Assembly (NCBI GenBank): GCA_008682415.1
Contig: VANK01000001.1
Location: 1,240,001-1,304,000, forward strand
Direction of reading: 5' to 3'
DNA from: Acidobacteria bacterium AB60
GTDB lineage: Bacteria; Acidobacteriota; Terriglobia; Terriglobales; Acidobacteriaceae
DNA: 64,000 nucleotides
Shown one piece after another: positions 1 through 64,000 of the stretch. The notes under the pieces were generated by a model. It was not told where the DNA came from. It searched no databases and saw only the letters and a list, made by a program, of their open reading frames with translations. How positions within the stretch are numbered: position 1 is the first letter of the stretch; every line of letters starts with the position of its first letter. The translations under genes and the position numbers were made by a program.

Positions 1-1
1 G

Positions 2-403
2 CTGGCGAGCGGTGAGGCGAGCACCGGGGCGTATGCGATTGAGGCGCGCGATGCGCGCAACTGGGTGGTGGTGGGCGGCGACTACACCAAGCCCGAAGAG
101 ACGGCGGGCACGGCGGTATGGACGCGGGATGGCGGGAAGACGTGGCTTCCCTCGAAGCCGATGCCGCATGGGTATCGCTCGTCGGTCGCGTACGAGCGGC
201 CGTCGGGGATCTGGATTGCGGTGGGGCCGAACGGCACGGATATCTCGCGCGATAACGGGCATAGTTGGGAGCCGCTGCGGCCCAACGCCAAGAATCATGA
301 GGAGCCGGACGCGGATCGGAGCTGGAACGCCATTTCCCTTCCCTTTGTGGTGGGTCCAAAGGGGCGGATCGGGCGGCTGAATGAGAACTCGCTTCCGCGC
401 TGA
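2..403 (+). CDS. C-terminal part of a BNR/YCF48-like beta-propeller protein (5' end outside window)
   Basis: The reading frame is already open at base 2 and closes with TGA at 401-403, so only the last 133 residues are present. The visible part holds two Asp-box-like motifs, TRDGGKTW and SRDNGHSW (pattern S/T-x-D-x-G-x-x-W), which mark BNR/sortilin or YCF48-type propeller blades. Such proteins in Acidobacteriota are usually exported. Enzyme activity cannot be inferred from these repeats alone, and some family members are annotated only as oxidoreductase-like. The protein ends in a short basic tail. The cytochrome c gene starts about 90 bases downstream on the same strand, so co-transcription is possible. 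Confidence 0.7.
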   Translation: MASGEASTGAYAIEARDARNWVVVGGDYTKPEETAGTAVWTRDGGKTWLPSKPMPHGYRSSVAYERPSGIWIAVGPNGTDISRDNGHSWEPLRPNAKNHEEPDADRSWNAISLPFVVGPKGRIGRLNENSLPR

Positions 404-489
404 GCGGAGCTGGACGATGGCGTCGGGATCACGGCAGAATGGGCGCTTGGAGAGTGCGCGCTTTCACGAGCGTATCTGAGGGGAAACGG

Positions 490-1371
490 GTGGGCCTGGG
501 TCACAGCGGAGTGCGGGTGATGGTTGCGGCGGGGTTGATTGCCGCGGCCGCGGCGTGGGCGCAGGACCCGGTGACCGAGGACCGGCCCAAGGCCGCGCAG
601 ACTGAAGGCGTGGCGCCGGGCCAGAGTGCCTCGCCGGATCAGCGCGCGGAGGCGCTGCGGACGTTTCTCGGGCTGGGGGCGCGTCCGGACAAGGAGGCCG
701 CGGCGCGGGGCGAGCCACTGTTTCAGCAGAACTGCGCCTTCTGTCATGGGCCCAAGGCGCGCGGTGCTACGGGGCCGGGGCTGATCACCGCAGACGAGGT
801 GCTGGGCGATGATCATGGCGAGCACCTGGTGGGGTTCCTCAAGAAGGGACGGCCGCAGAAGGGCATGCCCGGGTTTGCGACGATGACCGATGAGCAGCTG
901 AAGGATGTTGCGGAGTTTCTTCATCTGCAGGTGGAGATGGTGGCGAACCGGGGTGCGTATCACGTGCTGAATATCGTGGTGGGGGATGCGGCGCGGGGCA
1001 AGGCGTACGTGGCGGCCCATTGCGCGGGGTGTCATTCCGCGGAGACGTTTGCGCATATTGCGAGCAGGTTTCGCTCGCCGGAGCAGCTGCAGCGGGGATG
1101 GATCTGGCCGTCGCGGGCGCAGAATCCGGCGCTGGCGGTGACGGCGACGGTGACGACGCCGGAGGGCGCGCGGGTAGCGGGCCGGGTGATGCAGGTGAGC
1201 GACTTCCAGATCACGGTGGTGGATGAGGCGGGGCAGAAGCATGCGGTGGCGCTGGAGAGGGGCGCGCAGGTGGAGATGAAGGATCCGCTCGCCGCGCACG
1301 AGGAGATGATCAAGACGCTGGGCAATCGCGATATGCACGATGTGACTGCGTATCTGGAAACACTGCAATGA
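490..1371 (+). CDS. exported diheme cytochrome c, electron acceptor of the adjacent PQQ dehydrogenase
   Basis: From the GTG at 490 the product has 293 residues. This start is preferred because AGGGG lies about 7 bases upstream and the protein then begins with a signal peptide ending near AWAQ; an ATG at 439 is the longer alternative. There are two heme-attachment sites, CAFCH near residue 82 and CAGCH near residue 178. M126 in KGMPGF is a likely axial ligand for the first heme. Between the second CxxCH and the closing helix (MHDVTAYLETL) lies a beta-rich insert of about 80 residues. The last four bases overlap the start of the PQQ dehydrogenase (ATGA), which indicates translational coupling. 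The inferred role is to carry electrons from the dehydrogenase in the periplasm. Confidence 0.85.
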   Translation: MGLGHSGVRVMVAAGLIAAAAAWAQDPVTEDRPKAAQTEGVAPGQSASPDQRAEALRTFLGLGARPDKEAAARGEPLFQQNCAFCHGPKARGATGPGLITADEVLGDDHGEHLVGFLKKGRPQKGMPGFATMTDEQLKDVAEFLHLQVEMVANRGAYHVLNIVVGDAARGKAYVAAHCAGCHSAETFAHIASRFRSPEQLQRGWIWPSRAQNPALAVTATVTTPEGARVAGRVMQVSDFQITVVDEAGQKHAVALERGAQVEMKDPLAAHEEMIKTLGNRDMHDVTAYLETLQ

Positions 1372-2972
1372 GACAGGCGCTGACGGCCGCGATATTTTTG
1401 GCGTTGTGGGCGGGGGCGCAGGCTGAGGGCCCTCGGGTGTTCCTTGACCCGGGCGCGATTGGGAAGGCGCGTGACGCGAGCTGGCCGACGTTCAACGGCG
1501 ATTACACCGGGCAGCGCTACAGCACGTTGACGCAGATCGATGCCGGCAATGTGAGCCGGCTGGAGCAGCAGTGGACGTTCAAGGTGGGCGTGGGCGCACA
1601 GAGGGGCGCGCCGGTGCCGGTGATCAAGTGCACGCCGCTGTTCGTCAACGGGGTTCTCTACATCACGATTCCCGACCACGTGTGGGCGGTGGATGCGCGC
1701 TCCGGGACGGAGATATGGCACTACGACTGGGTGGATCACGGCGGGCACCTGGTGGGTCAGCGTGGCGTGGGGATCTGGAAGTCGACGGCGTTTTTTCTGA
1801 CGCCGGACAACTGGCTGATCGCGCTGGACGCGAATACGGGCAAGGAGCTGTGGAAGAAGAACTATGCCGATGCGCGTAAGCAGTACTTCTCCACGGCCGC
1901 GCCGTTGATTGTGAAGAACCACGTGATTGTGGGCGTGGGCGGCGATGCGATGGATATGCCGGGGTTTCTGAAGGCGTTCGATCCGGCCACCGGGGACGAG
2001 CAGTGGACGTGGTGGTCGACGCCGCGGAAGGGCGATCCGGCGCTGAAAACGTGGCCCAACGAGAATGCCTCAGAGCATGGCGGCGGGATGACGTGGATGC
2101 CGGGGACATACGATCCGGAGCTGAACCTGCTGTACTGGCCGACGGGCAATACGAATCCGGTGTTTGCGGGACGAGGAAGGCCGGGGGCGAACCTGTGGAC
2201 CGAGGCGATTGTGGCGCTGGATGCGGACACGGGGAAGCTCAAGTGGTACTACCAGGTGTCGCCCCACGACACGCATGACTTCGACAATACGACCGCGCCG
2301 ATTCTGTTTGACGCGATGGTGGAGGGGAAGCCGCGCAAGCTGCTGGCGCAGGCGGCGCGCAACGGCTTCTTTGTGACGCTGGATCGCGTGACGGGCAAGT
2401 ACGTGGTGGTGAAGCCGTATGTGCCGCTGGACTGGTCTTCCGGGCTTTCGAAGCAGGGCGAGCCGATGCCGATTCCCGACAAGGATCCGAGCGTGGGCGG
2501 GTCCATCAACATTGTGAACGCTACAAACTGGCAGGCTCCCGCATACAATCCGCAAACCGGGCTGGTGTATGTGAACGCGGTGGAGGGGAAGGCGATCTAT
2601 TACCTGACGGACGACAGCGCGCGGCCATCAGGGTATGGGGGGACGGGCGTGGGCATTGGGCCGGAGCAGCGGGTGCTGCATGCGATCGATCCGCTGACGG
2701 GCAGGGACGCGTGGAAGCATGTGTATCCAAACCTGGAGAATGCGCCCAGCACGCTGGGGCCGAGCCTGTTGACCACGGCGACCAATCTGTTGATTACGGG
2801 GGACGACCAGCGGAACCTGATTGTGTACTCGGCGGACAAGGGCGAGGTGTTGTGGCATCACGAGCTGGGCGCGAACGAGTCGGGCGGCGTGATCAGTTAT
2901 GAGCTGGATGGGAAGCAGTATGTGTTGTTCGGGGCGGGCGATACGTTGTATGCGTTTGGGTTGGGACAGTGA
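1368..2972 (+). CDS. PQQ-dependent alcohol/polyol dehydrogenase, periplasmic
   Basis: This 534-residue protein starts with a signal peptide (ALWAGAQA) followed by the PQQ-dehydrogenase N-terminal signature WPTFNGDYTGQRYS. Repeated beta-propeller motifs such as ALDADTGKLKW and AIDPLTGRDAWK follow. The catalytic-Asp region SPHDTHDFDNT and the cofactor-pocket segment GGGMTWMPGTYDP are present. There is no C-terminal cytochrome domain; the upstream overlapping diheme cytochrome supplies that function. The protein has a single cysteine (in VIKCTPLF), so it lacks the vicinal disulfide that sits over PQQ in classical methanol/ethanol dehydrogenases. The substrate cannot be read from the sequence. 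Confidence 0.88.
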   Translation: MRQALTAAIFLALWAGAQAEGPRVFLDPGAIGKARDASWPTFNGDYTGQRYSTLTQIDAGNVSRLEQQWTFKVGVGAQRGAPVPVIKCTPLFVNGVLYITIPDHVWAVDARSGTEIWHYDWVDHGGHLVGQRGVGIWKSTAFFLTPDNWLIALDANTGKELWKKNYADARKQYFSTAAPLIVKNHVIVGVGGDAMDMPGFLKAFDPATGDEQWTWWSTPRKGDPALKTWPNENASEHGGGMTWMPGTYDPELNLLYWPTGNTNPVFAGRGRPGANLWTEAIVALDADTGKLKWYYQVSPHDTHDFDNTTAPILFDAMVEGKPRKLLAQAARNGFFVTLDRVTGKYVVVKPYVPLDWSSGLSKQGEPMPIPDKDPSVGGSINIVNATNWQAPAYNPQTGLVYVNAVEGKAIYYLTDDSARPSGYGGTGVGIGPEQRVLHAIDPLTGRDAWKHVYPNLENAPSTLGPSLLTTATNLLITGDDQRNLIVYSADKGEVLWHHELGANESGGVISYELDGKQYVLFGAGDTLYAFGLGQ

Positions 2973-3094
2973 GGCTCTGGATGCGGGGCGATGCAGCGTA
3001 TTGCTATCCCGCCCATGCGACCGAAAGCGAGTCGCAAGGACGGGGCGCGGAGCCGTTGGGGCTTGTCTAAAGAATAACTACAAGAACAACTGCA

Positions 3095-3121
3095 GATCCC
3101 TCCGCTCCGCTGCGGGATGAC
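3095..3121. repeat. small GC-rich hairpin element in intergenic space
   Basis: In the 200-base gap after the dehydrogenase, ATCCC and GGGAT flank TCCGCTCCGCTGC and form an imperfect palindrome. It resembles the short interspersed 'GATCC...GGATGAC' elements often seen between genes in GC-rich genomes. Only one copy is visible here, so the repeat call rests on resemblance. No T-run follows, so it is not a convincing terminator. Confidence 0.3.
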
Positions 3122-3181
3122 ATCGCTGTGGGGAGAGCGGACCGCGGTAAAGCTGAGAAGATTGTTGATCGAGGGGTGAGC

Positions 3182-3937
3182 GTGAAGATTGATTTGACGG
3201 GGCGGACGGCGGTGATTACGGGCGGGAGCCGCGGGCTGGGCGAGGCTATGGCCAAGGCTCTGGCGGAGGCGGGCGCGAAGATTGCGCTGGTGGCGCGCGA
3301 TGCGCAGAAGCTGGAGGGCGTGCGGGAGGCGATCCGGAAGAGCGGCGGCACGGCGGAGTTTTTTACCGGCGATGTGACCCGCGAAGCTGATGTGGCACGC
3401 GTGGCAGGCGAGGTGACGCAACGGCTGGGCACGGCGCAGATCCTCATCAACAACGCGGGGATCAACATTCGCAAGAACCTGGTGGACTACACGCTGGAGG
3501 AGTTCCAGAGCGTGATGGATGCGAGCCTGACGTCGACGTTCCTGATGTGCCGTGCGTTTGTGCCGGGGATGAAGGGCACGGGGTATGGGCGCGTGATCAA
3601 CATGTCGTCGATCATGGGGCATGTGTCGCTGCCGGGAAGGACGGCGTATTCGTCGGCGAAGACGGCGCTGCTGGGGCTGACGCGGGCGCTGGCTCTGGAA
3701 CTGGCGGCCGATGCGATCACGGTAAACTGCATCAGCCCGGGGCCGTTTGCGACGGAGATGAATACGGTGGTGATGAATAATCCCGAGGCCAACGCGCAGT
3801 TTCTGGGGGCCCTGCCGGTGGGGCGCTGGGGCGATGCGGGGGAGATCGGCGCGATGGCGTGTTATCTGTGCTCGGAGATGGCGGGGTTTGTCACAGGGAC
3901 GGATCTTCTGATTGATGGCGGGTGGACGGCGCGGTAG
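3182..3937 (+). CDS. SDR-family NAD(P)-dependent oxidoreductase (gluconate 5-dehydrogenase-like)
   Basis: The GTG at 3182 is chosen because GAGGGG lies 5 bases upstream and the protein then begins V/M-K-I-D-L-T-G-R, a normal SDR N terminus; longer starts run into repeat-like intergenic sequence. The product has 251 residues. The Rossmann motif TGGSRGLG, the NNAG motif, the catalytic Ser in NMSSIMG and the YSSAK active site are all present. The C terminus (GTDLLIDGGWTAR) is typical of tetramer-forming classical SDRs. The family includes sugar-acid and 3-oxoacyl reductases, and the substrate cannot be fixed here. It stands alone between the PQQ-dehydrogenase pair and the convergent sulfatase. 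Confidence 0.85.
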   Translation: MKIDLTGRTAVITGGSRGLGEAMAKALAEAGAKIALVARDAQKLEGVREAIRKSGGTAEFFTGDVTREADVARVAGEVTQRLGTAQILINNAGINIRKNLVDYTLEEFQSVMDASLTSTFLMCRAFVPGMKGTGYGRVINMSSIMGHVSLPGRTAYSSAKTALLGLTRALALELAADAITVNCISPGPFATEMNTVVMNNPEANAQFLGALPVGRWGDAGEIGAMACYLCSEMAGFVTGTDLLIDGGWTAR

Positions 3938-3965
3938 GAGAGTCCGTCGGCGAGTCAGCATCCCT

Positions 3966-3990
3966 CCCGCCCTAACAAAGTTAGGACGGG
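3966..3990. terminator. hairpin between convergent SDR and sulfatase genes
   Basis: CCTAAC-AAA-GTTAGG (3971-3985) is a perfect 6-bp stem with a 3-base loop. It extends outward by CCCG/CGGG with one mismatch. It sits between two converging genes, where a bidirectional terminator is expected. Neither side carries a clear T-run, so termination is only suggested. Confidence 0.35.
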
Positions 3991-4045
3991 GCACCCCTGT
4001 TCGTTGAGGACGGGGCGGCCTGATTCGTGGAACGGGGCGGCCCGG
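3983..4045. repeat. degenerate tandem repeat, three copies of about 22-24 bp
   Basis: The core GACGGGGC or AACGGGGC, followed by A/G-CC, occurs three times at intervals of 24 and about 22 bases just after the sulfatase stop codon. Each core is followed by a variable segment (for example CTGTTCGT or TGATTCGT). On the minus strand it extends sulfatase-frame shadow ORFs but has no coding character. Confidence 0.4.
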
Positions 4046-5549
4046 TTACTTGTTTTGCTTGAGGCCGGATTCGGTCTGGACGCCGAGTTCCCAGTGCGCG
4101 GGGATGCCGCTGGGCTTGTACTCGTAGGTGTCCTGGGTTTCGGCGCGGAGGGCGGCGAGGCGCTCCTTGAGGTGAGCGGCGAGCTCTTCGTATCCGGGCT
4201 TGCCGTAGAGGTTGGTGGTCTCGTCGGGATCCTTCTCGAGATCGTAGAGCTCGAACTCCTCGGGCTCGGTGAAGAAGTGGATGAACTTGTAGCGCTGAGT
4301 GCGCACGCCGCGGCAGGGGCGGACGTTCTCGAAGCCGGGATACTCGTAGTACTCGTAGAGCCAGTCTTTGCGCCAGGCCACGCCGGACTTGCCTTCGGCG
4401 AGGGGGAGCATGCTTTTGCCCTGCATCTCCGGGGGGGATGGCGAGGCCGGCGATGTCGAGGAGGGTGGGCGCCATGTCGAGGTTGAGGACCATCTCTGGA
4501 GAGCTGGAGGCGGGGGCGACGTGGCCGGGAAAGCGGACGAGCATGGGGACGCGGATGGAGGGCTCGTACATGAGGCGCTTGTCGTAGAGGTGGTGCTCGC
4601 CGAGGAAGAAGCCGTGGTCGGAGCTGAGGAGGAAGGCGGTGTTGGCGGCAATGCCCTGGCGGTCGATCTCCTGCCAGACGGCGCCCACGTTGCGGTCGTT
4701 GTCTTCGACCCCGACGTAGTGGTCTTTGACGAGCTCCTCGAGGGAGCGGGGATCGTCGCTGAAGACCTCGGAGTAGCCGATCTTGTCGTCGGCGTCGGCG
4801 ACGGCGCGGGGCTTGCCGGCCCAGTTGGTGCGGTCTTCGTCGAAGGTTGACGGCTTGGGGATGGGGACGCCGTTGAAGTCGTTGACCAAATCTTTGGGGC
4901 GGTAGAAGGGCGCGTGGGGCGCATAGAACCACAGGAAGAGGCAGAAGGGGCTGGTGCGCGGCTGCTTGAGCCACTCGACCGCTTTGCGGGTGAGGAGGGT
5001 GTCGACGTACTCGCCCTCGTAGAGCTTCTAGGGACCGTACTGGCCGCGGACGCCCTCGGTGATGCGGGGGCGGTAGTAGTCGGCCTGGCCGACGAAGCCG
5101 AAGTAGTAGTCCCACTTGTGTTCCATGAGCGCGCCTTCGATGTGGGACTTGCCCAGGAAGGCGGTTTGATAGCCGGCCTGCTGGAGGAGATCGGAGACGA
5201 GGGGGAAGCGGGCGGGGATTTTGCCTTCGACGTTGGATACGGCGCCGGTGGTATGGGAGTAGAGGCCGGTGAGCATTGTGGCGCGAGAGGGGAGGCAGAG
5301 GGCGTTGACCACGAAGCCGTTGCGAAAGGTGCAGCCCTCGCGGGCGATGCGGTCCATGTTGGGGGTGTGGAGGAGGGTGCTGCCGGCGGAGGAGAGCTCG
5401 TCCCAGCGCAGGCCTTCACCGACGATGCAGACGATGTTGGGGCGGGCGCTGCCGGGCTGGAGCTGGCGGGCGAAGGACTCGAGGGAGTCGAGGGAGCAGG
5501 CGCCGACGGCGCCGGTGAGGTACTTGAGGACGGTCCTGCGAGTTTCCAC
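4046..5549 (-). pseudogene. Tat-exported sulfatase interrupted by an amber codon and a frameshift
   Basis: The start is a GTG at 5549 with CAGGAG about 6 bases upstream. The N terminus METRRTVLKYL is a twin-arginine export signal. The sulfatase signature CLPSR, with the formylglycine-forming Cys near residue 85, and the metal-binding segment PNIVCIVGEG are intact. Two lesions break the frame. An in-frame TAG at 5028-5030 follows GQYGP, although the same frame continues as KLYEGEYVDTLLTRKA. A run of seven G at 4431-4437 shifts the frame at LAIPP; removing one G restores IPPEMQGKSMLPL to the TAA at 4046. The corrected gene would be 1503 bases (500 residues), a normal sulfatase length. It may be a decaying gene or carry two sequencing errors. 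The C-terminal part keeps family motifs such as LSSDHGFFLGEHHLYDK. Confidence 0.85.
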
Positions 5550-5733
5550 TTGGGCTCCTGGCGCCGCGAGGGAGATGAGAAAGGAAAGAGATATGCGGCG
5601 AGGAGCGGGGATGTCAAGGGAGATTTCCCGCGGCCGGCCCTACCGCAGGTCACCTGCCGCAGGGGCGTTCGTCCCTTTTCTGTTGCTTTCCCAAAGGAAG
5701 GATGGGATGCTTCATTGGGAAACCAACAGAGCG

Positions 5734-6084
5734 ATGACACGAGCGAAGAGTGACGTGATGCAGGGGACGCTGGCGCTGATGGTGCTGAAGACGCTGGACG
5801 TGCTGGGCCCGCTGCATGGCTATGGCATTGCGCGGCGGATTGAGCAGATCAGCGGGGATCTGCTTTCGCTGAACCAGGGAACGCTGTACCCGGTGCTGCT
5901 GCGGCTGGAGCAGGAGGGCGCGATTGCGTCGGACTGGGGCGCGTCCGAGAACAACCGGCGAGCACGCTATTACCGGCTGACCAAGGCGGGGAGACGGGAG
6001 CTGCAGTCGGAGGTGCAGGGCTGGAATCAGACGGCAGAGATCATGGCGCGCTTTCTGGCGGCCAAAGCGGAGGATCCCTCGTGA
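5734..6084 (+). CDS. PadR-family transcriptional regulator
   Basis: The ATG at 5734 gives a 116-residue protein with the PadR winged-helix pattern: QGTLALMVLKTLDVLGPLHG, then LNQGTLYPVLLRLEQEG, then RARYYRLTKAGRREL. Longer upstream starts in this frame cover the sulfatase antisense and are rejected. The stop overlaps the next start (GTGA at 6081-6084). PadR regulators paired with an ADOP permease are a repeated arrangement in Acidobacteriota; the regulator is inferred to control its own operon. No effector is known. Confidence 0.9.
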   Translation: MTRAKSDVMQGTLALMVLKTLDVLGPLHGYGIARRIEQISGDLLSLNQGTLYPVLLRLEQEGAIASDWGASENNRRARYYRLTKAGRRELQSEVQGWNQTAEIMARFLAAKAEDPS

Positions 6085-8846
6085 AAGCTGTCAGACGTTG
6101 GTTGAAACGAATGGGGAGTTTTGTGTTTCGCCGCAGGGATGACCGGCGGCTGCGGGAGGAGATGGAGTCGCATGTCGAGTTGCTGGCGGAAGATCTGATG
6201 CGCTCCGGGATGAGCCGCGACGAGGCCGTTCGGCAGGCTCGTTTGAAGCTGGGCGCGGCGGAGGCGGTGCGGGAGAGCTACAGCGCGGAGCGGGGGCTGC
6301 CGGTGCTGGAGACTTTGCTGCAGGACTGCCGGTATGCACGTCGTTCGCTGGGCAAGTCGCCGGCGTTTGTGCTGGTGGTGGTGCTGACGCTGGCGCTGGG
6401 GATCGGAGCGAATGCGGCGATCTTCACGCTGATTCATGCGCTGATGCTGCGGAGCCTGCCGGTGGCGAGGCCGGAGACCTTGGTGCGGCTGGGAAACGCG
6501 AACGACTGCTGTGTGGGCCAGGGCACGCCAGACAATGGAGAGTTTTCTCTGTTCACGACGGGGACATACGAGTTTCTGCGGAAGAACACAACGGCGGAGT
6601 TTGAAGAACTGGCCGCGATCCAGGCGGGGTGGACGTACCGCCCGGTGGTGGTGCGGCGTGAAGGGTCGGAGGATCCGCCGCGCTCCGTGATGGGAGAGTT
6701 CGTCTCCGGGAACTATTTCCGGACGTTGGGCCTCGGGGCGGAGGCGGGCCGGCTGCTGACGGACCGTGACGATGCGCCGGGAGCGGCGCTGATGGCGGTG
6801 ATGAGTTACGAGACGTGGCGGACACGATTCAACAGCGACCCGGCGATTGTGGGCAGCACGTTTCGGGTGAACACCAAGCCGGTGACGGTGGTGGGCATCG
6901 CAGCGCGGGAGTTTTATGGCGATCGGCTGGCGACCTCGCCGCCGGAGTTTTACTTTCCGATTGAGGCGATGCCGCCGATCGCGAATGTGACGTACGTGCA
7001 CGATCCGGATGAGCAGTGGCTGTACATGATGGGCCGCCTGCGTCCGGGAGTCTCGATGGCCCAGGCGCAGCAGAAGGTAAGCGGGCTCTTTCGCGAGCAG
7101 CTGGCGACGACGCCGCGGTACAGCAGCAAAGACCGTCAGGAGGCCTTGCGGCGGGCGCATATCGTACTGACGCCGGGAGGCGCCGGCATCCAGGCGATGC
7201 AGGAGTATTTCAACAGCCGGGTGAAGATGCTGATGGTAGCGGCGGGGCTGGTGCTGCTGATTGCGTGCGCCAACATTGCGAACCTGCTGCTGGTGCGGGG
7301 GACGGCGCGGAGGTCTGAGATGAACGTGCGCACCGCGCTGGGAGCCCGGCGGGGACGCATCGTGCGCCAACTGCTGACGGAGAGCGTGCTGCTGTCAGCC
7401 GCGGGCGGCCTCGCGGGGCTGCTGGTGGCCTATGGAGGCACGCGCATGCTGCTGGCGATGGCGTTTCCGGGCGGAGAACATATTCCTATCGAGGCGCGGC
7501 CCTCGGTGCTTGTGCTGGGATTTGCGTGCGGGCTCTCGCTTTTGACAGGAGTGCTGTTCGGAGTGGCGCCGGCGTGGATTGCGTCGCAGGCGGACCCGGT
7601 GGAGGCGCTGCGAAGCAATGCGCGGACGGTATCCGGCGGTTCGACCTTTCTGCAGCGCGCGCTGGTGGTGGTGCAGGCGGCACTTTCGGTGGTGCTGCTG
7701 GTGGGGGCGGGGCTGTTCGCGGAGAGCCTGAACAAGCTGCAGCACGTTGATCTCAAGCTCGACCCGGTGAATCGCTACATCGTCCACATCAATCCGCAGA
7801 CGGCGGGCTATGCGCAGCACCAGGTGCTGGAGCTCTACCGGACGATCGAGGAGCGTTTACACGGGCTGCCAGCGGTGGAGAAGGTGGGGATCGCCAGCTA
7901 CACGCCGATGGAGGACGACAACAACGGCTGGGGTGTGGTGGTGCAGGGGAAGCCGGCTCTGCCGGATAACAGTTCGTCGTATCTGAAGATCAATGCGGAT
8001 TATTTCGATTCGGTGGGGACGCGGCTGATTGCGGGCCGCAACGTGGATGCGCGGGACACGGCAACTTCGCAGCCGGTGGCGGTGGTGAACCAGGAGTTTG
8101 TGCGGAAGTTCTTTGCGCCGGACGAGAACCCGCTGGGGCAGCACTTCGGAAACGGCGTCAAGAATGCGGGGGATTTCGAGATTGTGGGGGTCGTGGAGGA
8201 TACGGTTTATCAGAGCGTGACGTACAAGGACCACAGGATGTACTTTGTCCCGCTGCCGCAGCATCCGTTTGGGGCGGAGTACAAGATTGACGAAGACGAG
8301 AACATGTACGCGAACGGGATCGTGATCGAGACGACCCGCCCGGTGCCGGAGATGGAGGAGCTGGCGCGGCGCACGCTGGCGGGCATTAATCCGAATCTTG
8401 CGGTGCAGCGGTTCCAGACGTTTTCCGCGCAGATCGCAGATCAATTTACGGAGGATCGGCTGCTGTCGCGGCTGACGATGCTGTTTGCGGGACTGGCCCT
8501 GGCGCTGGCGACCCTGGGTATCTACGGGGTGACGGCCTATGGGGTGGCGCGGCGGACTTCGGAGATCGGCATTCGCATGGCGCTGGGAGCACAGCGCGGG
8601 ACAGTCACGGTGGGGGTAATGCGGGGGGCGCTGATGCAGGTGCTGGTGGGGCTGGGCGTGGGGGTGCCGGCGTCGCTGGCGAGCGTTCGCCTGGTGGCGG
8701 CGCAGCTTTACGAGGTCAAGCACGTAGATGGGGTAATTCTGGGCGGGGCGATTGCGGGGTTGTGCGTGGCGGGTGCGATTGCCGCGTTGATCCCGGCGCG
8801 GCGGGCGGCCTCGATTGAACCGGCGGTGGCGCTGCGGACAGAGTGA
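6081..8846 (+). CDS. ADOP-family ABC transporter permease (MacB/FtsX type)
   Basis: This 921-residue inner-membrane protein starts at GTG 6081, overlapping padR by four bases. An N-terminal cytosolic segment (about residues 1-90, with LREEMESHVE and ARLKLG) is typical of acidobacterial duplicated orphan permeases. Next come a membrane helix (FVLVVVLTLALGIGANAAIF), a MacB periplasmic domain and an FtsX block (about 385-500, with NIANLLLVRGTARRSEM). A second half repeats the layout and ends with a second FtsX block (GVTAYGVARRTSEIGIRMALG). No ATPase is encoded next to it, as is usual for ADOPs. The cargo is unknown. The 470 bases that follow hold the promoter and leader of the exopolysaccharide locus and no gene. 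Confidence 0.92.
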   Translation: MKAVRRWLKRMGSFVFRRRDDRRLREEMESHVELLAEDLMRSGMSRDEAVRQARLKLGAAEAVRESYSAERGLPVLETLLQDCRYARRSLGKSPAFVLVVVLTLALGIGANAAIFTLIHALMLRSLPVARPETLVRLGNANDCCVGQGTPDNGEFSLFTTGTYEFLRKNTTAEFEELAAIQAGWTYRPVVVRREGSEDPPRSVMGEFVSGNYFRTLGLGAEAGRLLTDRDDAPGAALMAVMSYETWRTRFNSDPAIVGSTFRVNTKPVTVVGIAAREFYGDRLATSPPEFYFPIEAMPPIANVTYVHDPDEQWLYMMGRLRPGVSMAQAQQKVSGLFREQLATTPRYSSKDRQEALRRAHIVLTPGGAGIQAMQEYFNSRVKMLMVAAGLVLLIACANIANLLLVRGTARRSEMNVRTALGARRGRIVRQLLTESVLLSAAGGLAGLLVAYGGTRMLLAMAFPGGEHIPIEARPSVLVLGFACGLSLLTGVLFGVAPAWIASQADPVEALRSNARTVSGGSTFLQRALVVVQAALSVVLLVGAGLFAESLNKLQHVDLKLDPVNRYIVHINPQTAGYAQHQVLELYRTIEERLHGLPAVEKVGIASYTPMEDDNNGWGVVVQGKPALPDNSSSYLKINADYFDSVGTRLIAGRNVDARDTATSQPVAVVNQEFVRKFFAPDENPLGQHFGNGVKNAGDFEIVGVVEDTVYQSVTYKDHRMYFVPLPQHPFGAEYKIDEDENMYANGIVIETTRPVPEMEELARRTLAGINPNLAVQRFQTFSAQIADQFTEDRLLSRLTMLFAGLALALATLGIYGVTAYGVARRTSEIGIRMALGAQRGTVTVGVMRGALMQVLVGLGVGVPASLASVRLVAAQLYEVKHVDGVILGGAIAGLCVAGAIAALIPARRAASIEPAVALRTE

Positions 8847-8966
8847 GGCCGAGGTTTGGCGGGGGTGGTTTCCGAAGGTGTCGGCGAGAAGGCTGCGCGA
8901 GTGAAATCGAGAACGTTCAGGCGGGGAACGAGGGGCTCAAAATTGTTCGGATCAAGGGAGTTTGGG

Positions 8967-8994
8967 TTGACCGCAGCACAGCTGCTGATACACT
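8967..8994 (+). promoter_or_regulatory. sigma70-like promoter of the exopolysaccharide locus
   Basis: TTGACC (8967-8972) and TACACT (8989-8994) are separated by 16 bases and match the -35 and -10 consensus at five and four of six positions. The spacer contains a short inverted repeat, GCAGC-ACA-GCTGC, that could bind a regulator. Transcription would start near 9001, about 380 bases before the first glycosyltransferase start. Confidence 0.5.
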
Positions 8995-9000
8995 AAAGGT

Positions 9001-9316
9001 GCGATACCCCTCCATAGCCTGACTGAGTGCCGGATCGGGAACTGATTGAAGGCTATGGCGCTCATTTTCCAAAGCTTACGCGTGCGTGGTCCGGCTCTGA
9101 ACCGAAACCTCAACTAAGTGAGGCTGGCGAAGCCTTGTCAAAGTTGGATATGCGACTTGCCGCCTTCACGAGAAGCTGACCTTCCTTCCCGATCCTGTTC
9201 ATGCTGGGGCCCCACACATTGAAGCTGAGTGCATGCGGTTGTTGCGATATGAGCTGCTGGTCGCGTGCTGAGTCCCGCGGGCCCTGGGTGTTGTTGACAC
9301 CCTCTTCAGAAGAGAC
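9001..9316 (+). promoter_or_regulatory. long structured 5' leader upstream of the exopolysaccharide genes
   Basis: No convincing ORF lies here. Three hairpins can be drawn in order: CCATAGCC (9012-9019) with GGCTATGG (9051-9058), CCTCA-N6-TGAGG (9108-9123), and GGCT-GGCGA-AGCC (9122-9134). The last two overlap by two bases, so they compete. The arrangement is compatible with an attenuator or protein-binding leader. No known riboswitch consensus was recognised. Confidence 0.3.
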
Positions 9317-9382
9317 ATGGCCATCGCGAGAGAATTCGCCGCAAGGCCGGAGTCTGGCGCTCCTGAGAAGTGGTGGAGCGCG

Positions 9383-10567
9383 TTGAAGATCCTGCACATT
9401 ATCGCGAGTCTATCTCCTGCCGGAGGAGGCCCTCCGGAGGCGGTGCGGCAGCTGGTGAAGGCGTACCTGCTGGTTGGGGCAGAGATCGAGGTGGTGTGCC
9501 TGGATGACCCGCAAGCGGCGTATCTGAAGGGGATTCCGGTCCCGGTGCATGCGCTGGGACAGTCGTACCTGGGACGCTATGCCCTGTCTCCGCGGCTGCT
9601 GCAATGGCTTCACGAGAACGCGGGACGATTCGACGGGATAGTGGTCAACGGCATCTGGACGTTTCCGGGGGTCGCGGCACGACTGGCGGCGCGGAAGGTG
9701 GCGCGGCCGTACGGGGTCTTCGTGCACGGGGCACTGGACCCGTGGTTCAACAAGACCTATCCCCTGAAGCACCTGAAGAAGTGGCTTTACTGGCCGATTC
9801 AGCATGCGGTGCTTCATGATGCGCAGGCGGTGTTCTTCACGACGGAGTCGGAGCGGGACCTGGCGAGGCAGAGCTTCAAGAAGAGCGAATGGAAGAGCGT
9901 GGTGGTTCCGTATGGGATCAATGATCCGGAGGAGCAGCGCCCCGATCGCCTTGCCCAGACTGAGGCATTTCTGAAGCTGGCTCCACAGCTGCGCGGGCGG
10001 CGGTATCTGCTGTTTTTGGCGCGGATTCACGAAAAGAAGGGATGCGACCTGTTGCTGGAGGCGTTTGCGAGGATCGCTTCACAGGCGCCGGACCTGGACC
10101 TGGTGATTGCGGGGCCTGATCAGGATGGCTTGCAGAGCAAGCTGAAACGGATTGCGGCGGAACGAAGGATTGCCGGGCGTGTGCACTGGCCAGGCTTCCT
10201 GGGCGGCGACCTGAAGTGGGGCGCCATTCGCATGTGTGAGGCATTTGTGCTTCCCTCCCACCAGGAGAATTTCGGGATCGCCGTGGTGGAAGCGCTGGCG
10301 GCGGGCCGGCCGGTGCTGATCTCCGACCAGGTGAATATCTGGCAGGAGATCGAGAGCGACCGAGCAGGGCTGGTGAAGCGGGACACGCTCGAGGGCACCG
10401 AAGAGCTGCTGCAGGAGTGGCTGGCGGTGCCGGAAGGCGAGCGCGGCGCAATGGGTATCCGAGCACGGTCGACATTTTTGAAGAGATATACGATGACGCG
10501 CGCAGCAACCGCGATCAACGAGGTATTTTTCGTGGCACGCAAGGAATCAGCAATCGCCGTGCGCTGA
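9383..10567 (+). CDS. family 4 glycosyltransferase (GT-B)
   Basis: The TTG at 9383 is preferred: GGAG lies about 5 bases upstream and the protein then starts M-K-I-L-H-I-I-A-S-L, a typical GT4 first strand. An ATG at 9317 would add 22 residues of non-family sequence. The product has 394 residues. The glycine-rich loop SPAGGGPPEAV, the donor-domain strand RYLLFLARIHEKKGCDLLLEAF and the C-terminal signature PSHQENFGIAVVEALAAGRP (retaining E-x7-E) are present. It is the first gene of the exopolysaccharide locus and probably transfers a hexose to the lipid-linked repeat unit in the cytoplasm. Confidence 0.85.
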   Translation: MKILHIIASLSPAGGGPPEAVRQLVKAYLLVGAEIEVVCLDDPQAAYLKGIPVPVHALGQSYLGRYALSPRLLQWLHENAGRFDGIVVNGIWTFPGVAARLAARKVARPYGVFVHGALDPWFNKTYPLKHLKKWLYWPIQHAVLHDAQAVFFTTESERDLARQSFKKSEWKSVVVPYGINDPEEQRPDRLAQTEAFLKLAPQLRGRRYLLFLARIHEKKGCDLLLEAFARIASQAPDLDLVIAGPDQDGLQSKLKRIAAERRIAGRVHWPGFLGGDLKWGAIRMCEAFVLPSHQENFGIAVVEALAAGRPVLISDQVNIWQEIESDRAGLVKRDTLEGTEELLQEWLAVPEGERGAMGIRARSTFLKRYTMTRAATAINEVFFVARKESAIAVR

Positions 10568-10687
10568 GCGAGGACGAGCAGTCCGTCTCAACGCGAATCC
10601 GTACTGGACAGCTGGCTTCTGCTCGACCATCGCCGCTGGGAGCAAGACCAGATTAAACTCGCCACCACGCAGAATTCAGGAGTATCA

Positions 10688-12961
10688 ATGGCAATCGAGC
10701 CTCAATCCGAACACCAACTAGATAGAGTCATGATCAACCCGGCGACCATTGCGGCGCCATCCGAGAGCCTCTCGTTGATGGACGTGTGGCGTGTGGTGAT
10801 GAAGCAGCGCTTTGTGATTCTGGCAGTGACGATCATCTCGTTCGCGGCCGCCACGGTTTATTCATTCCGCACGAAATCGGTGTACGAGAGCGGCGGCCGG
10901 TTGCAGATCAATCCCAATGTGCCCAAGGTGGGCCTGCAAGGGTATGGCGACCAGGAGCGGAGTTCGGCAGACACCTCTGCCATCCAGACGGAACTGCTGA
11001 TTCTGCAGAGCGACTCGGTTCTGCTGCAGACGGCGGAGAAGCTGGACATCTACGGGCGGCTGCGGGCGGGGGAGCACGCGACCCCGGGCAGCATCGCGCA
11101 GTACAAGCTGCCGGTGGTTTTGTCGCCGGTGGAGCGGCGGGCGCTCATCGGGTACATTCGGGGCGGTTTGAGCGTGAAGCTCGTGGGCGGGACGCAGATG
11201 GTGGATATCCGCTATCGCAATCACGATCCGAAGCTGGCGACGGACGTGGTGAACACGCTGATGGACACGTTCATTCATGAGAATCTGCGGTCGAAGTTCG
11301 ATCAGACCAAGCAGACCTCGGCGTGGCTGGAGAAGCAGCTGGAGGATCTGAAGGAGCAGGCCGCGGACGCGCAGATTCGGCTGGCGAATTTCCAGAAGCA
11401 GCACAACATTGTGGGCACGGACGAGAACTCGAACCTGACGATTCAAAAGCTGGGACAGACGAGTTCTGATCTGGAATCTGCCGAGGCGGACCGCATCATG
11501 CGGGAGTCGCGCATGCGGGAGTTTGCCTCGCAGGATACGGACATGGCGGCGCTGACGGGAGATAACCCGCAGGTGGCAGCGCTGCGCACCCAGTTGGCGG
11601 ACCTGCAGACGCAGCGGGACCAGCTGGCGCTGGAAGTGGGGCCGCGGCATCCCAAGATGCAGGCAATGAATGCGCAGATCGCCAAGGTGAAGGTAGATCT
11701 GGATCACGAGGTTTCTCTGGCGCACCGCCAGATTCAGGACGAGTACCAAGGAGCGCTGCGCACGGAACAGCTTCTTCGTCAGCGCTTGGATGCGCAGAAG
11801 GAGGAGGCGTTTCGGCTGAACGAAGATGTGGGGCAGTATGCAATTCTGCGGCACGAGGCCGAGCTGAACCGGGACCTCTACGACACGCTGCAGATGCGGC
11901 TGAAGGAGGCCAGCGTCACGGCGGGCCTTTCAGCCACCAACATTTCGGTGGTGGACCCGGCGCAGGTTCCGATTATTCCGATCGCGCCGCGCAAGACGAT
12001 GAGCATGTTGTTCGGGCTGATCGGCGGATTTGTGGGCGGCCTGGTGATGGCGTTCATCATTGAATCGATCGACGACCGGATGCAGACGTCGGAAGAGGTG
12101 GAGAGCGTGTCGACGCTGGCGTCGCTGGCCACGATTCCCCACATGGAGGACGGCCCGTTGCGGCGCAAGCGGCCGGAACTGGAGGATGGCGGGTCCTCGG
12201 CGCAGGTACGACAGCTTACGGCGCTGCACAGTCCGAAGTCACTGGCAGGCGAGGCGTACCGGGGGCTGCGCAGTTCGCTGCTGCTCTCCTCAATCGACAA
12301 GCCACCGCGAGTGATCGCGATTACCAGCGCGTTTCCGGGCGAAGGCAAGACGACTACGGCGGTGAACTGCGCCCTGGCCCTGGCGCAACGCGGAGAGCGC
12401 GTTCTGCTGGTGGACGCCGATCTGCGGCGCGGAACGCTGCACCAGGTCTTCCGCATCAACGACCGAAGCTTCGGGTTGTCGAGTGTTTTGTCGCACCCGG
12501 AGGAGCGGAGGATGGCGCCCAATCCTGTGCCCGAGCTTCCTCAGTTCCACATTCTGCCGACCGGGATGCGGCCACCGAATCCCGCCGAGATGCTGTCTTC
12601 CCAGCGCATGGAGGAGCAACTGCATCAATGGACACGCGACTATGACCGGATCGTGCTGGACACGGCGCCGATCCTGGCGGTCTCAGACACGCAGGCGTTG
12701 GCGGTGATGGCCGACGCGGTTGTGCTGGTGGTGCGCGCGGGCGTAACGCGCAAGCGGGCGATTCTGCGCGCGCGCGACCTGCTGTGGCGCATCAATGCCA
12801 AGATCGCCGGAGTGGTGGTCAATGACGTGGATATGAGACTGGAGAACTTCTACACGTATCGTTATGGGATGTACGGGTACCGCTACGGATATGGCTATTC
12901 TTACGCTCAGCCCTATTCCACTACTCCCGAGGAAGCTGAGGAAAAGGAGAAGAGCAAGTAA
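10688..12961 (+). CDS. wzc: polysaccharide copolymerase fused to a BY-type tyrosine autokinase (Wzc-like)
   Basis: The ATG at 10688 follows AGGAGT by 5 bases. The 757-residue product has a Wzz domain with transmembrane helices near residues 37-57 and 440-460 flanking a long coiled-coil periplasmic segment rich in Gln and Leu. The C-terminal cytoplasmic kinase shows Walker A FPGEGKTTT (about 550), Walker A' LLVDADLRRG (about 575) and Walker B RIVLDTAPIL (about 655). The C terminus carries a cluster of ten tyrosines within about 25 residues, the usual autophosphorylation tail. It sets chain length and assembles with the Wza-like pore downstream. No low-molecular-weight phosphatase (Wzb) is encoded nearby. 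Confidence 0.9.
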   Translation: MAIEPQSEHQLDRVMINPATIAAPSESLSLMDVWRVVMKQRFVILAVTIISFAAATVYSFRTKSVYESGGRLQINPNVPKVGLQGYGDQERSSADTSAIQTELLILQSDSVLLQTAEKLDIYGRLRAGEHATPGSIAQYKLPVVLSPVERRALIGYIRGGLSVKLVGGTQMVDIRYRNHDPKLATDVVNTLMDTFIHENLRSKFDQTKQTSAWLEKQLEDLKEQAADAQIRLANFQKQHNIVGTDENSNLTIQKLGQTSSDLESAEADRIMRESRMREFASQDTDMAALTGDNPQVAALRTQLADLQTQRDQLALEVGPRHPKMQAMNAQIAKVKVDLDHEVSLAHRQIQDEYQGALRTEQLLRQRLDAQKEEAFRLNEDVGQYAILRHEAELNRDLYDTLQMRLKEASVTAGLSATNISVVDPAQVPIIPIAPRKTMSMLFGLIGGFVGGLVMAFIIESIDDRMQTSEEVESVSTLASLATIPHMEDGPLRRKRPELEDGGSSAQVRQLTALHSPKSLAGEAYRGLRSSLLLSSIDKPPRVIAITSAFPGEGKTTTAVNCALALAQRGERVLLVDADLRRGTLHQVFRINDRSFGLSSVLSHPEERRMAPNPVPELPQFHILPTGMRPPNPAEMLSSQRMEEQLHQWTRDYDRIVLDTAPILAVSDTQALAVMADAVVLVVRAGVTRKRAILRARDLLWRINAKIAGVVVNDVDMRLENFYTYRYGMYGYRYGYGYSYAQPYSTTPEEAEEKEKSK

Positions 12962-12962
12962 G

Positions 12963-13901
12963 ATGGGTACGCGATTTGCATGCGCTGTAGCATTTTCCGG
13001 TGTCCTCCTTCTGTCGGGATCGTTTAGCGGAGCACAGCAGGCCTCGGGCGTGGTAGCCGCGATTGCGCCGGCGATCCCGATCGGAGCGGGCGACCTGATC
13101 GAGGTAACGGTATTCGGCCAGTCAGACCTTTCGGGGCGATTCCGGATCAATGAAAAGGGCGACGTTGTGATCCCGCTGCTGGGGCTGGTGCACATGGCAG
13201 GGATGACCGCGGATGATGCCGCCATAGACATCAACGCACGGTACATCCAGGCGCAGATTTTGAATGCGGGCCAACAGCACGTGACGGTATTCATCTCGGA
13301 GTACGCGACCCAGGGCATCCTGGTGAACGGCGAGGTCAAGACGCCTGGTGTTTTTCCCGCCCTGGGAGTACGGATGTTGAACGACTTATTGACGGCCGCT
13401 GGAGGGCTGACCCCCACCGCCAGCTCGAAGATTGTGATTACGCACAAAAGCGCGCCTGATAATCCGACCACGATTGAATACAACCCGGAGGCTGTTCCGC
13501 CGCTGGTTCCACAGGTGCAGATTCTTCCGGGCGACACGATCCTGGTTCCGCGCGCGGGCATCGTGTATATCGCGGGCAACGTGACCCGTTCGGGAGGCTA
13601 TGTTCTCGATGGACAGCACTCGATGACGGTGGAGAAACTGATGGCGCTGGCGGGTTGGGGCGGGAGAGCGGCGGCGCTCGATCATGCGCACCTGGTGAGA
13701 ACGCTGGGCAACGGAAGCCGCGAGGATGTGGAACTGAGCGTCAACCGCATCTTCAAGGGCAAGGCGCCGGATATCGTATTGAAGGACGGGGACATTGTGT
13801 GGATTCCCACCAGCCGCGGGAAGCTGGTGACAGAGCAGGCAATTAGTTCGGCTCTGGGCATCGGAACGAGCATTGCCATCTACCGTACGCAGTTCCAGTA
13901 A
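12963..13901 (+). CDS. polysaccharide export outer-membrane protein (Wza-like)
   Basis: The ATG at 12963 begins one base after the copolymerase stop; the Shine-Dalgarno (AAGGAGA) lies inside the upstream gene. The 312-residue product has a signal peptide without a lipobox cysteine, unlike E. coli Wza. It then has the Poly_export domain (IGAGDLIEVTVFGQSDLSG) and two SLBB-type segments (VNGEVKTPGVFP; YIAGNVTRSGGYVL). It ends with a short hydrophobic stretch (ISSALGIGTSIAIY), so an alpha-helical outer-membrane barrel like that of Wza is not obvious. It is inferred to form the export conduit with the BY-kinase. Confidence 0.88.
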   Translation: MGTRFACAVAFSGVLLLSGSFSGAQQASGVVAAIAPAIPIGAGDLIEVTVFGQSDLSGRFRINEKGDVVIPLLGLVHMAGMTADDAAIDINARYIQAQILNAGQQHVTVFISEYATQGILVNGEVKTPGVFPALGVRMLNDLLTAAGGLTPTASSKIVITHKSAPDNPTTIEYNPEAVPPLVPQVQILPGDTILVPRAGIVYIAGNVTRSGGYVLDGQHSMTVEKLMALAGWGGRAAALDHAHLVRTLGNGSREDVELSVNRIFKGKAPDIVLKDGDIVWIPTSRGKLVTEQAISSALGIGTSIAIYRTQFQ

Positions 13902-13943
13902 CTCCGGATGCAGCCTTAGATATCCGCCACAGCTTACTAACTA

Positions 13944-15077
13944 ATGTTTGCCTCTATGCCGTTATCCAGCCCACTTATCATTCACGTTGTCGCCCGCCTG
14001 AAGCCGGCGGAGTGCGGGGTAAGCGACTTCGCCCTGGCAATCGCTGCGCAATTGCAGAGGGAGTTCGGTGTCCGATCAGCTTTCGCGGTCGTCAACTCCA
14101 AGGAAGCATGCGAAGTGCCCTATCCTCGCGTGTATCGCTTGCAGCGAGAACTGCTGGAAGCATGCCAGGAGCTGAGTCAGGGCGAGCCCGCGACGCTGCT
14201 GCTTCACGTAAGCGGCTACGGATTTTCCAGGGATGGAGCGCCGACCGAGCTTGCGACAGCGATCGCGAGGGTCCGCGAGCACGGCGAATTCAAGATCGCG
14301 GTTTACTTTCACGAGTTGTTTGCAACCGGGATGCCGTGGCGGTCGGCATTCTGGCACTCGCGCCGCCAACAGCGGGCGGTGAGCCGAATCGCCCAGGACG
14401 CGGATGTTGTGGTAACCAATGTAGAACGTCACGCAGCCTGGTTGGAAGAAGTACCGGATAAGCGGACAAAGCTTCCGGTGTGGAAGCTCCCGGTGATTTC
14501 GAATGTAGGGGAATCTCAGTCGCTGACGGGGATGGAGTCGCGAATGCCGACACTGGCGGTATTTGGATTGCCGGCCTCCCGGCGCAAGTCTTACGGGCAC
14601 CTTGGTTCGCTCGCCAGGCTGGTTAGAGCGCTGGGGGTCCGGGAGGTTTTTGACATCGGGCCGCCATTTGATGCGCCGGCGCATGTTCATGGAGTCCCCG
14701 TCAAACAACTGGGCGTGGTTCCGGCAGGCGAACTGGGGAATCTACTTTCCAGGATCCGGTTTGGATTTGCGACGACGCCGGCACCCTATTTAGCGAAATC
14801 GGGCGTCTTCGCGGGCTACTGTGCGCACGGGACGATCCCGGTGATTGCGGACCCTTTCGTCGGCACATTCGACGGTTTGAGCGACGGGTTGCAATTAATC
14901 AGTCCGAAGACGGTGGAAGCGGCCGGGGCTGGGGGATTCGACCGTTGCTCAACGGCAGCATGGACTTGGTACAGGCAACACTCCGTGGATGCTCATGCGG
15001 AGACGTACGCGAGAGTTTTGGGTCAGCTTTGGGCCAGCGCGGAAGCAAGCGCAGTGAGCAGCGTTGCAGGGGCTTAG
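13944..15077 (+). CDS. glycosyltransferase-like protein of the exopolysaccharide locus
   Basis: The product has 377 residues. The N terminus (IIHVVARLKPAECGVSDFALAIA) resembles GT-B glycosyltransferases that begin by handling an acceptor loop. The middle (AVFGLPASRRKSYGHLGSL) corresponds to a linker and donor-domain start. The terminal region (KSGVFAGYCAHGTIPVIADP) takes the place of the usual E-x7-E signature, which I cannot find intact. It may be a divergent or inactive transferase. It lies between the exporter gene and a GT4 gene and overlaps the latter's longest frame, which supports a role in the same pathway. An ATG at 13959 is an alternative start. Confidence 0.65.
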   Translation: MFASMPLSSPLIIHVVARLKPAECGVSDFALAIAAQLQREFGVRSAFAVVNSKEACEVPYPRVYRLQRELLEACQELSQGEPATLLLHVSGYGFSRDGAPTELATAIARVREHGEFKIAVYFHELFATGMPWRSAFWHSRRQQRAVSRIAQDADVVVTNVERHAAWLEEVPDKRTKLPVWKLPVISNVGESQSLTGMESRMPTLAVFGLPASRRKSYGHLGSLARLVRALGVREVFDIGPPFDAPAHVHGVPVKQLGVVPAGELGNLLSRIRFGFATTPAPYLAKSGVFAGYCAHGTIPVIADPFVGTFDGLSDGLQLISPKTVEAAGAGGFDRCSTAAWTWYRQHSVDAHAETYARVLGQLWASAEASAVSSVAGA

Positions 15078-15153
15078 TTCACAGGTGAATACAGTTCACA
15101 GCTGCTCTTCCTCCGTCGACGAGTCGGGCACAGCATTGCAAAAGCGCGAACGG

Positions 15154-16380
15154 ATGGCTGTGCTGATGTCTCATCCCACGGGGAACCAGAATGTGCGAAA
15201 TGCGTTGCGCGCGCTGTCAGAACGTGGAATGTTGGCCGAGTTCTGGACGGCGTTTGCATGGAATCCGCGATCGGCGTGGAACAAGTGGCTGCCGGAAACG
15301 ATACGGCGCCAATGCGCGAGGCGTGTGTTCGAAGAGGCGCCGCGAGAACTGATGCACTGCGTACCGATGCGCGAACTGATCCGACTCGCGGCGCGATCCA
15401 CGCCTGTGGAGGACCTGCTGTGCTCCCATGAACGCCCCTGTTCGGTGATTGGCGTTTATCGACACTTTGATGCCCGGGTGGCGCGGCGGCTCCGGAAGTC
15501 ACAGGTGGATGCGGTGTACGCCTACGAGGGGGGCGCGTTACAGACCTTCCGCGAAGCGAGGCGACGCGGCATAACGACTATCTACGACTTGGCGAGCGGG
15601 CACTGGTATTGGGAACGGAATCTGCTGCGGGAAGAAGCGCTGCGTAGACCAAATCTGGCGAGCATCATTCCCAAACTCACGGACTCGGAGAGACACATGC
15701 GCGAAAAGGATGAGGAGTTGGCGCGCGCGGATGTTGTCATCGTCGCCAGTACTCATGTTCGCCGCACGCTTTCAGGCGTCGTAGATCCGGAGAGGATCAA
15801 GGTGGTTCCGTATGGAGCTCCCACGGTACGGGTCCGGCCGAAGGCTCGGGATGGGCGGGAGCCGCTGAAGGTATTGTTCGCCGGTGCGCTTCATCAGAGA
15901 AAGGGAATCGGCTATCTCCTAGAGGCGGTCTCGATGCTGCGACAGGATGTGGAATTGACGCTGATTGGTCAGCGCATTGCTTCGAATGCGATTGTGGACG
16001 CGGCATGCCAGCGCGCGCGCTGGTTCCCTACTCTTCCGCATGATCAGGTGCTGCAGGTTATGCTTCAATCTGATGTTCTGGTTCTTCCCTCCCTAAGCGA
16101 GGGTTTTGGGCTCGTGGTAACGGAAGCGCTCGCGTGCGGGGTGCCGGTGATCATTACGGCCAACGTAGGAGCCAGCGGCCTTGTTTCCGACGGGCGGGAA
16201 GGTTACGTGGTTCCAGTGCAATCTGCCGATTCGATTGCTCACCGGCTCAGCGTGCTGGATGGCGATCGCGATTTGCTGGCTGCAATGTCAGAGAACGCGC
16301 AAAAAACTGCCGCGCGACATACCTGGCAAGCCTATCGCCAATCCATCTCGGAGATTGTCGAGGCCGCGTCATGCCGTTGA
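15154..16380 (+). CDS. family 4 glycosyltransferase (GT-B)
   Basis: The ATG at 15154 starts the first beta-strand directly (MAVLMSHPTGNQNV); TTG 15064 and GTG 15085 are longer in-frame alternatives without good ribosome binding sites. The product has about 408 residues. The donor domain shows LKVLFAGALHQRKGIGYLLEAV, and the sugar-nucleotide signature PSLSEGFGLVVTEALACGVP has the E-x7-E pair intact. The stop lies inside the start of the next gene (10-base overlap), so the polymerase gene is coupled to it. It probably adds one sugar of the repeat unit at the cytoplasmic membrane face. Confidence 0.85.
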   Translation: MAVLMSHPTGNQNVRNALRALSERGMLAEFWTAFAWNPRSAWNKWLPETIRRQCARRVFEEAPRELMHCVPMRELIRLAARSTPVEDLLCSHERPCSVIGVYRHFDARVARRLRKSQVDAVYAYEGGALQTFREARRRGITTIYDLASGHWYWERNLLREEALRRPNLASIIPKLTDSERHMREKDEELARADVVIVASTHVRRTLSGVVDPERIKVVPYGAPTVRVRPKARDGREPLKVLFAGALHQRKGIGYLLEAVSMLRQDVELTLIGQRIASNAIVDAACQRARWFPTLPHDQVLQVMLQSDVLVLPSLSEGFGLVVTEALACGVPVIITANVGASGLVSDGREGYVVPVQSADSIAHRLSVLDGDRDLLAAMSENAQKTAARHTWQAYRQSISEIVEAASCR

Positions 16381-17753
16381 AGTTACGCACCTCAGGTTGG
16401 CAGAGCTTTTGGAGAATGCCTCTGCTAAAGAAGCTCTTTTGGGCCTATTTTCTGCTCCTGATCTTCGAGGGGGCGCTCCGCAAGTGGATTCTGCCGCAGT
16501 TCTCCGCGCCCCTTTTGTTGGTACGCGACCCGATCGCAATCTTAATTATCTGGGAAGCTTATCGGTCGCGTAAGTGGCCCACAAAGTGGACTACCGCGCT
16601 CATACTTCTGAGTACATTGACTATCGGACTCGCGATTATTCAGGTGGTAACTGGGGTGGAGCCCTGGTTCGCCGCGCTGTACGGATTGCGCTCGTACCTG
16701 TTGCCATTCCCTGTAGCCTTCATCATGGCTCAAAACCTGGACACGGAAGATCTTCGCAAGTTCGCGGTTTGTATGCTTTGGCTTCTATTGCCTCTTACCG
16801 CGCTGGAAGTTATTCAGTACATTGCACCGGCTAGTTCAGTCTGGAATAAGGGGGCCTACGAAGGGACTGTTCAATTAGCTTCGGCAGGCGCCCATGTGAG
16901 GGCTTCAGCTACATTCAGCTACGTGAGCGGGCCTATGTGCTACATCCCAATCTGCGCAGCGTTTGTGTTTTTGGGCTTCTCTGATCCGAAGTTTGCCAAG
17001 CGGTGGTTGATCTGGACTGCAGCCGCTTGTCTGGTGTTATCGGTCCCTGTCACTGGAAGCCGAACGGTGGTATTCGAATTGGGCATTCTGATCGCGTTTG
17101 TGGGCATCGCGGCGCTGATGGGCGTGTCTCAATTGGCGAAGACAATTCAAGTCATCGTATTTCTGGGATTTGTTGCCCTGCTTGTATCGCGCTTGCCAGT
17201 GTTTGATGAAGCTACCCAGACATTGACTGAGAGATTCAATGAAGCAGCCTCTGCGGAGGGGAGCGCCGAAGAATCGTTGATCTTGAGGGCGATCAAGCCC
17301 ATCACCGTATCGATCGCGGACGGCTTTTCCGCCGGCGGAAACTGGCTGGGGCAAGGCATGGGTTACGGATCCGCCGCAATTGCGCAACTTCTGACCGGAT
17401 CATCGCTGGCGTTGGTGGGAGAAGAAGAGTTTCCTCGCGTTCTTGGCGAATTCGGGTTGCCATCCGGTTTGGCGTACATGATATTCCGTCTTTTGTTAGT
17501 GGGCTCTCTAGCATACGGCGGCGCAGTCCAGGCACGCGCTGGTCGACCACTGGCTTGGCTTCTCATACCGATTAATGTCAAACTGCTTCTCATGGGCCAA
17601 ATGGAACAGCCGACGTTACAAGGGTTCATGGTCCTCAGTTTCGCTCTTACGAGTGTCGCAATAAGGATGCCGATCGGCGCCGTTGATTCGTTGCACACTC
17701 GGGCCCGTACCAACGTGCCACGGAGACTTCCGTCTCCTGGGACTGCGGTGTGA
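16371..17753 (+). CDS. Wzy-like polysaccharide polymerase / O-antigen ligase-family membrane protein
   Basis: The ATG at 16371 overlaps the preceding glycosyltransferase by 10 bases. The 460-residue product has around ten hydrophobic helices (for example LFWAYFLLLIFEGAL, WTAAACLVLSVPVTGS, VIVFLGFVALLV). The segment VTGSRTVVFELGILIAF is the small conserved Wzy/WaaL region ending in a Ser/Arg pair. A hydrophilic loop of about 70 residues follows (EEEFPRVLGEFGLPSG), which resembles the catalytic periplasmic loop of polymerases. In this context polymerisation is more likely than ligation. Base composition here is less GC-rich than upstream. Confidence 0.7.
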   Translation: MPLKLRTSGWQSFWRMPLLKKLFWAYFLLLIFEGALRKWILPQFSAPLLLVRDPIAILIIWEAYRSRKWPTKWTTALILLSTLTIGLAIIQVVTGVEPWFAALYGLRSYLLPFPVAFIMAQNLDTEDLRKFAVCMLWLLLPLTALEVIQYIAPASSVWNKGAYEGTVQLASAGAHVRASATFSYVSGPMCYIPICAAFVFLGFSDPKFAKRWLIWTAAACLVLSVPVTGSRTVVFELGILIAFVGIAALMGVSQLAKTIQVIVFLGFVALLVSRLPVFDEATQTLTERFNEAASAEGSAEESLILRAIKPITVSIADGFSAGGNWLGQGMGYGSAAIAQLLTGSSLALVGEEEFPRVLGEFGLPSGLAYMIFRLLLVGSLAYGGAVQARAGRPLAWLLIPINVKLLLMGQMEQPTLQGFMVLSFALTSVAIRMPIGAVDSLHTRARTNVPRRLPSPGTAV

Positions 17754-17770
17754 GTACGGAGGTTAGAGGT

Positions 17771-19084
17771 ATGTTAGAGGAAAATGAGGCGAGTCAGAAT
17801 ACATATTGGAAGGAACCTGGATTTGCTACGAAGCCGGATGCTCGCAATGATAAGGTTGAGTTGACTCGTGGAGACTACCTAGAGAGCGTTCCACGTCCTC
17901 GAATCGTCGAGCGGCACGCAAGGCAAGTGGAGAACCGAGACAGAATTCCCCGCCGTGATTGGATTCTCATGCCCTTCCTCGGGCTATTTACAGTCACCTC
18001 TCTCTCGATGGCCCTCGAGTGGATCCCGCGAATAGCGTCTCCGCGTGCGACTGGGAACACAGCAACATGCGGTATCAATGATCCTTCGACAGGCGTCCGT
18101 GCAGTTCCGAATTGCAGCTACCGATCAACGGGGCTGGACGGATCACTTATTGAGTACGCCTTCAACAGCTGCGGCCATCGCGCAGGGATGGAGTGCGGTC
18201 CAAAACCTTCGGGCACTTATCGAATAGTCATGATCGGCTCTTCAATTGCGGAGGGTCTGTATGTTCAACGATCTAACTCCTTTGCTGCTCTTCTTCCTCT
18301 GGAGCTTTCGGAGCGCACCGGACGCAAGATCGAACTTTACAACGAAGGCATGATCTTTGGATTTTCACATTCCCAAACCCTCCGTTTTGATGACGCCCTA
18401 AGGCAGTCCCCGGATCTCCTCTTCTGGCCAATTAGCCCAGAGGATGTGCGATCTGCCTTGGAGCTTCTCCCTGACCACGACTCGCGTCAGGAAAGTAAGG
18501 CTGAGCGCCAGAAAAAGTTATGGCGACGCGCAAAAGCAATCCTTGATCCGAGGTCAACGATCGGGGCAGTCGGGGAGTTGTTCGATCGCACCGACGCAGC
18601 TATATGGCTCCGCAGTTTACTCTTCACGAGTGAGAACCAGTACCTGCGGTCGTATTTAATGCCGGGTAATGACTCGGCGGGTTTCCTCTTGACGGAACCC
18701 ACTTCGGGATGGAAAGACAGGCTGGCGCAATTCGACACAGATGCGGCCAACATCGAGGGGCGGGCAAAGGCGGCGGGCGTTCCCTTCGTTGCAACGCTTC
18801 TGCCATTCCGAGAACAAGCGGCCATGATATCAATGGGAGAATGGCCGGGGGGATATGACCCGTATAAGCTCGACAACGAACTGCGATCCATCATTACAAG
18901 ACATGGTGGAATATACGTGAGCGTTTTGGGAGACTTCCGCAACATACCTAACCCAGAGCGGCTTTACTTCCCGATCGATGGTCACCCCACGATCAGGGGA
19001 CACGCAGTGATCTCCCATATTCTGGCCAAGGAACTTACTGGAAAGATCGTTCAAGCACTCTCATCTAATAAAGCGGCGCGTTGA
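17771..19084 (+). CDS. membrane-anchored SGNH/GDSL-like hydrolase, possible polysaccharide O-acyl esterase or transferase
   Basis: The ATG at 17771 has a perfect GGAGG 8 bases upstream and is preferred over the overlapping GTG at 17750. The product has a charged cytoplasmic tail of about 65 residues, one membrane helix (ILMPFLGLFTVTSLSMAL) and an external SGNH domain. Block I reads MIGSSIAEGL (Ser nucleophile, GSS in place of GDS), and the C-terminal Asp/His block reads IDGHPTIRGHAVI. Distantly related AlgX/AlgJ-type proteins acetylate exported polysaccharides. Its place between the polymerase and further glycosyltransferases suggests it modifies the polymer, but the direction of the reaction is unknown. 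Confidence 0.65.
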   Translation: MLEENEASQNTYWKEPGFATKPDARNDKVELTRGDYLESVPRPRIVERHARQVENRDRIPRRDWILMPFLGLFTVTSLSMALEWIPRIASPRATGNTATCGINDPSTGVRAVPNCSYRSTGLDGSLIEYAFNSCGHRAGMECGPKPSGTYRIVMIGSSIAEGLYVQRSNSFAALLPLELSERTGRKIELYNEGMIFGFSHSQTLRFDDALRQSPDLLFWPISPEDVRSALELLPDHDSRQESKAERQKKLWRRAKAILDPRSTIGAVGELFDRTDAAIWLRSLLFTSENQYLRSYLMPGNDSAGFLLTEPTSGWKDRLAQFDTDAANIEGRAKAAGVPFVATLLPFREQAAMISMGEWPGGYDPYKLDNELRSIITRHGGIYVSVLGDFRNIPNPERLYFPIDGHPTIRGHAVISHILAKELTGKIVQALSSNKAAR

Positions 19085-19164
19085 TAAGAGCGAACGCACT
19101 GCTCCGGGGGATCTCATTTTCAGCTGTGGCTGGAAGGGATCTATCAAAGGATCAGAGTTAAAGC

Positions 19165-19998
19165 TTGATACGCAGAAAATCGCAGATGACAGTCATAGCG
19201 AACAAACTCGAAGGGTTTCTTGTGAGGCTCACCACCGTGTGTGACTGTACCACAACTGAAGACCGCTCGCCCTTTTCTCCGAGACGGCTGATCTTGCTGG
19301 TTCTGTTCGTCGCTGTTGCGAGCCTTTCTGTTTCTTCCGTGTTGCCAGCACAGGAATCAGGTGATACTCAGCCCGCGCCCACGCAATCCGAGACATCGCA
19401 AATTCGCGAATCTCTGCAACAGCGGCTCGAGGCTCAACACCGTCAGAACTCCGGCAGTCCTGACCTGGCGGGCAAAAAATCGCCGAGCATGGGCTCTGCA
19501 AGTGTTTTTGGGTCGAGAGCCCACGTAGGTTCCTGGGGCGGGGGCAACGGTTCAAGCTGGGTCGCTGGGCAAGGCAGCTTCTCCTCGAACGCGCAGAGCG
19601 CCAACGGTATCCGGATCACAGGTAGCGCGCTGACCCCGGTAAGCCCCACGAACACGCCGAAACCAACATTGAAGCAGTCGCCGGAGCTCACACGAGCGAT
19701 GTCCCGAGACAGCATGCCCACCACTCAGAAGCTGACGAGTCGTAGCGGCCTCGCACCCAGCCCCGCCGCATCGAAGAAGACTTCCGGCGTAAAGCCTCTC
19801 TCGAATCGTGGATTGCACGCGCCGCAATCGAGAAGCCTCAGTGATCGTTCCACGTCCGGCTTTGCTCCCGGGCACTCCCGAGCATCGACGGGGGGGCTGC
19901 CTACACCCAATCCGAAGTCTGCTTCCAAGAAGCCTAAGGAAGGCCGTTTGGGGCGTGCGCATTCAGAGCGCAACGGGGAGATCGAACACCGCGATTAA
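19165..19998 (+). CDS. low-complexity secreted or membrane-anchored protein of unknown function
   Basis: I do not recognise this family. The frame from TTG 19165 gives 277 residues; ATG 19186 is an alternative. There is a short cytoplasmic segment and then one hydrophobic helix (LILLVLFVAVASLSVSSV) ending near LPAQE, which could be a signal anchor or a late signal peptide. The rest is rich in Ser, Pro, Thr, Lys and Gly, with a Gly/Ser patch (VGSWGGGNGSSWVAGQG), and is probably disordered. It lies co-directionally inside the exopolysaccharide locus, about 80 bases after the SGNH gene. The lack of family matches and the low complexity leave some doubt that it is translated. Confidence 0.5.
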   Translation: MIRRKSQMTVIANKLEGFLVRLTTVCDCTTTEDRSPFSPRRLILLVLFVAVASLSVSSVLPAQESGDTQPAPTQSETSQIRESLQQRLEAQHRQNSGSPDLAGKKSPSMGSASVFGSRAHVGSWGGGNGSSWVAGQGSFSSNAQSANGIRITGSALTPVSPTNTPKPTLKQSPELTRAMSRDSMPTTQKLTSRSGLAPSPAASKKTSGVKPLSNRGLHAPQSRSLSDRSTSGFAPGHSRASTGGLPTPNPKSASKKPKEGRLGRAHSERNGEIEHRD

Positions 19999-20107
19999 TC
20001 TACGGATCGCATCGTGCTGTGCCGAATCCCGACGCCCTAGTAACTGGGAACTCGATAAGTCGTGCCAACCATCTTCTCCTAACACACTTAAAAACCTCGA
20101 ACGCCAC

Positions 20108-21061
20108 ATGACCCTTCCAAGCGTTGCCATTGTGATCCCGACTAGAAATCGCCACGAAGCACTTATCAGGTGCATCGGGCGACTTATCCCCTATGTTCAG
20201 CAACACCCGGAGTGCCATTTCCTAATCTCAGATGATGGAGACGCCCCCAGCACTTCCGCGGTACTCCTGCAAGAGTTTGGGCCGATTCCGGTGACGCAAG
20301 GGCCGCGTCGCGGGCCGGCCGCGAACCGCAATCACGGAGCGCGATGCGCGACGGAAGATCTGGTCGTCTTCCTAGATGACGACTGCACTCCTGACCCTCA
20401 ACTTATTGCGGCCTATCAACAGGCAGCCATTAGCAATCTTGAGGTTGGAGTATTCGAGGGGCGAATCAGCGCCGAGGGAGAAGTTACTACCTTTGCCGAC
20501 GCGGCACCTTCCAATGAGACCGGGGGATATCTCTGGTCCTGCAACTTTGCGATTCGGCGCGAGTTATTCCTCCGGCTTGGAGGATTTGATGAGCGCTTTC
20601 CTTTCGCGGCTGTTGAAGATGTCGACTTCCACTTTCGCGTGAAGAATGAATCGAGCGTCCTCTTTCTCCCAGATGCTCGCGTTTGGCACAAGATGGAGCG
20701 GAAGCTCGGCTGGAAGGTCGTACAACATCACACGCTCTCGGTCCTGCTTTTTCTGCATATCCATGGACTGGAAGCAACGGGCAAGAGTCCTGTTTTTTTC
20801 TTGCGGATGGCGGTAAAAAGCCTGATCTATACCACGGCGAGGCATGTGCGGGCTGGAACCATCAAGTATCCGTCCTACTTGCTTTTTCGTGTCTGGTCTA
20901 ATCTCCTTCTTGCTCTGATCACATTTTTTTGGAAGTCGCACGGCGCTCTTTCGCGATGGCTGTATCCTCCATGCTGCACTTCCTGCGAATCGATACACGC
21001 AGTGCTAGCCGCGCCGGAACAGCCGTGGCTGCCCTTGGGCCGAAGCCCGGAAAGCGTGTAA
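20108..21061 (+). CDS. family 2 glycosyltransferase (GT-A)
   Basis: The ATG at 20108 starts right before the GT2 first strand (SVAIVIPTRNRHEALIRCI); the longer frame upstream overlaps the preceding gene and is rejected. The 317-residue product has the DDD nucleotide-sugar/metal motif in VVFLDDDCTPDP and the acceptor-site ED motif in AAVEDVDFHFRV. A C-terminal pair of hydrophobic helices (TIKYPSYLLFRVWSNLLLALITFFW) probably anchors it to the inner membrane. It is a repeat-unit glycosyltransferase candidate. Confidence 0.82.
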   Translation: MTLPSVAIVIPTRNRHEALIRCIGRLIPYVQQHPECHFLISDDGDAPSTSAVLLQEFGPIPVTQGPRRGPAANRNHGARCATEDLVVFLDDDCTPDPQLIAAYQQAAISNLEVGVFEGRISAEGEVTTFADAAPSNETGGYLWSCNFAIRRELFLRLGGFDERFPFAAVEDVDFHFRVKNESSVLFLPDARVWHKMERKLGWKVVQHHTLSVLLFLHIHGLEATGKSPVFFLRMAVKSLIYTTARHVRAGTIKYPSYLLFRVWSNLLLALITFFWKSHGALSRWLYPPCCTSCESIHAVLAAPEQPWLPLGRSPESV

Positions 21062-21126
21062 GGGAAACGCCCCGAACGGTTTTTCCTACCTGGTCATGCA
21101 CGCGTTCGCGTCGCGAGGATTAGTTT

Positions 21127-22269
21127 TTGGGAATCAGAAGAAACTTGCTGGATTTTTCCGTGGCTTTGATGCGGGCCGCATACCCGATGCGGCGGGCGAC
21201 AAAGCCAGTCAAGATCTTTGTCCTACGTAACAATGACCTGGGGGATGTTGCCGTCATAACTCCGCTGTTTCAAGCGCTGAAGAATCAGTTCCCGGACGCG
21301 CAGATCGTGGTCGGCGTCTGCACCGCCTCAAAAGATATCCTGAAACACAACCCGTATGTGTCTGAAGTTGCGGACTGCAACGCACCGTGGCATAATCACC
21401 GCTCGCCCGGCAAGAGCCTCACGGCAGCCCTCGGTTACATCTTCAGGTCACCTGAAGTTAAGAAGCTGCAAACCTACAAATTCGATATTGGGATCGACGT
21501 TCTCGGCAGTCCATTTGGGTCGATACTCATGATGCGGTTGAGGATCCCCATCAGGCTTGGAAGAAAGGGCTATGCTGGAGGACATACCGGCGCAACTGCG
21601 TATCTGGAGAATACGACCACCGAATCGGTGGCAAAGGGCGTTCTAGGTTTTGCGTCGTTACTGAGCCCCAACGCAAAGCTAGAGTCTGATACGAAACCGC
21701 AGCTTTTTCTTTCACCAGACGAAGTGGAGAAAGCACGGCATACCTGGCAGGAAATGGGATGGAACTGCGGCAAGAGCGGTCCCCGAATTGTCTTCGCACC
21801 CGGAGCGGGAGTGCCAGCCAAGCAATGGCCCGCGGAGCACTTTGCGGCGCTTGCGAAGCGACTTTCTCCACAGTTCTGCGGGTGTATTCTTGGCTCCCGC
21901 GAAGACTACGAGGCGGGAGAACTCATTCGTGAGGCCTCACGCGAGTGGACCAACAAGTGTGGCAGTGTCACAATTCGTGACTCAATGGCGCTCATCTCCC
22001 TCGCCGACCTGTTGGTTTGCAACTCCAGCTTTGTTATGCACGTTGCATCAGGTTTCAATAAGCCTTCAGTGGTCGTGCTCACCCGAATCCTGGATCCGAC
22101 GATTCACAGGTTTTTCTGGGAAGTGGAGGGGCTCCATCACGCGCTCTATCCGGAAGGCGATGCGTCACACGTGTCAGTTGACGCCGTTGAGCAGGGTGTA
22201 AGGAAAGCCCTAGCGGCGGGTACCGGTTCGGCAGCAGTCCTTACCGCTCTTCAGGACGATGTTCGGTAG
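21127..22269 (+). CDS. family 9 glycosyltransferase (heptosyltransferase-like)
   Basis: The TTG at 21127 follows GAGGA by 7 bases. The 380-residue product shows the GT9 N-terminal signature RNNDLGDVAVITPLFQALK and the donor-site strand FAPGAGVPAKQWPAEHFAALAKRL. A Rossmann-type C-terminal half follows (SLADLLVCNSSFVMHVASG, where LPS heptosyltransferases have the ADP-sugar pocket). True heptose use is not established. Its last 19 bases overlap the 3' end of a convergent gene on the other strand. Confidence 0.82.
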   Translation: MGIRRNLLDFSVALMRAAYPMRRATKPVKIFVLRNNDLGDVAVITPLFQALKNQFPDAQIVVGVCTASKDILKHNPYVSEVADCNAPWHNHRSPGKSLTAALGYIFRSPEVKKLQTYKFDIGIDVLGSPFGSILMMRLRIPIRLGRKGYAGGHTGATAYLENTTTESVAKGVLGFASLLSPNAKLESDTKPQLFLSPDEVEKARHTWQEMGWNCGKSGPRIVFAPGAGVPAKQWPAEHFAALAKRLSPQFCGCILGSREDYEAGELIREASREWTNKCGSVTIRDSMALISLADLLVCNSSFVMHVASGFNKPSVVVLTRILDPTIHRFFWEVEGLHHALYPEGDASHVSVDAVEQGVRKALAAGTGSAAVLTALQDDVR

Positions 22270-23210
22270 AATCGGCCCACGGCACTTGCCAACTTCAGGC
22301 TCGAGCGCTGCAAACGGACCTGTGCGGGACCGAATAACCGAAGGGGATGATCCGCGTAATTCCAGAAATGTTTGTCTGCTGTGGAAGGAGGACGTCCAGA
22401 TAGTGCATCCCGGACGAATCGTTTCTTCCATGGCTTATTACCTTCCACAGCATGCGACATGGTGTAGCCAGCTGCCGCGAAATCCATTCCTTCGAGTCCG
22501 AGGATCGATAGCGGATCATCCGTAGTCATGAGGGCTGCGTTAAGCATGTCCTGGTCACCTACGAAGGCATCTTCGCGCGCTGCGAATTTCACCGCGTCGA
22601 CCATCATACTTCTGGTCTGCACGAAGTGGTTGATAAGGGCTGCCCACACTTCGATTGTGCCCTGCAGAGAACGAGGCACCCCAACGAACCCGCTATTTAC
22701 GTAATATTCGCTGGACCTAATCGGATCATATCCAGCCTCGTTCGCCAACCTGCGCCAGCCAGCTCGCCAGGGATGGCCGGACGGGACGAGCGGATAGCAA
22801 GCATCGAGGCAAAGGGCCAGCCCTTCCTTGAACCACCGCTCGAAGAAGTTCCAACTGCCGTGCACCGTGATGTCAGCATCGAAAAATACAGCACCACCGG
22901 CGTCCGGAGCTGCTTCGTTCAGCACATGCAGCAGGAAGCGGGGCTTATCGAGACTCAGGTTGCGACCTGTTGGCCATTCGATTAGCTGAACCTGGAAGTC
23001 GTCCCGAACATGCAAGAAATGATTCCCGCCGTCACGAACAGCGCCGGATGCCCATGGCGGGAGTGGCGGCACGTAGCCAACGCACATTGTTCCGCGAAAG
23101 CCATTACGATATAGAGAATTGGCCAAACATCCGGCACCCAAATGATAGTGGCCACTATAGAGCGTGCATGGGATAAATCCAGTAGATACATCTGGGATAG
23201 GCCGAACCAT
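22251..23210 (-). CDS. putative GT-A-fold glycosyltransferase on the opposite strand
   Basis: The ATG at 23210 is preferred because the protein then starts MVRPIPDVSTGFIPCTLYSG; a longer frame to 23264 adds non-family residues. The product has 319 residues. The motif FFDADITVHGSWNFFERW contains a D-x-D metal/nucleotide-sugar motif as in GT8-like and related GT-A enzymes. SEYYVNSGFVGVPRS and FVGDQDMLNAAL are also typical of this fold, so the call is putative but supported. It is the only minus-strand gene in the exopolysaccharide locus. It is divergent from the next GT4 gene, with 152 bases between them, and its stop overlaps the GT9 gene. Confidence 0.65.
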   Translation of the reverse strand: MVRPIPDVSTGFIPCTLYSGHYHLGAGCLANSLYRNGFRGTMCVGYVPPLPPWASGAVRDGGNHFLHVRDDFQVQLIEWPTGRNLSLDKPRFLLHVLNEAAPDAGGAVFFDADITVHGSWNFFERWFKEGLALCLDACYPLVPSGHPWRAGWRRLANEAGYDPIRSSEYYVNSGFVGVPRSLQGTIEVWAALINHFVQTRSMMVDAVKFAAREDAFVGDQDMLNAALMTTDDPLSILGLEGMDFAAAGYTMSHAVEGNKPWKKRFVRDALSGRPPSTADKHFWNYADHPLRLFGPAQVRLQRSSLKLASAVGRFYRTSS

Positions 23211-23362
23211 TGCGCCGAGTCTAGCAGCGCATGACGCGCTTGTCCAGCTACTCTTCGCAGCCACGATATCACATTGGTTGACCTTTTACCTGCGCCTAAG
23301 ATGCGACCATTCAACGTCGTGGCCGACTCTGTGACTTATCCACGTTTTCGGAGAATCATATT

Positions 23363-24451
23363 ATGCGTGTAGCAATTGCCTGTTGCGGGCTGGAACATGT
23401 TCGTCGGGGGTTTGAGTCAGCCGCACGGGAATTATTCAATGCCTTGTCCGGCCAGGTCGATGTGATTCTCTTCAAGGGGTCAGGACCGCGCAAGACAAAT
23501 GAGATCGTAGTGCCCTGCCTGCGCCGCGATTTTCTTATGCGATTCATGAATCCTCAGCGAGCTTTCTATTGGGAACAGATAACATTCGCCATCGGTCTTC
23601 TTCCCTATCTATTCTTCAAGAAAATCGATGTCGTGCACTTCAGCGAGGGCAATCTTGGAAACGCGTTAACGCGTTTCCTTCGCTGGACGAGATCTCCGAT
23701 CAAGCTATTACTTTGGAATGGCGGTCCTCTAAGTCCCCAACACTTCAAGCGGGACTTATTCATTCAGCAGGTGTCTCAGGAGGGTCTTGATCTAGCATTA
23801 GAGTACGGGATAGAACCGGCACGGATGCACCTGATACCGTACGGACTTGCTCCAGAGACACTAGTCATTGATGCGCCTCGAGAGGCAGCGAGGCGGCGGC
23901 TCGGATTTCCCGAAGATGCGTTCCTGGTTCTTTCGCTCGCGGCGCTGAACAAAGAACATAAGAGGCTTGACTATTTGATTCAAGAGGTAGCCGAGGCGGG
24001 AGATAAGTCACTTTTCTTATGCATGGCGGGAGAACCGAGCAATGAGACCGAGGAATTGAAAGAACTGGCCCAGACACTCTTGCCGGGCCGTCACCGATTT
24101 ATGACGGTGCCCAGGGAGCGCGTCCCGGAGTTGCTGGCATCAGCCGATCTTTTCGTACACGCGGCTCTGGCGGAGGGATTTGGGATGGTACTTCTGGAAG
24201 CATGCGCGGCGGGAGTGCCGCTCGTCTGCGCGGACAAGCCGCACTTCCGCTGGGTTTTGGGAGACGCAGCGCTCTACATCGATATGACAGCGGCTGGCGC
24301 GCTCTCGTCTACCATCCGACGGCTGGCCAACGACCAAGAACTGCTTGCGCGACAGAGTAAACTGGGAGTTGCCCGAGTCGATGGATATTTCAGCTGGAAA
24401 GTGCTTCTTCCGCAGTATCTCGAGATGTATGAAGTCGTATGCAAATCCTAA
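23363..24451 (+). CDS. family 4 glycosyltransferase (GT-B)
   Basis: The ATG at 23363 follows GGAGA at a good distance. The 362-residue product has the GT4 N-terminal strand MRVAIACCGLEHVRRGFESA. The donor region includes LVLSLAALNKEHKRLDYLIQEV and a C-terminal signature HAALAEGFGMVLLEACAAGVP with the E-x7-E pair. The gene opens a second plus-strand block (GT4, acetyltransferase, flippase) downstream of the reversed gene, with its own intergenic region as probable promoter. Confidence 0.85.
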   Translation: MRVAIACCGLEHVRRGFESAARELFNALSGQVDVILFKGSGPRKTNEIVVPCLRRDFLMRFMNPQRAFYWEQITFAIGLLPYLFFKKIDVVHFSEGNLGNALTRFLRWTRSPIKLLLWNGGPLSPQHFKRDLFIQQVSQEGLDLALEYGIEPARMHLIPYGLAPETLVIDAPREAARRRLGFPEDAFLVLSLAALNKEHKRLDYLIQEVAEAGDKSLFLCMAGEPSNETEELKELAQTLLPGRHRFMTVPRERVPELLASADLFVHAALAEGFGMVLLEACAAGVPLVCADKPHFRWVLGDAALYIDMTAAGALSSTIRRLANDQELLARQSKLGVARVDGYFSWKVLLPQYLEMYEVVCKS

Positions 24452-24507
24452 ACTAAGGGAGGGAGCACTTTGTTGCGAACATGCGATCCGATTAGGAGCT
24501 GGTACGA

Positions 24508-24984
24508 ATGAAGAGCTTGATCTCTCGGATTCTAGACAAGGTCCTCTCCTGGCACGAATCATATAAGAAAGAAAACCTCAAATCATCGCTTGGCTCCTGT
24601 GGCGCTCGCGTTTGGCTTGGTCATGAGGTAATCATCTGGAGCACCGACAACGTTATTCTCGAAGATGACGTCGCGATTAACAGTTTTACTCATGTCTTCG
24701 GCGCCGGCGGTGTGCGTATTGGAGCGCGTACGCTCATATCCGCGTGCTGCTCCATCTCTTCGGTGACTCATCCCGAGCCGGTGGCTGAGCGGAGAATCGG
24801 AATCGAGCTGCCAGTGGTAATTGAAGAAGACTGCTGGCTTGGAACGGGAGCGATCGTGCTTCCGGGTGTACGAATCGGCAAGGGTAGCATCGTTGCGGCT
24901 GGAGCCGTTGTCACAAAAGACATCCCTCCCCTTTCGGTTGCGATGGGAGTTCCCGCCCGCGTTGTTCGCCAAATCAGGACATAG
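24508..24984 (+). CDS. left-handed beta-helix acyltransferase (hexapeptide, WcaF/maltose-acetyltransferase type)
   Basis: The ATG at 24508 has AGGAG 9 bases upstream. The 158-residue product has hexapeptide repeats (VILEDDVAINSF, VRIGARTLISA, CWLGTGAIVLPGVRIGKGSIVAAGAVVTKDI) that fold as a left-handed beta-helix trimer. The catalytic His sits in SSVTHPEP, and the C-terminal VAMGVPARVVRQI is the usual acetyltransferase ending. It probably transfers an acetyl group from acetyl-CoA to a sugar of the polysaccharide precursor in the cytoplasm. The flippase gene starts 9 bases downstream. Confidence 0.88.
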   Translation: MKSLISRILDKVLSWHESYKKENLKSSLGSCGARVWLGHEVIIWSTDNVILEDDVAINSFTHVFGAGGVRIGARTLISACCSISSVTHPEPVAERRIGIELPVVIEEDCWLGTGAIVLPGVRIGKGSIVAAGAVVTKDIPPLSVAMGVPARVVRQIRT

Positions 24985-24993
24985 AAGCGCTAA

Positions 24994-26289
24994 ATGACAT
25001 ATACAATCTTTTCCCGGATAAGCCGTCGCGTTTCCACCTTTGTTGGGGGCCAAAGTTCGGTTCAGCTATTGAATGCCGTAACTGGCCTCTTACTCCTGCG
25101 CCTGCTTTCTAAGCCGGAGTTTGCGATCTACTCCATTGCGCTGGGGCTGCAGGGAACCATCGCGATCCTCACGGATCTTGGCTTCGGGGGGGCCATTGGC
25201 GGTCTGGTAGGGACTCGCTATCGGGACAGGCGGGTTTTGGGGAGCTATATCGGAGCAGCCAGTTACATAAGGCGCATCTTGATGCTCATTGTCAGTGTGA
25301 TTGCTGTGATCTCCGTTGCCGCGCTTCGAAACGTGCCCATCGAAGGCCACAGCAGCAAAGAAGTCGTCTTTCTTGCGTGCGCAGTGTTGGTGACCGTGCA
25401 GTTTCAGGCATGGGCTTCGTACTATGAGGTGCCGCTACTTTTGAACAACCGGCTCGTCTCCTACTACAGCCCGCAAATTGCTGCAGCGGTTGTTCGCCTG
25501 GCCAGCGCTCTCGTATTGTTCTACCTGCACCTGATTACATCGACGACGATGGTGCTTGCCAATACTTTGAGCATCGTATTGATGGGTCTGTCGTACCGGT
25601 ACCTCTCACGGCCATGGATTGAAGTACCAAAGGCGCTCCCACGGGAGCAGGCCAAGGAAATGATTCGCTTTCTGCTGCCTCTTGTTCCCGGCTCCGTGTA
25701 CCAGGCTTTACAGGGACAGGTCTCATTATTTCTGATCACGGTGTTCGGACATGTCGGACAGATTGCGGAGGTGGCAGCGGCGGGTAGAATTGGCCAACTG
25801 TTCCTACTTCTCAACTCCTCGAACAATGTGCTTGTCGGACCATTTTTTGCAAAGACGCCGCGTTCCCTTTTCCCGCGTCGGTATCTTTATTCACTTTGCG
25901 CTTTCGGCGCCGTTGCCGCCCTCGTGGCACTCTCGGCGTACGAGGCTCCCGGACTTTATCTTCTATTGCTCGGAGCGAAATACCGGGACTTGACCGCACA
26001 GGTGCAACTGGTTGTCTATGCATCGGCGATCGCGTACTTTGCAGGCGCAATGTGGGCGGTAGCCGTGGCCCGGAAGTGGATATTCTGGTGGAGTGGGTCG
26101 TTGCAAATCGTGCTGCTGACCGCGATACAGATCGTTTGCGCTTTAACGCTGCCTTTGAATACGTCCGAAGGAGTTCTCATGATGGGCATCTTCACTGCCT
26201 TGGGCGCCCTGCTCGTGCAGGTCGTTCATGTGGCTCAGGGCATGTTCGCGCACGCTAGAATGCAAGAGACGGAAGCGGTGCCCTCGTAG
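24994..26289 (+). CDS. Wzx-like polysaccharide flippase
   Basis: This 431-residue protein has about twelve predicted membrane helices. It begins FVGGQSSVQLLNAVTGLLLLRLLSKPEFAIY, the characteristic first helices of the MOP/PST exporter superfamily, and has the small-residue-rich loop LTDLGFGGAIGGLVG. It lies 9 bases after the acetyltransferase gene, so it is in the same operon. Its task is inferred to be flipping the undecaprenyl-linked repeat unit to the periplasmic face for the Wzy-like polymerase. It is the last polysaccharide gene of the locus. Confidence 0.82.
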   Translation: MTYTIFSRISRRVSTFVGGQSSVQLLNAVTGLLLLRLLSKPEFAIYSIALGLQGTIAILTDLGFGGAIGGLVGTRYRDRRVLGSYIGAASYIRRILMLIVSVIAVISVAALRNVPIEGHSSKEVVFLACAVLVTVQFQAWASYYEVPLLLNNRLVSYYSPQIAAAVVRLASALVLFYLHLITSTTMVLANTLSIVLMGLSYRYLSRPWIEVPKALPREQAKEMIRFLLPLVPGSVYQALQGQVSLFLITVFGHVGQIAEVAAAGRIGQLFLLLNSSNNVLVGPFFAKTPRSLFPRRYLYSLCAFGAVAALVALSAYEAPGLYLLLLGAKYRDLTAQVQLVVYASAIAYFAGAMWAVAVARKWIFWWSGSLQIVLLTAIQIVCALTLPLNTSEGVLMMGIFTALGALLVQVVHVAQGMFAHARMQETEAVPS

Positions 26290-26322
26290 AGTCCGCTGCC
26301 GATTGCCGATGAAGAGGTCGGA

Positions 26323-27015
26323 ATGCTGGTTGAGAGTTTGAGAGATGCGGTTCTCGAGGCGAATCTGGAGATTCAGCGCCAGGGACTTGTACTGTACACG
26401 TTCGGCAATGCCAGCGGTATTGATCGTCAGCAGGGCCTGGTTGCCATCAAGCCCAGCGGAGTGCCCTATGAGAAGCTCAAAGCGTCGGATCTGGTCATTA
26501 CCGACCTGGATGGCAAAGTCGTCGAGGGCACGCTCAATCCCTCCTCTGACCTGGCGACTCACCTGCTGCTCTATCGCGAGTTTCCGACCATAGGCGGTGT
26601 CGTGCACACTCACTCGGAGTTCGGGACGTCGTGGGCCCAGGCCGGGCTGCCGATTCCCTGCTATGGCACGACGCACGCGGACTATTTCCGCGGCGACATT
26701 CCGGTAACGCCGCCGCTCACCGATGAGCAGATCGAGACCGCCTACGAATTGAACACGGGCAAAGTGATCGTCGAGCGATTCCGCTCTCTTGACCCGCTCG
26801 CAACTCCAGGCGTGCTAGTGGCCGGACATGCGCCATTTGCCTGGGGGCGGACCGCGGCGGCGGCCGCACACAACGCCGTGGTGCTCGAGTACATAGCACG
26901 CATGGCCTTCCGCGGCATTCTGATCAACCCGCAAATGACGCAGGTTTCAGCGGCGCTGCAGCGGAAGCATTACGAACGCAAACACGGACCCAAGGCCACC
27001 TACGGACAGCGCTGA
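26323..27015 (+). CDS. araD: L-ribulose-5-phosphate 4-epimerase
   Basis: The ATG at 26323 follows GAAGAGG by 5 bases. The length (230 residues) equals that of E. coli AraD. The class II aldolase fold shows the zinc-ligand pair HTHSEFGT, a third His in AGHAPFAWG, and the phosphate-binding GNASG and KPSG loops. The enzyme interconverts L-ribulose 5-phosphate and D-xylulose 5-phosphate in the cytoplasm. No araA or araB is adjacent. The gene follows the flippase by 33 bases and is closed by a strong terminator, so it may be read through from the exopolysaccharide operon. Confidence 0.92.
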   Translation: MLVESLRDAVLEANLEIQRQGLVLYTFGNASGIDRQQGLVAIKPSGVPYEKLKASDLVITDLDGKVVEGTLNPSSDLATHLLLYREFPTIGGVVHTHSEFGTSWAQAGLPIPCYGTTHADYFRGDIPVTPPLTDEQIETAYELNTGKVIVERFRSLDPLATPGVLVAGHAPFAWGRTAAAAAHNAVVLEYIARMAFRGILINPQMTQVSAALQRKHYERKHGPKATYGQR

Positions 27016-27037
27016 CGGGTTCTCCAGGATGGAAGTG

Positions 27038-27061
27038 AAGCCGCTCTCATGAGCGGCTTTT
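27038..27061 (+). terminator. rho-independent terminator after araD
   Basis: A perfect 9-bp stem, AAGCCGCTC (27038-27046) and GAGCGGCTT (27051-27059), closes a TCAT loop and is followed by T residues and TGCATTTT. It lies 22 bases after the araD stop. It ends the exopolysaccharide/araD transcription unit ahead of the convergent LysR gene. Confidence 0.85.
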
Positions 27062-27118
27062 GCATTTTGGCCTGTATCTTTGCTCCGATTAACTGCGACA
27101 GCTCGGCTCGAAACAAGT

Positions 27119-28018
27119 TCATCCGGCATGAGATCTTTTGAAGTGAGCCAGAGTCAGGCTCCGGAGCGCGCGGAGGGGCGCGGACTGGTCGGTGGCACGC
27201 CACGCCATGCATAACTCGATTGCGGGCGGCGAAGGGATCATTGCACGCCACGTGACCTGGGCACGATAACGGCGAAAGTTCCCAGGGAGAATGGCGATTC
27301 CGATTCCCGCGGCTACGAAATCGAGAATCATCTGTGCTCGATCACATTGCTTGACGATGCTCGGTTCAATGCCAGCGGATCGCAACGTGCGAAGCAACAT
27401 ATCGCGAGTTGCAGGCGCTGACGAGCGGGTGAACATAATGAAGGATTCCTTTGACAACTCCGACGCCCGCACCCTACTTTCCCTGACGAAGCGATGATCC
27501 GAGGGGACAGCAAGCTGGAGGGGAACATCCGAGATGATGGCGAAGGCAAGTTCGTTTATGGACTGCACTTCTTCTTTCGCTACGAACCCCAAATCAATCT
27601 CGTGGTTTAGAAGGGCGTCGATCTGAGATCGAGGGACCAACTCGAAGAGATCGACCTCAACCAGTGGGAACCTCGGTCGAAACGCACGCATCACCTGAGG
27701 CAGAAACGTGCCGCCGAGGGGGCTGAGAAAGCCGACCTTCACCGATCCTGCTCCGCCCTGAGCGGTCGCCCGGGCGATGCGAGCGGCTCGTTGCGCATGC
27801 AGGAGTATATTTTTCGCCTCTTTGAAGAAGTATTGGCCCGCGGCAGTCAATTTTAGTTTCTTTGCCTTGCGGTCAAACAGCAGCGCACCCACGGCGGCTT
27901 CAAGGTCGCGGATTTGCCTGCTGAGCGGCGGCTGCGAGAGCTTGAGCCGGGCGGCGGCCCGAGTCATGTTCAGTTCTTCTGCGACGGTGACAAAGTACCG
28001 CAAGTGACGAAGTTCCAT
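27119..28018 (-). CDS. LysR-family transcriptional regulator, divergent from an FAD monooxygenase
   Basis: The 299-residue product has the LysR N-terminal helix-turn-helix (MELRHLRYFVTVAEELNMTRAAARL, SQPPLSRQIRDLE). It also has the co-inducer-binding domain, including VAAGIGIAILPGN near the C terminus. The start at 28018 is normal for the family. It is transcribed away from the FAD-dependent monooxygenase gene with 217 bases between them, the classical LysR regulator/target layout. Phased GGTAT repeats in that gap are candidate binding sites. The inducer is probably an aromatic or similar substrate of the monooxygenase, which is inference. Confidence 0.9.
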   Translation of the reverse strand: MELRHLRYFVTVAEELNMTRAAARLKLSQPPLSRQIRDLEAAVGALLFDRKAKKLKLTAAGQYFFKEAKNILLHAQRAARIARATAQGGAGSVKVGFLSPLGGTFLPQVMRAFRPRFPLVEVDLFELVPRSQIDALLNHEIDLGFVAKEEVQSINELAFAIISDVPLQLAVPSDHRFVRESRVRASELSKESFIMFTRSSAPATRDMLLRTLRSAGIEPSIVKQCDRAQMILDFVAAGIGIAILPGNFRRYRAQVTWRAMIPSPPAIELCMAWRATDQSAPLRALRSLTLAHFKRSHAG

Positions 28019-28085
28019 GGTGAGAGTAGGCTAATGCATTTGCGCTCCGCCTTCTTAACATAGCGGAAGCGTTGGAGTGGTTTCG

Positions 28086-28122
28086 ATACCTTTTGGGTAT
28101 GGTTGCGGTATCCAGCAGGTAT
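28086..28122. promoter_or_regulatory. phased GGTAT repeats, candidate LysR binding region
   Basis: GGTAT occurs at 28096-28100, 28107-28111 and 28118-28122, exactly 11 bases apart. The inverted ATACC at 28086-28090 faces the first copy. The spacing places all copies on one helix face between the divergent regulator and monooxygenase genes, as expected for a LysR tetramer site. Confidence 0.45.
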
Positions 28123-28235
28123 TTGGAAGAGGTTCTCAGAGAGCGTAGTCTGCAGGTAGGCGTGATGGCCCGCACCGAGATGGAGTGGATGTTTCCGCAG
28201 TCCGATGCGGAGCAGCACATTGCGTAAGAGGGATC

Positions 28236-29720
28236 ATGGCGGCAACGAACCCTGGAGGGCATGGAACAACCGACACCGATGTATTAATCGTGGGAGCTGG
28301 TCCGGTGGGACTGTTTCTTGCGAATGAATGTGCGCGCCGCGGCATGAGATATCGGGTGATCGAAATGCGCGCGGGCCAATCAGAATACTCAAAAGCGCTG
28401 GCGATCTTCCCACGCACGCTCGAGGTGTTCAACATGTCCGGCCTCGTTCAGCCGTTTTTGAGAATAGGCAATCGTGTTGACTCGGTCGCCTTCATGACGC
28501 GGGAGGAAACGCTGGCGCGGATGGCATTCGAGCCTGAGGGAACGCCGTACCCCTTTGTGGCAATGGTGCCCCAGGACGTAACGGAGAAGATCCTCGTTGC
28601 CGAGTTGCGCCGCAGGGGCGGTGAAGTCGAATACGAGACGACGTTCATCTCCGCCGCGGAACACGATGGGTACGTCAGCGCCACTCTCGAGAGAAGGGGC
28701 GAGCGGGTTCAAGTTACGGCGAAGTTCCTGGTTGGCTGCGATGGGGCACACAGCGCCGTTCGGCATCTGCTACATCTGCCGTTCGAGGGCGGCCAGTACG
28801 ACGGGGCTTTCATGCTGGCCGACGTGGATACCAATGAAGTTCTCCCGGCAAATGAGCTGCATCTTTGTCCAAGCGAGTTTGGACCGCTGGCGATTTTCCC
28901 GATGAGCGCAACTCGGCGGAGGTTAGTGGCCACCGTGGATGTGATGGGAGACGGTGCTCCCTCCCTTGAGCTTGTCCGGGAAGTCGTGGCCCAACGAGCT
29001 CCGGCGGGATTCGAGGCTCAAGGACTTCACTGGAGTAGCTACTTCCGCATCCACCACCGGCATGTGGGGCGTATGCACGTGGGTCGCATCTTCATTGCCG
29101 GAGACGCGGCGCACATTCACAGTCCCTTTGGGGGCCAGGGAATGAATACCGGCCTCCAGGATGTGTGGAATCTCTGCTGGAAGTTGCAGCTGGCTGTGAG
29201 CGGCCGCGGCAGTCAGGAGCTTTTGGAGAGCTATTCAGCGGAGCGCTGTCCCGTCATCAAGGGAGTGATCGAAACTACGCATCGTATCACCCAGGCCATG
29301 GGAACCAAGAGCAGCCTGGCGCAGGCAATCAGGCGAACCGTCATTCCTCTTCTCTCGCACGTAAGCGCTTTTGAGAGAGGTTTTGTGGAGAACCTCTCGG
29401 AGTTGGGCATCGCCTATAGCGGAAGTCCTATCGTGGAGGGAGGCGGGGCGCGATTTTGGGATGATTCTCTAGGAGGCGGGCAGAATATCAAGGATCGATT
29501 TCTGCTGTTTGTGCCTCTTGACGCGAACGACTCAATCCGGAAGAGGGCCGCTGCATTCCGTGATTCGTTTCCCGACCTCCTGGAACTGCGATATGCGCGA
29601 ACGGTCCATCTCACCCTCGTCCGGCCCGACGGTTATACGGCCTGCGGCGGCAAGGCGAGCGATTCGGCACGCGTTTTGGAATCGATGTATCAACTGATGA
29701 CCCGTCAGGCTCGAAGCTGA
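28236..29720 (+). CDS. FAD-dependent aromatic-type monooxygenase (class A flavoprotein hydroxylase)
   Basis: The ATG at 28236, with AGAGGG just upstream, is preferred over the longer frame from 28185. The 494-residue product has the FAD-binding GAGPVGLFLANE motif, the DG motif in VGCDGAHSAVR, and the GD motif in IFIAGDAAHIHSPFGGQGMN. The C terminus contains a thioredoxin-like segment (FLLFVPLDANDS to TLVRPDGYTACGG), as in phenol 2-monooxygenase/PheA-TfdB relatives. It uses NAD(P)H and O2 to hydroxylate a substrate that cannot be named from sequence. The divergent LysR regulator probably controls it. Confidence 0.85.
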   Translation: MAATNPGGHGTTDTDVLIVGAGPVGLFLANECARRGMRYRVIEMRAGQSEYSKALAIFPRTLEVFNMSGLVQPFLRIGNRVDSVAFMTREETLARMAFEPEGTPYPFVAMVPQDVTEKILVAELRRRGGEVEYETTFISAAEHDGYVSATLERRGERVQVTAKFLVGCDGAHSAVRHLLHLPFEGGQYDGAFMLADVDTNEVLPANELHLCPSEFGPLAIFPMSATRRRLVATVDVMGDGAPSLELVREVVAQRAPAGFEAQGLHWSSYFRIHHRHVGRMHVGRIFIAGDAAHIHSPFGGQGMNTGLQDVWNLCWKLQLAVSGRGSQELLESYSAERCPVIKGVIETTHRITQAMGTKSSLAQAIRRTVIPLLSHVSAFERGFVENLSELGIAYSGSPIVEGGGARFWDDSLGGGQNIKDRFLLFVPLDANDSIRKRAAAFRDSFPDLLELRYARTVHLTLVRPDGYTACGGKASDSARVLESMYQLMTRQARS

Positions 29721-29817
29721 ACCATCAAGCCTTTCACGCGGAGCCCGATCTATCTCAGCCGGACCCGTGCCATACGCCCGGCCTGTTCTGGTACCTTGCC
29801 TTAACAGGGAGGGTATC

Positions 29818-31194
29818 TTGAGCAGGACCTTCGACTCCATCGTTATTGGCTCAGGGCAGGCCGGCCCTTTTCTGGCTGCCCGCCTGGCCGGCGCAGGGCA
29901 ATCCGTAGCGCTAATCGAACGTAAGGTGCTGGGCGGAACATGCGTCAATACCGGTTGCACCCCCACCAAAGCAATGGTGGCAAGCGCCAAGGTGGCGCAC
30001 ATGGCCCGGAAAGCTGCAGATTTCGGAGTCCATCTTCCTGGCGAGTTGCAAGTTTCTCTTGCCGATATAAAGTCGCGGGCAGAGAAGATTGTCCAAGACT
30101 CCCGGGACAGTGTAATGAAGCTGCTAACCAAAGCGGGGTGCACCCTCATCTTTGGGCAAGCGCGATTCGTCTCCACACACGAGGTCCAAGTCGGAGAGGA
30201 AATCTTTCGCGGAGACCGGATCTTCATCAATGTGGGAGGGCGAGCGGCGACTCCAAAGCTGCCAGGACTGGAGGGGATAAGCTATTTGACCAACTCTTCC
30301 CTTCTCCAATTGTCAGAGCTTCCGCAGCACCTGGTTGTCGTGGGCGGTGGCGCCGTGGGGGTGGAGTTCGCGCAGATGTTCCGTCGCTTCGGCAGCGAGG
30401 TGACCCTGGTGGAGATGAAGCCTCGCCTGATGCAGCACGAGGACGGGTCGGCTTCGGAGTTGGTGGCCCAACTGCTTCAGCAGGAGGGGGTCCGACTTCG
30501 TCTGAACGCGAAGTGTCTGTCCTTTTCCAAGCGCGCGGACGAGATCGCTGTGCATGTTGATTGCAACGACGGGGACGAAGTCGTTCGCGGTTCTCATGTA
30601 CTGCTGGCGATGGGTCGAGTTCCGAATACGGACGACCTGGGGCTCCCAGCGGCAGGGATAGACGCCGATCCCTCCGGCTACATCCCGGTGGACGAACAGT
30701 TGCGCACAAGCGTACCTCATATCTGGGCGTTGGGCGATTGCAACGGGCGGGGCGGATTCACTCATACGGCCTACAATGACTTTGAGATTGTCGCCGGGAA
30801 TCTTCTGGAAGGTGGAGAGCGGCGGGTAACCGATCGAATTGCTGCACGCGCGACCTACACTGATCCTCCGCTGGCGCAGGTTGGGATGACGGAGGAAGAA
30901 GCGCGCGCAACCGGAAGAGACCTTCTGATTGCGACTCGTCCGATGTCGTCAGTGTCCCGAGCTATCGAAAAGGGTGAAACGTTCGGTCTGATGAAAGCGA
31001 TTGTCGATGCGCGGACCAAACTTATCCTGGGCGCAATGATTTTTGGCGTCGGGGGAGATGAGGCGATTCATTCCGTTCTTGATATCATGTACGCAGAAAA
31101 GCCTTACACCACGATCACCCACGCGGTTCACATTCATCCCACGGTAGCGGAGCTGATTCCGACGCTGCTCGGTTCACTTCAGCCCGCGAACTGA
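29818..31194 (+). CDS. pyridine nucleotide-disulfide oxidoreductase (mercuric reductase/dihydrolipoamide dehydrogenase family)
   Basis: The TTG at 29818 is chosen because AGGGAGGG lies just upstream and the protein then begins MSRTFDSIVIGSGQAG. The 458-residue product has the FAD motif GSGQAGPFLA, the redox disulfide GGTCVNTGCTPTKAM, the NAD(P)-binding VVVGGGAVGVEFAQMF, and the C-terminal interface His-Glu pair in HIHPTVAEL. It lacks an N-terminal heavy-metal domain and the C-terminal Cys-Cys of true MerA, so mercuric reduction is unlikely to be its main role. It starts about 100 bases after the monooxygenase and may belong to its operon. Confidence 0.85.
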   Translation: MSRTFDSIVIGSGQAGPFLAARLAGAGQSVALIERKVLGGTCVNTGCTPTKAMVASAKVAHMARKAADFGVHLPGELQVSLADIKSRAEKIVQDSRDSVMKLLTKAGCTLIFGQARFVSTHEVQVGEEIFRGDRIFINVGGRAATPKLPGLEGISYLTNSSLLQLSELPQHLVVVGGGAVGVEFAQMFRRFGSEVTLVEMKPRLMQHEDGSASELVAQLLQQEGVRLRLNAKCLSFSKRADEIAVHVDCNDGDEVVRGSHVLLAMGRVPNTDDLGLPAAGIDADPSGYIPVDEQLRTSVPHIWALGDCNGRGGFTHTAYNDFEIVAGNLLEGGERRVTDRIAARATYTDPPLAQVGMTEEEARATGRDLLIATRPMSSVSRAIEKGETFGLMKAIVDARTKLILGAMIFGVGGDEAIHSVLDIMYAEKPYTTITHAVHIHPTVAELIPTLLGSLQPAN

Positions 31195-31248
31195 TTTCGC
31201 GGCATCTGCTCTTTATCCGGCGCTCTTGGCGCCCGCTACGCAGCGATT

Positions 31249-32976
31249 TCATCGGGTGGCCGCGAGGAGCCGGAGCAATTCCTTCAGCGGCGTGCAGTTC
31301 AGCACATCGTTTTTGCTGAGAGACGCCCGCCGCGCCTGCTCGATGCCGTATTGGATCGTGGCATATTCGGCCGTGCTGTGCGAGTCGGTCGAAATCGCAA
31401 TCTTAATTCCCGCCTCGCGGACGATTCTCACGATCTCCGCCGAGATGTCAAGGCGGTCCGGGCTGGAGTTCAGCTCGAAGAAGCAGCCTCTCTCCCTGGC
31501 GTGCTCGATCACTCGCTCAAAATCCAGTTCGTAGCCGGGCCGCTTCAAGAGCAGGCGTCCGGTGGCGTGGCCGAGAATCGTGAAATAAGGATTGTCCATT
31601 GCACGCAAAACGCGATTCGTCTGCTGCTCCCGGCTTAAAGAAAACCGTGAGTGAATAGAGCAGACCGTCATATCCAATTCTCGTAAGATCACGTCGGGAA
31701 GATCCAACGAGCCGTCCGCCAGGATGTCCACCTCTGCGGACTTAAGCACCCGAAAGGAGGACAACTCGGCATTGAGCCTGTCGATCGCCCGCAACTGTAC
31801 CCGAAGATCCTCAAGGGACTGGCCATTCGCTATCTTGAGGCTGGGGGAGTGGTCGGTGATGGCGAGATACTCGTAGCCCAGTCTCTGGGCGGCGCTGGCC
31901 ATCTCCAGCAACGAGTCGGCTCCATCACTTGCTGTTGTATGAGCGTGGAGGTCGCCGCGAACTTCTTGCTGCGTCACCAATTCAGGTATGGCTGCCTTGC
32001 GCGATCGGCTCACCTCATCGAGCCCTTCGCGAAGTTCTGGAGGAATATATTGCAGCCGGAATCGTTTGTAGAAGGCCTCTTCGCTCGCGAAGGAGCTCTC
32101 GGCGTCCAAGCCTTTCAGGCTACCCGAGATGCGGGTCAGCTTACGTAGGTGCGCACGGGATCCGGTTGTCCGAATGAGCGCTATACCCCAGTTCCTCTTG
32201 GTGGCGCACTCGAGGCACAGAAATGGCCCGGAGGCCAGCGCATACCTGGCAGTGATCGACGATGATTCCAGAAGAGGCGTGCGGCCCCCGTACCGTTTCA
32301 CCGTCTCGACGACCTTGGGGAAGTCGCGAGCCTGTACCAGGAAATCGAGGCTTTCTATGGTTTCCACCCGCCGGCGATAGGCGCCGACGGCTTCTACTCG
32401 TTCGACCCCGGCTCGAGTCAGAAGAAAGTTCTCGATCGACTTCCGAAGCTGGTGCGCGTGATAAAGCAGGATGGACTGTGTCTCGACCAGACCGAAGCGA
32501 ACGTGCTGCGCCATCCGCTGGCCAAACGTTTGCTGGATCTCGCCGCTTTCAAGGGAAGAACGCAGCGCTTGCACGTCGGAGATGCCGAGCTTCTTGTAGA
32601 TCCGCAGCACGCGTACGGGATCGAGCCGCGGGTAGGTGCTGAGTTCCGCCAACTCGGGGCTGACCTGTGAACGCAGCCTCTCCAGGGTCTTCAACGTACC
32701 GGTCTCGACAATTTCACGGACAGCGGCACTGATCCCTTCGCCGATGCCGGCGTAGCCGCGCAGTTCGGCGCCGCTCCGAACCAGGTCGTCAATGCTCTCT
32801 CCCAGCCCGCGAATCAGTCCGGCCGCGCGCCGGTACGCGCGCACCTTGTAGGGATTCGCCTTTTCCAGTGTGAGCAACTGGGCAAGAGAGGCGAGGCAGT
32901 CGGCGATTTCAGCATTACTGAGGACGCGAAGCTCCGCGTTTTGCGCCACGACTGATTGGATGCGTCCATCGGTCAA
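31249..32976 (-). CDS. polX: PolX-family protein with intact PHP domain and degenerate polymerase active site
   Basis: The frame starts at TTG 32976 and gives 575 residues, the usual PolX length. There is an N-terminal helix-hairpin-helix region (GYAGIGEGIS, about residues 74-83). The X-family polymerase core follows (about 100-310). The C-terminal PHP phosphoesterase domain (about 340-575) has DLHAHTTASDG, LAITDHSP, SAEVDIL, SIHSRF and STDSHST, all consistent with metal binding. In the polymerase core the expected Asp-x-Asp reads E-S-L-D-F near 208-212, and the usual third-Asp segment (V-D-L-R) reads C-L-E-C near 254. So two of three catalytic aspartates appear lost. DNA 3'-5' exonuclease or AP-endonuclease-like activity of PHP is more likely than synthesis. 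Confidence 0.85.
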   Translation of the reverse strand: MTDGRIQSVVAQNAELRVLSNAEIADCLASLAQLLTLEKANPYKVRAYRRAAGLIRGLGESIDDLVRSGAELRGYAGIGEGISAAVREIVETGTLKTLERLRSQVSPELAELSTYPRLDPVRVLRIYKKLGISDVQALRSSLESGEIQQTFGQRMAQHVRFGLVETQSILLYHAHQLRKSIENFLLTRAGVERVEAVGAYRRRVETIESLDFLVQARDFPKVVETVKRYGGRTPLLESSSITARYALASGPFLCLECATKRNWGIALIRTTGSRAHLRKLTRISGSLKGLDAESSFASEEAFYKRFRLQYIPPELREGLDEVSRSRKAAIPELVTQQEVRGDLHAHTTASDGADSLLEMASAAQRLGYEYLAITDHSPSLKIANGQSLEDLRVQLRAIDRLNAELSSFRVLKSAEVDILADGSLDLPDVILRELDMTVCSIHSRFSLSREQQTNRVLRAMDNPYFTILGHATGRLLLKRPGYELDFERVIEHARERGCFFELNSSPDRLDISAEIVRIVREAGIKIAISTDSHSTAEYATIQYGIEQARRASLSKNDVLNCTPLKELLRLLAATR

Positions 32977-33081
32977 GGCCGTATGTGTCCTTGTCGCGAT
33001 TGAAAATGGGGCGGGCCGAGAGCTGGAAGAACCTAGAAAATTCGAGATCCGGATCGCCCCGCTTGCATCCAGGCAGCGCGC

Positions 33082-35061
33082 ATGAAATCATCGCCCCGTC
33101 CAGTTATGTGCCTGCGTGCGCTCGCTCTCTTCACCATTTCCGTTCTGACGATACCGACCGCCTTGGCGCAGGCCATCGATTTCGGTGCAGGCCGCGAACC
33201 CGTGGTTCTGCTTACGGGTCCGTGGCGGTTCAACGCGGGAGACGACCCGGGGTGGGCGGCTGCGGATTTCGACGACTCGCGATGGTCGCTCCTTGCGGCT
33301 GGCCAATCCTGGTCCGAGCAGGGCTATAGCGGGTATGGGGGGGTCGGCTGGTACCGCCTGCGAGTGGATCTGCCTCCGAACCCAACAGCTCTTGCCCTGT
33401 ACTTGCCCTATGTTGACAGCAGCTGCCAAGTCTTTGCGAATGGGCGGCTCATCGGCAGCATAGGTTCGCTGCCTCCAGCGCCGCGCTTCATCATCCAGTA
33501 CAACTCGCTTTTCTCGATACCACCGGGGGACATACCCGTGGGGCGGCCGCTGGAACTTGCAATTCGGGTCTGGCTCAACCCAGCGTTCGCGGGCTCGGCT
33601 GCCGGAGGGCTCGTGACACTTCCCCAGCTGGGAGACGCGGCCTTCCTCGACAACTGGCGCAAGCTCCAGATTCATGACCGGTTCTGGCGCTCTGCCGCCC
33701 GAGAGGCCGATGTAGGAATAAATCTCTTTACCGCACTCGCCGGCATCGGGCTCTTCCTCCTTCGCCGGCGGGAGCGGGAGTACCTTTGGTGGGGTATCAG
33801 CCAGTTATTTTGGGCTGCCTTCGCCGGGATTAGCCTGTACGCGAGCTTTTACCCCACGCACTATACAACAGCCATCATCGCCTCGGAAGTGGTGGATTTC
33901 CTCGCCTACTTTCTCCAGTTTGTCTTCTACATCGTATTTCTGCATCAGCGGCCTACCGGGCTGTTCTGGACCGCGGCGCTGGCGACCCTCGGCGCGCGTA
34001 TGGTCGATCTCGGGCTAAATTTTGGCCTGCTAAGGACCAACGGGGGGCCTCCATTGAGTTCGATGCTCAGCGTTTTGGCGCAGGGCTGCGTTGTCGGCAT
34101 CCTCGTAATTGGCGAGCATCGCCGGGAGCGCGACGTTGCCTTTCTCCTGATCCCGAACTCAGTGATGCTTGCTTGCGACGCGTTGCAGACACTCGCGTCG
34201 CTCCCTCAGCTTTATGCGCAGCCCTGGGCTGGGTGGATGCGCGGGTTCCTCTCGCGACTCGTGACCTGGCCGTTTTCGCTGAGCGCATTTCAACTCGTCG
34301 GCGATCTGGAGATGCTTGCGGTTCTGGTGATTCTGGTTCGCCGCTACGCCCGATCGCGCCAGGATGAAGAGCGCCTCGAATCCGAGTTGGAAGCCGCGCG
34401 CGCCGTGCAAAAGGTGCTGATCCCCAACGAGATCCCGGCGATACCCGGATTCTCTGTGGAAACGGTCTATCAGCCGGCCGCTCAAGTGGGCGGCGATTTC
34501 TTCCAGATTATTCCACTCCCGGCGGGTGGAGCGCTCATCGCCATTGGCGATGTCAGCGGCAAGGGTATGCCGGCAGCCATGACGGTCTCGCTGCTTGTGG
34601 GCACCCTGCGCACGCTGGCGCACTATACGCACTCCCCGGGCGAAATCCTTACGTCGATGAATCGCCGAATGCTCGCACGGAGCCAGGGCGGTTTCACCAC
34701 CTGCCTGGTGCTTCGCCTGGACAACGACAGAACGCTCACCCTGGCAAATGCAGGGCACATCGCGCCCTACCTGGATGGCCGGGAGATTGAAATCGAGAAC
34801 GGGCTGCCTTTGGGGCTGGCGGAATCGGGTGAGTATCGCGAGACAATGCTTGCCCTCCAGGATCAGAACCAGCTCACCCTTCTTACCGATGGCGTAGTTG
34901 AGGCACGCAGACCCGGTGGCGAGCTTCTCGGCTTTGAACGCACCCGCGCCCTGTCCACGCAGCGGGCCCGCGAGGTGGCGCAAGCAGCGCAGTCGTTCGG
35001 ACAGGAAGACGACATCACTGTGCTCACGCTTTCTGTCGCCTCGGCCCCGATACCTGCCTAG
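33082..35061 (+). CDS. seven-transmembrane receptor with periplasmic jelly roll and SpoIIE/PP2C phosphatase output
   Basis: The 659-residue product has a signal peptide (to about residue 30). A periplasmic beta-sandwich (about 40-190; GPWRFNAGDDPGWAAADFDDSRW is the region, with WYRLRVDLPP) resembles the glycoside-hydrolase jelly-roll module found in 7TMR-DISM receptors. About seven membrane helices (220-430) and a short coiled coil (EERLESELEAARAVQKVLIP) follow. The C-terminal SpoIIE phosphatase (460-655) has GGDFFQI, IGDVSGKGMPAAM, LTDGVVEAR and EDDITVLTL, so its metal-binding aspartates are intact. It probably dephosphorylates an anti-sigma-factor antagonist in response to a periplasmic signal. 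No such partner is adjacent. Confidence 0.85.
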   Translation: MKSSPRPVMCLRALALFTISVLTIPTALAQAIDFGAGREPVVLLTGPWRFNAGDDPGWAAADFDDSRWSLLAAGQSWSEQGYSGYGGVGWYRLRVDLPPNPTALALYLPYVDSSCQVFANGRLIGSIGSLPPAPRFIIQYNSLFSIPPGDIPVGRPLELAIRVWLNPAFAGSAAGGLVTLPQLGDAAFLDNWRKLQIHDRFWRSAAREADVGINLFTALAGIGLFLLRRREREYLWWGISQLFWAAFAGISLYASFYPTHYTTAIIASEVVDFLAYFLQFVFYIVFLHQRPTGLFWTAALATLGARMVDLGLNFGLLRTNGGPPLSSMLSVLAQGCVVGILVIGEHRRERDVAFLLIPNSVMLACDALQTLASLPQLYAQPWAGWMRGFLSRLVTWPFSLSAFQLVGDLEMLAVLVILVRRYARSRQDEERLESELEAARAVQKVLIPNEIPAIPGFSVETVYQPAAQVGGDFFQIIPLPAGGALIAIGDVSGKGMPAAMTVSLLVGTLRTLAHYTHSPGEILTSMNRRMLARSQGGFTTCLVLRLDNDRTLTLANAGHIAPYLDGREIEIENGLPLGLAESGEYRETMLALQDQNQLTLLTDGVVEARRPGGELLGFERTRALSTQRAREVAQAAQSFGQEDDITVLTLSVASAPIPA

Positions 35062-35365
35062 CCCACAGGTCTCCAGGGCGGTGCGATTCTATCGCCCGAG
35101 AGGATCAGGGCGTCTCCAAACAAGGTTTACGAAGGTGGCACTCCGAGGGGCTGAAGGTGGCCCTCTCTCGTTGAGACACCGGATCCCGTCCAAGGACAAT
35201 TTTCGCTTTCCGTACAGCGTGTGCGAGTGCCCGGGAAAAGGCGCGGCGAATGCCATCCGGCGTGCTCTGAGCTCACTGGCCTGCACGCAATGCAAGAATC
35301 AAGAAGCATAGTTTACTCATGCACGGGTTGCTCTCAAGGTCCGGTCCGATGGGGAGGAGAATTGA
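35062..35365. other. intergenic stretch without a recognisable gene
   Basis: Short frames on both strands here have no family character. A GGGGAGGAG ribosome binding site lies at the right end for the downstream LysR gene. I see no terminator with a T-run and no tRNA. Confidence 0.5.
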
Positions 35366-36285
35366 GTGCGTTTTCTTGCTGATTTGGCATTATTCGTCGA
35401 AGTCGCCAATACGCGCAATTTCGGAAAAGCCGCCGCGGCACTGGGAATGCCGCTATCGACGCTCTCGCGGCGGATCAGCGCCCTGGAACGCGAATTGGGT
35501 TTTCAGCTCATCCACCGCTCTTCGCGGACATTCAGCCTGACCGACGCAGGAAGGACCTGCTACGAGCAATCCAAGTCGCTGGTTGCCGAAGCAAAGCGCA
35601 TCCAGGAGGGCGTGGCGGGCATGGCCTCCAAGACATCAGGGCACATCCGCGTGGGGGTGCCGTTCGATCTCGCTCAGACCATTTTCGTTCCACTCTTCGC
35701 GCGATCCATCCTGGCGAACCCGGGATCTTCGATTGAGGTTGTTTCGATCAGCGGCCATCCGAATCTGCTCACCGAGAGCCTGGATCTGGCGATCTGGGTA
35801 GGACACCAATTACGCCTGCCCGACTCCTCGTTTTGGTCTCGCCGGATCGGAACCTTTGAGCGTCGCCTGTTCGCCTCGAAGGAATTTCTGGCCAGTCATA
35901 GAACGATTCAAGAACCACAGCAGCTGGCCGAGCAGCCGTGCATTTGCCTGGTGCATGGCGAGCCGCTGAGCCAGTGGGAGCTGCATCGCGGCAGGGAACA
36001 CAGATCGGTCAAGGTGGACGGATCCGCCACGCGAACTCCGTCGGAATGCTCGCAAGATTCGCAAGGGAAGGAATGGGCATCGCCCTGCTACCGGATTTTC
36101 TTGCTGCGCATCCAGGATTCGGGGCGGGGCTGACTCGGGTTCTTCCCGATTGGGAGGCGACGCCCGCGCATCTATTTGCCGTTACGCCCTCTGAATTGCA
36201 GCCCGAGCGCATTCGCAAGCTGGTGTCTTTCATGAAAGAAAACTTCCGTGTGGCGTTGAGCGAGGCAACCGAGACCAAGCACTAG
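35366..36285 (+). pseudogene. LysR-family regulator disrupted by a one-base frameshift near its C terminus
   Basis: The GTG at 35366 has AGGAG 5 bases upstream. The first 220 residues are a normal LysR protein (FGKAAAALGMPLSTLSRRISALERELG; HIRVGVPFDLAQ; DLAIWVGHQL). After VKVDGSATR the frame continues as unrelated residues to 36133. The neighbouring frame carries the missing part: ANSVGMLARFAREGMGIALLP and the rest, to the TAG at 36285. Insertion of one base between about 36018 and 36036 would restore a 921-base gene (306 residues), a typical LysR length. This is either a recent pseudogene or a sequencing error. It would be the natural regulator of the NmrA/quinone-reductase/SDR genes downstream. 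Confidence 0.8.
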
Positions 36286-36433
36286 CACGGGCACGACCAG
36301 GAGCCATCGCAGGTTACCGGCCTCCGTTCCACAAATGAAATGCTGCTTTCCATCAAAGGTTGATTCGCGCCACTAGACCGGGGCGTCTCTTGTGTCGTAC
36401 CGGCCGCGATTCGGCGGCACAAGGGAGACGCAA

Positions 36434-37306
36434 ATGAAGATTCTCGTTACAGGGGCGACCGGCAACATAGGCGGAGAGGTTGTCAAGAACCTGCACAATC
36501 GTGGCGCACAGGTCCGGGCGCTGATCCGCAAACCGGAATCGGTCAAATTGCCTGCCGGTGTCGAGGTGGTCGCCGGAGACCTGACCGATCCCGCGTCCAT
36601 CCGCGCCGCGATCCAAGGGGTTGACAAGCTGTTTTTGTTGAACGCTGTGGTTGCTGATGAACTGACACAGGCACTTATCACCTACGGAATCGCAAAGCGC
36701 ACTGGCATCAAACAGATCACCTATCTCTCGGTCTATAAAGCTGAACGATTCCGGGACGTGCCCCACTTTGCCTCTAAGGTAGCAATTGAGAACGCCCTGC
36801 ATGAGTTCGGCATTCCTTTTACGATCCTCCGGCCCGCCTACTTCTTCCAGAATGACCTCACGCTTAAACCAGTGCTGGAACAGATGGGGATCTATCCGAT
36901 GCCCATCGGCACGGCCGGAATTTCCGCGATCGACTCGCGCGACGTTGCCGAAGCCGCCTCGATAACCCTCACGGAGCGCGGCCATGAAGGTCACACTTAC
37001 GACTTGGTGAGTTCCTCACAGATCACCGGACCCGGGAATGCTGCATTGTGGAGCAACGCCTTGGGAAGGCCGGTGAACTACACGGGACACGATTTCGATG
37101 CTTGGGAAAAGCAGATGAGCGGCCAATTGCCCGGCTGGATGGCCTACGACATGCGTACCATGCTGGAGGGCTACGTGGAACGCGGATTCGCATCAACCGA
37201 ATCTGACGTACAACGCGCGACAAGGCTGCTTGGCCACGCGCCTCGCACGTATGAAGCATTTGTGCAGGAGACCGCCGCGAGCTGGTCCAGCAACGAGCAG
37301 CGTTGA
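36434..37306 (+). CDS. NmrA-like NAD(P)-binding protein
   Basis: The ATG at 36434 follows AAGGGAGA by 5 bases. The 290-residue product begins MKILVTGATGNIGGEVV, the Rossmann GxxGxxG motif of atypical SDRs. It continues with the NmrA pattern LRPAYFFQND and AIDSRDVAEAA. The catalytic Tyr-Lys pair of classical SDRs is not evident, so it may sense the redox state or reduce quinones, as QOR2-type NmrA proteins do. It is followed at 34 bases by a quinone-reductase-like MDR gene and then by an SDR, which suggests a redox-stress operon. Confidence 0.85.
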   Translation: MKILVTGATGNIGGEVVKNLHNRGAQVRALIRKPESVKLPAGVEVVAGDLTDPASIRAAIQGVDKLFLLNAVVADELTQALITYGIAKRTGIKQITYLSVYKAERFRDVPHFASKVAIENALHEFGIPFTILRPAYFFQNDLTLKPVLEQMGIYPMPIGTAGISAIDSRDVAEAASITLTERGHEGHTYDLVSSSQITGPGNAALWSNALGRPVNYTGHDFDAWEKQMSGQLPGWMAYDMRTMLEGYVERGFASTESDVQRATRLLGHAPRTYEAFVQETAASWSSNEQR

Positions 37307-37339
37307 TCAACATTTTTTCGAGACTCGAAGGAGGAAAGT

Positions 37340-38251
37340 ATGAAAGCACTACGCATCAATGACTACGGAGCACCCCTGCACGTCGACGAAGTACCGGTTC
37401 CGTCCCCCGCGCGCGGACAGGTACTGGTTGAAAACCACTTCACCAGCATGAACGGGGTGGACCCGGGCCGTGGACTGGGCTATCTGCGGCAGGTCTTTCA
37501 ACTGCAGTTCCCCTGGACTCCGGGAGGAGACGTGGCGGGGCGCGTAGCCGCCGTCGGTGACGGCGTGACAGGCTTCAAGGTCGGCGACGAGGTTTTCGGG
37601 TACACGAGAGAAGCCGGTGCCTATGCCGAATTTGTGCTGGTCAATGGCGCGAATCTGGCGCACCGTCCCGCATCCATCACCGAGGAGCAGGCGGCTGCGA
37701 CCGCGCTTGTGAGTCAAACGGCAACACAGATGCTAGAACTCTCAAAGATCAAGCCAGGACAGACTTTGCTCATTCTTGGCGCCTCGGGCGGCGTTGGGTC
37801 CCTGGCGGTGCAGCTGGCGTATAACGCGGGAGTTCACGTGATCGCAACAGCTCGGTCGAGCAAGGCTGCCGCCCTGCAGCAGCTAGGCGCGGAGCGTGTG
37901 ATCGACCTTGCGCAGCAGCGATTGGAGGATCTTCCGAAGGTCGACGCTGTGCTGAATCTGATTGGTGGGGACACCGTGCTGCCCTCTTACGCACTGGTGA
38001 AAAAGGGCGGTGTCGCCGTCACCTCCAATCGGCCACCGATTGCTGAGGAAGCAGCCCATCTTGAGATTCAGCCCGCATTTGTGGAAACCAACGTGACTAC
38101 GGAAGGGCTGAACGGGTTCGTCAAGCTGGTCACGCAAGGGAAGGTCAAGCCGCAGATTGCCGCCGTGACCACGCTTTGGTCTCCCGAGACTTTGTGGGAC
38201 AAGCATGAAACGGAAAAGATCGGAAAGATCGTGTTCTCGGTACGTTCCTAA
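37340..38251 (+). CDS. zinc-independent MDR oxidoreductase (quinone reductase-like)
   Basis: The ATG at 37340 has an AAGGAGG ribosome binding site. The 303-residue product has the GroES-like N-terminal domain (MKALRINDYGAP, PWTPGGDVAGRVAAVGDGV) and the nucleotide-binding motif ILGASGGVGSLAVQLAYNAG typical of quinone oxidoreductases. The zinc ligands of alcohol dehydrogenases are absent. It probably transfers electrons from NADPH to quinones or enones. It lies between the NmrA and SDR genes on the same strand. Confidence 0.88.
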   Translation: MKALRINDYGAPLHVDEVPVPSPARGQVLVENHFTSMNGVDPGRGLGYLRQVFQLQFPWTPGGDVAGRVAAVGDGVTGFKVGDEVFGYTREAGAYAEFVLVNGANLAHRPASITEEQAAATALVSQTATQMLELSKIKPGQTLLILGASGGVGSLAVQLAYNAGVHVIATARSSKAAALQQLGAERVIDLAQQRLEDLPKVDAVLNLIGGDTVLPSYALVKKGGVAVTSNRPPIAEEAAHLEIQPAFVETNVTTEGLNGFVKLVTQGKVKPQIAAVTTLWSPETLWDKHETEKIGKIVFSVRS

Positions 38252-38326
38252 TCCGCGATCGCCGGGAGCAAACCTCCCGGCGCGCACGGGACTCGCGAAC
38301 GGATGTAGATTGGAGAGAAGTTACCC

Positions 38327-39079
38327 ATGTCAGAGAATCGCGTCGCCCTCGTAACGGGGGCCAACAAAGGAATCGGCCTGCAGATCGCGAAGGATCTCGC
38401 CGGCAATGGTCTTGCTGTGCTGATCGGCTCCCGCAAGCTCGAAAACGGTGAAGCTGCAGCTCAAGGCATCGGTGAACGCGCACACGCCATTCAGCTCGAT
38501 GTGACCGACGAGCGCTCAATCGCTGCGGCGGCGGAGCGGATCCGCAGTGAGTTTGGTCGTCTCGACGTGCTGGTGAACAACGCCGGCATCGTAGGTGAAT
38601 TCCCCGCCGGAACGCCATTTGAAGAGCGCCTGAAGTTTAACGCGCCAAGCCATGCGCCGCTCAGCTACATCCGGTCTGTGTATGAAACGAACGTCTTCGG
38701 CGTCATTGCGGTGACGCAGGCCATGTTGCCGCTCTTGCGCGAGTCTCCCGCCGGCCGCATCGTGAATGTGGGCAGTTCCTCGGGATCGCTTACCCTCAAC
38801 GCCAACCCGCAGTTCCCTTACCGCAACATCTTTGGTGCTGCCTACAGTCCCTCCAAAACTGCCCTGAGCGCAACTACACTGGCGTTTGCGATCGAACTGC
38901 AAAACACAAATATCAAGGTAAATGTGGTCTGCCCTGGCTATGTTGCCACGGATCTGAACGATTTCCGCGGTTACCGTACGGTTGAGCAAGGGGCAAAGCA
39001 GGCGGTGAAGATGGCCTTGATCGGCCCCGATGGGCCAACCGGAACCTTCACCGACGAAGACGGCACAGTTCCGTGGTAG
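38327..39079 (+). CDS. SDR-family oxidoreductase (carbonyl reductase-like)
   Basis: The ATG at 38327 follows GGAGAG. The 250-residue product has the cofactor loop TGANKGIGLQIAKDL, the NNAGIVG motif, catalytic Ser in VNVGSSSGS and Tyr-Lys in YSPSKTALS. Its GANKGIG loop and the FEERLKF insertion resemble carbonyl-reductase-type SDRs that use NADPH. The C terminus (GTFTDEDGTVPW) is typical of this subgroup. It is the third gene of a run with NmrA and the quinone reductase and ends 118 bases before the convergent tetR gene. Confidence 0.88.
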   Translation: MSENRVALVTGANKGIGLQIAKDLAGNGLAVLIGSRKLENGEAAAQGIGERAHAIQLDVTDERSIAAAAERIRSEFGRLDVLVNNAGIVGEFPAGTPFEERLKFNAPSHAPLSYIRSVYETNVFGVIAVTQAMLPLLRESPAGRIVNVGSSSGSLTLNANPQFPYRNIFGAAYSPSKTALSATTLAFAIELQNTNIKVNVVCPGYVATDLNDFRGYRTVEQGAKQAVKMALIGPDGPTGTFTDEDGTVPW

Positions 39080-39196
39080 TCGCAAAGGATTAGTTCCTGC
39101 CCGTTGCAGTCCGTCTCAGCTGCTTGTTTCACGGAGAGCGAGGAGAATTCGCCATCTCAGGTGAACTGCATCCCTAGCTCAGCGATTTGCGGCGAC

Positions 39197-39775
39197 TTAT
39201 CGACTGACGGTAAAGAGCTCGACCAGGATCCGAAGACGTTCTTTCTGTCGGCTGCGCGGGAGGCGTTTGGTTCGGGTCAATTCGACGAGACCGTGCAGAT
39301 TCGACCAGAACAATTCTGCAACAACCTCAGGGTCGGCATTCCGACCGTTGAAAAGTTCGAGAAGCTGCGAGAATCCGTGTCGCAACTCCGAAGGGGTATC
39401 TGCAACACCGAAGGGCAGGCTTAGGCCAAGCGAGAACATCACCTCATACATTGCCGGCGAAGATTCGGCGAAGCGGAGGTATGAGGCGGCGAGCCGTTCG
39501 ACTGCATTTCCAGGTGCTGATCGTAATCGAGCCTTTTCCAGGTCGACACCGAGCTCCCTGAAGCCCTCGAGAGCAACCGCTGCGAGGATGGCGTCGCGGT
39601 TCTCGAAATGAGAGTATAGGACCGGTTGACTGTAGGAAATCTCATCGGATAGTCGCCGAACCGTTACGCTGGGCCAACCCTCGGCCTCCGCGATGCGCCT
39701 GGCCGAGGTGAGAATTTGCGACCTGCGGGCTTGCTTTTCACGGATTTTGCGGTCGGCGATGCGATCACTCGTCAT
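39197..39775 (-). CDS. TetR-family transcriptional repressor
   Basis: The 192-residue product has the TetR N-terminal helix-turn-helix (RRSQILTSARRIAEAEGWPSVTVRRLSDE then SQPVLYSHFENRDAIL as two adjoining parts). The C-terminal ligand domain is of TetR_C type (YEVMFSLGLSLPFG). It is divergent from the DUF4267/DUF1772 pair. A perfect 11+1+11 inverted repeat lies in the intergenic region and is its probable operator, so it is likely to repress both itself and the small membrane proteins. Confidence 0.9.
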   Translation of the reverse strand: MTSDRIADRKIREKQARRSQILTSARRIAEAEGWPSVTVRRLSDEISYSQPVLYSHFENRDAILAAVALEGFRELGVDLEKARLRSAPGNAVERLAASYLRFAESSPAMYEVMFSLGLSLPFGVADTPSELRHGFSQLLELFNGRNADPEVVAELFWSNLHGLVELTRTKRLPRSRQKERLRILVELFTVSR

Positions 39776-39794
39776 GTTCTTGACTCATCGATAT

Positions 39795-39817
39795 AAATTA
39801 TAGCGCCGCTATAATTT
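39795..39817. promoter_or_regulatory. TetR operator: 11-bp perfect inverted repeat with a single central base
   Basis: AAATTATAGCG (39795-39805) and CGCTATAATTT (39807-39817) are exact reverse complements around one C. Each arm contains a consensus -10 hexamer, TATAAT, read on opposite strands (39810-39815 on plus, 39802-39797 on minus). A repressor bound here would block both divergent promoters. Confidence 0.75.
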
Positions 39818-39895
39818 GGGACAAATTATGAATCGATTTCCTTGGCCATCCATCTTTTCTAGCGTTGCTAGATTTTCTAACAGAGGTGAAACACC

Positions 39896-40276
39896 ATGCA
39901 CCATGTAATTCCCAGTCTTGTGGCAGCTCTCACTGCGGTCGGCATCATGATTATCGGGTGCTTCTACATCGGATCGCCCGAACGAATTTCTGGATCATTC
40001 GGCCTGAGGCCGCCCGCACCCGATGCTGATACCCGCGCATGGCTGCGCCTAAAGGGGATTCGCGACTTCGCATGCGGGCTAGCCGTTCTCGTCCTGATGC
40101 TGGTTGCCGACAGCCGCTCGGTTGGCATCGTGATGCTTGCATTCTCCTTTATTCCTTTTGGCGACATGTCGAATATTCTTGCCTCTGGCGGGAAGAAAGC
40201 GACGGCGTTCTCGGTTCACGGGGTGACGTGCGCAGTGATGATTGCGGCGGGCCTGCTGCTCATCCGTGCGATATGA
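39896..40276 (+). CDS. DUF4267 small membrane protein
   Basis: The ATG at 39896 follows AGAGGTG. The 126-residue product has four predicted membrane helices (SLVAALTAVGIMIIGCFYIG; FACGLAVLVLMLVA; VGIVMLAFSFIPFGD; VHGVTCAVMIAAGLLLI). The segment WLRLKGIRDFACG is characteristic of the DUF4267 family, whose function is unknown. It lies under the TetR operator and 21 bases before a DUF1772-like gene. Confidence 0.8.
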   Translation: MHHVIPSLVAALTAVGIMIIGCFYIGSPERISGSFGLRPPAPDADTRAWLRLKGIRDFACGLAVLVLMLVADSRSVGIVMLAFSFIPFGDMSNILASGGKKATAFSVHGVTCAVMIAAGLLLIRAI

Positions 40277-40297
40277 GGAAGCCAGAGAGGAGGAGAG

Positions 40298-40768
40298 ATG
40301 ATGAACCATGCGATCATTTGGCTGGCGGCGCCAATCGGCATCCTGAGCACCGCGGTCATCTTCGGTACGGATGTTTTCTTTCTCACGATCGGTCGCGCCG
40401 CGCTCCGGAGGGCCTCAGTGCCAGCGCTGACTGAGGTGATGGGTTTTTTCCACCTGTTTGCTGACGCGCGGATGCCCGCGTGGGGGATCGCCGCGATCCT
40501 GTCCAATCTCCTGCTGGCCTTCCTCAGCAGAAGCGCGGGACGCTGGCTCTACCTCGCATCCTTTTCGATGCTGGTCTTGTTCGTGATCGTTTACACCCGC
40601 ACCTCGAAGCCGATCAATCAAACCCAATCCGAGGCGGCGGTAAGTGGCAAGAGCCTCGTGAATGGCCGCGAACTACAGGATTCGTGGGACCGATTGTTGT
40701 TCATCCGCGTTCCGTTGCTGACCGCCTCCCTTCTCGCGCAGTGCCTGGTACTGACGGCCTCTGCGTAG
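40298..40768 (+). CDS. DUF1772-like small membrane protein
   Basis: Tandem ATG codons at 40298 and 40301 follow AGGAGG. The 156-residue product has four hydrophobic segments. It ends in LQDSWDRLLFIRVPLLTASLLA, which resembles the conserved W...R segment of DUF1772 (anthrone oxygenase-like) proteins. It is in an operon with the DUF4267 protein under TetR control. The substrate, if any, is unknown. Confidence 0.65.
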   Translation: MMNHAIIWLAAPIGILSTAVIFGTDVFFLTIGRAALRRASVPALTEVMGFFHLFADARMPAWGIAAILSNLLLAFLSRSAGRWLYLASFSMLVLFVIVYTRTSKPINQTQSEAAVSGKSLVNGRELQDSWDRLLFIRVPLLTASLLAQCLVLTASA

Positions 40769-40775
40769 TACAGAC

Positions 40776-40793
40776 GCTTTCGCGTGCGAAAGC
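40776..40793. repeat. inverted repeat between convergent transcription units
   Basis: GCTTTCGC (40776-40783) and GCGAAAGC (40786-40793) form a perfect 8-bp stem around GT. It lies just after the DUF1772 gene stop and before the end of the minus-strand copper-oxidase operon. No T-run follows on either strand, so terminator function is uncertain. Confidence 0.4.
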
Positions 40794-40938
40794 CCTGTTC
40801 GATCTAGAGTGGCGCTCCACGTAAAGTAGAGGCCGCAGCGAGGAGAGGGCCGCGGCCAGTAGGGCCATGAGGAGATCAAGTACTGCCGTGCATCACTGAG
40901 GGAGCTTTCGGATCCAGAGTTTGCGAAAAGGGAGTTCG

Positions 40939-41484
40939 TCAGTCTACCGGGATGCCGGCGATTGAGAAAGAACCGATGTGCACATCGACCTTGTCGCCGG
41001 GGTGCACGATCTTGCCCTCGTTTCCGAAGACCATCCAGTAGGTGCGGTTTTCGACGGGCGGTGCGGTCTGCCGAAGTTGACCGATCTTTTCCATGACGGG
41101 AACGGTCAAGCGAGCTCCGCTCTTGCGATCGAGCACGTAAGGCTGAAATTTTTTCTCGTTGAGAGGTGCGGCCTTGGCCGCATCGATCACGTTATATCGG
41201 AACTCGAGCATGTGGCCGGAGGAGACGATGTGGATGCCGAGAATATCGACGCCCCAGTTGCGCTTGTAGTACGTGGCCTCGCGCATTCTCCATGCCTGGA
41301 TGGCGTTGAAGATGTCTTGGCGGGTGGACGGTGAGGGACTGGAGGCGATCCGGGCGGTTTCAGAAGCAGGCCGGTCACTTTCCAGCAGCCTCTGCGCGCG
41401 GGCGCTGCGGGAGGAAGCCCCGTTGCCCGCGAAGATGATCGCGAGCAACGGGAAGACGAGGCAGGGCTTGTTCAACGGGATCAT
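40939..41484 (-). CDS. small secreted protein of unknown family, coupled to the giant surface protein
   Basis: The ATG at 41484 overlaps the giant gene's stop (ATGA), so the two are translationally coupled; the longer frame to 41631 covers the giant gene and is rejected. The 181-residue product has a signal peptide (MIPLNKPCLVFPLLAIIFAG, cleavage near ARAQR). The soluble domain has GVDILGIHIVSSGHMLEFRY, then PYVLDRKSGARLTVPVMEKIGQLRQ, then WMVFGNEGKIVHPGDKVDVHIG. It looks like a compact beta-sandwich. I cannot name the family. The Met, His and Lys content does not show a clear metal site. Its context suggests an exported partner of the copper-oxidase operon. Confidence 0.75.
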   Translation of the reverse strand: MIPLNKPCLVFPLLAIIFAGNGASSRSARAQRLLESDRPASETARIASSPSPSTRQDIFNAIQAWRMREATYYKRNWGVDILGIHIVSSGHMLEFRYNVIDAAKAAPLNEKKFQPYVLDRKSGARLTVPVMEKIGQLRQTAPPVENRTYWMVFGNEGKIVHPGDKVDVHIGSFSIAGIPVD

Positions 41485-44400
41485 CTTGCTACCCCATTGA
41501 GCGACACAACAACCGGAGACGAGGACTGATCGTATCCGATGGTGAGCGTGCCGGTGCTTGTTCCGGGAGCGGCCGGCGTGGTGAACGTGACCGCGACCGT
41601 GCAGGTAGCTCCGGAGACAAGGTTGATGCAATCCGATGTGGTGGTGAACAGGGGGTTGCTGCTGACAGGGGTAATGCCGGTGGCAGCGGTGTTGCCCTTG
41701 TTGGTGACCAGCACGGATTGGGCGACGGGGGTTCCGCCCGCCGCGGCGGTGAAGCTAAGAGCCGCGGGCGACACGACCAAGTAGCTGCCCGATCCCGTAA
41801 GGCTCACGGTCTGGCCTGCGATGGTGAGGGTGGCCGCGAGCTGACCGGTAGCGTTGGGAGTGAATGCAACCTGCAGCGTGCATTGGCCGTTGGCCGGGAT
41901 GTTGAACCGGCAGGTACCGCCGCGAGCAATGGAGAAGGCATCCGGGTTATCGCCACTGAACGCAAGCCCATTGACTGGGATGGCGTTTCTTGAGCTGTTG
42001 ACGATTGTGAGAGTCTTCGGCGCAGTGGCCGCGAAGATGGGCTGGGTGCCGAAGGAGAGCGCAGCCGGAGCGACGCTAACGGTGGAGCCCGTTCCGCTGA
42101 GGGAGACGAGCGGAACGTTATTGACGGTCAGGGCGCCGGTGCGGTTCTGGGGGAAGTTGCCCGGCGCGAAGGTGACACCAGCGATGCAGGTGCCACCCGC
42201 GTTGAGGGTTTGCCCCTGGCATCCCGTGAAGGCGAAGCCATTGCTCGCCGCGAGCGTGAGCCGCTGCGCGGTTGTGCCGACGTTCTGGAGCGTGACCGAC
42301 TGCGGCGCGCTGGCGGTGTTGAGGAGGACCGAACCGAAGGAGAGCTGGTTCGGACTGGCCGTGATGGTGCCGTTCACACGGGTTCCGGTCAAGCTGACAA
42401 CCTGACTGCCGGCACTGGAGGTGACGGTCAGGGTAGCGGTGCCGAAGCCGGTGGGAGCGGGGTGGAAGGTGACGTTCAGCACGCAGGTGCTTCCTCCGTT
42501 GAGGATCTGCTGCGCGGCGCAGGTGCTGCCGGCCGCGGCGGTGTACTGCGGGCTGGAGAAGGCGAGAGAGTTCACGGTGAGCGCCGTCGTGCCGGTGTTG
42601 GCCACTGTGACCGACAGCGGACCGCTGGTGGTGTTGACCGGTACGTTGCCAAAGGCAAGCGAGCCCGGCGTAACGTAGAGCTGCGGCAGCACGCCGTGGC
42701 CCGCGAGGGATACAGACTGCTGGTGGCCCGCGCCGTCGGTAACCGTGAAGGTCTGGTTCCTCTGGCCCGTGGAGTTGCCCGGGGCGAAGGTGATGCTCAG
42801 GGTGCAGCTGGCCTGCGCGCCGAGATTGAAGCCGCAGGTGCTGCTGGTGCGAGCGAAGGGAGCCGCGATTTGCCCAATGCCGACGGTGGTGCCGGTGGCG
42901 CCGGTGTTGGTGATGGTGATGACGGTCGGAGCGCTGGTGGTGTTTAGCGCGACACCGCCGAAGTCGACCGCGCTCGGGCTGATGACCAGTCCAGCTGCGG
43001 GGACCGATCCGCTGAGAGCGACGGACTGCCCAGCGATGTTGAGGCTGGCGGCAAGGCCGTTGGTCGACGCGGGCGTGAAGACCACGTTGATGATGCAGCT
43101 GTTTCCGACTGCCAGGTTTCCGCTGCAGGTGGACGTGTTCTGGACAGCGAAGGCGAGGCTGCCAGTGATGGCAGGCGTGACAGCAACCGCTGCGGTGCCG
43201 TTATTCGTGACGGTTACGACCTGCGCACCGCTGCTGGTGTTGAGGAGTTGAGGAGCGAAGACGAGCGATGCCGGAGCGATCACAAGTCCCGAACCGGTGC
43301 CGCTGTATTCGTCCGCACCGATGTCGTACGCGCCGCCGATGGGCCGGTGCTGTCCGTCAATGTCGCTGGCGGGAGCAAAGCCGGTGAGGAAGCTGCCGAC
43401 ATTGCCTGCATTAAAGGCCGATCCCGCGGCGGCAGCGAGGTGATAATCGCCGAAGGAGACGCCGTTCGCATCGGTTTGCGAAAGCGGGCCGTAGCTCAGC
43501 GAGACGAAGTTGCCGGCCTCGTCCAGCGTGGCGGATACAGAGATGTTGGGAGACGGCAGGAACGGCTGCTGTGGTTCCCAATATTGACCGAACTGGGTCC
43601 GGGGTCCATTGCAGTACTGCTTGGCCAATCCGGGTGCTGTGGCGACGTTGTGCGCGTTGGGGTAGAGGGTGACGTCCGTCAGGACCGAGTATGACGGCTT
43701 GAGGCTGGCGAAGGTGGACGTTGGCGAGAGGTCCCCGATGACGCCGAGGTCCCAGTACTTGCTGCCGTTCAGGCTGCAGGCGTAGGTCGGGTTATCGGGA
43801 AGAACGGTGCAGTTCTTACCCGAGTCGGCGACGTTGTTCGAGGAGCAGAGCTTGCCAGTTCCGGAAGAACCGTCGAAGAAGAAGGAGCGGTTCTGCCAGA
43901 TGATGTTGTTGAGCAGGCTGGCGGGAATGGAGACAGCGCGGGCGAGATAGGCGTTCTCCGCAGCGTTCCATCGAGCAAGCTGCTGTTGATACTGCTGGTT
44001 CGTTTGCCCCGGCTGCTGCACCGGACGCGCTCCGGGATTGGACGCGCCGTACGCGCTGAGGAGCGCAGGCGTGGTGTAGTCGCTGCTGATGCCTGCGGGA
44101 CTGGGAGTTCCGGTCATGGGGCCGGCGTTGGCGCCGATGACGGCTCCGGCGATGCCGGTGCTGTCATTGGAGCTGATGGTGTTGTTGATGATGGAAGTAT
44201 TGGTGGCGTCGGCGAGGGCGATGCCACCCCCGGCCCATCCGGCCACGTTGTTCACGACCATGTTGTTGGTGAGGGTGACCTTGAACCCGGCGGTGAAGCG
44301 GCTGACCTCAGAGCCGTTGACGTACTGCAGACGGATGCCGCCACCGCTGCCGCCCTGAGCGAAGTTGCCCTGAATGACGTTGGAGTCAACCGTGACGTTC

Positions 44401-47400
44401 CCAGTGCCGAGAGTCAGCGCCGTTCCTGTCGGCGGTTCACCCTCGATGGCGAGACCGCCGCCATTAGTTGCTGAGGTCTGGCTGTAGCTCTGGTTGAAGA
44501 GGATCTTGTTGTTGGCGATGACGCCGTTGAGGCTGAGGCCGAAATGGGCGAGGCCGCCTCCGTCACCGGAGCTGAAATTCCCGCAGATGAAGTTATAGTT
44601 GACCAGGTAGTTGTCTGTGCCAGTGCAAATGGAGATTCCTCCACCTGCGCCTGCTGAGGAAGCTGCCGTCGCGCCGGCTGCCGCATTGGCTTCCACGGTG
44701 CCATTGGTGGTCACCGCGTTGTGGTGGATCTTGACGTTGGAGTCGTAGTTATACGGTCCCTCGCCCACCAGACCCTCGAGATAGGGCTGACCGATGCGGA
44801 TGCCACCATTGTAGGTGCCGGCGTTGCCGAAGACGCGGTTGTTGGAGATTTCCAGGTTGGTAGCCCAGCCGTTGACGTAGATGCCGCCGCCGGAATCGCC
44901 GCCCGTAACGCTGAGGCCGTCGATGCGGGAGGCGTGATTGGAATAGCTGTTAGGGCCGTAGGTGGTGCGTCCGAAAAAGCCGGCTGCAGCGTCCTGCTTG
45001 CCGAGAACCGTGATGCCGGCGCCCTCTTCAGTGCTGAGAACGCTGGGTTCGAGCTGGATAACGCCACCGGTGACCTCCTGGCCAGGAAGAGGATCGACAA
45101 TGGCCGGAAGAGTTTGATTGCCCTGCGCGTCGATGCCGAAGAGCGCATTGATCTTCGCCCGCCAGTTCTCGAGCTTCTGGGTGGGGTACTTGGTGGCATT
45201 GATGGTGACGGAGGGAGCGCCGACGCCCTGCAGACGAACGGGCTTCCACATGATGACGAGTTCCGGATAGTTGCCTGCCTGGAGAAGGATCAGATCCCCG
45301 GGGTTAGCGGCGTCGATCGCATCCTGAATCGGCGTCGCCAAACCAGTGTCGGTGGCGGCGTTCGATGGAGAAACGTAGATCGGCACACGATATCCGGGCT
45401 TGGTCGAATCGTCGATGGTGATGGTCACGGTGTCGACGGACTTGACACCGTTGTCACCGCGGGTGATGCCCAACTCGTAGGCGCCCGTCGCAAAGGTGGA
45501 GGGCACGGTTACGGTAATCACGCCGTCGCTCCAGAAGACGTTGGCGGGGCTGATGGCAGTGTTGCCGAGCATGATGGTGCCCTTGGTGGCGCCGAAGCCG
45601 AAGTCCCGGGTAACGAGTTTCTGCGCGGCATTGGCAGCGCCCGTGAAGTTCTGGGGGCCGCTGTAGTCGGGGTTAGGGATAAGAGCTTTGCCCAGCGAAT
45701 AGATGGTCAGAGTCATCGTCTTCGCCTTGTCGAGGTACGGACCCCACTTGCCATTCCCATCCACTTCCTTCACGGCCGGCGTGCCCGTGGGATAGGCGCA
45801 GTCAACGGGGTTGTACTTGGCGGCAAAAGCCGCCACTGGAAGGACCGGTGTATCGAGATAGGTGGTGATACCCGGCATGAAAGGCCACGTATAGCAGAAG
45901 TTGCTGTACATGGGGTTGTACATGGGGTCGGTGACCATCTTGCCCGAGCCGGCCGGATCGAGAATCGGACCCGGATCGTTCATGCAGGTGATGAGCATGT
46001 TCGGGGAGTAGCCGCTCGGATTGGGAACATTAGCGTCCCAAGTGGATGGCGTGAGCCCGTTGAACTGTCCCCACTTGTCGGTGTAGACGCGCTGAATCTC
46101 GATGCCGTTGAAGTCCTTGATCGAGACTGGCGCGTTGGGGAGAGCCTCCTTCTCGCCGAAGCTGGGGGATACCTGGTTAAATTCGGCGGCGGCGTCGTTG
46201 AGCATCATGCCGGTGAAGTGCGCAGCGATGGGTGCCGGCGTGAACACCTGGAAATCGGCGTTGGCCTGGCTCTGGTCTTGGAGAAGCACTTCTTTGCGGT
46301 TGCAGAGATTGCGCGACTGCCCCGCGAACGGTGCGACCTGCTGAATGTCGGGGAACAGGTTAAGGTAGTCGGGGACAATGTGTGTCTCGCCCACGCACGG
46401 CGGAAGCGCGAACTTCTGTGAAGGGATGAAGCTGGCATCCAAGGTCGCTTGATCCGGCAGGATGAAGAGGTTGGTCAAGCTGCCGAACTGCTGCGCGACG
46501 GGAGCGATCCAGGCATCCCCCATGAGAATGTTTTTGTCTTCTTCTTTGACGATCTCGTAGCCGGAGGGAGGAACCACTTCCACCACATACTTGCCGGCGG
46601 GAAGAACGTTGGGATAGGTGAGATTGTTGGGATTGAGAGCCGGGTTGTTATTCGCAGGGCTCGGCTTGCAAATGGTGCAGTTCGCCGAGGGGAATGTGTA
46701 CCGGCCATCGTATTGGGCAGGCTGAATCTGGTTGAAATTGTGCATGCCGTCGTAGCACTTATCCACCTGGTTGCTGCCGATGGTGAACTGGACGAAGGGA
46801 TCGCTGGGATCCTGGCCAGGACAGTGCATGTTCGGCACGTTGTCGTCCCAACTGCTGGTTGTGGTGCTGTCAATCAGCTTGAGTGAAGTGGTGCCGTCAG
46901 GATTGGTCGTTTCCTGATAAAGATTGACGGGGACGCGCGGAACGGCTGGTTCCCAGGAAAACTGAACTTCGAGGCGCGGATCGTCGAAACCGCGTGTTGA
47001 AGCGTAATACACCATACCCTGGATACCGCCGGTCTCGCCAGCAACATACGGCGTCTTGCCCCAGTCGATGTTATTGACCTGGCTAATAAAGCCTTGCATG
47101 CCCTCGTAGAGAATCGAACCGTCATCGTAGCGCGGTCCCGTTCCCTGCGGATCCGCAGCGTTGGGCTGAGGATTCAGGATGCCGTTGTACAGCGTGGAAT
47201 ACGGGTTGCTGGGGTTGCAGAAGTTCGGCAGAGCAGCGCCGGCCCCCGTGTTCTGTGCGGTGTTCGATGAGCAATTCACCGGGCCGCCGTTGTCTACCGC
47301 AACTCCCACTTTCGTTCCCTTGAATCGGGTGGTATCCGATTCGGCCACGTACCAGTTGAACAACGGAAAGAGCTGCTGGAACGGAGCCATGCCGTCCGAA

Positions 47401-50400
47401 TCGGTAGTCAGCAGATTGCTAATGCTGCCGTCACGGAAACGAATGGTCATGGGGATCTGCTGAATGCCAGGCTCGCCCGCATCGCGCTTGCCGTTCTGAT
47501 TGAGATCGAGGAAGGCGGATTGGTTGAGTGTCGTAAACCAGCTGAACACCGCCACGTCGCCCATGGCCACCGTCTGCTTATCGGCGTTGCTCGGTACCGT
47601 CACTGCCTTGTAGGCGATAATCTGATCCAGCCACTGATCGAAGACCACCAGCGAGTACGTTCCGGGCGGTATGTTGGCAAGCGTGAACTCGCCGGTAGTG
47701 GGATCGCACTCAGCGAACGCCACGTCCGCGGCCTGGCCGGCGCCGGAGTTGAGGCCGACGTAGCACTGCGTAAAGTTGAGAGCGTCGCGGGTGCCGCTAT
47801 CCCACAGGTTGATCTTTGGCGGCCGATCCATATGCAGGTTCGTCACCTTGCCCGTGATCGTATTCGTGCCGCCCAGTTTCGCGTTTACCTCTTTGATGTG
47901 ATCCGGATTCAAGAACCCTATGAAGGTGTGGAAGCCCGGAGAGCCGAACTCCTGGAAGTAGGCAGGCTCGCCAACCTTTGCGAAGGCGTCCTGATTGAAC
48001 GTGCCTTCCAGGGTCGAGACCTGGTACCACTTCTCGCCCTTGCCGTCGCGCACAGCGCCCGGGAATGCGGCTACGTCATAGCGCATAGCCATCAGATTCT
48101 TGACCAGCGCCATGCCCGCCAAAGGCGAGCCGTCCGGACAGGTGATAATCACGCCGGTTGGCGTACCCGGCGGCACAGAGCCGGGGCAATCGGGCTGACC
48201 GAGCAGCGCATTGCTGAGCGGCTGACCCGTCGCGTCGTAGAAGACCTGTCCGGCTGGATCGCCGGTGCTGGAGCGCACGTCGAAGATCTTGATGTCGAAT
48301 CCGCCAAGACCGGGTTCGCCTTCATCTTCGTCGCCGTTAGTGGGGTTGTTGTCTTCGAAGATAAAGATGCTCAACTGGGCCGGCGCCAGGGGCGACGGTT
48401 CCAGCTTAACGGTGACCGGAGCGCTTGCTCCCGTGAACTCGCTGCCACCCGTGGTGTGGGCGCTGCTGCTGGCGTCGCCAGGAAGAATGGAGATGTAATA
48501 CCGACTGTTAGGATCGCCCGGAGTGACGTTGGGGAGCTGGACCTGGTCAGGAGTGCTGTAGGGCTCGCGCGGCGCAGCCGCACCCATCACCGTCTGCGAA
48601 GCACCACAGCTGAGCGGGCCGGTGCAGCCGGTTGCAATGAGGGGCATGTAGCTCTTGTGAAAATTGGTGCCGAGGCTCTGCGGCGGGTTTCCGGCCGGGC
48701 CGGCCGATTCCGTCGTATCCCGGGGCCATGTCACATCCTGCTCAATCGTCCACTTGTAATCCAGCGGCGTAGGCAGGCTGGCCAGGCTCTTCGCATCCAC
48801 CAGCGACACGACGGGCCCGTTGCCGGCGGGGAAGTTGAGAGTGATTGTTCCTGAAGCCGTCTGGCCCTGGGCGTTGGTAGCGGTATAGGGGAAGCTGAAG
48901 ACTGCAGCGCCGGCCGCATTGGAGCTAGCGGTGAGGGAGCCGTCGGCGTTGAGCGTAACAGTGGCGATGGCCCCATTCGCAGAAAGAGTGAAGGTCTTGC
49001 CTGCAGTGAGCCCTGTTCCGCTCGGCGCAACGCTCAGCTTGTATCCCTGCGAGTCCGTAACGTGCGCAAGGATGCCGGGCGCGGAGACTTTCAGGAGCGA
49101 GCGCACATTGCTCTGAAAGGTCCAATCATTCGCGGTCAGAGTGCCAGACACTGCGGTGACGTTGAGGTTGACGGTTGCAACCATTGCATTGTTGCCGTTG
49201 CCGAAGTAGGTGAATGTGTCGTTCACCGGCGCGCCCAAAGGCGTATAGGTGAAGGTTCCGTCGGCTTTCAGAATCAACGCACCGTGCGAAGGCGAGGTGA
49301 GGAGCGCAGCCGTGTTGATGCCGATGTCATTGGCCAGGACGTTGTTCGAGAACGATGTGGCATTGTGCGGGAGCACGTACGTGTCGTCCACAACGTGCGG
49401 CGTCATGGCTCCTGCCAATCCCGCGCCCGCGACCGTACCGCCGTTGATAGAGAGGTAGGCCTGAATGCCGCCATCGGGACGGTTGCCATTTGAGAGGCTA
49501 AGCTGGCGATCGAAGATGGGGAAGACGGCCGGGGTGTAGGCGGCGGTGGTATTTGGGGCCGCGGGCGTCACCGCCGGGTGTACAAGCACCTCGATCGTCT
49601 TACTGGCTGTAAGGAGAAGCTCAGTCTGCACCTTGGGAACGCCCGGCAGCACGTTGCCATCTTCGGCGACGAGCGACATAGGCAAATTCAGGGTGGCGGG
49701 AATATGCGTGCGCAAGCCCGCGTTGGCAAAGCGCAGCAGGAGATTACTCGAGGCAGCGACACCGCCCGTCTGAAGGGTCGTCGGAGCGGTGCGATCGAAC
49801 GCGTGCCCATTCACGAGAAAGTAGAACGGGCGGTAGTCCACGGCCGGCGGATACTTCGTTTCGTCACCCTTGGCCAGATCCACGGCAGCATTCTGCTTCG
49901 GATCGATTTCGCTGAGCAGCACTACCTGGTCCGCGTCATAAGGTAAATCGGCGAGAGCCGAGCCACCCGAGGGAAAAGCTCCGGGGTGAGATTTGCCTGG
50001 AGTAAAGGGAGAGGCGGTTGGCTCGTTGGTCACAACCAGCACGCCGTAGAGGCCCATGGGCTCCTGGATGGATGGGTGCGTTCCGGTTTCGTACAGGTAC
50101 GTACCGGGGCGGAGGTTGGACCAGGTATAAACTGCGGTGCCTCCGTTGGCGGCAGTTTCCGTGCCAAAGGACTGCACCCGTTGCGGCTGAGCAGGCGGAC
50201 TAAAGGTTCCGTTGCTCGACGCAGGCCAAGTGGTGAGGGACTGGCCCGGGTGCGCCGGGCTATCGGTTTTGGTTGGCGTGCCCAGTCCGCCGCCCCACTG
50301 CCCCAATATGGTGATGGATGTGGGTGTCGGCAGGTTATTGGTGAGTTCGATCTCAAGGGGGCCTGGTTTGACCACGATGGTGGGACCGGGAGCCCAATTG

Positions 50401-50615
50401 GCCGGCGTGGCGCTGCATGGATCGGGGTTGAGACCGCTGCTGGTGCACACATAGCCCCACATGGGGATGGTCTTGCCATCCGGCATGGTGGTCGAAGTCG
50501 GCTGCGCGGCAATCGCAATCTTCGGCGCGGCGGTTCCGGTCAGATCGACTGTCTGGGCAGAACCGGTCGCGGCGGCCATCAAAAGGGTCGCAAAGGCAAA
50601 AAAAAGCTTCTTCAT
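41481..50615 (-). CDS. giant exported multidomain protein: degenerate multicopper-oxidase domain, SdrD/Cna-B modules, beta-helix, ASH repeats
   Basis: The ATG at 50615 (GAGAGA upstream) gives about 3044 residues; GTG 50627 is an alternative. Order, with rough residues: signal peptide (1-22); two cupredoxin-like domains (25-400) homologous to the adjacent oxidase but without copper ligands (GTYLYETGTHPSIQEPMG in place of YHSH, RTHIPATLNL in place of HPFHHHG); Ig/VCBS-like modules (410-600); SdrD/Cna-B-like modules (FLDLNQNGKRDAGEPGI near 1030, YVVEVVPPSGYEI near 1345); an IPT-like domain (near 1680); a right-handed parallel beta-helix (1745-2250, many N-N-x-I/V turns); a choice-of-anchor Q element (DIDGQHRPIGGAYDIGADEY, near 2430); and six ASH/choice-of-anchor-D repeats to the end. 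No sortase motif or membrane anchor is seen. It lies 47 bases after the second oxidase gene. Confidence 0.88.
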   Translation of the reverse strand: MKKLFFAFATLLMAAATGSAQTVDLTGTAAPKIAIAAQPTSTTMPDGKTIPMWGYVCTSSGLNPDPCSATPANWAPGPTIVVKPGPLEIELTNNLPTPTSITILGQWGGGLGTPTKTDSPAHPGQSLTTWPASSNGTFSPPAQPQRVQSFGTETAANGGTAVYTWSNLRPGTYLYETGTHPSIQEPMGLYGVLVVTNEPTASPFTPGKSHPGAFPSGGSALADLPYDADQVVLLSEIDPKQNAAVDLAKGDETKYPPAVDYRPFYFLVNGHAFDRTAPTTLQTGGVAASSNLLLRFANAGLRTHIPATLNLPMSLVAEDGNVLPGVPKVQTELLLTASKTIEVLVHPAVTPAAPNTTAAYTPAVFPIFDRQLSLSNGNRPDGGIQAYLSINGGTVAGAGLAGAMTPHVVDDTYVLPHNATSFSNNVLANDIGINTAALLTSPSHGALILKADGTFTYTPLGAPVNDTFTYFGNGNNAMVATVNLNVTAVSGTLTANDWTFQSNVRSLLKVSAPGILAHVTDSQGYKLSVAPSGTGLTAGKTFTLSANGAIATVTLNADGSLTASSNAAGAAVFSFPYTATNAQGQTASGTITLNFPAGNGPVVSLVDAKSLASLPTPLDYKWTIEQDVTWPRDTTESAGPAGNPPQSLGTNFHKSYMPLIATGCTGPLSCGASQTVMGAAAPREPYSTPDQVQLPNVTPGDPNSRYYISILPGDASSSAHTTGGSEFTGASAPVTVKLEPSPLAPAQLSIFIFEDNNPTNGDEDEGEPGLGGFDIKIFDVRSSTGDPAGQVFYDATGQPLSNALLGQPDCPGSVPPGTPTGVIITCPDGSPLAGMALVKNLMAMRYDVAAFPGAVRDGKGEKWYQVSTLEGTFNQDAFAKVGEPAYFQEFGSPGFHTFIGFLNPDHIKEVNAKLGGTNTITGKVTNLHMDRPPKINLWDSGTRDALNFTQCYVGLNSGAGQAADVAFAECDPTTGEFTLANIPPGTYSLVVFDQWLDQIIAYKAVTVPSNADKQTVAMGDVAVFSWFTTLNQSAFLDLNQNGKRDAGEPGIQQIPMTIRFRDGSISNLLTTDSDGMAPFQQLFPLFNWYVAESDTTRFKGTKVGVAVDNGGPVNCSSNTAQNTGAGAALPNFCNPSNPYSTLYNGILNPQPNAADPQGTGPRYDDGSILYEGMQGFISQVNNIDWGKTPYVAGETGGIQGMVYYASTRGFDDPRLEVQFSWEPAVPRVPVNLYQETTNPDGTTSLKLIDSTTTSSWDDNVPNMHCPGQDPSDPFVQFTIGSNQVDKCYDGMHNFNQIQPAQYDGRYTFPSANCTICKPSPANNNPALNPNNLTYPNVLPAGKYVVEVVPPSGYEIVKEEDKNILMGDAWIAPVAQQFGSLTNLFILPDQATLDASFIPSQKFALPPCVGETHIVPDYLNLFPDIQQVAPFAGQSRNLCNRKEVLLQDQSQANADFQVFTPAPIAAHFTGMMLNDAAAEFNQVSPSFGEKEALPNAPVSIKDFNGIEIQRVYTDKWGQFNGLTPSTWDANVPNPSGYSPNMLITCMNDPGPILDPAGSGKMVTDPMYNPMYSNFCYTWPFMPGITTYLDTPVLPVAAFAAKYNPVDCAYPTGTPAVKEVDGNGKWGPYLDKAKTMTLTIYSLGKALIPNPDYSGPQNFTGAANAAQKLVTRDFGFGATKGTIMLGNTAISPANVFWSDGVITVTVPSTFATGAYELGITRGDNGVKSVDTVTITIDDSTKPGYRVPIYVSPSNAATDTGLATPIQDAIDAANPGDLILLQAGNYPELVIMWKPVRLQGVGAPSVTINATKYPTQKLENWRAKINALFGIDAQGNQTLPAIVDPLPGQEVTGGVIQLEPSVLSTEEGAGITVLGKQDAAAGFFGRTTYGPNSYSNHASRIDGLSVTGGDSGGGIYVNGWATNLEISNNRVFGNAGTYNGGIRIGQPYLEGLVGEGPYNYDSNVKIHHNAVTTNGTVEANAAAGATAASSAGAGGGISICTGTDNYLVNYNFICGNFSSGDGGGLAHFGLSLNGVIANNKILFNQSYSQTSATNGGGLAIEGEPPTGTALTLGTGNVTVDSNVIQGNFAQGGSGGGIRLQYVNGSEVSRFTAGFKVTLTNNMVVNNVAGWAGGGIALADATNTSIINNTISSNDSTGIAGAVIGANAGPMTGTPSPAGISSDYTTPALLSAYGASNPGARPVQQPGQTNQQYQQQLARWNAAENAYLARAVSIPASLLNNIIWQNRSFFFDGSSGTGKLCSSNNVADSGKNCTVLPDNPTYACSLNGSKYWDLGVIGDLSPTSTFASLKPSYSVLTDVTLYPNAHNVATAPGLAKQYCNGPRTQFGQYWEPQQPFLPSPNISVSATLDEAGNFVSLSYGPLSQTDANGVSFGDYHLAAAAGSAFNAGNVGSFLTGFAPASDIDGQHRPIGGAYDIGADEYSGTGSGLVIAPASLVFAPQLLNTSSGAQVVTVTNNGTAAVAVTPAITGSLAFAVQNTSTCSGNLAVGNSCIINVVFTPASTNGLAASLNIAGQSVALSGSVPAAGLVISPSAVDFGGVALNTTSAPTVITITNTGATGTTVGIGQIAAPFARTSSTCGFNLGAQASCTLSITFAPGNSTGQRNQTFTVTDGAGHQQSVSLAGHGVLPQLYVTPGSLAFGNVPVNTTSGPLSVTVANTGTTALTVNSLAFSSPQYTAAAGSTCAAQQILNGGSTCVLNVTFHPAPTGFGTATLTVTSSAGSQVVSLTGTRVNGTITASPNQLSFGSVLLNTASAPQSVTLQNVGTTAQRLTLAASNGFAFTGCQGQTLNAGGTCIAGVTFAPGNFPQNRTGALTVNNVPLVSLSGTGSTVSVAPAALSFGTQPIFAATAPKTLTIVNSSRNAIPVNGLAFSGDNPDAFSIARGGTCRFNIPANGQCTLQVAFTPNATGQLAATLTIAGQTVSLTGSGSYLVVSPAALSFTAAAGGTPVAQSVLVTNKGNTAATGITPVSSNPLFTTTSDCINLVSGATCTVAVTFTTPAAPGTSTGTLTIGYDQSSSPVVVSLNGVAR

Positions 50616-50662
50616 GAGATCTCTCACGGTGTTGTTAGCGCGGTTTGTGTCTTAGGAATGCG

Positions 50663-52168
50663 TTACTGGGTCTCGTCGATGGCGGAGGCGCACCCTGACT
50701 TAGCCACCCGGCAGGGGGCATCGATGATCAGCATCATCATCATTCCTCCGGGGAACACGTCATTGGTGGTGATCTCGCGTTCGTCGTGGGAGTGCCACAT
50801 ATACGCGTAGCCCGCCCCGGGGTTCACGCCGTCCGATCCTGGAGGGAGGCCAGGGCCGCCGTCGCCCAGATACGGCGAGCCGCCGTACCAGAGTCCGTTC
50901 GCCACGATGTTCGGATCGGCCTGCGTGATGGGGAATGGCTTACCGTGATCGGGGCAGTACTCATAGGTTGCCGTATCGAAGGGCATCGTCGACGAGATGG
51001 GGGTGCAGGTGTGCGCAACGTTGGGCCCATAGACGTCCCAGTTCAGGCCCTGTCCTGTCCAGGTAAAGATGCCATCCAGAGACTGGCCCGAGACCGTGGG
51101 CACAGTAAAGACGAGCGGACCTGCGAGGCTGGTTCCATCGGGAGCGAGCAGAAGATTGCCGTCCCGCGCCAGCACGCGGATGTGGTTGCCGTGATGATGG
51201 AAGGGATGCTGCAGGCGTCCCTGGCCGATGACCCGCATCAGTACCTTCTCGCCGGGGTGCATGTGAGGGTTGCCGTTGTAGGGCTGATTCGGATAGGCCA
51301 TTGAATACGAGGCATCCATGTCATCGGGCATCGAACGCCCGTTCACGAGAAAGTAGCTCGGGAGATACGGCTCGGTCTCGACGGCGATGGAAGGTGCGTT
51401 GGCCTGCACCTGTGCCTCCACCTGCTGGTGGACAGCGAGCTTCATCTCAGAGAACTGAAACAGGTACTCGCGATCGAAGCAGGAGAGTGCGTGATCGTAC
51501 GCGGCACCAGGGTAGCCGGGTGAATCGAGCGCCTGGGGGACGCTTGCGGCACAACCAAGCTGGGCGGGCGTCTTTGCCGGATAGACGATGATGGCGCCAA
51601 ACAGGCCCATCTCGATCTGCAGGTCGGGACGGCTGCCGCTGTAGTAGGCATAGGTCCCTGGCTTGGTTGCCGTGAAGGTGTAGCTCACGGCGGTGCCCGG
51701 AACCGTCACGTTTTGTAAATTGACGGTGGTGGGCGTGGCTTCAGCGGCGAGGACGCCGGGAACGCCTCCTGTGGAGTTCACGGAAAATCCCGGAAAGACC
51801 ATTGAGGTGTTGCCGGCCGATGCGGGCAGCATGTTCGTGAGGTTCACAGTGACGGTGTCCCCCTCGCCGACGATCAGCGTGGGACCGGGTATCTGGATGT
51901 TGGGGCACGTTCCTGCGAAAGGAACGAAGCCGGGGTTGGAGCCTACGGAGCAGCTGTAGCCCCACGAGTAGATCATGGCGCCGTCGGGCTGCGAGATGTA
52001 GTCAGCCTTGGCGGTCAGGTTGAAGGTCAGGGACTTACCGGGTGTGCGATCCCCAATTCCCGGCACTGCGGCTCTAGCCGACGGCACAATTACCGCCATC
52101 AGCATGACTGCGAAGATCGCGATACCTCGCGTTTTCGTCATTTTCATTGTCAACACCATGCGATCCAT
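50663..52168 (-). CDS. exported cupredoxin protein carrying the type-2/3 His motifs of a multicopper oxidase
   Basis: The ATG at 52168 follows GAGGAG, with only 9 bases after the upstream gene. The 501-residue product has a signal peptide to about residue 33 (PSARA). The first cupredoxin (45-200) has lost its ligands: KPGTYAYYSGSRPDLQIEMG takes the place of the WYHSH motif. The second carries HPFHHHGNH (residues 321-329) and YMWHSHDERE (H459, H461). The Cys of the type-1 site is replaced by Ser460, so this protein alone cannot hold type-1 copper. The upstream gene encodes the missing half. It is probably periplasmic or extracellular, and its substrate is unknown. Confidence 0.85.
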   Translation of the reverse strand: MDRMVLTMKMTKTRGIAIFAVMLMAVIVPSARAAVPGIGDRTPGKSLTFNLTAKADYISQPDGAMIYSWGYSCSVGSNPGFVPFAGTCPNIQIPGPTLIVGEGDTVTVNLTNMLPASAGNTSMVFPGFSVNSTGGVPGVLAAEATPTTVNLQNVTVPGTAVSYTFTATKPGTYAYYSGSRPDLQIEMGLFGAIIVYPAKTPAQLGCAASVPQALDSPGYPGAAYDHALSCFDREYLFQFSEMKLAVHQQVEAQVQANAPSIAVETEPYLPSYFLVNGRSMPDDMDASYSMAYPNQPYNGNPHMHPGEKVLMRVIGQGRLQHPFHHHGNHIRVLARDGNLLLAPDGTSLAGPLVFTVPTVSGQSLDGIFTWTGQGLNWDVYGPNVAHTCTPISSTMPFDTATYEYCPDHGKPFPITQADPNIVANGLWYGGSPYLGDGGPGLPPGSDGVNPGAGYAYMWHSHDEREITTNDVFPGGMMMMLIIDAPCRVAKSGCASAIDETQ

Positions 52169-52177
52169 CGCGTCTCC

Positions 52178-53599
52178 TCACTTCACGACGATTTCGGTCA
52201 TCATGCCGCCGAAGTTTTCATTGAAATTCGACAGATGATCGAGGTTAGAGCTGTAGAGGAAGTAAGTGCCTGGGGGAACATCGGTCGCGTCAAGGATCAC
52301 GTCCGCTGATTCGCCTCCGCCCAGCGTGACGGAGTTGGTCAGGTAGGTCATATCATTGCCGGCCATGTCGCGAAGAAGACGCGCATCGATACCGACTACG
52401 CGCATGGGGATTCCCACCGTAGCGAGAGTGGTGAACTCGGTCACGCTGAGGTCGGAAAGGCGCAGCAGGGCGCGAGTCTGGCCGGCGCTCTTGTTGATTG
52501 TGATCAACGTCGGCAAGGGCTGGCTGGGGCGCGACTGGCCGTCGGAACCCTCGGTTTCCATGGGCCCCGCACTCACGGTGTCCGGATAACCGCGGCCGCT
52601 CAGCAGGAAGTACTTGTCTTTCATGCCGGCGAAGCTCTCAGGATTGAAAGTGGTGCCTACGTAGTGGAAGAAGGGATCGAAACCCATCATCTGTACGGGG
52701 AACTCGACGTCGTAGCGGGTAGAGCCATCACCATCGTTGTACGCGTAGAGATTCCCGCGCACCTCGCTGGGATTTGCAGGCACGGGTGTCTGCCCAGTGC
52801 AGAGGATGTCAGAACAGCCGATTCCGGATGTCGCTCCGGGGGCCTTGGCATTCTCGGTCTGCAGGATAGAGGCCAGGGATTTGCCGGCGAACGAGGGATC
52901 GGATTGAAGGCGATTTTGGCGAGGTCGTACGTACAGTTGTCCGACCATGCCCATTTGCAGGTGCTCAGGCGGCGTGATGTGGCAGTGCCAGAAGTAGGTT
53001 CCAGCGTCCGGGGCGGTGTAGTAGTAAGTGAAGCTGCCGCCGATATTGATGGCCACCGATGCATCCGGCACTCCATCGAAGTACGATGAGGCGTTGGGAT
53101 AGCCGTGGAAGTGCACGGTGTGCTGCTCGAAGAGATCGGGCCGCATGATCATGCCCACGTTGGAGAGAGTCAGGAACAACTCATCGTCTTCGTCCATCGA
53201 GATGAGCGGCGCCGGAGCATTGGCGTTCAACACGCCCACGTTCATCATGTCAGCCGGCCTGACAAGTCCCGTAGCCGCATCGAGAAGGCCGACGGCGCCA
53301 TTAGGGTCTCCACCTCCCAGATTGAAGGTGGTGTTGGTCTCCGTGCCGGAAAGACCGCTCTTGATGTCGGCGAGGCCCGACAACGGACCGAAACCAAAAA
53401 GATAGATTTGCGTGCCGTCGGCCATGGTGGCGAAACCGTCGCCGCCCGAGACCTCCTGACATTTGATTCCCTTACCGGAGGGATGCAAGTTCGTTGTAGT
53501 TGGACACTGGACCCGGAAGGACTGAGCCTTCGCAGCAAGGAGTGACATGCCGAACAAAAGTGCACACAGTGCACAGCGGTGCGTGGATCTCAATTTCAT
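52178..53599 (-). CDS. exported cupredoxin protein carrying the type-1 copper site of a multicopper oxidase
   Basis: The ATG at 53599 starts a signal peptide (MKLRSTHRCALCALLFGMSL, cleaved after AKAQ); the longer frame to 53710 has no export signal. The 473-residue product has one ligand-rich cupredoxin. HTVHFHG (H160, H163, H165) matches the H-x-x-H-x-H-G motif. YFWHCHITPPEHLQMGM supplies H205, C206, H207, H213 and axial M218 of a type-1 site. A second cupredoxin near the C terminus (GTYFLYSSNLDHLSNFNENFGG) lacks ligands. The next gene starts 9 bases downstream and supplies the complementary His motifs. It is the first gene of the operon, under two inverted repeats. Confidence 0.87.
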   Translation of the reverse strand: MKLRSTHRCALCALLFGMSLLAAKAQSFRVQCPTTTNLHPSGKGIKCQEVSGGDGFATMADGTQIYLFGFGPLSGLADIKSGLSGTETNTTFNLGGGDPNGAVGLLDAATGLVRPADMMNVGVLNANAPAPLISMDEDDELFLTLSNVGMIMRPDLFEQHTVHFHGYPNASSYFDGVPDASVAINIGGSFTYYYTAPDAGTYFWHCHITPPEHLQMGMVGQLYVRPRQNRLQSDPSFAGKSLASILQTENAKAPGATSGIGCSDILCTGQTPVPANPSEVRGNLYAYNDGDGSTRYDVEFPVQMMGFDPFFHYVGTTFNPESFAGMKDKYFLLSGRGYPDTVSAGPMETEGSDGQSRPSQPLPTLITINKSAGQTRALLRLSDLSVTEFTTLATVGIPMRVVGIDARLLRDMAGNDMTYLTNSVTLGGGESADVILDATDVPPGTYFLYSSNLDHLSNFNENFGGMMTEIVVK

Positions 53600-53753
53600 T
53601 TGATCTCCGGACGACGCACCATCCCCATCCAGGCAGATGCCCGCGTCGCGCTCAGTAGTCAGCAAAGAAGGAAGCGAGGGACAGAAGCGGTCCCAGGAAG
53701 CAGCGCGCAAGTCACTTGGGAAGGGGGCCCGTAACCAGCCGCATAGACAGTAT

Positions 53754-53822
53754 GTAAAACAATTTTTACTAGTGATTGACTGAGGTCAAACGGGGGCAAT
53801 TATGACGTAAACGTAATTTTAC
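53754..53822 (-). promoter_or_regulatory. paired inverted repeats upstream of the copper-oxidase operon
   Basis: Two 16-bp palindromes lie 53 bases apart: GTAAAACAATTTTTAC (53754-53769) and GTAAACGTAATTTTAC (53807-53822). They agree at 12 of 16 positions with conserved arms GTAAA and TTTAC. The spacing is about five helical turns, so one dimeric regulator could bind both on the same face. The surrounding 250 bases are AT-rich against the neighbouring genes. No regulator gene is adjacent. Confidence 0.55.
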
Positions 53823-54007
53823 ACGCCTCTAACCAAATGATTGTGCGTAACTTAGGGCGATATCGAGGATCGCTGGAGATGTCGGAAGGCATCTTTTGGT
53901 TGCATGAGTGGATTGAATTTAAGCAACATTCGACCCGTAGGGTCAGCTCTGAGTGTTTGCGAGTGGCAAGTCGGGCAATGGCCTGAACCCTTCAAAAGTA
54001 CGTCAGA

Positions 54008-54424
54008 CTATCCGTTTTCGACACGCGACTTGGTGTCCGAGTATGCCGATTCAATGAGGGTGCACAGCGCTATCGTGTCTGCGGCTGTCCCCGGCTTGAT
54101 CTTGACGTGGCGCATGAACTTCCCGGAGCCTTCGAGAAGGCCGGCTGGATCCCGAAGAGCCGAACCTTGAAAGAAACCGACGTTCACGTGTGCGGTAAAG
54201 ACATTCACGTAGGCGAAGGCCGCATCACCCAGGCAGGCGGTCGGACAACCGTCGTGGAGGAGTTCGCAGACTTCATCGCCGCAGTCGCGGATGACCTGAA
54301 ACCAACGACGTGCGATGATCCCCAATTCGCCCTTATCCCTGTTCAACCAGGTGTCGACAGACGGATTGCGCCGGATGGCGCCGGGAAATCGCATAAGCTC
54401 GTTTCGTATCATCGCGTCGATCAA
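54008..54424 (-). CDS. DUF1801 domain-containing protein
   Basis: The 138-residue product ends the way DUF1801/YdhG-like proteins do: HVNVGFFQGSALRDPAGLLEGSGKFMRHVKI, shown here in family terms as FFQGS, LLEGSGK and RHVK. The fold is a small alpha/beta domain related to cyclophilin-like YjbR neighbours; the function is unknown. It has no export signal. It is on the same strand as the copper-oxidase operon, 408 bases upstream of its first start, but the intervening AT-rich regulatory region makes a separate transcript more likely. Confidence 0.75.
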   Translation of the reverse strand: MIDAMIRNELMRFPGAIRRNPSVDTWLNRDKGELGIIARRWFQVIRDCGDEVCELLHDGCPTACLGDAAFAYVNVFTAHVNVGFFQGSALRDPAGLLEGSGKFMRHVKIKPGTAADTIALCTLIESAYSDTKSRVENG

Positions 54425-54567
54425 AAAAGGGACTAGGTCAGCCGCGGAAACCGCGCGCGGATACCCTTGGCTTCAGCTTAGCGTCTCTTTGTGGTCGGGG
54501 AGTCGATAAGATGGCAGTCTGCACCCCTGAGCGTGAGGTTCGAGTGTCTAAAGGTCGACGGGCGACG

Positions 54568-56970
54568 ATGAGGCAACAGAAACCAAAATTCCTGCTGCTT
54601 GTGCTATGCACACTGATGCTGGTCCTCACGGCATGGCCAAGCGAGGCGCAAAGAATGCTCAAGGCTAATGAGCCAGAACACAGGGGGCTCGGCCCTCTGC
54701 TCGATCCCTTGATGCAGAAGGCAGTCACGGATGGGAGCATTCCCGGGGGAGTGCTGGTGGTGGGACATCACGGAACCATCATCTATCGCAAGGCGTTTGG
54801 ATCGCGCTCAGTTGAGCCGCGGCGCGAACCAATGACGGTTGGCACGATCTTCGATCTGGCTTCCCTGACGAAGTGCGTGGCAACCACCACGGGGGTGATG
54901 CAGCTGTTCGAACAGGGGCGCGTCCGGCTTAATGATCCGGTGTCAGCCTATCTGCCGGAGTTCGCGCAGAACGGAAAACAGGACATCACCGTTCGTGAAT
55001 TGATGACGCACTACTCAGGACTCGCCCCGGACCTTGATTTGAGCAAGCCATGGATAGGGCGGGATGCGGCCTTCCAAATGGCCATGGCACAGACGCCAGA
55101 GCATCCGCCGGATAGCCGATTTGAGTACAGCGATATCAACTTTGAGGTGCTGGGATTCCTGGTAGAACGGGTGAGCGGTGAGCCGCTGAATCAGTACGTC
55201 GAGCGACACGTTTTTGCACCGCTGGGAATGCGGCATACGCGATTCCTTCCTCCCGAGGTCTGGCGCAAACAGATCGCTCCAACGCAGTTCGATGAAAATG
55301 GGGCGATGCTACGGGGCCTGGTGCATGATCCAACCGCGCGGCGTATGGGCGGCGTAGCCGGGCACGCCGGACTGTTCGCAACCGCGGACGACCTTGCCGT
55401 ATTCGCGCAGGCACTGCTGAGCGGTGGGCGGGTGATGCATCGCACGACCTTGGAGAAGATGGTCACTCCGCAGCAGCCAGCAAATGCCGCAAACCTGCGC
55501 GGTTTGGGTTGGGACATCGATTCGCCGTTCGCGAGCAATCGCGGCGAACTGCTGCCGGTGGGCTCGTTCGGCCATACAGGGTTCACGGGAACATCTCTCT
55601 GGATCGATCCGGTGACGGACACCTACATCGTGCTCCTGACCAACGCAGTGCATCCGCGTGGCGGGAAATCGGTCGTGAGCCTCCGGGCTCGGGTGGCTAC
55701 GGCGGTAGTGCAGGGTTTGCGGCTCACCGTGCCGGAACAGGAGAAGCTGCGCCTGGCACGTACTACCGGGTACAACGAATCACTGATGGCTGCACGCCGG
55801 ATGCAGCACCGCAATGGAACGGTGAAGGTTGGAATCGATGTTCTCGAGGAGCATGCATTTCACGAATTGCACCCCGACGAACGCCGGCCAGTCAGGGTCG
55901 GACTCGTGACAAACCAGACGGGCCTGGATGCACAAGGGCGACGCACCATAGATGTGCTGGCGCATGCTCCCGGAGTGCAGCTCGCAGCCATCTTCAGCCC
56001 GGAGCATGGGATTGGAGGGGCTGCGGAGACGACTGAAATCGCGGATACTCAGGATGCGGCAACGGGGGTGACAGTCCACAGCTTGTACGGCAGCACGGAT
56101 GCAAAGCGGCGTCCCGATCCTGCTGTGGTGGCCCAGTTGGATCTGCTGGTATTCGATATTGCCGATGTAGGAGTTCGGTTTTATACCTACGAAAGCACAT
56201 TGGGGTACTGCCTGGAGGCGGCAGCGAAGGCCGGAAAAGAGATCGTGGTCCTGGACCGGCCCAATCCCGTGAACGGCGCGTTTGTGCAGGGCCCGGTCGC
56301 CGATAAACGACGAGAAAGCTTCGTCGGCTACGGGCAAATCCCTGTGCGGCACGGAATGACCATGGGCGAATTGGCCCGCATGTACAACGCCGAGAGGGGC
56401 CTGGGAGCGCAGCTGACAGTTGTACCCATGGAGGGGTGGATGCGCGGCGACTGGTTCGATTCCACGGGATCAGGATGGGTGAATCCTTCGCCGAACCTGC
56501 GCAGCCTGGAGGAGGCTACGCTCTATCCGGGAATCGGCATGATTGAGATGTCGAACCTCTCGGTAGGTCGCGGGACCGACACGCCCTTTGAGGTTTTGGG
56601 CGCGCCATGGGTCGACGGTATGGCCTTGGCAAGATATCTGAATGCGCGCGAGATCGCAGGGGTGCGGTTTGTGCCCGTACAATTTAGGCCAACCTCCGCC
56701 GCGTACGCAAGTCAGGAATGCGGGGGCATCCACCTGCTGTTGACGGATCGCGATGCGCTAGACGCACCCGAAGTCGGCTTGGAGGTGGCCGCAGCGCTCT
56801 GGGCCCTCTATCCCGAAAAGTACCGGCCAGACGAGGTTGACACTCTGATGCTAAACAAAGCGAGTATCGAAGCGCTGAAGCGCGGAGAAGATCCGCGGCG
56901 CATCGCCCAGGCTTGGCGGCCGGGACTGGAACGGTTCGAAAAGACGCGATCAAAATATCTTCTGTACTAA
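54568..56970 (+). CDS. serine hydrolase fused to NamZ-type exo-beta-N-acetylmuramidase (DUF1343, GH171)
   Basis: The ATG at 54568 starts a signal peptide (LLLVLCTLMLVLTAWPSEAQ); the longer frame to 54511 is rejected. The product has 800 residues. The N-terminal beta-lactamase/class C domain (about 40-410) has the S-x-x-K nucleophile in LASLTKCV (S100, K103), the Y-x-G element HYSGL and the HTG box in SFGHTGFTG. The C-terminal DUF1343 domain starts near residue 420 (VKVGIDVLEEHAFHEL) and contains IFSPEHGIGG, SLYGST and VLDRPNPVNG, all typical of NamZ. Both halves act on cell-wall material, so a role in peptidoglycan turnover or recycling is inferred. Confidence 0.88.
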   Translation: MRQQKPKFLLLVLCTLMLVLTAWPSEAQRMLKANEPEHRGLGPLLDPLMQKAVTDGSIPGGVLVVGHHGTIIYRKAFGSRSVEPRREPMTVGTIFDLASLTKCVATTTGVMQLFEQGRVRLNDPVSAYLPEFAQNGKQDITVRELMTHYSGLAPDLDLSKPWIGRDAAFQMAMAQTPEHPPDSRFEYSDINFEVLGFLVERVSGEPLNQYVERHVFAPLGMRHTRFLPPEVWRKQIAPTQFDENGAMLRGLVHDPTARRMGGVAGHAGLFATADDLAVFAQALLSGGRVMHRTTLEKMVTPQQPANAANLRGLGWDIDSPFASNRGELLPVGSFGHTGFTGTSLWIDPVTDTYIVLLTNAVHPRGGKSVVSLRARVATAVVQGLRLTVPEQEKLRLARTTGYNESLMAARRMQHRNGTVKVGIDVLEEHAFHELHPDERRPVRVGLVTNQTGLDAQGRRTIDVLAHAPGVQLAAIFSPEHGIGGAAETTEIADTQDAATGVTVHSLYGSTDAKRRPDPAVVAQLDLLVFDIADVGVRFYTYESTLGYCLEAAAKAGKEIVVLDRPNPVNGAFVQGPVADKRRESFVGYGQIPVRHGMTMGELARMYNAERGLGAQLTVVPMEGWMRGDWFDSTGSGWVNPSPNLRSLEEATLYPGIGMIEMSNLSVGRGTDTPFEVLGAPWVDGMALARYLNAREIAGVRFVPVQFRPTSAAYASQECGGIHLLLTDRDALDAPEVGLEVAAALWALYPEKYRPDEVDTLMLNKASIEALKRGEDPRRIAQAWRPGLERFEKTRSKYLLY

Positions 56971-56985
56971 GGGGCAGCGAAGCTA

Positions 56986-57906
56986 TCAGGCGCTCGGAGC
57001 TCGCCACTTCTCGGCGCGTTGCGCTCGGCGTTCCGCGAACTCCCGGGGCGTGGGGATGGGCGAGAGAGCACGACCTGCGAACATATTTTTGAAGAGCGCT
57101 ACCAGTTCCTCATGGATGTGCCCGTTGGAGCCGAGAACTTCGCGGCTGTCGAGCTGAAACGGACCACCAGCAAAATCTGAGAGGCGGCCGCCTGCCTCCT
57201 CGATCAGCAGGAAGCCTGCGGCGGTGTCCCACGGATTGAGGTGAAATTCCCAAAAGGCCTCGAAACGGCCGCACGCGACATAGGCTAGATCGAGAGCAGC
57301 GGAACCTGCGCGCCTGACCCCGTGAGAGCGCAACGTGAATTCCTGGTAGAAGTGAATGTTTGGGTTGTCATGCCGCTTACGGCTGGGAAATCCGGTTGCA
57401 ACGAGCGACTCGGCGAGTTCGGGAATGGGCGAGACGCGAATCGGACGGCCGTTGAGTGTGGCGCCGCGACCGCGTTCGGCACAAAACAACTCATCGAGCA
57501 GGGGATCGTAGATGACCGCTGCGACCAGCGTGCCGTCAGCATGCGGGGGAAGATCAGGGGGACGCTGCTCCAGACCAAGCGAGACGCAGAAATGGGGCAC
57601 ACCGTGGGCGAAGTTGGTGGTGCCGTCGAGCGGATCGACGTACCACCGGAATTCTTGGTGGAGTCCTTCGCGGGTTCCCTCCTCGCCGTAGACGCCGTGA
57701 TCCGGAAAAGCTTCGTTGAAACGCCTGCGGATGAGCTCTTCCACGGTGCGGTCGGCGACCGTCACCACATCAACGTCGCCCTTGTACTCGGTCTCAACTC
57801 CCCGCGCGAAAAAGTCGCGAAGGCGGGCTCCCGCTTCGCGCGCCACCGCGGCGGCCGTGGGCACGAACTGCAGCTCGGCAGGTCCTCCCGGCATGGCGTG
57901 GCTCAC
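56986..57906 (-). CDS. inositol monophosphatase family protein (SuhB-like)
   Basis: The GTG at 57906 overlaps the hfq-like stop (GTGA), so it is coupled to that gene. The 306-residue product has the metal-binding motifs GEEGT, DPLDGTTNFAHG and NPWDTAAGFLLIEEAGG of the Mg-dependent, Li-sensitive phosphatases. The substrate could be inositol phosphate, fructose bisphosphate, 3'-phosphoadenosine phosphate or another small phosphoester; sequence alone does not decide. Its C-terminal tail is longer than in E. coli SuhB. The stop lies 15 bases from the convergent serine-hydrolase/NamZ gene. Confidence 0.88.
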   Translation of the reverse strand: MSHAMPGGPAELQFVPTAAAVAREAGARLRDFFARGVETEYKGDVDVVTVADRTVEELIRRRFNEAFPDHGVYGEEGTREGLHQEFRWYVDPLDGTTNFAHGVPHFCVSLGLEQRPPDLPPHADGTLVAAVIYDPLLDELFCAERGRGATLNGRPIRVSPIPELAESLVATGFPSRKRHDNPNIHFYQEFTLRSHGVRRAGSAALDLAYVACGRFEAFWEFHLNPWDTAAGFLLIEEAGGRLSDFAGGPFQLDSREVLGSNGHIHEELVALFKNMFAGRALSPIPTPREFAERRAQRAEKWRAPSA

Positions 57907-58217
57907 TGGCCGGACCCGCGAGGCGCCGAGACGCTAGTAACCAGCGAGCCTTCCGAGGGGCCGCGGCGCTTACCCGCTTCAGTGATCGTGCGAATCTGGT
58001 GCTTATAGATGAAGAGATTGGGCTTCCCTTCCCTGGTCAGGCGCAGCATTCCGTCATCGAAGTATTCAATCCAGCCTTTGACGGTCTCCCCATCGCGCAA
58101 TTTGACCGAGACCTGCACTCTGCGCTCGCTGAGCGACTTCAGGTACAGCGCTTCCTGGCCCGTTTCACCAGGCGGAGGTGTCTTGGAGCGACGGCGGGAC
58201 GGCAGAGGAGGAGTCAT
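57903..58217 (-). CDS. hfq: Hfq-like Sm-fold RNA-binding protein with extended tails
   Basis: The 104-residue product has the Sm1 segment SVKLRDGETVKGWIEYFDD and the Sm2 segment NLFIYKHQIRTI, close to the Y-K-H-A-I signature (Y71, K72, H73) that binds RNA 3' ends in Hfq. Q21 corresponds to the Hfq N-terminal Gln. About 20 residues precede the fold and about 25 follow; both tails are basic or Ser/Gly-rich. It probably binds sRNA and mRNA as a hexamer. The gene overlaps the phosphatase gene by four bases. Confidence 0.8.
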   Translation of the reverse strand: MTPPLPSRRRSKTPPPGETGQEALYLKSLSERRVQVSVKLRDGETVKGWIEYFDDGMLRLTREGKPNLFIYKHQIRTITEAGKRRGPSEGSLVTSVSAPRGSGQ

Positions 58218-58310
58218 GGTGCCATTTTAGATGCAGAGGGGAAGGAAAGAGTTCTGGCCGATCGAGCAGGTATGCGAGGCATCACCGCCCCTCGGAGCGG
58301 GGAGCTGCGG

Positions 58311-60509
58311 TCACGGTTGGTTCCCAGGCAGCCATTGACGAAACATCTCCGGGTCAACAGGAGGACTGAAAAGATACCCCTGGTAAGAGTGGCAACCAAG
58401 GCGATCGAGGAAAGATCGCTGCTCCTCGGTCTCCACTCCTTCGGCTAGCAGGGATACATCCATGGCCTGGCTCAGGGACACGATAGCCTTGGCGATGGCG
58501 CCGCTCGTGGGGTCCGCAACCATGTCCCGCACGAAGGATCGATCGATCTTGAGCTGATCCAGCGGCAGGCGCTTCAGATAGGTCAGCGAGGAGTAGCCGG
58601 TGCCGAAGTCGTCCAGGGAAAACTGAATGCCGTGAGTCTTCAGCGCTTTCATAATCGTGATTGTTTCTTCAAGGTTCTCCACAAGCATGGTTTCCGTGAT
58701 TTCCAGCTTGAGAAGGCAGGGATCCGCGCCGGTTTCCTTCAAGGTCGCCAGCACGCGTTCCACGAAGTCTACCTGTCGAAACTGCCGCGCGCTCACGTTT
58801 ACCGCAATGGAGATGGAAGATAGATTGGGGCTCCTCGACCAGTTTGCCAGCTGTCTGCAGGCAGACTCCAGAACATGGGCTCCGAGAGGCACGATCAATC
58901 CGGTTTCTTCAGCAAGAGAAATGAACTCCGCGGGCGCCAGGATGCCTCGCGTCGGGTGCTTCCAACGCAATAGAGCCTCCGCGCCAATCACGCTGCCGTG
59001 ATTGACCTGCGGTTGATACCACAGCAGGAATTGCCGCTTACGAATCGCCAGCCGCAATTCCTCTTCGAGCTCGCCGCGGGCGTTCGCTGCCGCCTGAAGC
59101 TCCGGCGCGAAGAAGCGGACGACATCGCGGCTGGCGGCTTTTGCCTGGTACATAGCCAGGTCGGCTTGTCTGAGAATCTCGCTCACATCATCGTTCTGCT
59201 GCCCGAAGAAGGTAATGCCGATGCTTACGGTGGTCGCGCAATCGCGCTCGGCGATGCGATAAGGCAGCCTCATGGAACCGAGAATCTTGTCCGCGACGCA
59301 TTTGGCCGCGGAGGCCGCCTCACATGAGGGCTTGCCAAGGCCTTCAAGGATCACTGCGAACTCATCTCCACCGACCCGGGCAACGAAGTCGACGGATCGA
59401 CTGCAGGCCGTCAGGCGTCGTGATACCTCTTTCAGCAGAAGATCGCCGACATGGTGGCCCAGAGAGTCGTTCACCACCTTGAAGTTGTCGAGATCGATGA
59501 AGAGCAGGGCCGCCTGCGAATTGTTGCGCCTGCTGGCCGCTACCGCCTGAGCAAGATGGTCCATCAGGTACCGGCGATTGGGCAGTTCCGTCAACGAATC
59601 GTAGAAGGCGAGATATCGAATCTCCTTCTCCGCCAGCTTCGCGTCGGAGATGTCGCGCGTGACGCTGAGAACGCAGGGTTCGCCCTCCAGTTCAATTACC
59701 GAGGCGGACATCAGGCCCCAGAAAACCTGGCCGTCCTTTTTCCTGAATTGGGCCTCGAGATCGCGGCAGGAGCCATGCTCGCCAAGCTTATCCAGCATTC
59801 TCTGCCGGTCACGAACATCTGCCCAGATCTTGAGATCGATGGAGGTACGGCCAACTACCTCCTCTCGCGTGTAACCTGTCAACTCGAGGAACGCCCGGTT
59901 GCACTCGATGTAGAGACCGTCCCGCAGGCGATTCAGATTGACGGAGTCCAGCGACATCTGGAAGGCCGTACGGTAGCGCGCTTCGCTCACCTGCAACGCC
60001 CGCCGAGCAGCAGCGAGCCTCTCTTCCGCGAGCTTGCGCGCTTCAATATCTTGCACCATGGTCAAGAAGAAGAGGGGTACTCCCTTGGAGTCGCGCTGAA
60101 TCGAGATCGTCAGCAGCACCCAGGTCAACTTGCCATCTTTGCGAATATAGCGCTTTTCAAAACTCGCGCTGGCGGCTTCCCCGCTCAGCAGGGCGAGAGC
60201 CGCAGCCTTGCCGGAATCGCGGTCTTCGGGAGGAGTGAGCGTCTGGAAATTCGCACCGACAATCTCGTGAGGCGGGTAGCCCACGATCCTGGCAAAACAC
60301 TGATTGCATTTGAGAATCTGGCCTTGCAGGGAGGTATGAAGAATCCCTACCGCGGCCTGGTCGAATGAAGCGCGGTAGCGATCCTCATACTGCTCGGAGG
60401 GCAGTTGTTCCTGTTCTGGAACAAGGGCCTCTCCCAGCTCCGCCGCTTTCGTGTCCACCGACGAACGATGATCCCCCCGGCAGACATGGATATTGCGTAC
60501 TGCAGACAT
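58311..60509 (-). CDS. PAS-PAS-GGDEF-EAL cyclic di-GMP signalling protein
   Basis: The ATG at 60509 (GGGGGA upstream) gives 732 residues; ATG 60566 adds 19. Two PAS domains come first (FDQAAVGILHTSLQGQIL; FQMSLDSVNLNRLRDG). The diguanylate-cyclase domain has an intact GGDEF (ARVGGDEFAVILEG, near residue 380) and an inhibitory R-x-x-D site (RSVD) five residues before it. The phosphodiesterase domain has GAEALLRWKHP, VNVSARQF, LEITETMLV, DDFGTGYSSL and KIDRSFV, so both active sites look functional. No membrane helix is seen, so it is a cytosolic redox- or ligand-responsive PAS protein. It could control exopolysaccharide production, but no link is shown here. Confidence 0.9.
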   Translation of the reverse strand: MSAVRNIHVCRGDHRSSVDTKAAELGEALVPEQEQLPSEQYEDRYRASFDQAAVGILHTSLQGQILKCNQCFARIVGYPPHEIVGANFQTLTPPEDRDSGKAAALALLSGEAASASFEKRYIRKDGKLTWVLLTISIQRDSKGVPLFFLTMVQDIEARKLAEERLAAARRALQVSEARYRTAFQMSLDSVNLNRLRDGLYIECNRAFLELTGYTREEVVGRTSIDLKIWADVRDRQRMLDKLGEHGSCRDLEAQFRKKDGQVFWGLMSASVIELEGEPCVLSVTRDISDAKLAEKEIRYLAFYDSLTELPNRRYLMDHLAQAVAASRRNNSQAALLFIDLDNFKVVNDSLGHHVGDLLLKEVSRRLTACSRSVDFVARVGGDEFAVILEGLGKPSCEAASAAKCVADKILGSMRLPYRIAERDCATTVSIGITFFGQQNDDVSEILRQADLAMYQAKAASRDVVRFFAPELQAAANARGELEEELRLAIRKRQFLLWYQPQVNHGSVIGAEALLRWKHPTRGILAPAEFISLAEETGLIVPLGAHVLESACRQLANWSRSPNLSSISIAVNVSARQFRQVDFVERVLATLKETGADPCLLKLEITETMLVENLEETITIMKALKTHGIQFSLDDFGTGYSSLTYLKRLPLDQLKIDRSFVRDMVADPTSGAIAKAIVSLSQAMDVSLLAEGVETEEQRSFLDRLGCHSYQGYLFSPPVDPEMFRQWLPGNQP

Positions 60510-60689
60510 GAATCCCCCGAACACCCCTACCCCGAGGTGCAGTCGAAAGACACTGTCTTTGTGCATCGGCAGAATCCGGAAGAGGATTAGTCCGGTCTCT
60601 CGCGGGCTCCTGTCGCGAGGCAGTCATCCCTTAGCATCGCAGATCTTATCGGCCGTTCTCAGCCAAGAAAGAACTGCCCGCACCCGACC

Positions 60690-61712
60690 TCACTCTGAGG
60701 GTATCCGGCGGCGCTGAGCCGGGGGATTGGCAAAGTAGCCGGCGCGATAACGGATATTAAAGGCTCCGGCAGCGGCGCGCGGAACCGTCACACTGACGCG
60801 ATGAAAGTCGATACCGGGGACCTGGTTATGAGGGTAGTAGCCGATCAGGTATTGCGTGCGCAGATCCTCGCTCACCTGGGCAAAGGCCTTGTCGAGTCCC
60901 CCGTGGTCCGCATAGAAACTCTTACCGCCGGTCTGCTCGGAGAGAGTGATGAGGGCGTGCTCGCCCCCCAGATCGCGGCCCGCGCTGGATTCGATGGGGA
61001 CATCGATGACGGAATAGATCATGACTTCACCGCGGATAGCGTGCTCAAGGGCCTCAGCATAGGTCGTGGTCTTGACCGTGTCTCCCCCGTCGGAGACCAG
61101 CACAAGGATCTTGCGGTTGGCCTTTTTTGCCAACTCATCGGAAGCCTCTCGCACCGTGTCGTACACCGCAGTAGCTTCACCGCCCCGCAGCGAACTCAAG
61201 CCGTGATCGAGCCGTTCGGGCTTGTTGGTGAAGTCAACGAGCATGCGCACGTCGGTAGCGAACTCAACGAGCATCATCTGGTCTTGAGGACGGAGGATGG
61301 CGCGAACGAACCGCTTCCCGGCATCCTGCTCAAGCGCCCGGTCTTTATACGTGCTGCCGCTGGTATCGATGGCGAGAACAATGCTAAGAGGCTGCTCAGA
61401 CTGGCGTTCGAAGATGGCGATCTCCTGGGATCGCCCGTCTTCAGCCACCTTAAAATCGTCCCTGGTCAGGCCGCCAACGATCGCGCCGTTTTTGTCCGTC
61501 ACGTTGACCCAGAGGTTCACGAGCTTTGTATCAATATGAAAAGTCGGGCCTTCCTGGGCGAGTGCTGCTTCCGAACGGGTGGCCAGGAGCAAGGCAAAGA
61601 TCGCCGCCCCCGCCCAAAAAGAGCTGGAGCGAAGCGAACAGGCTGGACGGGGCGGCGATAAAAGGTTAACGAGCCCTCGGCCTTCTCCGCCACTGGAGGG
61701 GTCAGGAGCCAT
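60690..61712 (-). CDS. VWFA-related exported protein of the acidobacterial TIGR03436 type
   Basis: The ATG at 61712 overlaps the moaD-moaE stop by 11 bases; a longer frame reaches 61781. The protein has a signal peptide (LRSSSFWAGAAIFALLLATR, near residues 30-50). Then comes FHIDTKLVNLWVNVTDKNG, typical of the VWFA-related acidobacterial family, where L-V-x-V-x-V marks the first domain. The von Willebrand A domain has a MIDAS site (LAIDTSGSTY). The protein is probably exported and takes part in protein binding; the function is unknown. The overlap with the MPT-synthase gene suggests co-transcription without a functional link. Confidence 0.85.
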   Translation of the reverse strand: MAPDPSSGGEGRGLVNLLSPPRPACSLRSSSFWAGAAIFALLLATRSEAALAQEGPTFHIDTKLVNLWVNVTDKNGAIVGGLTRDDFKVAEDGRSQEIAIFERQSEQPLSIVLAIDTSGSTYKDRALEQDAGKRFVRAILRPQDQMMLVEFATDVRMLVDFTNKPERLDHGLSSLRGGEATAVYDTVREASDELAKKANRKILVLVSDGGDTVKTTTYAEALEHAIRGEVMIYSVIDVPIESSAGRDLGGEHALITLSEQTGGKSFYADHGGLDKAFAQVSEDLRTQYLIGYYPHNQVPGIDFHRVSVTVPRAAAGAFNIRYRAGYFANPPAQRRRIPSE

Positions 61713-62421
61713 GCGCAGCCCCTCCCGTGTTGAGGGCGATGTTCTCCGGGAAAGGCTCCCCGTCGGCCCACACAGCTCCATCGACGAAGGTTTCTTTTTT
61801 CCAGATGGGGACGGTCTTCTTGAGCGTGTCGATCAGAAAACGGGAAGCTTCGTAGGCCTGGGCGCGATGTGCTGAAGCGACGACGACCAGGACACTGGTT
61901 TCGCCCACGACCAGACGACCCAGACGATGGACGATGGTTACGTGCCGGACCTGAAAGCGACTGCGAGCCTCACCAGCCAACTCGTTCATCTGCCGCAAAG
62001 CCATCTCTTCGTAGGCTTCGTAGTCAAGGTGAAGGGTCTCCCGTCCCCGCGTATTGTTCCGCACAATCCCGTCGAAGACAACCACTGCCCCGTCTTCGCC
62101 TTCTTTGGCGGCCGAAACGATCCGGGGCGCGTCAATCGGCTCGCGCGTGAGGGCAACCACGAGTGAATTGTCCGCGACGATACCCCCGGAGACTGGGGGG
62201 AGGAGTCCCACTTCATCCCCATCCCGCAGGACATGCGCAGGGCGGGCATACTCGGCGTTGACGCTGACGGCGATGCTGTCCCAGGTCTTTTCCGGGATGC
62301 GGCTCGCGTGGGAGGCAAGCTCGTCGAGCAGGCCCGCAACGGTGGCCCCCTCCGGGAGTTCAAGGGTGGTAGAGCCAAGCCAGTCTTTGAGAACGCCGAA
62401 GGAAAGTATTTTGACCTGCAT
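61702..62421 (-). CDS. fused molybdopterin synthase: MoaD domain followed by MoaE domain
   Basis: The ATG at 62421 starts MQVKILSFGVLKDW, the MoaD first strand; the frame to 62469 adds unrelated residues. The 239-residue product has an N-terminal MoaD domain (1-80) ending VGLLPPVSGG with Gly-Gly at 79-80. The MoaE domain follows (about 85-230), with GAVVVFDGIVRNN, the dimer/substrate region ASAHRAQAYEASRFLID, and the lysine-rich active site TVPIWKKE (K208, K209). Molybdopterin synthase converts cyclic pyranopterin monophosphate to molybdopterin. The Gly-Gly is internal here, so it must be exposed by cleavage to accept sulfur, as reported for MoaX of mycobacteria. No moaA or moaC is nearby. 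Confidence 0.87.
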   Translation of the reverse strand: MQVKILSFGVLKDWLGSTTLELPEGATVAGLLDELASHASRIPEKTWDSIAVSVNAEYARPAHVLRDGDEVGLLPPVSGGIVADNSLVVALTREPIDAPRIVSAAKEGEDGAVVVFDGIVRNNTRGRETLHLDYEAYEEMALRQMNELAGEARSRFQVRHVTIVHRLGRLVVGETSVLVVVASAHRAQAYEASRFLIDTLKKTVPIWKKETFVDGAVWADGEPFPENIALNTGGAAHGS

Positions 62422-62681
62422 GCTCTGAGCAGAATACCGCCTGCACGGTTTAGACGCGCGAGGCGACATTTTAGCAAGTCAATCGGTCCGCCAGCCTCCA
62501 ACTTCCATCCGCGCTGACGAAACGAGTTTCCGGCCGGATTGGAACTGACTCCGGCAACTTTTAGCCGATCACCCTAGCTTCGCGTGAGAGGGAAACACCT
62601 CGACCCCGGAGTACGACCTAACTCGCTCCCCCTGAGGAACGGGCCATTCTGGTTTGCCGTGTCAAGAGCGGGAAAACCCGG

Positions 62682-64000
62682 TCAGGGATGGGTCTCGTCT
62701 TTGACTGTTTCGCCGCCCTTGATGACGACTCTTACCCTCTGGAGGGTAGTGACGTCGGTAAGGGGGTCGCCTTCCACCGCAATAATGTCTGCGTACTTTC
62801 CCGGCTCAAGAGAGCCGACGCGGTCCTGCCACGACATGAGTTCCGCGGCGTTTACGGTTGCCGCCCGGATCGCATCGATAGGCATAAAGCCTCTTCGGAC
62901 GAGGCCGGCAAGCTCAAGCGCATTCTTACCCTGTTCTTTGGCGCGGCTGGCGTCAGAGCCCGCGGCAACGCGGATGTTCAGGCTGCGCGCCATCTGCAGC
63001 TCGTGCTGGATGGATTGAAGGAAGTCATCAAGCCACTTGCGGTCATTCGGACTTCCCCGAAGAGTATAATGATCGGCCCATTCGTCGATCACGCCAACCG
63101 TAGGAACCAGGAACACGTTGTTCTTGCGGATCAGTTCCATCGCCTTCTGGTCGGCGCCATGGCCGTGCTCCACGGAGTCCGCACCGGCATTGACAGCATT
63201 ACGGATGCCGTCTGAGGTCGTAGCATGCGCCGCGACCTTCAGGCCCGCCTTATGGGCTTCCTCAACGACTACGAGAAGCTCGTCAAACGTAAGCGTCGGG
63301 TGGTTCCAATCCGCGTAAACCTTGATGAGGTCGGCGCCATTGCCGATCTGCTCGCGCACGGCGCGCCGCGCCTCTTCCACCCCGCTGATCATCGCGGCTC
63401 CAGTGGGAAAGTCGCGCAGATCGGGGTTCACGTGGAAGGGGTTATACTGCCCTACCGCGGCTATCCCCCGCGTGGCCACTTGCATACGTGGGCCTTGGAC
63501 AAGACCCTGGCGGATGGCGTCCCGGAGAGCCACATCCGCGTAGCCTGATCCCTCGCTCTCGACATCCCGAACAGTGGTGAAACCTGCCATCAAGGTCAGG
63601 CGAGCGTTCGCCGCCCCTTCCAGCGCCCGATAGCCCTCGGATTCCTTGGCCAATGTCAAAAGATAGGCGTCGTCCGCATCGGCAAAGCGCGCCATCAGAT
63701 GGGTATGACAGTCGATCAGACCCGGCAACACGGTGTATTTGCTCAGATCCACGATGCGCGCGATCGCGGGAACATGCGGTTGAATCTCCGCAAGCACCCC
63801 CACTTCCTTGATCCGCTCGCCTTCCACCAGGATCCCGGCGTTCTGAATGTAAACGCCCTTGCGCACGTCGAGAAGCCTGCCGGCTCGAATGAGAGTCACA
63901 GGAATAACCGGGTTCGGCGCCGCGTCCGCGGCGGGGGAGACTGGTGCTGGAGTGGCGGCCGGGGAAGCTGTCGCCGGAGCAGCAGCCGGATTAGTTGGCG
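62682..64000 (-). CDS. exported metal-dependent amidohydrolase (5' end outside window)
   Basis: The frame stays open from 63899 to the window edge, so the gene is longer than the GTG start at 63899 suggests. The upstream residues are a Pro/Ala/Thr linker (PAAAPATASPAATPAPVSP and on), which fits a secreted protein with its signal peptide beyond the window. The enzyme domain has the HxH motif in LIDCHTHLMARF, the carboxylated-Lys region LIKVYADW, His in AAHATTSDG and VEHGHG, and the metal Asp in AAGSDASRAKEQG. The C terminus (LEPGKYADIIAVEGDPL) is the usual amidohydrolase ending. It is probably a peptidase or imidazolonepropionase-like hydrolase; the substrate is not determined. Confidence 0.85.
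   Translation of the reverse strand, partial: PTNPAAAPATASPAATPAPVSPAADAAPNPVIPVTLIRAGRLLDVRKGVYIQNAGILVEGERIKEVGVLAEIQPHVPAIARIVDLSKYTVLPGLIDCHTHLMARFADADDAYLLTLAKESEGYRALEGAANARLTLMAGFTTVRDVESEGSGYADVALRDAIRQGLVQGPRMQVATRGIAAVGQYNPFHVNPDLRDFPTGAAMISGVEEARRAVREQIGNGADLIKVYADWNHPTLTFDELLVVVEEAHKAGLKVAAHATTSDGIRNAVNAGADSVEHGHGADQKAMELIRKNNVFLVPTVGVIDEWADHYTLRGSPNDRKWLDDFLQSIQHELQMARSLNIRVAAGSDASRAKEQGKNALELAGLVRRGFMPIDAIRAATVNAAELMSWQDRVGSLEPGKYADIIAVEGDPLTDVTTLQRVRVVIKGGETVKDETHP

Follow-up and report, generated by a model that had tools for sequence, protein, structure and literature searches.

The window analyzed here, a stretch of 64,000 nucleotides from contig VANK01000001.1 of Acidobacteria bacterium AB60, carries four adjacent minus-strand genes which in order of transcription encode two multicopper oxidase (MCO) subunits (A and B), a giant exported protein (G) and a small exported protein (E) (Table 1). 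Genes A and B lie directly upstream of G, with 9 nt between A and B and 47 nt between B and G, or 35 nt if G begins at an alternative GTG start at 50627. The open frame of gene A reaches a TTG at 53710 (52178-53710), and from the sequence the ATG at 53599, with GGAG ahead of it, is most likely its start. The divergent neighbour on the plus strand (54511-56970) encodes an 819-aa chain that joins a beta-lactamase-family domain to an exo-beta-N-acetylmuramidase NamZ. No tRNA was found in the 64-kb window, and the G+C content falls from 60-66% (positions 1-16000) to about 55% (16001-26000), with a drop in GC skew.

Table 1. Genes and modules of the cluster, in positions of the window; residue numbers refer to the product of G.
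Feature	Position	Strand	Remarks
Gene A (oxidase 1)	52178..53599	-	473 aa from ATG 53599; two-domain multicopper oxidase subunit
Gene B (oxidase 2)	50663..52168	-	501 aa; two-domain subunit, 3g5w domains 1 and 2 aligned by profile
Gene G	41481..50615	-	single uninterrupted ORF; exported giant, 3044 aa, cupredoxin subunit C fused to arm D
Signal peptide of G, residues 1-20	50556..50615	-	Sec-type, MKKLFFAFATLLMAAATGSAQ, read by eye
Cupredoxin pair (C head), residues 30-393	49437..50528	-	profile and model; copper ligand motifs absent
Big_9 Ig-like domain, residues 406-485	49161..49400	-	profile and model
Arm D, conserved middle, residues ~610-1614	45774..48788	-	many invariant Asp/Cys/Trp
SdrD_B domain, residues 1033-1110	47286..47519	-	profile match 6e-13
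IPT-like domain (tentative), residues ~1615-1735	45411..45773	-	weak Foldseek matches: CGTases 6e-4, EBF3 IPT 0.07
Right-handed beta-helix, residues ~1742-2327	43635..45392	-	model; 8ja4 Z 19.8, 2pyh Z 19.4
Choice-of-anchor Q domain, residues 2395-2437	43305..43433	-	score just under cut-off
Six ASH / choice-of-anchor D repeats	41481..43268	-	profiles; missing from a number of homologues
Gene E	40939..41484	-	181 aa, exported; conserved fourth gene; ATG overlaps G stop by 4 nt

The initial annotation of this DNA described G as one exported chain of 3044 residues, without giving its strand, and named a false joining of several genes as a possible error. The frame is confirmed. G-related ORFs in the same genome, in the genus and in dozens of other genomes are comparable in length (median 2837 aa) and share its module order, and this common architecture rules out that G is several genes wrongly joined. 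At three loci (L055, L086, L096) the giant frame is split into two or more ORFs, through either real decay or sequencing error.

A search of G with Pfam and NCBIfam profiles matched ASH/choice-of-anchor D in six stretches, SdrD_B, Big_9, a remnant of Cu-oxidase_3 and, below threshold, choice-of-anchor Q. Two AlphaFold2 models of parts of G were also built, from alignments of 36 and 32 homologues and with modest mean pLDDT of 72 and 67. The modules listed in the initial annotation (cupredoxin pair, Ig, SdrD-B, IPT-like, beta-helix, choice-of-anchor Q and six ASH repeats) are recovered, the IPT-like domain tentatively. About residues 29-405 are predicted to adopt the two-domain laccase/multicopper oxidase fold (3gdc, 2zwn, 3g5w; Z ~24.5, rmsd 3.0-3.4 Å over 265-280 residues), and Big_9 is followed by a second Ig-like domain reaching about residue 594. 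The middle of the arm is ~50% identical between phyla. Searched against the PDB, the whole of G gave zero matches by phmmer and a profile of its middle (A3) gave no convincing one, and the structure matches listed for the head model are filled by cupredoxins, so that the middle folds are barely covered. The module directly before the beta-helix tentatively fits, in its model, the weak matches to cyclodextrin glycosyltransferases and to the IPT domain of EBF3, while the beta-helix itself is modelled with the fold of alginate epimerases and polysaccharide lyases (Z 19.8, 3.1 Å, 323 residues). The ASH repeats are optional, because tail composition varies among the 56 homologues scanned (choice-of-anchor D in 32, choice-of-anchor Q in 38) and some homologues stop directly behind the beta-helix/Q module.

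The copper ligands are divided between the two oxidase genes. The best PDB match of A places its domain 1 on domain 1 of 3g5w (6e-16), and B matches domains 1 and 2 of the same structure (1.5e-13). Jointly, A and B hold all four copper-ligand motifs of the multicopper oxidase superfamily: domain 1 of A has HTVHFHG and HCHITPPEHLQMGM, that is, the type-1 copper site and half of the trinuclear centre, and domain 2 of B has QHPFHHHGNH and MWHSH, the other half, without a type-1 Cys. Domain 2 of A and domain 1 of B are without ligands. The motifs H..H[FW]HG and HCH.....H...GM are present in 84/84 untruncated copies of A and HP[FLYMW]H.H.NH and WHSH in 86 of 87 copies of B, while in none of 81 homologues does the giant's head carry either MCO motif. 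The missing ligand motifs rule out the C head as an active oxidase, and the "oxidase-like head" of the initial annotation is not an oxidase; judged by its sequence, the head is better read as a third, non-catalytic two-domain subunit of the enzyme. In two-domain enzymes the trinuclear centre is made jointly by two protomers, one contributing its domain 1 and the next its domain 2 (PMC13151041), and because of this geometry and the split of the ligand halves, A with B is the only combination here able to build such a centre. Neither A nor B alone can form it, and the enzyme is therefore best read as a heteromeric derivative of the type C two-domain MCOs, in which the active site, to go by the ligand distribution, appears to lie between chains A and B.

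This arrangement of genes is widely conserved. A scan of named genomes yielded 304 relatives of B, and in the loci of the best 80, which come from Acidobacteriota, Burkholderiales, Gallionellaceae and Myxococcota, the order A-B-G on one strand is kept wherever the contig allows; the three exceptions (L043, L056, L071) are all cut by contig ends. Intergenic gaps in the A-B-G loci are mostly -38 to +35 nt. Since these 80 loci had been found through B, 247 Acidobacteriota genomes were searched conversely with the middle of G as query, and B lies near the strong G matches save for two contig-end cases (G093, G213) and one orphan. The orphan (L032, G044:C50, 9350-16207) is a giant of 2285 aa without A or B in which the N-terminal part of the head is missing, and its genome also has a complete cluster (L030). 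The initial annotation had tied the giant to the two oxidase genes and said that homologues occurring without them in most genomes would speak against the tie. Nearly all loci with the giant also have A and B, and the conserved neighbourhood strongly supports the link.

The genome of AB60 has five A-B-G clusters, four besides the window copy. A strong match is present in 3 of the 47 genomes searched in the genus, its own included (two of 46 congeners), and because of this sparse distribution the role of the cluster is accessory. In a tree of B made by a quick method the window copy falls in a mostly pseudomonadotal clade, away from the other four copies of its own genome, a position that from the sequences could reflect either paralogy or transfer. 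Hosts include Paraburkholderia and Acidobacteriota, which are soil- or plant-associated, as well as Gallionellaceae, Ferrovum and Anaeromyxobacter. All cluster genes in the plasmid record AP028202.1 are deposited as 'hypothetical protein', and the CH34 record gives no annotation for them.

The genes that follow G are conserved in part. Members of the E family (about 170 aa) were detected directly after G in 36 of the 57 loci with room for one, and four times in the genome of AB60 itself; a representative of the family has no match in Pfam. Many proteobacterial loci continue with another gene (F), SCO1 and a cytochrome c with one haem; in the window E alone follows G, and none of these three adjoins it. 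Type II secretion-like genes from two or more families occur near the cluster in eleven loci, and Pfam identifies in L112/L050 a secretin with a cohesin domain, pseudopilin methylation motifs and PilO. In L112 the cohesin-bearing secretin (2293-4653) stands beside pseudopilin-like genes upstream of the cluster, possibly as a dedicated secretion route.

Head and arm of the giant are not always one protein. In eight Acidobacteriota genomes (L113-L120) and in two genomes from the search of the family Gallionellaceae, including G407 (L137), the head C is one gene and the arm D another, and G can therefore be understood as C + D. The gene order in this distant clade is D-A-B-C where contiguous, with the split of ligands between A and B identical to that described above. 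In L116 (5854-12699) arm D is fused to oxidase A in a single frame of 2281 aa. A fused A-B or A-B-C frame was not seen among the examined loci, and a single-chain A-B or A-B-C enzyme was dropped from consideration on this ground. Such swapping of partners by fission and fusion is, as far as gene sequences can tell, strong evidence that A, B, C and D would work as one complex. Between C and SCO1, L137 has a family-E protein (8687-9226) and a protein of 753 aa (6406-8667) that weakly matches the Ig region of the arm.

Gene order, ligand distribution, the predicted folds of head and beta-helix and the fission and fusion of parts are what the analysis shows, and from them we infer a heterotrimer with an inter-chain active site and a binding role for the arm. 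That is, A, B and the C head probably form an exported heteromeric multicopper oxidase with its trinuclear centre between chains and arm D as a scaffold. Such an enzyme would derive from the trimeric type C two-domain MCOs, with A, B and the C head as three two-domain units and six cupredoxin domains in all. Electrons from an extracellular donor would enter at the type-1 copper in domain 1 of A and pass by way of the HCH motif to the trinuclear centre, where domain 1 of A would pack on domain 2 of B and O2 would be reduced to water, while the copper-free C head would close the ring as its third unit. The arm, with its Ig, SdrD-type, IPT-like, beta-helix and often ASH modules, would be a long extracellular scaffold tethering the enzyme to a polysaccharide matrix or mineral. 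The initial annotation likewise proposed a scaffold or adhesin that places the oxidase on the cell surface, which is compatible with the beta-helix, Ig and SdrD-type modules but finds no support in an anchor, since no sorting or anchor signal was seen by eye in window G or in the C-termini of the listed homologues, some of which lack the ASH repeats as well.

As to the donor, the products of Slit_1812-1818 in the iron-oxidising Sideroxydans lithotrophicus ES-1, which are predicted to be extracellular and are uncharacterised, reach higher levels in growth on solid magnetite than in growth on Fe(II)-citrate (PMC12016527, Keffer et al. 2025). By homology to the magnetite-induced Slit_1816-1818 we tentatively suggest a metal in reduced form, either mineral Fe(II) or perhaps Mn(II), the proteomic evidence being correlative and from one betaproteobacterium (PMC12016527). 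The system itself is real and conserved; its substrate and its attachment are at the level of candidates.

Other readings have to be weighed against the heteromeric oxidase. The orphan L032 counts against it, though a complete copy is present in the same genome, and together with a head without copper motifs and the adhesin- and lyase-like modules of the arm it could mean that the giant is an independent adhesin or matrix protein that shares an operon with A and B and nothing else, its cupredoxin head a structural leftover without contact to them. We consider this unlikely, since the head keeps the full two-domain laccase fold alongside A and B across phyla, and the partners swap yet stay together: in the distant clade the head is encoded separately next to B, and in L116 the arm and A are one chain.

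Another possibility is a laccase-like enzyme that would act in soil on phenols of plant or humic origin and whose beta-helix arm would bind plant or microbial polysaccharide; this departs from the preferred reading in substrate and not in the split active site. The presence of the cluster in Gallionellaceae, Ferrovum and Anaeromyxobacter, the higher levels of its products with magnetite than with Fe(II)-citrate (PMC12016527) and its SCO1 and cytochrome c neighbours, which suggest a respiratory or metal link, make phenols a rather doubtful substrate, even granted that hosts such as Paraburkholderia and Acidobacteriota live in soil or with plants, that a type B two-domain MCO oxidises phenolic lignin units (PMC13151041) and that the beta-helix comes nearest to alginate epimerase/lyase folds. 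Still less probable is a CueO/CopA-like oxidase that serves copper detoxification and is displayed on the outside of the cell. Efflux proteins judged by eye to be CusA/CusB-like adjoin a few clusters (L119, L067, L087, L132) but are absent at most loci, the weak copper_res_A matches reach a score of 42 of 479 bits, far under the cut-off, and periplasmic detoxification needs no large secreted arm.

Among the closest known systems is Slit_1812-1818, which comprises three cupredoxin proteins, two of them with MCO motifs and a much larger one without, together with SCO1, a cytochrome and small hypothetical proteins (PMC12016527). One of our loci (L136), with the layout A-B-G-E-F-SCO1-cytochrome c, matches Slit_1818-1812 gene by gene. 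The window likewise has three cupredoxin genes in a row, of which two carry MCO motifs and the larger third does not, but its set is A, B, G and E, with no adjoining F, SCO1 or cytochrome c. The module combination that the initial annotation called unusual is indeed so, yet it is not unique, and the cluster has been in print as uncharacterised since 2025 (PMC12016527). The split active site, the fission of head and arm and the extra copies are absent from the published text on Slit_1812-1818 (PMC12016527); new here are an active site divided between two genes, a third subunit that is free of copper and continues into the giant arm, the gene order D-A-B-C, the conservation of E and the presence of five copies in one genome. 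The giant also offers a specific candidate for the contact between an extracellular oxidase and a solid mineral or matrix, which the magnetite proteomics leaves to be explained.

In its arm, G shares SdrD-B and choice-of-anchor Q and D modules with MSCRAMM SdrD/choice-of-anchor surface proteins, but G has no sorting signal and carries them as additions to a cupredoxin subunit; the likeness of its predicted beta-helix to alginate epimerases and polysaccharide lyases is one of fold. Mn(II) oxidases of the MofA/MnxG type are likewise large exported multicopper oxidases tied to metal oxidation, but are described as single chains with all four motifs (PMC8218464). The type C two-domain MCOs (3g5w, 2zwn) are alike in having two cupredoxin domains, a type-1 site in domain 1, as in gene A, which has none in domain 2, and trinuclear ligands divided over domains 1 and 2. 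They carry these ligands in both domains of one chain, however, whereas domain 2 of A and domain 1 of B have lost theirs, and they are homotrimers in which every chain is active, unlike the three different chains proposed here, with one site left and a third chain that is copper-free and bears a giant arm.

A two-domain enzyme that was triplicated has been proposed as the ancestor of six-domain copper oxidases such as ceruloplasmin, and prokaryotic MCOs with six domains have their type-1 site in domain 2 and the trinuclear centre between domains 2 and 3 (PMC3600357). There is a fair chance, if somewhat short of even, that a trinuclear centre between two gene products and a copper-free third subunit with a 2600-residue extracellular arm amount to a naturally split six-domain enzyme, an extracellular mineral-oxidising complex present in at least three phyla. 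If so, this heteromeric form with one surviving site would be a natural counterpart of the triplication step with the genes still separate: it would share with ceruloplasmin and MnxG six cupredoxin domains by count and a single remaining trinuclear centre, with three polypeptides here against one there.

What the first reader, a model, noticed from the sequence alone, without database searches (positions are those of the whole stretch)
50663..53599. A multicopper oxidase split over two adjacent exported proteins
Seen in sequence: the first protein (52178-53599) carries HTVHFHG and YFWHCH...HLQMGM, i.e. the H-x-x-H-x-H-G and type-1 copper motifs. The second (50663-52168) carries HPFHHHGNH and WHSH, i.e. 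the remaining type-2/3 motifs, with Ser where type-1 Cys would be. Each protein has one ligand-bearing and one ligand-less cupredoxin domain, and neither holds a full set of four His motifs. Together they do. Known: two-domain laccases and nitrite reductases build the trinuclear site at a subunit interface. Inference: the two proteins form a heteromeric oxidase.
Basis: partly seen in the sequence, partly recalled or inferred. Interest (0 to 1): 0.85.

Follow-up and report, generated by a model that had tools for sequence, protein, structure and literature searches.

The report
Copper oxidase split over three proteins
A bacterial copper enzyme that normally assembles from three identical copies is here encoded as three different proteins, two of which each keep half of the oxygen-reducing copper site, so they probably only work together, tied to a giant surface protein.

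Summary
P1 (52178-53599) keeps the type-1 site and half of the trinuclear site; P2 (50663-52168) keeps the other half. The eight P1 ligands are invariant in all 82 P1 sequences aligned. P2 H321/H324/H326/H459/H461 are invariant in every correctly extracted P2, and both sets hold in a distant second clade. P1 and P2 are each full-length relatives of homotrimeric type C two-domain multicopper oxidases, decayed in complementary domains.

(1) The next gene (41481-50615) starts with a third, ligand-less two-domain cupredoxin chain (P3N). P1, P2 and P3N are ancient paralogues, so the likely enzyme is a P1:P2:P3N heterotrimer with one active site. (2) P3N is fused to a ~2,600-residue adhesin/beta-helix module (P4), which is a separate upstream gene or fused to P1 in other lineages. 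(3) A small exported protein, P5, follows.

In about 830 sampled genomes P1 and P2 occurred together. No P1-P2 fusion was found.

The cluster is known: it matches Slit_1816-1818 of Sideroxydans lithotrophicus, induced on magnetite. The papers read do not mention the half-sites. AlphaFold read-through models folded the domains but did not place the chains, so assembly is inferred. The substrate is untested; extracellular Fe(II) or Mn(II) is my best guess.

The parts
52178..53599 (-). P1: exported two-domain multicopper oxidase chain; domain 1 holds the type-1 Cu site and half of the trinuclear site, domain 2 has no ligands
53105..53122 (-). P1 H160-T-V-H163-F-H165: type-1 His (H160), type-2 His (H163), type-3 His (H165)
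   Evidence: invariant in 82/82 and in both clades; roles assigned by alignment to 3g5w/2zwn
52946..52987 (-). P1 H205-C206-H207...H213...M218: type-3 His pair, type-1 Cys, His and axial Met
50663..52168 (-). P2: exported two-domain chain; domain 1 has lost its copper ligands, domain 2 holds the complementary half of the trinuclear site
51188..51208 (-). P2 H321-P-F-H324-H-H326-G: vestigial type-1 His position (H321), type-2 His (H324), type-3 His (H326)
   Evidence: aligned to HAMHSHGHD of 2zwn
50786..50797 (-). P2 W-H459-S-H461: type-3 His pair
   Evidence: aligned to FIHDH of 2zwn
49416..50615 (-). P3N: signal peptide and third two-domain cupredoxin chain without copper ligands, N-terminal part of the 3044-aa third protein
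41481..49415 (-). P4 module fused to P3N: Ig/cadherin-like domains, SdrD_B-like domain, right-handed beta-helix, six choice-of-anchor-D/ASH repeats
40939..41484 (-). P5: 181-aa exported protein of no known family, start overlaps the P3 stop (ATGA); conserved downstream gene of both clades

Best explanation
A secreted heteromeric multicopper oxidase built like a homotrimeric type C two-domain oxidase, with the three subunits encoded by three diverged paralogues. P1 domain 1 supplies the type-1 copper (H160, C206, H213, M218). An electron taken there from the substrate passes along the H205-C206-H207 bridge to a trinuclear cluster. P1 (H163, H165, H205, H207) and domain 2 of P2 (H324, H326, H459, H461) form that cluster at their interface, and O2 is reduced there to water. 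P3N closes the ring as a ligand-less structural subunit, and its giant P4 tail ties the enzyme to the cell surface or to a solid. Shown here: the complementary half-sites, their invariance, co-occurrence, paralogy, gene order and fusions. Inferred from homology: cluster geometry and ring assembly. Guessed: the substrate, most likely extracellular Fe(II) or Mn(II).
For: All 8 trinuclear-site histidines and the 4 type-1 ligands exist once and only once across P1 plus P2, and are invariant across about 90 loci and two clades. Best solved relatives are the homotrimeric two-domain oxidases 3g5w and 2zwn (P1 E=3.4e-16 and 9.6e-14; P2 profile E=6.8e-17 to 2zwn; combined profile E=1.3e-24 to 3g5w). 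In such trimers the cluster lies between domain 1 of one subunit and domain 2 of the next (PMC13151041). Paralogy: P1/P2 E=1.5e-25, P2/P3N 1.1e-52, P1/P3N 1.5e-21, colinear; each is monophyletic over both clades with support of 0.99 or more. In the loci read, P1-P2-P3N always occur in this order. P1 and P2 co-occur in every sampled genome with a strong hit, apart from one cut contig. P4 is separate upstream of P1, fused to P1 (L105), or fused to P3N (window), which links the parts. All three chains of the matching Sideroxydans cluster rise together on magnetite (PMC12016527).
Against: No experimental or confident predicted complex: the two AlphaFold read-through models had pTM 0.51 and 0.53, and their domain arrangement did not match six-domain oxidases (rmsd about 23-26 A). 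No P1-P2 or P1-P2-P3N single-chain fusion was found. A 1:1:1 stoichiometry is assumed. The Sideroxydans ES-1 proteins themselves were not compared by sequence; the match rests on gene order and description, and on Sideroxydans MAG loci L021/L124.
Confidence: 0.8

Rival explanations
1. P1 and P2 make a heterodimer, or a ring of P1 and P2 only (such as a 3+3 hexamer), with the shared trinuclear site; P3 is a separate surface adhesin made from the same operon.
For: Only P1 and P2 carry ligands. P1 and P2 are the most tightly linked pair (stop-to-start 10 nt in 42 of 84 loci).
Against: P3N is a conserved two-domain paralogue colinear with P1 and P2 and remains a short dedicated gene next to them where the giant part is separate. 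Known two-domain oxidases form trimers (PMC13151041).
Confidence: 0.15
2. P1 is a blue copper electron carrier (type-1 site only) and P2 an unrelated copper-binding helper; no trinuclear cluster forms.
For: P1 alone holds a complete type-1 site; neither chain alone can hold a trinuclear site.
Against: The type-2/type-3 histidines of P1 (H163, H165, H205, H207) would have no reason to be invariant, nor would their exact complement in P2.
Confidence: 0.05
3. The system is a laccase-like enzyme acting on plant or soil phenolics rather than on metals.
For: Many carriers are soil Acidobacteria and Paraburkholderia, and a two-domain oxidase from Cellvibrio oxidises phenols (PMC13151041).
Against: The matching Sideroxydans cluster is induced on magnetite (PMC12016527). 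SCO1/SenC and cytochrome genes accompany it in Sideroxydans MAG loci. This is a rival about the substrate only.
Confidence: 0.35

Closest known systems
Slit_1816-1818 cluster of Sideroxydans lithotrophicus ES-1 (PMC12016527; PMC5566968)
   Same: Three tandem extracellular cupredoxin genes, two with multicopper oxidase motifs and a third much larger one without them but with adhesin-like domains; small hypothetical genes, SCO1/SenC and a cytochrome follow. Same order in Sideroxydans MAG loci L021/L124.
   Different: The papers treat the two as typical multicopper oxidases; in the passages read they do not say that each holds only half a site, or that the three are paralogous subunits. The window copy has no SCO1/cytochrome gene that I recognised nearby.
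Type C two-domain multicopper oxidases (3g5w, 2zwn mgLAC)
   Same: Two cupredoxin domains per chain, type-1 site in the N-terminal domain, trinuclear cluster between domain 1 of one subunit and domain 2 of another.
   Different: Homotrimers of one gene with three active sites; here three different chains and ligands for a single site.
Six-domain multicopper oxidases (ceruloplasmin; MnxG, 9bxa)
   Same: Six cupredoxin domains, one trinuclear site, other sites decayed; Foldseek matches.
   Different: One polypeptide; MnxG works with MnxE/MnxF (PMC5622069), which have no counterpart found here.
MofA / OmpB
   Same: Large extracellular oxidases proposed for Mn/Fe, with mofC-like and copper chaperone genes nearby (PMC5566968).
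   Different: Single-chain; [quoted passage not shown] No MofA sequence was available to test here.

Membership tests
Multicopper oxidase superfamily | Cupredoxin domains related to Cu-oxidase families | tested here: met
Multicopper oxidase superfamily | Full set of 4 type-1 ligands and 8 trinuclear histidines | tested here: met
   met only by P1 and P2 together, by neither alone
Multicopper oxidase superfamily | Copper content and O2-reducing activity | not testable with these tools
   needs protein
Type C two-domain multicopper oxidase | Two cupredoxin domains per chain, type-1 site in domain 1 | tested here: met
   P1 full-length pattern; P2 two domains without type-1 site
Type C two-domain multicopper oxidase | One chain carries both halves of the site and forms a homotrimer | tested here: not met
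   the halves are on different chains
Six-domain multicopper oxidase (ceruloplasmin/MnxG) | Six cupredoxin domains in one polypeptide | tested here: not met
   three separate genes in all loci read; no fusion found
Slit_1816-1818 type cluster | Gene order P1-P2-giant P3 with small genes, SCO1/SenC and cytochrome behind | tested here: met
   met in Sideroxydans MAG loci L021/L124; in the window P1-P2-P3-P5 only. ES-1 itself not compared by sequence.
MofA/OmpB | Sequence homology to MofA or OmpB | not tested
   no MofA/OmpB sequence at hand; PMC5566968 reports non-homology for the ES-1 proteins

The most novel reading that the evidence does not exclude
A heterotrimeric multicopper oxidase with one active site: a living intermediate between homotrimeric two-domain oxidases and six-domain oxidases such as MnxG and ceruloplasmin. 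Gene triplication and site decay have happened but fusion has not, and the complex is anchored to a giant surface module so that it can oxidise solid or extracellular metal.
Probability: 0.45. Interest if true: 0.8.

Novelty: new variant of a known kind. Interest (0 to 1): 0.62.

Why it matters
The published scheme for ceruloplasmin-like enzymes is that a two-domain oxidase was triplicated into six domains and lost most copper sites (PMC3600357). This operon shows triplication and site loss in separate genes, so the scheme becomes testable on a living system. It also changes how a candidate solid-Fe(II) oxidation cluster should be studied: the two proteins listed as separate oxidases in Sideroxydans would be inactive alone, so single-gene expression would fail and tests must use all three chains.

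Tried and rejected
1. Chain placement by AlphaFold. P1-P2 was modelled as one chain by reading the P1 stop as a residue: window (pLDDT 66.8, pTM 0.51) and L106 (pLDDT 80.4, pTM 0.53). Domains fold, the mutual position is not determined, and no coordinates were available to measure His-His distances. 2. Search for P1-P2 fusions: none. An apparent P3N match in another frame of L044 is an artefact of a wrongly extracted row in my own P3N alignment. 3. P2 H329 as a ligand: rejected, Asn/Asp in the second clade. 4. Ser of WHSH as a lost type-1 Cys: rejected, type C domain 2 has HDH there. 5. The idea that the finding is a fused MofA or MnxG split by an error: rejected, the same split is found in all loci. 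6. A first scan for SCO1 genes used a wrong motif and found none; it was repeated correctly.

Full report
WHAT IS THERE. On the minus strand of the window lie four adjacent genes: P1 (52178-53599, 473 aa), P2 (50663-52168, 501 aa), P3 (41481-50615, 3044 aa) and P5 (40939-41484, 181 aa). All four begin with what reads as a signal peptide (by eye). P1 to P2 is 9 nt. P5 starts inside the stop codon of P3 (ATGA).

THE SITE IS SPLIT. P1 domain 1 has HTVHFHG and HCHITPPEHLQMGM; its domain 2 has none of the ligands. P2 domain 1 has YSG where the HCH would be; its domain 2 has HPFHHHGNH and WHSH. Against solved structures, P1 is closest to the two-domain oxidases 3g5w (E=3.4e-16) and 2zwn (9.6e-14). 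The P2 profile aligns with both domains of 2zwn (E=6.8e-17), HPFHxHG falling on HAMHSHGHD and WHSH on FIHDH. In these enzymes the type-1 site is in the N-terminal domain. PMC13151041 calls that arrangement type C and describes two-domain oxidases as trimers whose trinuclear cluster is coordinated by domain 1 of one subunit and domain 2 of its neighbour. P1 has kept domain 1's ligands and P2 has kept domain 2's. Counting residues: type-1 site H160, C206, H213, M218; type-2 H163 (P1) and H324 (P2); type-3 H165, H205, H207 (P1) and H326, H459, H461 (P2). That is exactly one complete set.

CONSERVATION. One scan of genome contigs gave 80 loci, from Acidobacteria and mostly Beta- and Gammaproteobacteria, including Sideroxydans, Ferrovum, Rhodoferax, Paraburkholderia, Burkholderia and Cupriavidus. 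In every locus with enough DNA the order is P1-P2-P3. P1 ligands are invariant in 82/82 and P2 ligands in 85/86 rows, the exception being a mis-extracted row. The stop-to-start distance between P1 and P2 is exactly 10 nt in 42 of 84 loci. The window's genome carries five copies.

A SECOND CLADE AND THE THIRD SUBUNIT. Wider searches gave distant relatives (L101-L107, L110-L113). There the order is giant P4 - P1 - P2 - short P3N; in L105 P4 is fused to the N-terminus of P1. In the window's clade P4 is fused behind P3N. P3N is thus a separate two-domain cupredoxin chain, without copper ligands in either clade. Profile comparison shows P1, P2 and P3N to be colinear paralogues (E=1.5e-25, 1.1e-52, 1.5e-21). 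In a tree of 51 sequences each of the three is monophyletic over both clades with support of 1.0, 0.992 and 0.998, so the triplication is older than the split of the clades. In clade B the P1 ligands and P2 H321/H324/H326/H459/H461 are again invariant, while P2 H329 is not. The movement of P4 from one partner to another is a fusion-type argument that P1, P3N and P4 work together. P5 is found behind P3 in 56 ORFs of both clades and matches no Pfam or NCBIfam family.

CO-OCCURRENCE. In 217 genomes of the window's phylum, 240 of the order of a Rhodoferax MAG and 379 of its phylum, every genome with a strong P1 match had a strong P2 match next to it and the reverse. The only exception, G194, is a contig that ends inside P1. 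Weaker matches (below about 80 bits) are other oxidases. No open frame contains both P1 and P2. Among relatives in the same genus the system is patchy (G000, G008 and G229 of those sampled).

HOW IT MOST LIKELY WORKS. Model: a P1:P2:P3N ring in the manner of the homotrimeric two-domain oxidases. Only the P1-domain-1/P2-domain-2 contact carries ligands; the other two contacts are decayed, as in ceruloplasmin. Electrons enter at the type-1 copper in P1, pass through Cys206 to the shared cluster, and reduce O2. The P4 module (Ig/cadherin-like, SdrD_B, beta-helix, choice-of-anchor D repeats) would hold the complex at the surface. Shown: ligand partition, conservation, paralogy, linkage. Inferred: contact geometry and ring. 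Guessed: substrate. AlphaFold on P1-P2 read-through chains gave folded domains but no reliable chain placement (pTM 0.51; pTM 0.53; Foldseek rmsd about 23-26 A to six-domain oxidases). This is neither support nor refutation of the joint site.

WHAT IS KNOWN. PMC5566968 mentions three tandem extracellular MCO genes with a mofC-like gene and a copper chaperone in Sideroxydans lithotrophicus ES-1, not homologous to MofA/OmpB-type proteins. PMC12016527 names them Slit_1816-1818: two with typical motifs, and a large third without them with adhesin-like domains. All three are higher on magnetite, and similar clusters are noted in Paraburkholderia, Ralstonia, Anaeromyxobacter and Steroidobacteraceae. 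My Sideroxydans MAG loci L021/L124 show P1-P2-P3-P5 followed by SCO1/SenC and a cytochrome c gene, the same order. SCO1-like motifs also occur near the cluster in L065, L077, L081, L090, L099, L110-L112 and L123 (Pfam-confirmed only in L112 and L124). The cluster is therefore known; the half-site logic, the third paralogous subunit, the mobile P4 module and the deep co-conservation were not found stated in the papers read (subscription papers could not be searched). PMC3600357 gives the evolutionary scheme of triplication of a two-domain oxidase with site loss; this operon looks like an unfused version of it.

VERDICT. Observation confirmed; interpretation right in its core but incomplete; new variant of a known kind.

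Noticed in passing
window 40939-41484 (-): P5, an exported 181-aa protein with no Pfam or NCBIfam match, is a conserved downstream member of the operon in both clades; in another copy of the same genome (L121 9307-10896) three small exported-looking ORFs of 165-176 aa stand in a row behind the giant gene.
   Followed up: partly
own genome: G000 C1, C4, C11 (two), C32: Five full copies of P1-P2-P3 in one genome, while most sampled genomes of the same genus have none; the system looks accessory and mobile or repeatedly lost.
   Followed up: partly
L105 5857-12699 (-): P4 giant module fused to the N-terminus of P1 in one 2281-aa frame, the opposite attachment to that in the window.
   Followed up: yes
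window 50663-53599: P2 residues 302-304 and 407-408; P1 residue 312: Conserved non-core residues: P2 H302-x-H304 (in the window clade), P2 D407-H408 and P1 H312 (both clades) could form a further metal or substrate site near the interface.
   Followed up: no
window 54511-56970 (+): One 819-aa protein joins a beta-lactamase-family serine hydrolase to a complete NamZ exo-N-acetylmuramidase.
   Followed up: no
window 61702-62469 (-): MoaD-like (ThiS family) and MoaE domains fused in one 255-aa protein.
   Followed up: no
window 57903-58217 (-): Hfq protein with an N-terminal extension rich in Pro/Ser/Arg.
   Followed up: no
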